Shown piece after piece: positions 1 to 21,741 of a stretch of DNA of 21,741 nt. Within the stretch, counting starts at the first letter, position 1. Each line of letters begins with the position of its first letter. The stretch covers positions 1 to 21,741 of the IMG/VR virus record IMGVR_UViG_3300025141_008015, one strand, 5' to 3'. The translations under genes and the position numbers were made by a program. The stretch comes from a virus. Below the pieces are notes generated by a model. It saw nothing but the letters and a program-made list of their open reading frames with translations. It ran no database searches and had not been told where the DNA came from.

Positions 1-825
1 ATAATCCATATCTAATTCAGAGAAGACTTCCTCGCACAACTCTCTTACCGAATGAGACTCTCCCATAGCACACACAAAATCATCAGGCTCATCCTGCTGT
101 AGCATCATCCACATAGCACGAACATAGTCCTTAGCGTGACCCCAATCCCTAGTAGCCTCTAAGTTTCCCAAAGCTAGAGTTTGGGCTTCTCCGTTATAAA
201 TATCAACAGCACCAGCAACAACCTTATTTGTAACGAAATTTAAGCCTCTGCGAGGAGACTCATGATTAAACAGAATGCCGTTAGCAATAAACATATCGTA
301 ACTAGAACGATAAACCCTGCAAAGATTATAAGCATATAACTTAGAGCAACCATAAGGGCTCACGGGTCTCATTAAAGTAGCCTCTCGTCTGAAGCCATCA
401 TCATCGAACTCATTTCCAAACATTTCAGAAGAACACGCTTGATACATACGAGCCTTAGGGCAAACTGTGCGAATAGCTTCTAATAAATTTAAAACCCCCA
501 CTGCATCTGCATTTGTCGTAAACACAGGTTGATCAAAACTAATTCTCACATGAGACTGAGCAGCTAGGTTATAAATCTCGTCTGGGGTAGACTCGTTTAA
601 AGCCAACATAAGAGAAGGCATATCAGTCATATCTCCATACACTAAATGAAGGTTAGGGTTTTTAAACAACCCAATAGCTTCTAGGCGACTCGTTTGATTT
701 TCAGGAACTGAATGCCTTCGGAGCAACCCCCATACCTCATAACCTTTTTCTAGCAATAGCTCTGCTAAGTAGGAGCCATCCTGTCCACTAATTCCTGTTA
801 TAAACGCTCTCTTTGTACCACTCAT
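1..825 (-). CDS. gmd: GDP-mannose 4,6-dehydratase, C-terminus outside window
   Basis: Converts GDP-D-mannose to GDP-4-keto-6-deoxy-D-mannose in the cytoplasm, the first step to GDP-L-fucose, colitose, rhamnose or perosamine. I translated 275 residues by hand from an ATG at 825; the frame is still open at base 1. Visible are the Rossmann loop TGISGQDGSY (residues 10-19), NLAAQSHV (86-93), the catalytic segment CSSEMFG (131-137), YGCSK (Tyr158/Lys162), the substrate-binding stretch FNHESPRRG (186-194) and LGNLEATRDWGHAKDYV (219-235), all strongly characteristic of GMD. Family members are usually about 320-370 residues, so roughly the last 50-90 are missing. The start overlaps the end of the GDP-fucose synthase gene by 38 bases, so the two are co-transcribed and form one pathway. 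The family call is nearly certain. Confidence 0.96.
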   Translation of the reverse strand, partial: MSGTKRAFITGISGQDGSYLAELLLEKGYEVWGLLRRHSVPENQTSRLEAIGLFKNPNLHLVYGDMTDMPSLMLALNESTPDEIYNLAAQSHVRISFDQPVFTTNADAVGVLNLLEAIRTVCPKARMYQACSSEMFGNEFDDDGFRREATLMRPVSPYGCSKLYAYNLCRVYRSSYDMFIANGILFNHESPRRGLNFVTNKVVAGAVDIYNGEAQTLALGNLEATRDWGHAKDYVRAMWMMLQQDEPDDFVCAMGESHSVRELCEEVFSELDMDY

Positions 826-1702
826 AAGTTTTATTAAATCCTTCTTTGAAGGGGGTGAAAGATAGGTCTGGATACATTTCCATTAATTTTGCATTGGACC
901 CATCCTTTCTAAATTGTCCTGATATTTCATTATTAAAGCTATATTCTAGCTTTTTATTGGCAACCTCAACACCCATAGCTACCATATCCTTAATCATTAA
1001 GTTTTCTAGAGGTGCTACAATTAGAGGAACCTCACTATTATGATCTTCTAAGAGCATTGGAATTAAAGTCGCCAAATCATCAATATAAAGTTGCTGTCTG
1101 AGAGGTAACCCCGTTCCCCAAAACATAAGCGAATCTCCCTCATTAGCATCGTGTACTTTTTTAACCAAAGCAGGAACAAAATGGGATTTTTGTGGATCAA
1201 AATGATCCTCTGGTCCATATAAATTAGACGGACAGAAAGTACTGTAGTTTAAGCCGTATTGTTTTCTATAGGATAAGCACTGAACATGAAGAAGCCTTTT
1301 TGTGTACCCATAAGATAAATTAGTTTCGGCTGGCGCTCCCGCAAAAATCATACCCTCTACCATAGGATAAGTAGCGCACTGATTGGGGAAAGCGCAAGTG
1401 CTTAAAGAGGCCAGAAGCCTTTTGACCCCTGCGTTTTTTGCTGCGTTAACAACATTGCAATTAATTTTCGTATTCTGATAAAAGAAGTCTCCTTGGTGTT
1501 CTGCATTGTCTTTAATACCTCCAACTCTTGCAGCTAAATGAATAACTGCATCTGGTTTAATATCAGAAAACATTTTATCACATTCATCTTCATTTAATAA
1601 ATTATAATCTTTGGATGATACATACACCCAATCAGGCTTAACTAAACTAAGGCGTTTCCCTAAGAACCCACTGCCTCCTGTAACTAATACTTTTTCTACC
1701 AT
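788..1702 (-). CDS. fcl: GDP-L-fucose synthase (GDP-4-keto-6-deoxymannose epimerase/reductase)
   Basis: SDR enzyme of 304 residues, the normal length, that turns the GMD product into GDP-L-fucose by C3/C5 epimerisation and NADPH reduction at C4. It carries the nucleotide loop VTGGSGFLG (7-15), the family hallmark HLAARVGGI (55-63), STCAFP (101-106, with the Ser and Cys of the active site), the YxxxK pair Tyr131/Lys135 and a His in KSHFVPAL (His174) matching the acid/base residue of the E. coli enzyme. The ATG at 1702 lies inside the end of the RmlB-like gene (7-base overlap), and the 3' end overlaps gmd. ColC, which makes GDP-colitose, is a close homologue. With an RfbH-like 3-dehydratase two genes away, a colitose-type role is a real alternative to fucose. 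Confidence 0.92.
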   Translation of the reverse strand: MVEKVLVTGGSGFLGKRLSLVKPDWVYVSSKDYNLLNEDECDKMFSDIKPDAVIHLAARVGGIKDNAEHQGDFFYQNTKINCNVVNAAKNAGVKRLLASLSTCAFPNQCATYPMVEGMIFAGAPAETNLSYGYTKRLLHVQCLSYRKQYGLNYSTFCPSNLYGPEDHFDPQKSHFVPALVKKVHDANEGDSLMFWGTGLPLRQQLYIDDLATLIPMLLEDHNSEVPLIVAPLENLMIKDMVAMGVEVANKKLEYSFNNEISGQFRKDGSNAKLMEMYPDLSFTPFKEGFNKTYEWYKESVYNRN

Positions 1703-2646
1703 ATGAAATTATCCTTGTAATAGTCTACGATACCACTAATCTCCTCATCAAACTTTTTATTCGGCTTCCACCCCAAAGATCTAAGCTTGGAATCATCAAG
1801 AGCATATCTCATATCCTGACCGTCTCTCTCATCAGAAGAATTAACATAATCAGATAGGTCAACATCTCTACCGAAATAGTGCGTCAAAATCTTTTTAACT
1901 GTATCCGCATTAGTTTGTTCATAGCCTCCTGCAACATTGAAGATCTCATTCTTAGCTTCCTTCTCAATTAAAAGAATAGCAGCTTCTGCTGTATCATCAG
2001 CATGAAGCCAATTACGAATGGGGGTTCCTTGATTGTGGAGACTAATCTTCCTACCCCTCTTAAGACTCTTAACTGCAATAGGGATTAGCTTTTCAGGATA
2101 CTGTCCAATTCCGTAATTATTTGTTGGACGAAGCATTACATAATCTAGATCATAGGTTCTGGCCCATGCTGTGATTAGCATATCCGCTGCTGCTTTAGAC
2201 GCAGAGTAGGGGTTACTAGGCTTTAAGAGATCAGACTCTTTATGGTATCCTGTATCTAAATCACCATACACTTCATCAGTACTAATCTGAAAGAAGATTG
2301 GTCTGCTGCCTGCGTTTTTATTCTTAAACCTAACAAGATCAAGAAGATTTCTAACCCCTAGAATATTACTGTTCATGAACTCGTCGCTATTAACAATGCT
2401 GTTATCGACATGAGATTCAGCGGCAAAGTTCACAACATAATCACAGTCGTAGAGATGCTTTAAATCTTTGATGTCCTCTTTTAGAAAGGTAAAGTTATCA
2501 TAATTAAGAAACTCACTCAAAATGCTTTTACTGGCAGCGTATGTCCTCTTATCGACACCATAAACATACCACCCCCGATCAAGAGCTTTTCGGGTAAAGT
2601 AAGACCCAATAAAACCTAAACAACCAGTGACGTATATAATTTTCAT
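1696..2646 (-). CDS. rfbB: dTDP-glucose 4,6-dehydratase-like SDR (RmlB/RfbB family)
   Basis: SDR dehydratase of 316 residues that should produce an NDP-4-keto-6-deoxyhexose from NDP-glucose. The N-terminus has TGCLGFIGS (7-15) in place of the usual TGGAGFIGS. The catalytic triad region ISTDEVYGDL (121-130) contains Thr-Asp-Glu at 123-125, and YSASK gives Tyr147/Lys151. RNWLHADDTAEA matches the RmlB consensus for the substrate-closing segment. The Asp-Glu pair is typical of dTDP-glucose dehydratases and differs from the Asp-Lys form of CDP-glucose dehydratase (RfbG). It is slightly shorter than bacterial RmlB (about 350). It overlaps the RfbH-like gene by an ATGA junction and fcl by 7 bases. 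The nucleotide of the real substrate is inferred from family, not shown. Confidence 0.85.
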   Translation of the reverse strand: MKIIYVTGCLGFIGSYFTRKALDRGWYVYGVDKRTYAASKSILSEFLNYDNFTFLKEDIKDLKHLYDCDYVVNFAAESHVDNSIVNSDEFMNSNILGVRNLLDLVRFKNKNAGSRPIFFQISTDEVYGDLDTGYHKESDLLKPSNPYSASKAAADMLITAWARTYDLDYVMLRPTNNYGIGQYPEKLIPIAVKSLKRGRKISLHNQGTPIRNWLHADDTAEAAILLIEKEAKNEIFNVAGGYEQTNADTVKKILTHYFGRDVDLSDYVNSSDERDGQDMRYALDDSKLRSLGWKPNKKFDEEISGIVDYYKDNFIW

Positions 2647-3980
2647 GATGATAATCGAGGCAGGGAGGCAAAGAAATTGTCTACCACTTCCGCAATATAA
2701 TCCAGCTTTTCATCGGTAAGGCCAATAAAAGTTCCCAAGAAGAAGGAGTCCAACGTGACCTTATTTGCAACAGGGAAGGACTCAATTTCACCTTCTTTTG
2801 CTAAATGATTGTACCCTGGGTGAGCAAGGATATTTCCACTAAAGTAAGAGCGAGTCTGAATCTTTGCAGACTCTAAGTGCTGTATAAAATCATCACGCGA
2901 GAATCTATCAGTTTTTAAAGTTAACAAGTATGCAAACCAGCAAGGGTCAGACTTAGGTGTAGCCTCTGGAAGGTAGAAAAAGTCCTCATACTTTCTAAAA
3001 ATATCATTTAATCTAGCGTGATTCTTTCTTCTCGCTGCGTCCATCTCGGGAAGCTTTTTAAGTTGCTCAAGTCCTATAGCTGCTTGAAGTTCTAAAGGCT
3101 TAAGATTGTATCCAATCTCATTAAACACATACCTGTGGTCATAAATAGCATCAGGCATCCCAGGCAACCAATTCTTAAATCTATTACCACAAGCTGTTCC
3201 TCCTGTTACTGATCCAGGTTTCATGCTATTACAATAACACCCTCGACCCCAATCCCTAACGCTGGCTAGAACCGTCCGTGCTTTGTTGCTATTGGTAGCG
3301 ATAAATCCTCCCTCACCTAGAGTCATGTGGTGAGCAGGAAAGAAGGAGCAGGTGGACATATGCCCAAAGGATCCCAGCTTCTTACCGTCATAAAAAGATC
3401 CAAGAGCATCGCAAGCATCCTCCAAGAATATTAAATCATACTTATCAACTAAGCCCATAAGCCTATCCATATCAGGAGGATTGCCTAACACATGGGCAAA
3501 AATAATGCCTTTAATCTCAGGATCTTCCTCCAATTTTGCCTCTACCTTATCCAGATCAAGGTTTACACTAGGAAGCTCTACATCAACGAATACAGGCTCA
3601 AATCCATGCTGAATTATTGGATTAATAGTTGTGGGAAAACAAACGACAGGAGTTATAAACTTTGATCCTTTAGGGAGGTCATACAAATTCCTAGAAGCGA
3701 CTGCGGCAACCATTAACAAGTTTGCCGAACTCCCTGAATTGGTTAAAGCCCCATAATCCATCCCTAAGTACTGCGGGAACTCTAACTCAAACTCTCGGCC
3801 CTTCTTACCAAAAATAAACCACTCATCAAGAAAGCTGTCAATAGCCGCCACAAACTCATCTTCATTAAAGTGGGGACCAGAGTACTCAACCCAATCATCC
3901 CCTTTCTCCCAGGAACGACTGGCTCTTTTGTTTTGTACATACTCTGCTACTAAATCTAATATGCGTTGTTTTTCAACCAT
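2643..3980 (-). CDS. rfbH: RfbH/E1-like PLP- and [2Fe-2S]-dependent NDP-4-keto-6-deoxyhexose 3-dehydratase
   Basis: DegT/DnrJ-fold protein of 445 residues. The usual PLP-binding Lys is replaced by His in FFPAHHMTLGEGG (213-225; His217), which turns an aminotransferase into a C3 dehydratase as in RfbH/AscC (E1) and ColD. E1 also binds a [2Fe-2S] cluster through a C-X57-C-X1-C-X7-C pattern. Here Cys190, Cys248, Cys250 and Cys264 give C-X57-C-X1-C-X13-C, so the first three positions fit exactly and the last loop is six residues longer. The C-terminal part (residues 281-304, DHRYVFNEIGYNL and onward) is also RfbH-like. Known E1 uses CDP-4-keto-6-deoxyglucose and needs reductase E3 (RfbI/AscD), which is not in the window. 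An A-type Fe-S carrier gene lies 13 bases upstream. I see no Shine-Dalgarno before the ATG. Confidence 0.9.
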   Translation of the reverse strand: MVEKQRILDLVAEYVQNKRASRSWEKGDDWVEYSGPHFNEDEFVAAIDSFLDEWFIFGKKGREFELEFPQYLGMDYGALTNSGSSANLLMVAAVASRNLYDLPKGSKFITPVVCFPTTINPIIQHGFEPVFVDVELPSVNLDLDKVEAKLEEDPEIKGIIFAHVLGNPPDMDRLMGLVDKYDLIFLEDACDALGSFYDGKKLGSFGHMSTCSFFPAHHMTLGEGGFIATNSNKARTVLASVRDWGRGCYCNSMKPGSVTGGTACGNRFKNWLPGMPDAIYDHRYVFNEIGYNLKPLELQAAIGLEQLKKLPEMDAARRKNHARLNDIFRKYEDFFYLPEATPKSDPCWFAYLLTLKTDRFSRDDFIQHLESAKIQTRSYFSGNILAHPGYNHLAKEGEIESFPVANKVTLDSFFLGTFIGLTDEKLDYIAEVVDNFFASLPRLSS

Positions 3981-3993
3981 ACGCTATTATAGT

Positions 3994-4314
3994 TCAATCG
4001 CAGGAAAAAGAGGTGCCACAACCGCAAGTTTTTGTAGCTTTAGCGTTAGAAAATTCAAAGCCTGATTGACTCAAAGTTGTTTTATAATCAACCTCTGTTT
4101 CGTTTAACATAAAATCACTTTTTTTGTCTATAACAACTTTAAACCCAGACTCCTCAGTCACCGTATCTTCAGGGCCAATTTGATGCTCTTCTTGAACCTC
4201 CATGTCATAAGAGAAGCCAGCACAACCACCCCCCTTAACACGGACTCTCAATACATCGCCCTCATCTAAGGCTTGATTCAAGTAACTAACTGCGGATTCA
4301 GTGAAAGTTAACAC
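3994..4314 (-). CDS. A-type iron-sulfur carrier (IscA/SufA/ErpA/HesB family)
   Basis: Small Fe-S carrier of 106 residues, the full family length, which hands [2Fe-2S] or [4Fe-4S] clusters to apo-enzymes. The three conserved cysteines are present: Cys31 in VKGGGCAGFSYDM and Cys97/Cys99 in the C-terminal TCGCGTSFSCD; the extra Cys105 near the end is not part of the usual triad. It begins with GTG at 4314, sharing the G with the TAG stop of the radical SAM gene (TAGTG) and preceded by AGAGG. It lies between two genes for Fe-S enzymes, the radical SAM protein and the RfbH-like dehydratase, so maturing these two enzymes is its likely job. I cannot tell IscA, SufA and ErpA subtypes apart from sequence alone. 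Confidence 0.93.
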   Translation of the reverse strand: MLTFTESAVSYLNQALDEGDVLRVRVKGGGCAGFSYDMEVQEEHQIGPEDTVTEESGFKVVIDKKSDFMLNETEVDYKTTLSQSGFEFSNAKATKTCGCGTSFSCD

Positions 4315-5681
4315 TAAGAGCCTCTAATAGAATCTTCAACAGCATCAAACTTCTTGAGTTTAGATCCTTTAAGAGTAATGAGAGGAGCATTAACCCAGGT
4401 TTCCACTTCAACACCAGTTCCACTCTCTTTCTCTACATCACCCATATTCTCTTGGTTCATGAAATCATCAGAGGTAAACACCTTATCATATCTTACAGGA
4501 ACTTCAGAATCCCCATACGACTCAGAGATAACATTCTCAATAAATCCTTTATCTACACCACAAATACAAGGCATATTCTTTCTAGGGTCAAACCACTTAA
4601 TATTTAAACCCCGTCCTATAATATCAGCCAAAGACTCTTCAAAGAAATTACCCAAAGAAACGTGCTGGTAGGGACATGGGAGAATATCTCCGTATCTTGT
4701 AACAGGGACCATGCGCTTAACCGCAATACAACCAATATCTCTACCGTAAGAGGGGGTCATGTGAGTAAAAATATCATATTCTTCCTCAAACTGCTGGAGG
4801 ATCTTACCTTCCTTCTCAGTCATCATTTGCTCTGTAACGCCTTCGTATGCGCCAACAGGCTTTGCGTAAACCACATAGGTTCCCACATCCTTGGACTTTG
4901 CGTAATCTAGGAATGATCTCCACTCCTCTGTATAGATGCGATCCTTCCAGATAACAGTAGAAAGGATAACGTGTAGGTCTGCCTCTTTGCAAGCGTCGAT
5001 AGCTGTCATAACTCTCGCCCATGAGCCAGGGGCTCTACGGAAGGTGTCATGGCTTTCTGCATCGGCTCCATCTAAACTAAGCTGCACTTTATCTACACCA
5101 ATCGCTTTGAGATGCTTCGCTCTCTCTAGGTCTAGGTTCCAACCGTTTGAGTCTGTAACCAGATAGAATCTATCAGGACCGATGGCTTCAACTAGTTCAT
5201 CGAATTCTTTTAAAAGGAGGGGCTCTCCTCCTGTAATAACGAAATTGGCTAACCCCATAGCATCAGCTTCATCAGCAAGTCGTCGTACATCTTCTAATTC
5301 GAACTTACGACGCCCACTCCCCTCTTCCCAGTTTTTAGGAACGTAGAACTTGTCAATACAGCAGTGCTCACAATCAAAGTTACAGAGATAATCATACTGA
5401 AATTGAATAATAGCAATGCTTTCTCCCTTTGCAATTTTCTCGGGGTACTTGATCATCTTGTCGTATACTTTAGGTTTGTATCCTTTTAACCAGTTTTGGC
5501 GAAGGGCTTCTTCCTTGACCGTAGTGTGCTGCATCACCTTACCCTCAGCGATATCTTTTAACTCATCGGCAGATTTCTCGACCAACATATCCTGAAGTTC
5601 TTTTTCAGACCATGGTAGAACATGATCCTTATCGTTACCCTCTAAAGGTGTTTGAAACATAGTACTGTTTGAATTTGCCAT
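4314..5681 (-). CDS. Radical SAM enzyme with SPASM-like C-terminal cysteines
   Basis: Protein of 455 residues with the radical SAM signature CxxxCxxC at Cys100, Cys104 and Cys107, followed by ITGGEPLLL (149-157, the SAM-contacting GGEP) and LSLDGADAESHD (201-212), a typical barrel strand. The C-terminal segment has Cys318, GDILPCPYQHVSLGNF (331-346, Cys336), Cys372 and Cys374. This looks like a SPASM or twitch domain that binds auxiliary Fe-S clusters. A roughly 85-residue N-terminal region before the barrel has no motif I recognise. The reaction is unknown. Its place in a sugar operon suggests dehydration, epimerisation or rearrangement of a sugar, but SPASM enzymes also modify peptides. The start shares one base with the upstream stop (TAATG) and follows AGAAGG. 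Confidence 0.9.
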   Translation of the reverse strand: MANSNSTMFQTPLEGNDKDHVLPWSEKELQDMLVEKSADELKDIAEGKVMQHTTVKEEALRQNWLKGYKPKVYDKMIKYPEKIAKGESIAIIQFQYDYLCNFDCEHCCIDKFYVPKNWEEGSGRRKFELEDVRRLADEADAMGLANFVITGGEPLLLKEFDELVEAIGPDRFYLVTDSNGWNLDLERAKHLKAIGVDKVQLSLDGADAESHDTFRRAPGSWARVMTAIDACKEADLHVILSTVIWKDRIYTEEWRSFLDYAKSKDVGTYVVYAKPVGAYEGVTEQMMTEKEGKILQQFEEEYDIFTHMTPSYGRDIGCIAVKRMVPVTRYGDILPCPYQHVSLGNFFEESLADIIGRGLNIKWFDPRKNMPCICGVDKGFIENVISESYGDSEVPVRYDKVFTSDDFMNQENMGDVEKESGTGVEVETWVNAPLITLKGSKLKKFDAVEDSIRGS

Positions 5682-6079
5682 TATTTACCTTCTAATTCTT
5701 CTTTTGTTGTTTTGCTAACGGTGTAGCGATAAGGAGTAGCCTCACTTCCATCATGACGAACCCCTCCTTTATATTTATGCTTGGACACATCTGCTTGTCG
5801 CATGTTATCTTCTAATATATTTAAGTTCAATGCAGATACAAACCAAATCTTTCCGTCCTCATCTATGACTCGATACTGAGGTTTAATACGTCCACGAATA
5901 TCATCAATAATAACTCGGCTTCCCTTTTTTAGAGTTACAGGCTGATCATTCTTCCCTTGATGAATCTCATCCTCTATAACTACCCCAATTTGGTTAATAA
6001 CTTTACTCCATTTAATAGAGTTATGCTTAAACCACTCTTCTCCTGTAACATTCGAAACAAAATCTTTTTTCTTACTCAT
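5681..6079 (-). CDS. Hypothetical protein, possible small beta-barrel
   Basis: Protein of 132 residues that I do not recognise. The N-terminal third is charged with no signal peptide or membrane segment. Residues 47-90 contain VTLKKGSRVIIDD and YRVIDEDGKIWFVSALNLNI, an alternation of strands and turns like an SH3 or KOW-type barrel. The tail is polar and lysine-rich. There are no cysteines, so it is not a metal protein. It overlaps the methyltransferase gene before it by ATGA and the radical SAM gene after it by TAATG, so it is translated in step with both. This position could mean an accessory subunit or adaptor for the radical SAM enzyme, but that is guesswork from location. Confidence 0.7.
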   Translation of the reverse strand: MSKKKDFVSNVTGEEWFKHNSIKWSKVINQIGVVIEDEIHQGKNDQPVTLKKGSRVIIDDIRGRIKPQYRVIDEDGKIWFVSALNLNILEDNMRQADVSKHKYKGGVRHDGSEATPYRYTVSKTTKEELEGK

Positions 6080-7197
6080 TCTCTTATATATATTCCATTA
6101 TCACGCAAAACAGATAAACCTACCCCCAAGTTCAATTTTAATAACTTCGAAGCTACTTCATCGGAATAGCTCGCAGCCATAACTATTATAGCTTCTGGAG
6201 GGTCTTCATGCAAAATTTCAGCGGAAACTATAGGAATATGTGTTGCGGGGGTATATTTTCCTTGTTTAAATGGAGCGTCATCAACAACATACTTTATTTT
6301 ATCTCCCAGATCAGCCAAAGCGAGAACCGCTAACGCTTGATGCCCAGCACCGTAGACTGCCACAGACTCCTCTGAAAATTTAGCCAGATAATCCATAATT
6401 TGCTGGGTAATTTTTTTCTGTTGACGCTTAAAAGAGCTAAGATTAGGAACTTGTTTCTTTTTTACTACAGCAGAAATAATATAATCATGCCAAACTTCAT
6501 TCATTTCGACAACTTCAAAGCCATTTCTATTTAAAACATGCTCTAATGTGTCGGACGTAAAGTAATAAAGATGGTCATTGATAAATTCAGAGAATAAATT
6601 CTCCTTAATTATCATATCAAAATTAGGAACTTCAATTAAACCTATTCCATCGTCCTTTAAATTAAGGTAAAGAGCCTGTAAAGTGCTATTTAAATCTGGT
6701 AGATGCTCGAAAAAATTGAGTATAAAGAAGCAATCAAAAGGAGCTTCCTTTACTTCGTGGTGAGCGTATAGAATATAATCTTTTTCTACTTGTAATCCCG
6801 CATCTAAACAATAATTAACTGAATCTTGAGCGTATTCAATGCCGTATGCATCAGTTCCTGTATCCTGCATTAACTGTAAAAATTCGCCTTTACCGCAACC
6901 CACCTCCAAAACCTTTTTATCTTTCAGGTCATACTTATCCACAAAATCAGCGAACTGCTGCACACGAAATTGTTCCATCTCATCTGAAAACGCAGAAGCG
7001 CGTATAACCTCCTTATGGTATGGCACAGGCTCGTTACTTAGCTGAACCAAATCGCATAACGAACATCGACATACCTCTAAATCTGCGCCTTTTTCATCCT
7101 GCAACTCATGTAAACTTGGAAAATGCTGCGCTGCTTTAGGCATATTGCCATAGCATAGTAATGTTTTTAGTGGTCCTGAACAAACTCTACAAATCAA
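6076..7197 (-). CDS. SAM-dependent sugar C-methyltransferase (TylC3/NovU/TcaB9-type)
   Basis: Protein of 373 residues with the three-part layout of NDP-4-ketohexose C3-methyltransferases. An N-terminal zinc knuckle has Cys3, Cys6, Cys45 and Cys48, with Cys43 nearby. A class I SAM fold has LEVGCGKGEF (97-106). A C-terminal Rossmann-like part begins at VYGAGHQALA (281-290). The catalytic segment reads FINDHLYYFT (205-214), with His209 at the position of the conserved His and Asp in place of the more common Glu. The expected product is a 3-C-methyl branched deoxysugar. The start is TTG at 7197: it overlaps the previous stop as TTGA, has AGAGGA 9 bases upstream, and is the only start that keeps the first zinc cysteines. 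It sits just after an SDR gene, as in antibiotic deoxysugar clusters. Confidence 0.88.
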   Translation of the reverse strand: MICRVCSGPLKTLLCYGNMPKAAQHFPSLHELQDEKGADLEVCRCSLCDLVQLSNEPVPYHKEVIRASAFSDEMEQFRVQQFADFVDKYDLKDKKVLEVGCGKGEFLQLMQDTGTDAYGIEYAQDSVNYCLDAGLQVEKDYILYAHHEVKEAPFDCFFILNFFEHLPDLNSTLQALYLNLKDDGIGLIEVPNFDMIIKENLFSEFINDHLYYFTSDTLEHVLNRNGFEVVEMNEVWHDYIISAVVKKKQVPNLSSFKRQQKKITQQIMDYLAKFSEESVAVYGAGHQALAVLALADLGDKIKYVVDDAPFKQGKYTPATHIPIVSAEILHEDPPEAIIVMAASYSDEVASKLLKLNLGVGLSVLRDNGIYIRE

Positions 7198-8090
7198 TAT
7201 AAAAAATCCTCTTTTACAATAATAGAGTGATGACGGTCATACCACTTATACAAGTCAGCAATTGCTACACCAGTTGGAACAAAAGTAAAATGTTTTTCTT
7301 GTAAAAGCCTAAAATTGTCTCCACTATACTCAATGCCTTCTCCCTCCTCTAGGGTTTCTAAATCTAAATCTTTTCGGGAAAATTTAATTACTTTTTGTCC
7401 TAGTTCTTTATATGAGCTAACCTCAGCAGAACAAATGTTATACGAATGATATTTTGGGGTATTTTCGATGAACCAATGTACTATACGAGCTAAATCTGAA
7501 ATGTATAAATAATCGAAAAGGGCATCCTTTTTTAAAGTGATTGGCATTCCCAAAACTGCCTTGCAGCAAGCGTTAGGTATAAACCTGTATCTCCAATCAT
7601 CAAATTTACCATAAAGACCAAACAACCTTAAATTATAAATGTTGCTACTGTCCTTGGCTTTCTTATTCATAATATGTTTAGAGTAACCATAGGGGTCTTT
7701 TGGTACAAACTCCTCGATATACTCCTCGGTCATTTTAGGGACCCAATTCTCTCTCCCCGCTTCTGCCCCTGAACCAAAATAAAGCATCTTTCCATAATGC
7801 TCTCTACAAGAGGAAAGATTAGAGAACATTCTTAAATTTATGTCTAAGACATCAGATCTCATCTTATCGGTAAAGGATGGAACCGCATCATGATTAGCGG
7901 TATGAATTACCACATCGAACTTCTCTTTTTTTAGGTAATCCGCAACTTTCTTAGTATCCAGCAGATCTAGACCTTGTCTATTTAAACAAATTACATTAGA
8001 TTTTAATGGCTCAAAATAAACATTACTTAAGTACTCATAAAGACTTTTAGCTATGAAGCCATTCCCTCCCGTTATTAAAATCTTATTCAT
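7194..8090 (-). CDS. NAD(P)-dependent SDR epimerase/reductase
   Basis: Extended SDR protein of 298 residues. ILITGGNGFIAKSL (4-17) is the nucleotide-binding loop, with Ala where the third Gly is common. VIHTANH (61-67) is the following strand, FGSGAEAG (105-112) supplies the catalytic Ser107, and YGYSK gives Tyr134/Lys138. FDYLYISDLARIVHWF is a typical C-terminal SDR helix. The substrate is probably an NDP-ketosugar reduced or epimerised at C4 or C5. It overlaps the end of the ThDP-lyase gene by 8 bases and the methyltransferase start by 4. In the yersiniose pathway a ThDP enzyme (YerE) is followed by an SDR reductase (YerF), so a YerF-like role is possible. I can support only the superfamily from sequence. 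Confidence 0.83.
   Translation of the reverse strand: MNKILITGGNGFIAKSLYEYLSNVYFEPLKSNVICLNRQGLDLLDTKKVADYLKKEKFDVVIHTANHDAVPSFTDKMRSDVLDINLRMFSNLSSCREHYGKMLYFGSGAEAGRENWVPKMTEEYIEEFVPKDPYGYSKHIMNKKAKDSSNIYNLRLFGLYGKFDDWRYRFIPNACCKAVLGMPITLKKDALFDYLYISDLARIVHWFIENTPKYHSYNICSAEVSSYKELGQKVIKFSRKDLDLETLEEGEGIEYSGDNFRLLQEKHFTFVPTGVAIADLYKWYDRHHSIIVKEDFLY
7207..7212 (-). promoter_or_regulatory. Shine-Dalgarno supporting the TTG start of the C-methyltransferase
   Basis: AGAGGA on the minus strand, 9 bases before the TTG at 7197. It supports the rare start, which keeps the N-terminal CxxC zinc pair; no ATG exists close to this point in frame. Confidence 0.6.
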
Positions 8091-9888
8091 CTATGGGAGC
8101 AATAATCATATTTTCCAAGAACTCATCCCTGTCTAAAAAAGGAGCTAAGTCTTCCATCGGTCTTGCCATAAACTGACCATCCTTTGTTTTGTATACGCTT
8201 GCTTTTGGTGCTGTCACATGGTCCTCTGGCAGCATTACTTCACAGATAACAGGTCCGTCCTGTTCCAATAGCCCATCAACATCCCAGAGGTCACTCATTG
8301 TTTCAAAACGCATATAACGAATACCGTAAGCCTCCGCATTCTTTTCTAAACTAGGAAGTGTAAGCCCACTACTTCTCCCGCTTGCAACAAACTTTTTATC
8401 GAAATGAGTTTCTTGTGTATTTCTGATAGACACATACCCATTATTATTTAAGACAAAGAATTTGATTGGAAGGTTTAAGCGTTTAACAACCTCAAGTTCC
8501 TGAATATTCATGATGAAACCACCATCACCATCAATACAAACAGTAGGTTTGTTCCCTGCGGCTATACAACCTCCCATGGCAGCGGCGATCCCAAAACCCA
8601 TTGGACCTAAACCTTCGCTGTTAAACATTCTTTGGCCCTTCTTAATCTTAAAGGCTTGCATTGTAACCTCGCTGCATCCTCCCGAACTTCCTGGAATGAT
8701 TAACGCATCTTCAGGCATGAGGTACGACAGCACCTCTATAAATCCATAGTTACTAATGTTATCATCATCGTCAAAATGCTCCTCAGTAACGACAGGATAT
8801 TTGGCTTGCCAATCTTTACACTTATCTAACCACTCTTTGGAAACAGGTTTGATCTTATGCTTCTGCTTAAGCACCTCTTCAATAAAGTCTTTGCAGTCTG
8901 CAACAATAGGATACTTGATATCCATATCGAGTTTATCAATCTCGGCCTTATCAATATCCACGATAACCTTTGTAGCTTCTCTTGCAAAATACTTATGTTG
9001 ATATGCAGTTTGTCCATGATCTAGCCTCGCCCCTAAACTCAATAGAAAGTCTGAGTTTTGTTGAGAGAAATTAGCTCCCCTTTGTCCTACACCTCCTGGC
9101 CTTCCGACAAATAAAGGATGATTTTCTTCCAAGAAATCAATTGCTTTCCAAGTAAGAAGAACAGGTATTTGTAGGAAATCGCAAAGCTCTTTGAGTTGTG
9201 TGATACTTCCCGATAAACGGACACCGTTACCTGCTAAAATAACAGGTCTCTCAGACCTATTTAAATCTTCGATGAGGTTAGAAACAGAGTCCTTTAAAGA
9301 GACTTCGGGAACCTTAGACCAAGCAGGAGTCTCCTTTTTAGGATTGTATCCTTTTAGCTCTTTTTCCTCGATGTAAGCCGCTTGAACATCCAGAGGAATG
9401 TCTATCCAAACAGGCCCAGGTCTACCATTCTGCGCTAAAAAAACTGCCTTTTCTAAGTGATAGTTGATTGATTTTGGGTCAGTCACGGTGATCGCGTGTT
9501 TAGTGACAGGAGAGGCCAAAGATACCATATCAAGTTCTTGAAACCCAATCTGGCGAGTGCCCCTATCATTTATCATATCCTTCTTTTGGACCTGACCCGA
9601 AATAATAAGCATAGGAGTAGAATCTAACCATGCAGCAGCGACCCCCGTTAACGAGTTTGTTCCTCCTGGGCCAGTAGTAACTAAACATACTCCTAAATTA
9701 TTTGTGTATTGTCCATAAGCATCAGCAGCAATACTACAAGCTTGCTCATGTAGATTACACACATAATTTAAATCACTCTTACCTATAGAATCAACAAGAT
9801 GGATACACCCGCCCCCTGGCAAAAGGAAAATATCTTTTACTCCTTGCTGTTGAATAAAATCAACAACATAGTCCGAAAGTTTTATCAT
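8083..9888 (-). CDS. Thiamine-diphosphate enzyme, acetolactate synthase/YerE-like
   Basis: Protein of 601 residues with the full three-domain pyruvate-oxidase-type architecture. The ThDP-activating Glu48 lies in NLHEQACSIAADAYGQ (45-60), preceded by LLPGGG. TTGPGGTNSLTGVAAAW follows. A central domain has an FAD-type segment, GVGQRGANFSQQNSDFLLS (266-284). The diphosphate/Mg motif spans GDGG (454-457) to NNN (481-483). Homologues are biosynthetic acetolactate synthases and YerE, which adds an acetyl unit from pyruvate to the ketone of a CDP-3,6-dideoxyhexulose to make branched yersiniose. No regulatory small subunit or other isoleucine-valine gene is present and the gene sits in a sugar operon. 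A sugar-modifying or keto-acid-decarboxylating role therefore fits better than amino-acid synthesis. The family is sure, the substrate is not. Confidence 0.88.
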   Translation of the reverse strand: MIKLSDYVVDFIQQQGVKDIFLLPGGGCIHLVDSIGKSDLNYVCNLHEQACSIAADAYGQYTNNLGVCLVTTGPGGTNSLTGVAAAWLDSTPMLIISGQVQKKDMINDRGTRQIGFQELDMVSLASPVTKHAITVTDPKSINYHLEKAVFLAQNGRPGPVWIDIPLDVQAAYIEEKELKGYNPKKETPAWSKVPEVSLKDSVSNLIEDLNRSERPVILAGNGVRLSGSITQLKELCDFLQIPVLLTWKAIDFLEENHPLFVGRPGGVGQRGANFSQQNSDFLLSLGARLDHGQTAYQHKYFAREATKVIVDIDKAEIDKLDMDIKYPIVADCKDFIEEVLKQKHKIKPVSKEWLDKCKDWQAKYPVVTEEHFDDDDNISNYGFIEVLSYLMPEDALIIPGSSGGCSEVTMQAFKIKKGQRMFNSEGLGPMGFGIAAAMGGCIAAGNKPTVCIDGDGGFIMNIQELEVVKRLNLPIKFFVLNNNGYVSIRNTQETHFDKKFVASGRSSGLTLPSLEKNAEAYGIRYMRFETMSDLWDVDGLLEQDGPVICEVMLPEDHVTAPKASVYKTKDGQFMARPMEDLAPFLDRDEFLENMIIAPIDE

Positions 9889-9891
9889 GTA

Positions 9892-10395
9892 CTAACCTTC
9901 GTAAGCTGGACCTCTAACGGGAGATTCCGACAAGGAATCATCACCATCCAAGATGTCAACTAATTCAAGGATAGCAGTCATGTCCCTATTGGGGGGGACC
10001 CTATAACCAAAAAAAGTGTGGAAGCTGCTGGCTCCCTCTTCTCCGTAGGCAAGGGAGTGAGGAATAAAAAGCTTTACCTGATCACCAACCTTCATACTTA
10101 AAAAAGCTTCGTCAAACCCCTCAATGGAATCACCCTTAGTGTAGAGATCATCTTTAGGCGTTTCTTGACCAATTACAAACTCGACAGGACCACCAAAAGG
10201 CTTATCCTCGTAAGTACTGTCGTATTGATCCTCTACATATGCTCCCTTATCGTAATTATACTTTGAGGTAGAGGTTCCTTCTCCGAAGCGAATTTCGTAA
10301 TGTGCCAAAACTCTCTGACCACCTTCAGGAGTTTTCCCGCTCCCCTCCTTAATGGGGAAGACTCGTAACCCGTTTTCTTTTACAATTTCCTGCAT
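9892..10395 (-). CDS. FKBP-type peptidyl-prolyl cis-trans isomerase
   Basis: Protein of 167 residues with an FKBP fold, which catalyses cis-trans isomerisation of prolyl bonds. Visible features are VLAHYEIRF (29-37), DSTYED (59-64), GGPVEFVIGQ (68-77), the core helix IEGFDEAFLSMKVGD (91-105), KLFIPHSLAYGEEGA (108-122), VPPNRDMTAILELVDI (133-148). The N-terminal 28 residues and an acidic tail are extra. There is no signal peptide or lipobox, so it should be cytoplasmic. It follows the NeuB-cupin stop directly (TAAATG) and precedes the ThDP gene by 3 bases, inside the glycan operon. Possible roles are folding of virion or tail proteins or of an operon enzyme. An FKBP in a phage sugar operon is unusual. 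Confidence 0.92.
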   Translation of the reverse strand: MQEIVKENGLRVFPIKEGSGKTPEGGQRVLAHYEIRFGEGTSTSKYNYDKGAYVEDQYDSTYEDKPFGGPVEFVIGQETPKDDLYTKGDSIEGFDEAFLSMKVGDQVKLFIPHSLAYGEEGASSFHTFFGYRVPPNRDMTAILELVDILDGDDSLSESPVRGPAYEG

Positions 10396-11895
10396 TTAAT
10401 TAACCCAATGGCTTACCATTGTTTTCCTATTCTTATTCTTCGAAATAGACTCGTCCGTATAATATGAATCATCTACGAAATGAGTTGTAGAGATTTCCTC
10501 AATAATAGACCCTTTTGGGCCTCCAATAAACTTGTGCCGAACTCCAGGATGGATTGTAACAACTTCGCCTGGAAGCATTGTGCTTACCGTATCATCTAGG
10601 AAAAGTTGAACCTCCCCATATAGAACGACAAAAGTTTCCGTCTTCTGCTCGTGATACTGAGTAGGATGCGCTTGATCTGCCAGGGAAATCAGGAGCTTTT
10701 TGCAGTAGCCTTCGTTAACCACTGTAACCATACACAAACCAGTCTCATAAAAGTTTTCAATCCCGTAGTGGTGAGAAATCTCCAAAGGAGCATTTTTAGG
10801 CACAACGACATTTGAATCTTCTAGGAGAGCATTAACTTTATTTCTAATGGTCAAAATGGCTTGCCTAGTATTAACCTCTTTAACCCCATAGTGAAGTAAC
10901 CCTTCATCTCTAAACATATCAACTTTAGCACTATAACCAACATACTTACTCATATCATTAGCTAAGATCTGATTCTGCTTACACGGAAAAGCGTAATAAA
11001 CATCATCTTTTGTAATTACTTCTCCAGCAGAAATATTTCTATTTAAGAAAACACCTCGCTTAAAAGTTCTAAGATCAGATAGCTCTTTCTCTGTGGCAGC
11101 ATGACGCCCCTCGGCTATACCACAAGCCTTTACTGCCCTAGAGGCATTCTCTAACCACTTATCCATCTGCTCAGGGCTAACTGAGTAAACATTCAAATCA
11201 TACTCCTCAGTTGCGACCCCGATATGCTTCTCAAGAACTTCTGCTCCTATACCAAGGGCAATAGGAACTATATCAAAAGTATTAGGATCCTCATGCGTAG
11301 AATAACCCACCTTAACCCCAGGATATCTATCTTTCAAGAGCTTTAATTGATTAAGTTGCATACTTCCTTCTGAGGTAGGATACTCACCAATACAATGCAT
11401 AATGGTTAGGTCTTTCTTGCGATTCAAAAAGAAGGAAACAACATTATCTATATCCTCTAGGTTAGACCCTGCGGTAGATGCAATAATCGGAACGTCCGTA
11501 GCAGCAATACGATTAAGTAAAGGCCAGTCGGTAAACGAACAACTAGCAACTTTAATAATAGGAAAATTCATAGCCTCCATCGTGTCTATCGACCTCTCAT
11601 CAAAGCCAGTACAAATTGAAACGAAACCTTTTGCTTCCGCTAAATGCTTCAACTCGCTAAAGTCAGACTGGGTCAACTCAGTATCTTTGAACCTCTTTAC
11701 ATACTTAACCTCAGTCCTATTCAGGAAATGGGGGTGAATAAAAGTATCAATGTGTCTCAATTGAAACTTAATTCCGTAATTAAATTCAGGATACTTATCC
11801 TTCACTTTAGCAAACTCTTCGATGATAAGTTTACCGTGCTCCACATCTCCCATGTGGTTGTTTGCCATCTCAAATATAACTAATTTTTTGTCCAT
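10396..11895 (-). CDS. NeuB-family sialic/nonulosonic acid synthase with SAF and C-terminal cupin
   Basis: Fusion protein of 499 residues. Residues about 1-260 are a NeuB barrel that condenses phosphoenolpyruvate with an N-acyl hexosamine. It has FEMANNHMGD (8-17), IKFQL (42-46), IIKVASCSF (113-121) and GYSTHE to LEKHIG (197-226), with His201 and His224 at the metal-binding positions of NeuB. Residues about 277-340 resemble the SAF/antifreeze-like domain. Residues about 385-475 are a cupin with His410, His415, Glu420 and His454 and the end motif PGEVVTIHPGVRHKF; it recalls D-lyxose isomerase-like cupins found in SpsE-type proteins. No sugar-2-epimerase (NeuC) or CMP-transferase (NeuA) is in the window, so the exact nonulosonate is open. 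The ATG overlaps the preceding glycosyltransferase by 16 bases. Confidence 0.9.
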   Translation of the reverse strand: MDKKLVIFEMANNHMGDVEHGKLIIEEFAKVKDKYPEFNYGIKFQLRHIDTFIHPHFLNRTEVKYVKRFKDTELTQSDFSELKHLAEAKGFVSICTGFDERSIDTMEAMNFPIIKVASCSFTDWPLLNRIAATDVPIIASTAGSNLEDIDNVVSFFLNRKKDLTIMHCIGEYPTSEGSMQLNQLKLLKDRYPGVKVGYSTHEDPNTFDIVPIALGIGAEVLEKHIGVATEEYDLNVYSVSPEQMDKWLENASRAVKACGIAEGRHAATEKELSDLRTFKRGVFLNRNISAGEVITKDDVYYAFPCKQNQILANDMSKYVGYSAKVDMFRDEGLLHYGVKEVNTRQAILTIRNKVNALLEDSNVVVPKNAPLEISHHYGIENFYETGLCMVTVVNEGYCKKLLISLADQAHPTQYHEQKTETFVVLYGEVQLFLDDTVSTMLPGEVVTIHPGVRHKFIGGPKGSIIEEISTTHFVDDSYYTDESISKNKNRKTMVSHWVN

Positions 11896-12617
11896 TTATT
11901 CTTCCAGTAATTCCTAATTATCTCATCATAATTAACGCCACTTTCTTGAACCTTCCAAGTGGCCTGACCAGAGTGCCAGCGGTAGTAATATCCTAGGGAT
12001 CCATCTACAGGATGAACATACACTCCTCGATTCGCTAACCCGCACCACATATCATAGTCACCTACTCCTATATCTACAAGATTATTTTCAAAATGTGCCT
12101 CCCTGCACTCACTAAGGATAGACCATATACTTTTGTGATAAAATACTGTGGGATTGGTGACAGGACAAAGTTTCAAAGCCATCTCTTTAAACTCATCTAA
12201 AGACTCATACATATGCCCATGGTAATTAATCTGATTCCCTCTCTCGTCCACCCAGACCATACCGCTCTGTAAACACTTAACCTCTTGGGGGATGGCTTTA
12301 ATTACTTCCATCGCATTTGAAATATACTCTGGATGAACGTAATCATCAGAAGAAATAAAGGTAATGTAATCGCTAGTGCAATTCTCAAAAACATGATTCA
12401 TTGCTTCTCTATACCCATTAGGCTCTACATTGGGTACGCTACGGACTTCAAAACTGCCGTCTTGCCGATCCAATAAATGCTCATAGGTTCCATCAGTGCT
12501 TTCGTTGTCGTAAACTAGTACCTCCAAATTTGTGTACTTCTGAGATAAGACCGAATCTAGGCATTGATCAACATACTTCATTGAATTGTATGTTGGAATA
12601 ACCGCAGTAACTTTCAT
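11880..12617 (-). CDS. Family 2 glycosyltransferase (GT-A fold)
   Basis: Inverting-type glycosyltransferase of 245 residues, probably adding one sugar from a nucleotide donor to a growing glycan. The N-terminus is canonical, with AVIPTYNSMKYVDQCLDSVL, and is followed by VLVYDNESTDGT and the metal-binding FISSDDYVHPEY, where SSDD replaces the more common DxD. A later VGDYDMW carries the acidic residues of the acceptor side. I chose ATG at 12617, not the upstream TTG at 12623. That ATG overlaps the HAD stop as ATGA and has GGAGG 7 bases upstream (12625-12629). The protein then starts MKVTAVIP, as is usual for the family. There is no transmembrane segment, so it acts at the cytoplasmic membrane face or in solution. 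Confidence 0.92.
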   Translation of the reverse strand: MKVTAVIPTYNSMKYVDQCLDSVLSQKYTNLEVLVYDNESTDGTYEHLLDRQDGSFEVRSVPNVEPNGYREAMNHVFENCTSDYITFISSDDYVHPEYISNAMEVIKAIPQEVKCLQSGMVWVDERGNQINYHGHMYESLDEFKEMALKLCPVTNPTVFYHKSIWSILSECREAHFENNLVDIGVGDYDMWCGLANRGVYVHPVDGSLGYYYRWHSGQATWKVQESGVNYDEIIRNYWKNKWTKN

Positions 12618-12907
12618 TTCCAATCCTCCACATTCATAACTCGATCATCAATAAATAAATCAAAGTAAGGCTTATCAAAGATAACGGGAATACCTCCCAC
12701 ACCCCAAGAAGCTAATTGATTTAAAGTTAACTCCTGCCAATCTTTACCAGACAGGCTTCCTCGCGCAGTCCAAAAAGAAACATCATGTCCTTCGGAAACC
12801 AATGCTTTTACTTTTTCTATGTTTTCAAAAATGGGAGTAGATTTAGAATAATCACTCACATCTTGGGTCTTGCAGATTGTGTTATCTATATCAATGTATA
12901 TAATCAT
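12614..12907 (-). CDS. Small HAD-type phosphatase
   Basis: Minimal HAD phosphatase of 97 residues without a cap domain. Motif I is YIDIDNTIC (4-12), with nucleophile Asp6 and acid/base Asp8. Motif II is FWTARG (45-50, Thr47). Motif III is the Lys in FDKPYFD (Lys79). Motif IV is FIDDR (85-89, Asp87/Asp88), so all catalytic positions are kept. Similar short HAD proteins occur in capsule and LPS clusters and in phages and are thought to remove phosphate from sugar or lipid phosphates. Between two glycosyltransferase genes, with ATGA overlaps on both sides, it probably dephosphorylates a sugar phosphate, perhaps the NeuB product, though no substrate is visible in the sequence. Confidence 0.85.
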   Translation of the reverse strand: MIIYIDIDNTICKTQDVSDYSKSTPIFENIEKVKALVSEGHDVSFWTARGSLSGKDWQELTLNQLASWGVGGIPVIFDKPYFDLFIDDRVMNVEDWK

Positions 12908-13803
12908 AACTCTAATAAAGCCTTTACACGATGAACATATGTGTGCTCATCCAAAATAAGCTTCCTATTCTCCTCTTTAATATCCAATAAATCCTCTTTT
13001 AAATACTTCTCTACCAAGGAAACAAAACTGTCCACATCTTCAGCAGTAGGAACCGAAGGAAAAAGATTTATCACCTCGGTCACCGCATCACAAATAAGAA
13101 ATCCTGTTAAGCCTAAAGACTTAAAGGTTCGTTCATTTGAATCCGTACCTAAAACTCTCTGATATTGATCGTGCAAATTCAAAGCGATCTTGCTGTTGTA
13201 AAGAAGATTAGCCTCTTCCTGATCAGAAATCCCTTGATTTATTGCGAGCCCCAGCTTTATATCTAACTTTTTTAATGCATCAAAATGAGAACGCATTATC
13301 TGTCGCTTCTCATTAAATCCATTATCTGCCCAACCACCAACAAAGCACACATCATGCTCAAAGGACTCAGCCTTTTCTGGTTGGTACCCTAAATGGTCAA
13401 AAGCTAAAGGAATATAATTAACCTTCTTCCATTTTGTATGGTATTTATCAGTATTGCCGAAAGCCCACAAACGCACATTATCTAATTCATTTACCTTTTT
13501 AATATACTCTAAGGGACAATGGCATTGGAAGTTGGGGTGAGTGCCCCAAGGATCAGGAAACTCGTTAGGCTGCACATAAAGAAAAGTTTTTTGAGACTCT
13601 TTAATTTTTTGTAGTGCTAGGTCTGAGTTAACATCTCCACCTAATGCCATCACATAGTATTTATTTTTTCTGCCATTGATCTCATCTAAAGAATTATAAT
13701 AAACAACAGAATAACCCAACCGCTCCCAAGCTCGTTTGTATCCTTCGTAGATCCACTTGCCTGCACCAGACCAATGCTTTTTAATAAACACTTTACGCCC
13801 CAT
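12904..13803 (-). CDS. CgeB-like GT-B glycosyltransferase
   Basis: Protein of 299 residues resembling the CgeB/spore-maturation-type GT-B transferases. The N-terminus has FIKKHWSGAGKWIYEGYKRA, a glycine-containing acceptor-side loop. DVCFVGGWADNGFNEKRQ marks the start of the C-terminal domain, and NERTFKSLGLTGFLICD matches the donor-binding helix and strand of the family (Arg and Glu of the NE-RTFK segment, then a small-residue turn). I take the ATG at 13803 and not the TTG one codon upstream, because AGGAG (13811-13815) lies 7 bases before it. It overlaps the second CgeB-like gene by 11 bases. The sugar transferred is unknown. Confidence 0.82.
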   Translation of the reverse strand: MGRKVFIKKHWSGAGKWIYEGYKRAWERLGYSVVYYNSLDEINGRKNKYYVMALGGDVNSDLALQKIKESQKTFLYVQPNEFPDPWGTHPNFQCHCPLEYIKKVNELDNVRLWAFGNTDKYHTKWKKVNYIPLAFDHLGYQPEKAESFEHDVCFVGGWADNGFNEKRQIMRSHFDALKKLDIKLGLAINQGISDQEEANLLYNSKIALNLHDQYQRVLGTDSNERTFKSLGLTGFLICDAVTEVINLFPSVPTAEDVDSFVSLVEKYLKEDLLDIKEENRKLILDEHTYVHRVKALLEL

Positions 13804-14701
13804 CAAAAATCTCCTCTAACATAGAGTTTAATCTAACTTTCGATTCATGCTCTTTTAAAAATCTAGCATGACCCCTCTCAGCAATCTCGCTTGCTTCCTG
13901 TGGATTAGATAATAGATAATTTGCTTTTTCAGTAAACTCTTCAGGAGTAGAGAAAGTAACAATCTCTTTGTCAACCTCAAAAAAGGACTCTACTCCTGGA
14001 TGATACTCTGTAAGCACTACACATTTGGCTGCTGCCAACTCAAACACACGTTGCTTCATCTGAGTCTTTCCTTCTGGGTCATTAGAATTTAAACTTAAAT
14101 TAACGCCAATTTTTGAGCGGCAATAAAAATCAAACAAGTCTTCAATGGATAAATTCTGTCCTATAGTTACAGGATCATCTAAAGCAGAGAAAAACTCGCT
14201 CCTGCTTTGATTCATCCCCCCTACAAAAGAAATATCAATATCCTTCTTAGTCTCAGGATAGTAATCTGAATTTACATGCCAACAGCCTAGAAGGATATTT
14301 TTATATCCAGTATCCTTAAACTTATCAACATAGGAAGGCTCTGGGGTTGAGCAGTGAGTAAAATACCAGCAGATATGTTTAGAGAAATTTTCAAATCTCC
14401 AAGTATCATCACAGAACCAATTAAAGGTTTTTATTTTCCCTTGACGAGTGATCCTCAAAATATCATTCCAAGGTTCGTGTGGGGTTATCCCTGGATTCCC
14501 AGTAAAGCAACAAAAGATTAAATCAGGAGAAAAAGCAGAAACTACTACTCTGAAATCAGGGATAACAGGAGCCACAGTATCATACAAAGAAACGTGATGA
14601 CCTAAAGCTTCTAAAGGTTTTTGTAGATAATGATAACCAGTATCTAACTCTTGCTTACCGTTCCTAAGCAGAGTTTTGTTAGTTACTATAAGTATTCTCA
14701 T
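13793..14701 (-). CDS. CgeB-like GT-B glycosyltransferase (second copy type)
   Basis: Protein of 302 residues, a second member of the CgeB-like group. It starts MRILIVTNKTLLRNGKQELD, continues with FNWFCDDTWRFENF (93-106), then DISFVGGMNQSRSEFF (156-171). The strongest family match is QRVFELAAAKCVVLTEYHPG (217-236), followed by residues 241-272 (FEVDKEIVTFSTPEEF, then YLLSNPQEA) and a C-terminal RGHARFLKEHE helix, the usual tail of these enzymes. It has little direct identity with its neighbour beyond the shared fold, so this is not a recent duplication. It is coupled to the gene before by ATGA and overlaps the gene after by 11 bases. Donor and acceptor are unknown. Confidence 0.85.
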   Translation of the reverse strand: MRILIVTNKTLLRNGKQELDTGYHYLQKPLEALGHHVSLYDTVAPVIPDFRVVVSAFSPDLIFCCFTGNPGITPHEPWNDILRITRQGKIKTFNWFCDDTWRFENFSKHICWYFTHCSTPEPSYVDKFKDTGYKNILLGCWHVNSDYYPETKKDIDISFVGGMNQSRSEFFSALDDPVTIGQNLSIEDLFDFYCRSKIGVNLSLNSNDPEGKTQMKQRVFELAAAKCVVLTEYHPGVESFFEVDKEIVTFSTPEEFTEKANYLLSNPQEASEIAERGHARFLKEHESKVRLNSMLEEIFDGA

Positions 14702-15321
14702 TTTCCCTTACCGTTGACGCCTCCAACCTCTGGGCGAACTAAGTAAATAACCTTCCCAAACCAATCTATTTTATGCCCTGCGGACACACAAGCCTTAATA
14801 TGAAAGAAGTCTGTTAGATTTTGTTCTTCTAGGTTTATTGTATCAAGAAAAGGGATCTTAGAGAATATAGAGGTCCTATAAGTAGGCATCGCTACATTCC
14901 CAGGAACCACCCCCAAATCACCATTTAAACACAAATCAGTAGAGGCATGTACTGTATCTCCTGAGTCCTGATCATAAACTTTTATCCTTCTATCAAAGCG
15001 AACCCCTGCTGCCCATATATCCACAGAAGGATCTTCTTTAAGTTTATCACGAATAATTTTACCAGCACCTACGGCAAACTCATCGTCATCATCTAAAAAG
15101 GTTATGAACTCAGTTTCTGCCATAGCGGCTCCGACATTTGCTGCCATGCCTCCATAAAATCCCCACTGCCTTCCAAGCTTTACAAGCTTAACACCTTGGG
15201 CGCTAACTTTTGCACCATCACTGACTACAATTACGTTAAACCCTTCTCTCTTTGCTGAAAGAATAGCATTCTTTAACGTAGGTCTTCCAATCGTCTTTAT
15301 AATTACAGTAGTATCACTCAT
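14698..15321 (-). CDS. Family 2-like glycosyltransferase (GT-A fold), short
   Basis: Protein of 207 residues with a compact GT-A fold. The first strand is TTVIIKTIGRPTLKNAILSA, followed by VIVVSDGAK and the metal-binding FITFLDDDDEF (72-82). GFYGGMAANVGAAMA (54-68) is the usual helix before the DxD. The C-terminal half (GNVAMPTYRTSIF, LTDFFHIKACVSAGHKIDW) resembles the acceptor region of phage and bacterial GT2 enzymes. It is shorter than most GT2 proteins and has no membrane segment. The ATG overlaps the preceding glycosyltransferase by 8 bases. Donor and acceptor sugars cannot be told from the sequence. Confidence 0.85.
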   Translation of the reverse strand: MSDTTVIIKTIGRPTLKNAILSAKREGFNVIVVSDGAKVSAQGVKLVKLGRQWGFYGGMAANVGAAMAETEFITFLDDDDEFAVGAGKIIRDKLKEDPSVDIWAAGVRFDRRIKVYDQDSGDTVHASTDLCLNGDLGVVPGNVAMPTYRTSIFSKIPFLDTINLEEQNLTDFFHIKACVSAGHKIDWFGKVIYLVRPEVGGVNGKGK

Positions 15322-16501
15322 GCAATTTCTCCGCTAAATCACTTCGCCCACTCATCTCAAACGCATCTTTATATAAAGTATATCTTTGATCTATTACTTT
15401 ATTTATATCAAAGTACTCCTCCGTAACTTCGTGTAGATTTCTCCCCATTTGGTCCCTATGCTTCTTATCACGAATAACTTTAGTTAAAATTTTCACCCAC
15501 TCCGCAGGAGGTGCATTCGGGTCAATAAGATACCCTGTTCGACCGTTTTTAATAGTTTCATCGTAGCAACCAACATTAGATGCGACTAAAGGTACTTTAT
15601 ATCTTCCACACTCTGCTACCTTAATTTCAGACTTAGAATCATTGAAATCATTCATCTGGAGGGGAGCTATGGCAAGATCTATATTTGCAAAAATAACCCC
15701 ATACTGATCGGAAGGCAAAGCTGAATGAATAAACCAATTTTTAGCACCCTTAAATCCTTTGAGCAATATCCTCTGATAATTATCCCAAACGTCTAGTTGC
15801 CACTTCTCTTTTTCGTCATTGGGATCAACTGGAGGGCGACCAAAGAAATGCCACTCCACGTTCTCTCTTCCTACTCGTTGGTTAACAAAATGAGGAATAC
15901 CAGCAAACTCTTTTACGTCCTCCTCATGGTGAATTCCTCCTGCCCAACCAATCCTCACCAGCCTCTTACTCCTAGGGGGAACCTTCGGATGATTCCAGTT
16001 ATCTAAGTTATAATCAATTGCATTTTTTACAACCGCTAAAACACCCTTACAGAACGGACCTATGCGACTTGCAAATTTTCTCTGTGTAACGGTTACCAAA
16101 TCGGAACTCTGGTATAAAAATTTTGTTATCTCAGATAACCCCTTTTCTTCGTAAACTTGCTTTAGTCTATGGCCTTCGTATAAGTTCGTTAAAAGATCAT
16201 CAGTATCATAATGGACAAACTTCCCAAACTCCTTAGCCTTCCCTATGAGTCGCCCAGTGTACGGACCTCCCCAATTGCTGATGTTTTGAGTCATCACAAC
16301 ATCAGACCATTTTATAGCCTCAAAATCCCAGTTTTCTTGCCATGCACCTGTACTGGTGTCTATGCCCAAAGGATTCATCTCAAAGCGCATCTCAATTGAA
16401 TCAGGGTATCTTTCTGCGAGCTTTCTCATAGGAGCCCAAGCTCGATAGTAGGCACAACCACCCTCATTGGCGGGACAACATAAAATCTTTAACTTATCCA
16501 T
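15314..16501 (-). CDS. GT-B (family 4-like) glycosyltransferase
   Basis: Protein of 395 residues with a GT-B retaining-type fold, first gene of the glycan operon. The N-terminus reads KLKILCCPANEGGCAYYRAW, with VHYDTDDLL at about residue 95-103. A second Rossmann domain begins at RIGWAGGIHHEEDVKEF. The family hallmark is SEIKVAECGRYKVPLVASN, then GCYDETIKNGRTGYLIDP, with the Glu of the E-x7-E motif region. The ATG at 16501 directly follows the T-tract of a terminator-like hairpin and has no Shine-Dalgarno. Either translation is inefficient, or the true start is further in (the next Met is residue 25), or a downstream promoter gives a very short leader. The first 24 residues look conserved, so I keep this start. 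Confidence 0.87.
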   Translation of the reverse strand: MDKLKILCCPANEGGCAYYRAWAPMRKLAERYPDSIEMRFEMNPLGIDTSTGAWQENWDFEAIKWSDVVMTQNISNWGGPYTGRLIGKAKEFGKFVHYDTDDLLTNLYEGHRLKQVYEEKGLSEITKFLYQSSDLVTVTQRKFASRIGPFCKGVLAVVKNAIDYNLDNWNHPKVPPRSKRLVRIGWAGGIHHEEDVKEFAGIPHFVNQRVGRENVEWHFFGRPPVDPNDEKEKWQLDVWDNYQRILLKGFKGAKNWFIHSALPSDQYGVIFANIDLAIAPLQMNDFNDSKSEIKVAECGRYKVPLVASNVGCYDETIKNGRTGYLIDPNAPPAEWVKILTKVIRDKKHRDQMGRNLHEVTEEYFDINKVIDQRYTLYKDAFEMSGRSDLAEKLHE

Positions 16502-16505
16502 TTAT

Positions 16506-16537
16506 AAAAATATAGGGAGCCCTAAAGCTCCCCATAT
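16506..16537 (-). terminator. Rho-independent terminator after the lipoprotein gene
   Basis: On the minus strand an 11-bp stem forms from ATATGGGGAGC and GCTCCCTATAT (16537-16527 and 16520-16510). It has one G-U pair and a 6-base loop, TTTAGG. Four Ts follow, then ATAAA. It lies between the replication module and the glycan operon and ends only 5 bases before the glycosyltransferase ATG. Confidence 0.72.
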
Positions 16538-16541
16538 TATA
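16536..16541 (-). promoter_or_regulatory. Candidate -10 box of glycan operon promoter
   Basis: A perfect TATAAT reads on the minus strand at 16541-16536. Transcripts from it would start near 16529, past the 5' arm of the terminator, so they would not be terminated and would begin about 28 bases before the glycosyltransferase ATG. No good -35 box is present (CATAAA at 17-bp spacing), so a phage-specific activator or chance are both possible. Confidence 0.3.
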
Positions 16542-16559
16542 GATCCTACTGTTTAGTTT

Positions 16560-16952
16560 TTATGCTTTTTTTGTAGGTTTTGCAGCCTCAACTTTTTTAG
16601 TAGCCACTTCTTCCTCATTGGTAGCCTTAGTGGCATCTGAGGAATGCGCTAGACCAAGACCTGAGCCCAGAGAATTAATAGCATCCCCAAATTCCATATT
16701 CTTGTTCATAGGCACAATTGCCATAACCATGTTGGTGTAGTGCTGCCTCTTTCTTGGACTGAAGATAGAACATCCACCCTCCCAAGCAGCAAGACTAGGA
16801 AGGAACCCTTTTAAAAGAGTCCAGATGTTGTCGAGAAATCCTCCAGGAGAGTCAGTAGTGCCCTCACCCATAAACCCCTCAACCATAGAGCAAGACATCA
16901 GACCCGCTCCAAATAGAACCGCAATAGCGGCAGGTAGAATAATATTTTTCAT
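16560..16952 (-). CDS. Phage-encoded lipoprotein, function unknown
   Basis: Protein of 130 residues with a type II signal peptide: Lys2, a hydrophobic stretch IILPAAIAVLFGAG and the lipobox LMSC with Cys21. After signal-peptidase II cleavage it would be a lipoprotein of about 110 residues. The mature part has a short hydrophobic stretch (FLDNIWTLLKGFLPSLAAW, 39-57), a second Cys61 and a charged low-complexity tail, ATKKVEAAKPTKKA. I know no family for it. The ATG overlaps the SSB stop as ATGA, so it is translated together with the ssDNA-binding protein, an odd partner. Roles such as superinfection exclusion, membrane anchoring of replication or lysis (outer spanin) are possible. I see no inner-spanin partner. 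A terminator follows it. Confidence 0.75.
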   Translation of the reverse strand: MKNIILPAAIAVLFGAGLMSCSMVEGFMGEGTTDSPGGFLDNIWTLLKGFLPSLAAWEGGCSIFSPRKRQHYTNMVMAIVPMNKNMEFGDAINSLGSGLGLAHSSDATKATNEEEVATKKVEAAKPTKKA

Positions 16953-17686
16953 GATTGTAACCTTTCCATGTAATCGTTATCATCAACGTCCACAACAGGA
17001 CGGTTAATGTCATCAACAGATCTCTCAACAGCCGCAAAGGGGTTGATACTTTCAGCGATCTGCTTAAGCTCCTCATAGTCTTCCAGTTTCACAAGAGACT
17101 GGATATCATGAAGAGTGTCCATCCATTCTGCAACCTCTTTTCCACTACCCGCAGGGGTAGACTTGGGCCTGGGCGCAGACTGATCGTATTTAGGCCATTG
17201 ACCCTCCATAACCTTAATAATTTTAAAGTCATGTCCTCCTTCCGCATCGGTAATATCACCATAATCAGGATCAACCATAGCAGCAATAATCTTCTTAAAG
17301 AGGATGATGCCAATAGAAAGAATCTTCACAGCCCCTGTTTCACGGTCTACAACATTAAGGTAGTAGCGGTCGCGCCCTTTAATTTGACGAGCAAGGTCCT
17401 CATCTTTAGTGGGCTCCTTCCAAAGAGAGAAGTATAGATTGCAGATGGGGCACTGCTCTCCGTGAACTGAACGACAGTGAATATTTTTTACTGTGCCGTC
17501 TTGCATAGGAATCCTATGCAGTTTGGTCATAGCGTAAAAGTCCTGATCTTCTTCCTTGGGAGGAAGGATTCTAACAGTGTTAGTACCCTCTTCAATTTTG
17601 AGGAATGTATCGGACATTCCACCACCCCCACCTTTGCCTGAAAGGTTAGCGTGGATTTCCTTAATCTTATCTAAATCAATAGCCAT
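16949..17686 (-). CDS. ssDNA-binding protein, T4 gp32-like
   Basis: Protein of 245 residues, somewhat shorter than T4 gp32 (about 300), that coats and protects single-stranded DNA during replication and recombination. A basic and glycine-rich N-terminus (SGKGGGGG, 16-23) is followed by the OB-fold core. The zinc site lies in NIHCRSVHGEQCPIC (68-82), where His70 or His75, Cys71, Cys79 and Cys82 are candidate ligands, echoing the His-Cys-Cys-Cys site of gp32. Further hallmarks are RYYLNVVDRE (107-116) and an acidic C-terminal tail, VDDINRPVVDVDDNDY, for partner proteins. AGGAG (17697-17701) lies 10 bases before the ATG. It is the only gene of the module with a real upstream gap, 67 bases, which suits separate strong expression. 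Confidence 0.86.
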   Translation of the reverse strand: MAIDLDKIKEIHANLSGKGGGGGMSDTFLKIEEGTNTVRILPPKEEDQDFYAMTKLHRIPMQDGTVKNIHCRSVHGEQCPICNLYFSLWKEPTKDEDLARQIKGRDRYYLNVVDRETGAVKILSIGIILFKKIIAAMVDPDYGDITDAEGGHDFKIIKVMEGQWPKYDQSAPRPKSTPAGSGKEVAEWMDTLHDIQSLVKLEDYEELKQIAESINPFAAVERSVDDINRPVVDVDDNDYMERLQS

Positions 17687-17696
17687 GTTTTTTAAA

Positions 17697-17701
17697 CTCC
17701 T
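17697..17701 (-). promoter_or_regulatory. Ribosome binding site of the SSB gene
   Basis: AGGAG on the minus strand, 10 bases before the ATG. The 67-base gap (17687-17753) also holds TATTATAGC around 17727-17735, a poor -10-like element, but no matching -35. I see no strong hairpin here. Confidence 0.6.
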
Positions 17702-17753
17702 GTGTAGTTCGTTAAGCTGTGGATGCTATAATAGGCGACAATGCCAGTTTTTG

Positions 17754-18200
17754 TTAGCTGTAAATATTTTTTTCTGCTCTCATATTAGCGGACAGTTGGA
17801 CGAGCAAATCCTTCTTCTGTCCTAAAGATTGAACTAGGCTCTTCAGCATATTATACTTCAAAGTTAGATCATTAACCTCACGACAAATGCGCCCGTACTC
17901 AGCCTGGGAGAGGACATGATCATCCAAATCCTTAGCAGTAGGTTTCTTTGCGAGGCTTTTCCCTTCTTCTGTTCTTTCTTTTCTGGTTTGAGCCATGTAC
18001 ATAGTTAGCTCTAAGTTTTTGTCATCCAATTTCTTTTTACAAAGATCTTGCATCGCAGAGTAATAAGAGTAGTGGCTGGCGTGACGAGAAAGCTCCACAT
18101 CCATGTTACTCCTATCAATCCTTGTTATATTTTGACAAATCTCATTATATGTATCCATGTCAAGCTCATTAATGATCTGATTAATATCTAATTTAGGCAT
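17754..18200 (-). CDS. UvsY-like recombination mediator (tentative)
   Basis: All-helical, charged protein of 148 residues. The central part includes SRHASHYSYYSAMQDLCKKK (38-57) and later YGRICREVNDLTLKYNMLKS. This recalls the pattern in T4 and cyanophage UvsY (about 140 residues) of a His/Tyr-rich helix, a long charged helix, then a coiled-coil-like C-terminal helix. Length, lack of cysteine clusters and the position between helicase and SSB genes agree. UvsY loads UvsX recombinase on SSB-covered DNA; UvsX is not in the window. Identity by eye is weak, so it could be an unrelated helical protein of the replisome. It starts with ATG at 18200, 13 bases inside the metallopeptidase-like gene. 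Confidence 0.5.
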   Translation of the reverse strand: MPKLDINQIINELDMDTYNEICQNITRIDRSNMDVELSRHASHYSYYSAMQDLCKKKLDDKNLELTMYMAQTRKERTEEGKSLAKKPTAKDLDDHVLSQAEYGRICREVNDLTLKYNMLKSLVQSLGQKKDLLVQLSANMRAEKNIYS

Positions 18201-18574
18201 AATAATTCCTTAGCTAGTTCGGGGTTAAGTCGAGCGAACATCATCATCGCTCTGGACATTGTTATAGTCAGTCTTTCGTTAGAAGTCTTAACACTTTCTT
18301 CTTCTTCTACGTCGTTCCCTCCTAACCCACAGAACTCCAACAGGATATGACATATCTCATGTAGTAAAGTTTCTCTGGCAGGTTCATCAGCCAGCTTATC
18401 ATCTAAGTGAATCTCGTAAGTGTCGAAATCACAAGTACCCCAACACATAGCCTTTCCTGACTTGAGCCCCTTTATCATTTTAATGGTAAAAGTAGCCCAA
18501 CCTCCGTCCACCTTTAAAAGATTAGGATTAGCCAACAAAACAGTAAAAAGATGGTGCTTATTCTTCGATGTCAT
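18188..18574 (-). CDS. HExxH zinc metallopeptidase-like protein
   Basis: Small protein of 128 residues with a gluzincin-type motif ETLLHEICHILLEF (His-Glu-x-x-His at about 70-80 of the longer reading) and a downstream Glu in EEEESVKTSNERLTITM that may be the third zinc ligand. It resembles phage putative metallopeptidases and SprT/ImmA-like folds. There is no signal peptide. I prefer the ATG at 18574 (MTSKNKHHLF), with GAGA about 9 bases upstream. A GTG at 18589 would add five residues, but no Shine-Dalgarno precedes it. It lies between helicase and UvsY-like genes, overlapping both by 13-17 bases, which suggests a role in genome maintenance or in clearing a host protein, but the target is unknown. 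Confidence 0.72.
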   Translation of the reverse strand: MTSKNKHHLFTVLLANPNLLKVDGGWATFTIKMIKGLKSGKAMCWGTCDFDTYEIHLDDKLADEPARETLLHEICHILLEFCGLGGNDVEEEESVKTSNERLTITMSRAMMMFARLNPELAKELLCLN

Positions 18575-19856
18575 AAGGGTCAGTCTCACTCATAGTTAAG
18601 GTGGTATAATCAATAGAAAGAGGAACAACAAAACGCTGCTTTCCATTCCTAGATTTCATAACATAACAACGCATCTGACTATCATCAAACTCCTCCTCCG
18701 TTTGATTTAGGGATATAGCGTAATCGCAGGTTCTAATCTTACCATAAGCATCAGCTAATTCCGCATCAGTAATTAACTTAACTGATCTACCTTGACGGTT
18801 TGTTTGTGTAGCGGTCCACACTAAAACATCGCACTCAACGGCAATCCCTCTAAGCTCCTCTGATATTCTCTGTTGAGCTTGATACTCAGCCATACCCTCT
18901 CGGGTCGGGCGCAACAACTCTAGGTAATCAATCAAGATTACATCAGGCTTGAAGCTCTCATAGTTTTGAAGCTGAACAAGAAGAGATCTAATATCATTAA
19001 TATTTGCTAACCCAGTCGGAAACTCTTTAATCATAAGTTGGGCTTCAGGGAACTTATCTCCAAAGAGTGTTAGCCTCTTCTGTAATAAAGAAAGACTATC
19101 CTTTAACTTCTTTTGGGGGATAAGGGTCATTACCGAATCGAAACGGGCTGCAATACGATCTTCGCTCATCTCTAAACTGATGTATAGAACTTTTTTATTG
19201 TTCATCATCGCGTGAACGCCTTGATTAACTAAGTACACAGACTTGCCCACCCCTGGAGGGGCAACTACCATAGCCAACTCTTTATTCCCTAAACCTCCTT
19301 CCAGTTCTTTGGAAAGCGTATCAAAAACCATAGGGTGACGATTACCTACATTATCCTTTAAGCTTCTTTCAAAGCGAGCTAGAATATCATTAAAGTAAGT
19401 CTGACCTAAATCTACATTCCTGTTAATACACAAAGCATCTCGGACCAAGGTTTCAATCTCACCCATACGGTCATCCTTCAAAAGACCGATGCTACTTGTA
19501 ATGGCTTCTCTCATGGCAGCCTTTTGGGCGAACTTCTCTATGATATCGAGAAAGAACTCAGTGTGTCCAATACAGGACGCATCCATAGAGTTAACCTTAT
19601 AAAGCTCATCATCGTAATCTGAGAGATCTTCTTTCGGTCCTTTAAAGGCTTTGACACATTCTACTAAATGTAAGTCTTTAGGGATATCCAGGTAATCTTC
19701 ATAGTAGTTTTGGATAGCCTTGAAGATATTTGAGTGAATAGGGTACTCAAAATACTCAGGCTGAACCAGAGAGCTAATTTGAAGATAAAAATCTCGACTA
19801 TACTTGGAGAGGAAGAGAATTCCTCTCTGAATATCATCACTAAAATCGTATTTCAT
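18558..19856 (-). CDS. Replicative DNA helicase, DnaB/T4 gp41-like
   Basis: RecA-fold hexameric helicase of 432 residues that unwinds DNA at the phage fork. Residues 1-150 are the helical N-terminal domain. The motor has Walker A APPGVGKS (199-206, Lys205), KKVLYISLEMSEDRIAARF (221-239), Walker B DVILIDYLELL (305-315, Asp310), VLVWTATQTNRQG (344-356; the Gln351 sensor) and KSRNGKQRFVVPL near the end. It is a little shorter than gp41 (475) and DnaB (about 470). It shares one base with the stop of the zinc-ribbon gene (TAATG) and overlaps the metallopeptidase-like gene. No primase gene is in the window. I see no catalytic residue missing. Confidence 0.92.
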   Translation of the reverse strand: MKYDFSDDIQRGILFLSKYSRDFYLQISSLVQPEYFEYPIHSNIFKAIQNYYEDYLDIPKDLHLVECVKAFKGPKEDLSDYDDELYKVNSMDASCIGHTEFFLDIIEKFAQKAAMREAITSSIGLLKDDRMGEIETLVRDALCINRNVDLGQTYFNDILARFERSLKDNVGNRHPMVFDTLSKELEGGLGNKELAMVVAPPGVGKSVYLVNQGVHAMMNNKKVLYISLEMSEDRIAARFDSVMTLIPQKKLKDSLSLLQKRLTLFGDKFPEAQLMIKEFPTGLANINDIRSLLVQLQNYESFKPDVILIDYLELLRPTREGMAEYQAQQRISEELRGIAVECDVLVWTATQTNRQGRSVKLITDAELADAYGKIRTCDYAISLNQTEEEFDDSQMRCYVMKSRNGKQRFVVPLSIDYTTLTMSETDPYDIEE

Positions 19857-20308
19857 TATTGGGGCTTGCGTTCAAGGGTTTCTGCGATATCCTGTCCTGA
19901 TTGATTATAGACAATCCTTGAGAGTTTTTTCGCATTTTCCTTTCGTTTTGAAGCCTCATCAATGCTTCTGCGCCTTACAAGCCCATCTTTAACCCCTTGC
20001 TCTATATTTGGGGTATACTTAGCGTAATGTTTCCAACCCGTCTTTTGGGCTCTCTTTGAAGCTTCTATAGATTCATTATAAAAATCATGCGCGGTGTCTT
20101 TATCCAAGCCATTGATATAAGTATCTCTCAACCTAGCTCTATTGGTATGACAATCACCCAACATCCTAAAGTTTGAAACAGAGGACCAATTTCTAGATCT
20201 AAGCTCTCCGCACTCAGGGCACTCTGTTTGCTTGGGGGCTGTACCAATCGGATGGTCCTCCTCCCAAACACACTCGCAATCACTACACACCCAATCGTAG
20301 TAGGTCAT
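19856..20308 (-). CDS. FmdB-like zinc-ribbon protein
   Basis: Protein of 150 residues. The first 35 form a zinc ribbon with Cys8/Cys11 and Cys30/Cys33, WVCSDCECVWEED then TECPECG, as in FmdB/regulatory zinc-ribbon proteins. The remaining part is basic and predicted helical, with RRRSIDEASKRKENAKK near the end, which suits nucleic-acid contact. The function is unknown; options are a transcription or replication factor. It is preceded by one base after the microprotein stop and followed by the helicase with a shared base. Other CxxC-type phage proteins would look the same, so only the fold is supported. Confidence 0.75.
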   Translation of the reverse strand: MTYYDWVCSDCECVWEEDHPIGTAPKQTECPECGELRSRNWSSVSNFRMLGDCHTNRARLRDTYINGLDKDTAHDFYNESIEASKRAQKTGWKHYAKYTPNIEQGVKDGLVRRRSIDEASKRKENAKKLSRIVYNQSGQDIAETLERKPQ

Positions 20309-20309
20309 A

Positions 20310-20429
20310 CTATCCGCGCCACTCTAGTATCCCATACATAAACACACTCCATAAAGTAGCATATAGTAGTGCGAGAACTATAGTTTCTCTAGTTACTTCA
20401 TCTTTTCTTTTGAACGGTGGGCGACTCAT
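20310..20429 (-). CDS. 39-residue single-pass membrane microprotein
   Basis: Short gene filling the gap between the ribonucleotide reductase and zinc-ribbon genes. Translated by hand from ATG at 20429, it begins MSRPPFKRKDEVTRE, continues with the hydrophobic segment TIVLALLYATLWSVFMYGIL (16-35) and ends EWRG with a TAG at 20310-20312. The basic N-terminus before one membrane helix predicts N-in orientation. Support for translation is strong in context. The ATG overlaps the reductase TGA as ATGA, AGGAGGGGAG (20438-20447) lies just upstream with the nearer GGAG 8 bases from the ATG, and only one base separates its stop from the next ATG. No function or family is recognised. Confidence 0.68.
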   Translation of the reverse strand: MSRPPFKRKDEVTRETIVLALLYATLWSVFMYGILEWRG

Positions 20430-21741
20430 GATCCACACTCCCCTCCTGATAAGGAGCAAGCCTCACCTGTTTGAACAGAAGCGGATTTATCCTCTGTTTT
20501 CATAAATTTATCCACATTTGTTTGAGACAAAGGAATAGCCTCTAAAGGTTCATTTCCTTTAGAGCCAGCCCTATACACTGTAAGACCTTTGAGGTACGGA
20601 GCATAGTCCAATGCTGCTTGAGAAAAGTCCTCAGGCTCTGTATCTTTGGGAAGGTTGATGGTTTTGGAGATGCATGAATCCATGTACTTTTGGACCGTAG
20701 CTTGTACCTTAATATGATCTTCGGGGGCCACATCATAGGCTCCGACGAAGTTATCCAGCGGCACTCCTTTCTCATAGAATTCTTTGAAGAGGGGGTCAAC
20801 AACTAATTGCTCCTTCCAAACATTTGCTTGACGATACCTACGGTTATACATAGCAGCAAATATTGGCTCAATACCACTTGAGACACCGTGAAGCATGGAG
20901 ATAGTTCCGCAGGGGGGAATGGTAAGCATAACGGCATTCCTAATACCATGACGCTTAATAAGCATCCTAATACGAGCAGGTAATGTTTTAGCGTAATCTT
21001 CATTTAAATATTTTTTGTAGTCGAATTCTGGGAATGGGCTCTTGTCCCGTGCGAGATAAATCGACTGTTTATAAGCCTCATCTCGTAGGGTAGAGAAGAG
21101 CCTTTCCAAGAACTCCAAACACTTCTCACTGCCATACTTAAGCCCCAGTTTAATAAGCATATAATGTAACCCCGTAACGCCCAGGCCGACTCTACGGGAG
21201 CGTTCTCCAACTCTCTTGCAGGTGTCCGTAGGAAACTTATTGACCGTAAGAACATTATCTAGGAATCTAATTCCCGTGCGAACTGTACGAGCCAATCGCT
21301 TCCAATCAAGATCGCTGCCACTATCAAGGACCATGTTGCTAAGGTTAATATTACCGAGGCAACAGTTTCCATAGGATGGGAGTGAAATTTCACCACAAGG
21401 ATTGGTAGAATCCAATCTTTCAAAATACGAAACATTAGTATATTTATTAGCCAAGTCGATGTTATATATCCCAGGATCTCCAGATTCTACAGAGTTTTTC
21501 CAGATCATATTCCATAAGTCCCTGGCTTTAATATCCTTACGACCAAGACAAACAAACGTATCTTTCCAATCTTTTTTATAAAAATTCTCAGCGCGAGCAA
21601 GAGCGTCCTCCTCATCTAGGCCAACGACATAAGTAACATCATCATTGTTGCGAAGCATTTCGTAGGAATGGTACTCCTTATTATTAAAAGTGAAATACCA
21701 ATCTTCCTCCAATTCAACAGCCTCAAGGAACCTGTCCGTAA
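20426..21741 (-). CDS. nrdJ: Class II (B12-dependent) ribonucleotide reductase, N-terminus outside window
   Basis: Reduces ribonucleotides to deoxyribonucleotides for phage DNA synthesis using adenosylcobalamin. The frame is open at base 21741 with TDRFLEAVE, a known class II segment, so the gene continues beyond the window; an in-frame TTG at 21712 is not the true start. Visible in the last 437 residues are the catalytic DSTNPCGEISLPSYGNC, FLDNVLTVNKFP, RRVGLGVTGLHYM and IPPCGTISMLHGVSSGIEPIF, and a tail with CSLSGGECGS carrying the redox Cys pair. NPCGE is the class II form rather than the NLCxE of class I. One oddity is PPCGT, where PTGT is more frequent. No nrdB-like radical subunit gene is in the window. 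It overlaps the microprotein gene by ATGA. Confidence 0.92.
   Translation of the reverse strand, partial: TDRFLEAVELEEDWYFTFNNKEYHSYEMLRNNDDVTYVVGLDEEDALARAENFYKKDWKDTFVCLGRKDIKARDLWNMIWKNSVESGDPGIYNIDLANKYTNVSYFERLDSTNPCGEISLPSYGNCCLGNINLSNMVLDSGSDLDWKRLARTVRTGIRFLDNVLTVNKFPTDTCKRVGERSRRVGLGVTGLHYMLIKLGLKYGSEKCLEFLERLFSTLRDEAYKQSIYLARDKSPFPEFDYKKYLNEDYAKTLPARIRMLIKRHGIRNAVMLTIPPCGTISMLHGVSSGIEPIFAAMYNRRYRQANVWKEQLVVDPLFKEFYEKGVPLDNFVGAYDVAPEDHIKVQATVQKYMDSCISKTINLPKDTEPEDFSQAALDYAPYLKGLTVYRAGSKGNEPLEAIPLSQTNVDKFMKTEDKSASVQTGEACSLSGGECGS

Follow-up and report, generated by a model that had tools for sequence, protein, structure and literature searches.

A phage operon that combines predicted branched-sugar synthesis with a tandem set of glycosyltransferases

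The window, by which we mean the whole stretch of 21,741 nucleotides analysed here (IMG/VR record IMGVR_UViG_3300025141_008015), contains an operon of 18 minus-strand genes that runs from position 16501 to position 1, with gtB1 as its first gene and gmd as its last (Table 1). Intergenic distances from gtB1 to gmd are −38 to +13 nt. The record is a fragment: the operon reaches position 1 and the phage genome is incomplete. Its source is an uncultured aquatic, probably marine, phage, and a megablast search of the window against 50,697 phage records gave no match.

Table 1 Genes of the operon and its flank, in order of transcription.
Feature	Position	Strand	Evidence
gp32-like ssDNA-binding protein, conserved cassette anchor (left)	16949..17686	-	phrog_1192 1.2e-34; synteny
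Small putative lipoprotein, N-terminal hydrophobic segment, LMSC	16560..16952	-	hydrophobicity scan; recurs in 41 loci
gtB1, core GT-B (GT4-like)	15314..16501	-	PF00534 1.2e-9; phrog_7162 5e-29; GT-B model
gtA1, small GT-A (GT2), DDDD motif, swappable position	14698..15321	-	PF00535 2.3e-7; 9 loci
gtB2, GT-B, family almost phage-only	13793..14701	-	PF13524 2.3e-28; model pLDDT 92
gtB3, GT-B, relative of gtB2	12904..13806	-	PF13524 9e-13; hhalign to gtB2 97.7%
Minimal HAD hydrolase/phosphatase (putative)	12614..12907	-	phrog_1238 2.6e-21; DIDxT, FIDD motifs
gtA2, GT-A (GT2)	11880..12623	-	PF00535 6.4e-27
NeuB-family nonulosonic acid synthase, SAF and C-terminal cupin	10396..11895	-	PF03102 6e-42; PDB 3G8R 362 bits
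FKBP-type peptidyl-prolyl isomerase	9892..10395	-	PF00254 2.4e-11
YerE-like ThDP carboligase, proposed 4-keto sugar branching enzyme	8083..9888	-	TPP_enzyme N/M/C; HEQ, GDG motifs
SDR reductase/epimerase, proposed ketoreductase of branch	7194..8090	-	PF01370 7e-29
Sugar C-methyltransferase (TylCIII type)	6076..7197	-	PF13489, PF08484, weak PF08421
o7, 132-aa protein, no family match	5681..6079	-	conserved beside radical SAM gene
Radical SAM/SPASM protein	4314..5681	-	PF04055 3e-23, PF13186
IscA-type Fe-S assembly protein	3994..4314	-	PF01521 2e-20
RfbH/E1-type 4-keto-6-deoxyhexose 3-dehydrase	2643..3980	-	NCBIfam PRK15407 451 bits (cutoff 423); PDB 3BCX 344 bits
RmlB-type NDP-glucose 4,6-dehydratase, probably dTDP-linked	1696..2646	-	TIGR01181 295 bits; PDB 2HUN 233 bits
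GDP-L-fucose synthase-like (Fcl)	788..1702	-	NF047922 182 bits, under its 500 cutoff
GDP-mannose 4,6-dehydratase (Gmd), cut by record end	1..825	-	TIGR01472 339 bits, 270/342 positions

The first third of the operon (11880–16501) consists of six tiled open reading frames that overlap by 4–14 nt. Open reading frames, Pfam and PHROG matches and motifs bear out the five glycosyltransferases and small HAD protein of the initial annotation. Five of the six frames are 207–395 amino acids long, whereas 100 mononucleotide shuffles of the stretch produced no stop-free run beyond 199 codons (median 105). At 97 amino acids the HAD frame is too short for this argument and is supported instead by homology: its PHROG 1238 match (although that family is itself labelled phosphoheptose isomerase), weak EcbF/HAD profile matches and conserved DIDxTIC, WTARG and FIDD motifs. 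In relatives, the HAD gene is found together with a full-length NeuB-cupin gene. The block extends beyond its proposed end at 11880, because the NeuB gene overlaps gtA2 by 16 nt and the operon continues to the end of the record; we therefore dropped the idea of a stand-alone glycosyltransferase operon. The remainder of the operon consists of sugar-making genes, which form one operon and one cassette with the glycosyltransferases. The initial annotation overlooked these genes, as well as the distinction between core and swappable glycosyltransferases.

AlphaFold models of gtB1 (pLDDT 89) and gtB2 match GT-B enzymes in the PDB; in Foldseek searches both fall among generic GT-B enzymes, which does not indicate an acceptor. 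The five glycosyltransferases had been described as unrelated in sequence, which does not hold for the pair gtB2 and gtB3. The nearest cultured carriers of the gtB1 family are phages of the phAPEC8 group (around 25% identity). The gtB2 family occurs at 50 viral loci and one bacterial locus, an Acidobacteria match of 27% identity with uninformative surrounding genes; a pattern scan of 84,980 cellular genomes found the family almost nowhere.

Among the sugar-making enzymes, the RmlB-type dehydratase scores 295 bits against TIGR01181 (below the cutoff of 365) versus 88 for the CDP type. The RfbH protein has full-length homology above the curated cutoff and a PAHH motif in which His replaces the PLP-binding Lys; this motif is present in all E1-type phage relatives and distinguishes them from shorter DegT paralogues. 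The [2Fe-2S] cluster of RfbH/E1 enzymes has four cysteine ligands, and in the cluster region three of the four cysteines of 3BCX are kept here, the third being Ser. No E3 reductase was seen and no PF00483 nucleotidyltransferase was found in 27 records, so supply by the host must be assumed. These observations weigh against the proposed pathway. The best PDB match of the ThDP enzyme is 8RPH (391 bits, versus 270 for the acetolactate synthase 5AHK), presumably JanthE, since its CDG motif in the alignment agrees with what is described for that enzyme; the phage protein is nearer to YerE-like proteins than to acetolactate synthase and has the catalytic Glu and the GDG motif. The SDR gene is usually one or two genes away from the ThDP gene in relatives, and its proposed role rests on this position because its solved relatives are weak matches. 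In relative L119, o7 is 83% and the radical SAM protein 92% identical; matches of the latter to SkfB, BlsE and MoaA are too remote to point to a substrate. For the NeuB product, neither a Maf-type glycosyltransferase nor a CMP-sugar synthetase was seen in the window, and the record is a fragment.

As sugar-making enzymes and glycosyltransferases share one string of genes, the phage probably builds its own intracellular oligosaccharide. Judging from homology, host NDP-glucose would be dehydrated by the RmlB-type enzyme and 3-deoxygenated by the RfbH/E1-type enzyme; the YerE-like enzyme would add a C2 or longer branch at the 4-keto carbon, and the branched sugar would next be reduced and C-methylated. 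Gmd and Fcl would convert GDP-mannose to GDP-fucose, and NeuB would supply a nonulosonic acid. We consider it quite likely, from the enzyme families present, that a branched 3,6-dideoxysugar is made, and likely that the glycosyltransferases of the operon use it. gtB2, gtB3 and gtA2 co-occur with branched-sugar genes in around 45 phage contigs and travel with the ThDP enzyme, SDR, RfbH and RmlB across phages of other backbones. Stepwise assembly of an oligosaccharide, as initially suggested, is supported.

The ThDP slot is itself variable. The contigs in which these glycosyltransferase genes co-occur with branched-sugar genes have either a YerE-like gene (18 loci) or a split transketolase, encoded by separate Transketolase_N and Transket_pyr genes (25 loci), and in no case both. 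On the gtB2 tree the type switches 15 times, with at least 10 switches forced by well-supported (starred) branches, and independent pairs have opposite types in 10 of 10 cases (p=0.002). A second sample, anchored on the ThDP genes, comprises 63 YerE-like loci, 58 split transketolase loci and 3 loci with both; an SDR gene is a neighbour in 51 of the 63 and 57 of the 58, and an RfbH gene with the E1 motif in 45 and 35, respectively. The ThDP genes of algal viruses have been annotated as functioning in plain metabolism (PMC5454428), and those described here could likewise serve branched-chain amino acid or pentose phosphate metabolism near unrelated glycosyltransferases. We regard this as very improbable: the closest solved relative is YerE-like rather than an acetolactate synthase, both types have SDR and E1-motif RfbH genes as frequent neighbours, and the two replace each other, as unrelated metabolic genes would not. 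It is plausible, and no firmer than that, that the two types are interchangeable parts of a mobile phage module that gives differently branched sugars for virion glycans. If so, keto-sugar branching by split transketolases would gain its first strong genetic support, and the near-perfect alternation in one slot makes this activity directly testable. Viral ‘acetolactate synthase’ and ‘transketolase’ metabolic genes would be recast as glycan enzymes; many of those now assigned to amino-acid or pentose-phosphate metabolism may in fact serve glycan synthesis. YerE-like matches in cultured phage records (around 23–32% identity) were set aside: they are annotated as ordinary acetolactate synthases or look like them, and many of the records appear bacterial.

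gtB1 is a core gene of the phage lineage and is conserved like DnaB. In all 50 related contigs it comes after the gp32-like gene, and its median identity across loci is 66%, versus 62% for gp32 and DnaB. Nine gene families follow it, and the genes behind it are exchanged as cassettes; the cassette terminates at UvsX in three long records. In this lineage its neighbours are replication genes rather than virion genes, which counts against a virion-protein acceptor. T4 glucosyltransferases glycosylate modified bases of phage DNA, and the position of gtB1 near gp32 and replication genes would suit such a role, as would the presence of T4 α-glucosyltransferase among the structural matches of gtB2 (rank 24 in a generic GT-B list). 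DNA bases, one of three targets initially proposed, are nevertheless a highly improbable acceptor. No PF00303 pyrimidine hydroxymethylase was found in 27 records, several of more than 100 kb (although records may be fragments), the sugar set of the operon far exceeds known DNA glycans and the phAPEC8-type phages belong to a group reported to be very susceptible to restriction (PMC8594841). A Tet/JBP search was uninformative, as its control gave no match anywhere.

The other two proposed targets, a virion protein and a host lipid carrier, both stand. The initial finding of no flippase or polymerase extends to 27 records, in which PF01943, PF04932 and PF02397 gave no match above cutoff and controls matched; a hydrophobicity scan of 890 proteins in 49 cassettes found none with at least three hydrophobic segments, and thus no polytopic membrane protein. 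On these grounds we dropped a plain Wzx/Wzy O-antigen cluster. A gtrABC serotype-conversion cassette (GtrA flippase and membrane-bound GtrB) was also dropped, as gtA2 has no membrane segment and its GtrB PHROG matches are confined to the GT2 domain. The lack of a flippase, polymerase or ligase points to cytoplasmic glycosylation, with a virion protein encoded by the phage as the leading candidate acceptor, an assignment that we make tentatively. In the cytoplasm, Maf attaches nonulosonic-type sugars to flagellin (PMC4065374), and the PF01973 (Maf-type) protein that adjoins NeuB in some relatives counts for a protein acceptor. The main rival, less probable but to be taken seriously, places the action of these enzymes on a lipid-linked glycan of the host: the LPS core or O-unit would be extended or capped in the cytoplasm and exported by host MsbA or Wzx, so that the surface is changed and other phages are excluded. 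A frequent view of phage-encoded glycosyltransferases, including those of pelagimyophages, is that they modify host O-chains (PMC7029224); bacterial O-antigens contain related sugars (PMC12247030, PMC4753412) and a location among replication genes fits early expression. However, the cassettes have no membrane-anchored glycosyltransferase, flippase, ligase or initiating transferase, the DnaB-like conservation of gtB1 suggests an acceptor that is conserved in the phage rather than variable in the host, and gtB2 is nearly absent from the cellular genomes covered by the pattern scan.

Overall, the operon may well encode a phage pathway for a rare-sugar oligosaccharide, assembled in the host cytoplasm and most likely on a virion protein. 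gtB1 would place the first sugar on an acceptor that is conserved across the phage lineage, and swappable glycosyltransferases would add variable sugars. Chlorovirus capsid glycans also have a conserved core and variable outer sugars (PMC9614988); chloroviruses and mycobacteriophages likewise encode sugar enzymes and glycosyltransferases for virion glycosylation, whereas the sugar set here is richer and the virion-protein acceptor is putative. If this virion-glycan reading is right, some phages carry whole pathways for rare branched sugars, otherwise of the bacterial O-antigen and antibiotic kind, together with dedicated glycosyltransferases. Glycan cassettes have precedents in viruses, whereas sugar branching by interchangeable ThDP enzymes in a phage appears to be new.

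The operon shares a 4,6-dehydratase, an RfbH-type 3-dehydrase, a ThDP carboligase and a reductase gene with the yersiniose pathway of Yersinia O-antigens (YerE/YerF) and the systems of YerE-like enzymes such as JanthE and ErwE. Unlike that pathway, it is phage-borne, has an RmlB-type rather than a CDP-type dehydratase, shows no cytidylyltransferase, E3 reductase or Wzx/Wzy, and has a ThDP enzyme that appears to be interchangeable with a split transketolase. The split-gene transketolases of miharamycin and amipurimycin synthesis, for which branching is proposed, likewise have Transketolase_N and Transket_pyr on separate genes, at the step where branching of a keto-sugar is expected. They have been reported only from Streptomyces (13 sequences; PMC12247030), whereas dozens of phages carry those described here, and RfbH-type genes adjoin them. 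The hypervariable glycosyltransferase and LPS regions of cyanophages and pelagimyophages, such as that of Synechococcus phage RN05-S, are similarly large cassettes with glycosyltransferases, Gmd, epimerases and an RfbH relative. The glycosyltransferases of the RN05-S stretch are of other families, and no YerE-like or split transketolase gene was detected in it; the RN05-S cassette lies near tail genes, whereas the cassette described here lies between gp32 and UvsX.

The window spans an entire linear 21,741-base IMG/VR record; it is a fragment whose cassette is cut at position 1, and its minus strand carries all of the main genes. The initial annotation had described five glycosyltransferases (GTs) and a HAD phosphatase in tandem, and the six open reading frames (ORFs) are real: five have glycosyltransferase domains and one encodes a minimal HAD protein, and neighbouring ORFs overlap by 4–14 nt. 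Structure models confirmed the GT-B fold of gtB1 and gtB2. The claim that the enzymes are all unrelated in sequence does not hold, because the GT-B proteins gtB2 and gtB3 are relatives. The block belongs to a larger run of 18 genes that extends downwards from position 16501 with intergenic gaps of −38 to +13 nt, in the order gtB1, gtA1, gtB2, gtB3, HAD, gtA2, NeuB–SAF–cupin, FKBP, YerE-like ThDP enzyme, SDR, C-methyltransferase, o7 (a protein without an assigned function), radical SAM/SPASM, IscA, RfbH, RmlB-type dehydratase, Fcl and a cut Gmd. Ahead of this run are genes for a gp32-like SSB, a DnaB-like helicase and ribonucleotide reductase. All functional assignments rest on homology and context.

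Positions of the genes discussed, in the window and in related phage loci
Feature	Record	Positions
GT block	window	11880-16501
Putative lipoprotein	window	16560-16952
gtB1	window	15314-16501
gtA1	window	14698-15321
gtB2	window	13793-14701
gtB3	window	12904-13806
gtA2	window	11880-12623
NeuB	window	10396-11895
FKBP-type prolyl isomerase	window	9892-10395
YerE-like ThDP enzyme	window	8083-9888
SDR	window	7194-8090
IscA, radical SAM/SPASM, o7	window	3994-6079
RfbH	window	2643-3980
RmlB-type dehydratase	window	1696-2646
Maf-type protein (PF01973)	L044	14488-15330
PanB homologue	L040	14469-15401
GT29-like protein and NeuA–cupin fusion	L070 and L077	13007-13912 (L070), 15992-17128 (L077)

In all 50 related contigs that extend 2 kb or more past the gp32-like gene, gtB1 comes after that gene. 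The median identity of gtB1 to the window (66%) is not below that of SSB or DnaB (62%), and the next gene is drawn from nine families. In long records of this lineage the variable stretch runs as far as UvsX (protein c79, read as such from its RecA-like sequence), spanning around 18 kb in both G026 and G024 and 21 kb in G001. We conclude that gtB1 belongs to the phage core and that the remainder is a swappable cassette. Retention of this GT as a core gene suggests that its acceptor is conserved along with the phage, most simply a virion protein. The genes gtB2, gtB3 and gtA2 recur, again with SDR, RfbH and RmlB, in phages whose backbone differs (its PhoH-like, nuclease and gp55-like genes were identified by sequence inspection). 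The gtB2 family had 50 viral loci versus one 27% match in 84,980 cellular genomes, which supports but does not prove phage restriction, as the cellular scan used one short peptide pattern.

The absence of a flippase or polymerase, noted in the initial annotation, was borne out more widely: Polysacc_synt, Wzy_C and Bac_transf had no over-cutoff match in 27 records, and no protein with three or more hydrophobic segments occurs in 49 cassettes; the phage therefore supplies no host-type export machine. Because soluble GTs could nevertheless use host lipid-linked glycans as acceptors, we keep the probability of that target at about one third. DNA bases, also proposed earlier, are disfavoured, given that PF00303 is absent from the 27 records, which may be fragments. 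Bearing on a protein acceptor, a PF01973 (Maf-type) protein adjoins NeuB in some relatives, suggesting direct cytoplasmic protein glycosylation in these phages; Maf proteins attach sugars to flagellin within the cytoplasm (PMC4065374). Cassettes of the relatives L037, L040 and L044 carry both genes. Some relatives encode a GT29-like (sialyltransferase family) protein with a NeuA–cupin fusion.

The cassette probably builds a branched sugar. RfbH scores over the NCBIfam cutoff and shows the His-for-Lys replacement that marks E1 enzymes, but it retains only three of the four 3BCX cysteines. The ThDP enzyme is closest to 8RPH (391 bits), which outscores acetolactate synthase (270 bits); 8RPH is probably the YerE-like enzyme JanthE, as its aligned CDG motif agrees with the description of that enzyme (PMC12247030). 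YerE itself extends CDP-3,6-dideoxy-4-keto-glucose by a two-carbon unit (PMC12247030). The window dehydratase resembles the dTDP type, not the CDP type, and the nucleotide carrier may therefore differ from that of the YerE substrate.

Two types of ThDP enzyme alternate in one slot. Of the gtB2 loci with sufficient flanking sequence, 18 carry a YerE-like gene and 25 a transketolase split into Transketolase_N and Transket_pyr genes; none carries both. Well-supported branches of the gtB2 tree force at least 10 switches of type; L043 and L044 have near-identical gtB2 proteins and different ThDP partners, and independent pairs were opposite in direction in 10 of 10 cases (p = 0.002). A second sample, anchored on ThDP genes instead of gtB2, gave 63 YerE-like, 58 transketolase and 3 dual loci (124 distinct loci). 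All of these alternation counts hinge on the ORF calling and HMM cut-offs used. In the second sample SDR genes flank 51 of the 63 and 57 of the 58, respectively, and E1-motif RfbH 45 and 35. Same-slot replacement is the pattern expected of enzymes with equivalent jobs, although it does not prove function. A homologue of PanB (ketopantoate hydroxymethyltransferase) occurs at 14 of 63 YerE-like loci, as in L040 beside YerE-like genes, versus 0 of 58 transketolase loci; it perhaps makes a hydroxylated 2-oxo-acid donor, since ErwE favours such donors (PMC12247030). In L042 and L049 the YerE-like gene is divided into two adjacent ORFs (c68 and c131), mirroring the split transketolase.

Large GT cassettes of marine phages are already known and were taken as O-chain modifiers (PMC7029224); the cultured phage RN05-S carries one that includes an RfbH relative. 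The relatives of the window are uncultured IMG/VR contigs, and its habitat is probably marine, as comparable cultured cassettes are marine. In algal viruses a dTDP-glucose 4,6-dehydratase accompanies either an ‘acetolactate synthase’ or a pair of ‘transketolase’ genes, which were assigned to amino-acid or pentose-phosphate metabolism (PMC5454428); these genes may be of the same kind as those of the phage cassettes. A limited literature search returned no paper describing YerE-like branching encoded by phages or the ThDP alternation, which does not prove absence. Many ‘phage’ records with acetolactate synthase matches (H104–H133 in the phages collection) resemble bacterial contamination or misassembly.

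The putative lipoprotein gene, small and located between the gp32-like gene and gtB1, recurs in around 41 related loci and possibly encodes an envelope or superinfection protein. The FKBP-type isomerase, amid sugar genes, keeps its position between NeuB and the ThDP enzyme in L067, L068 and L119. Within the trio of IscA, radical SAM/SPASM and o7, the radical SAM protein shares 92% identity with its L119 counterpart, against 63–70% for the GTs, which makes it the best-conserved portion of the cassette; B12-binding radical SAM proteins are present in other cassettes.
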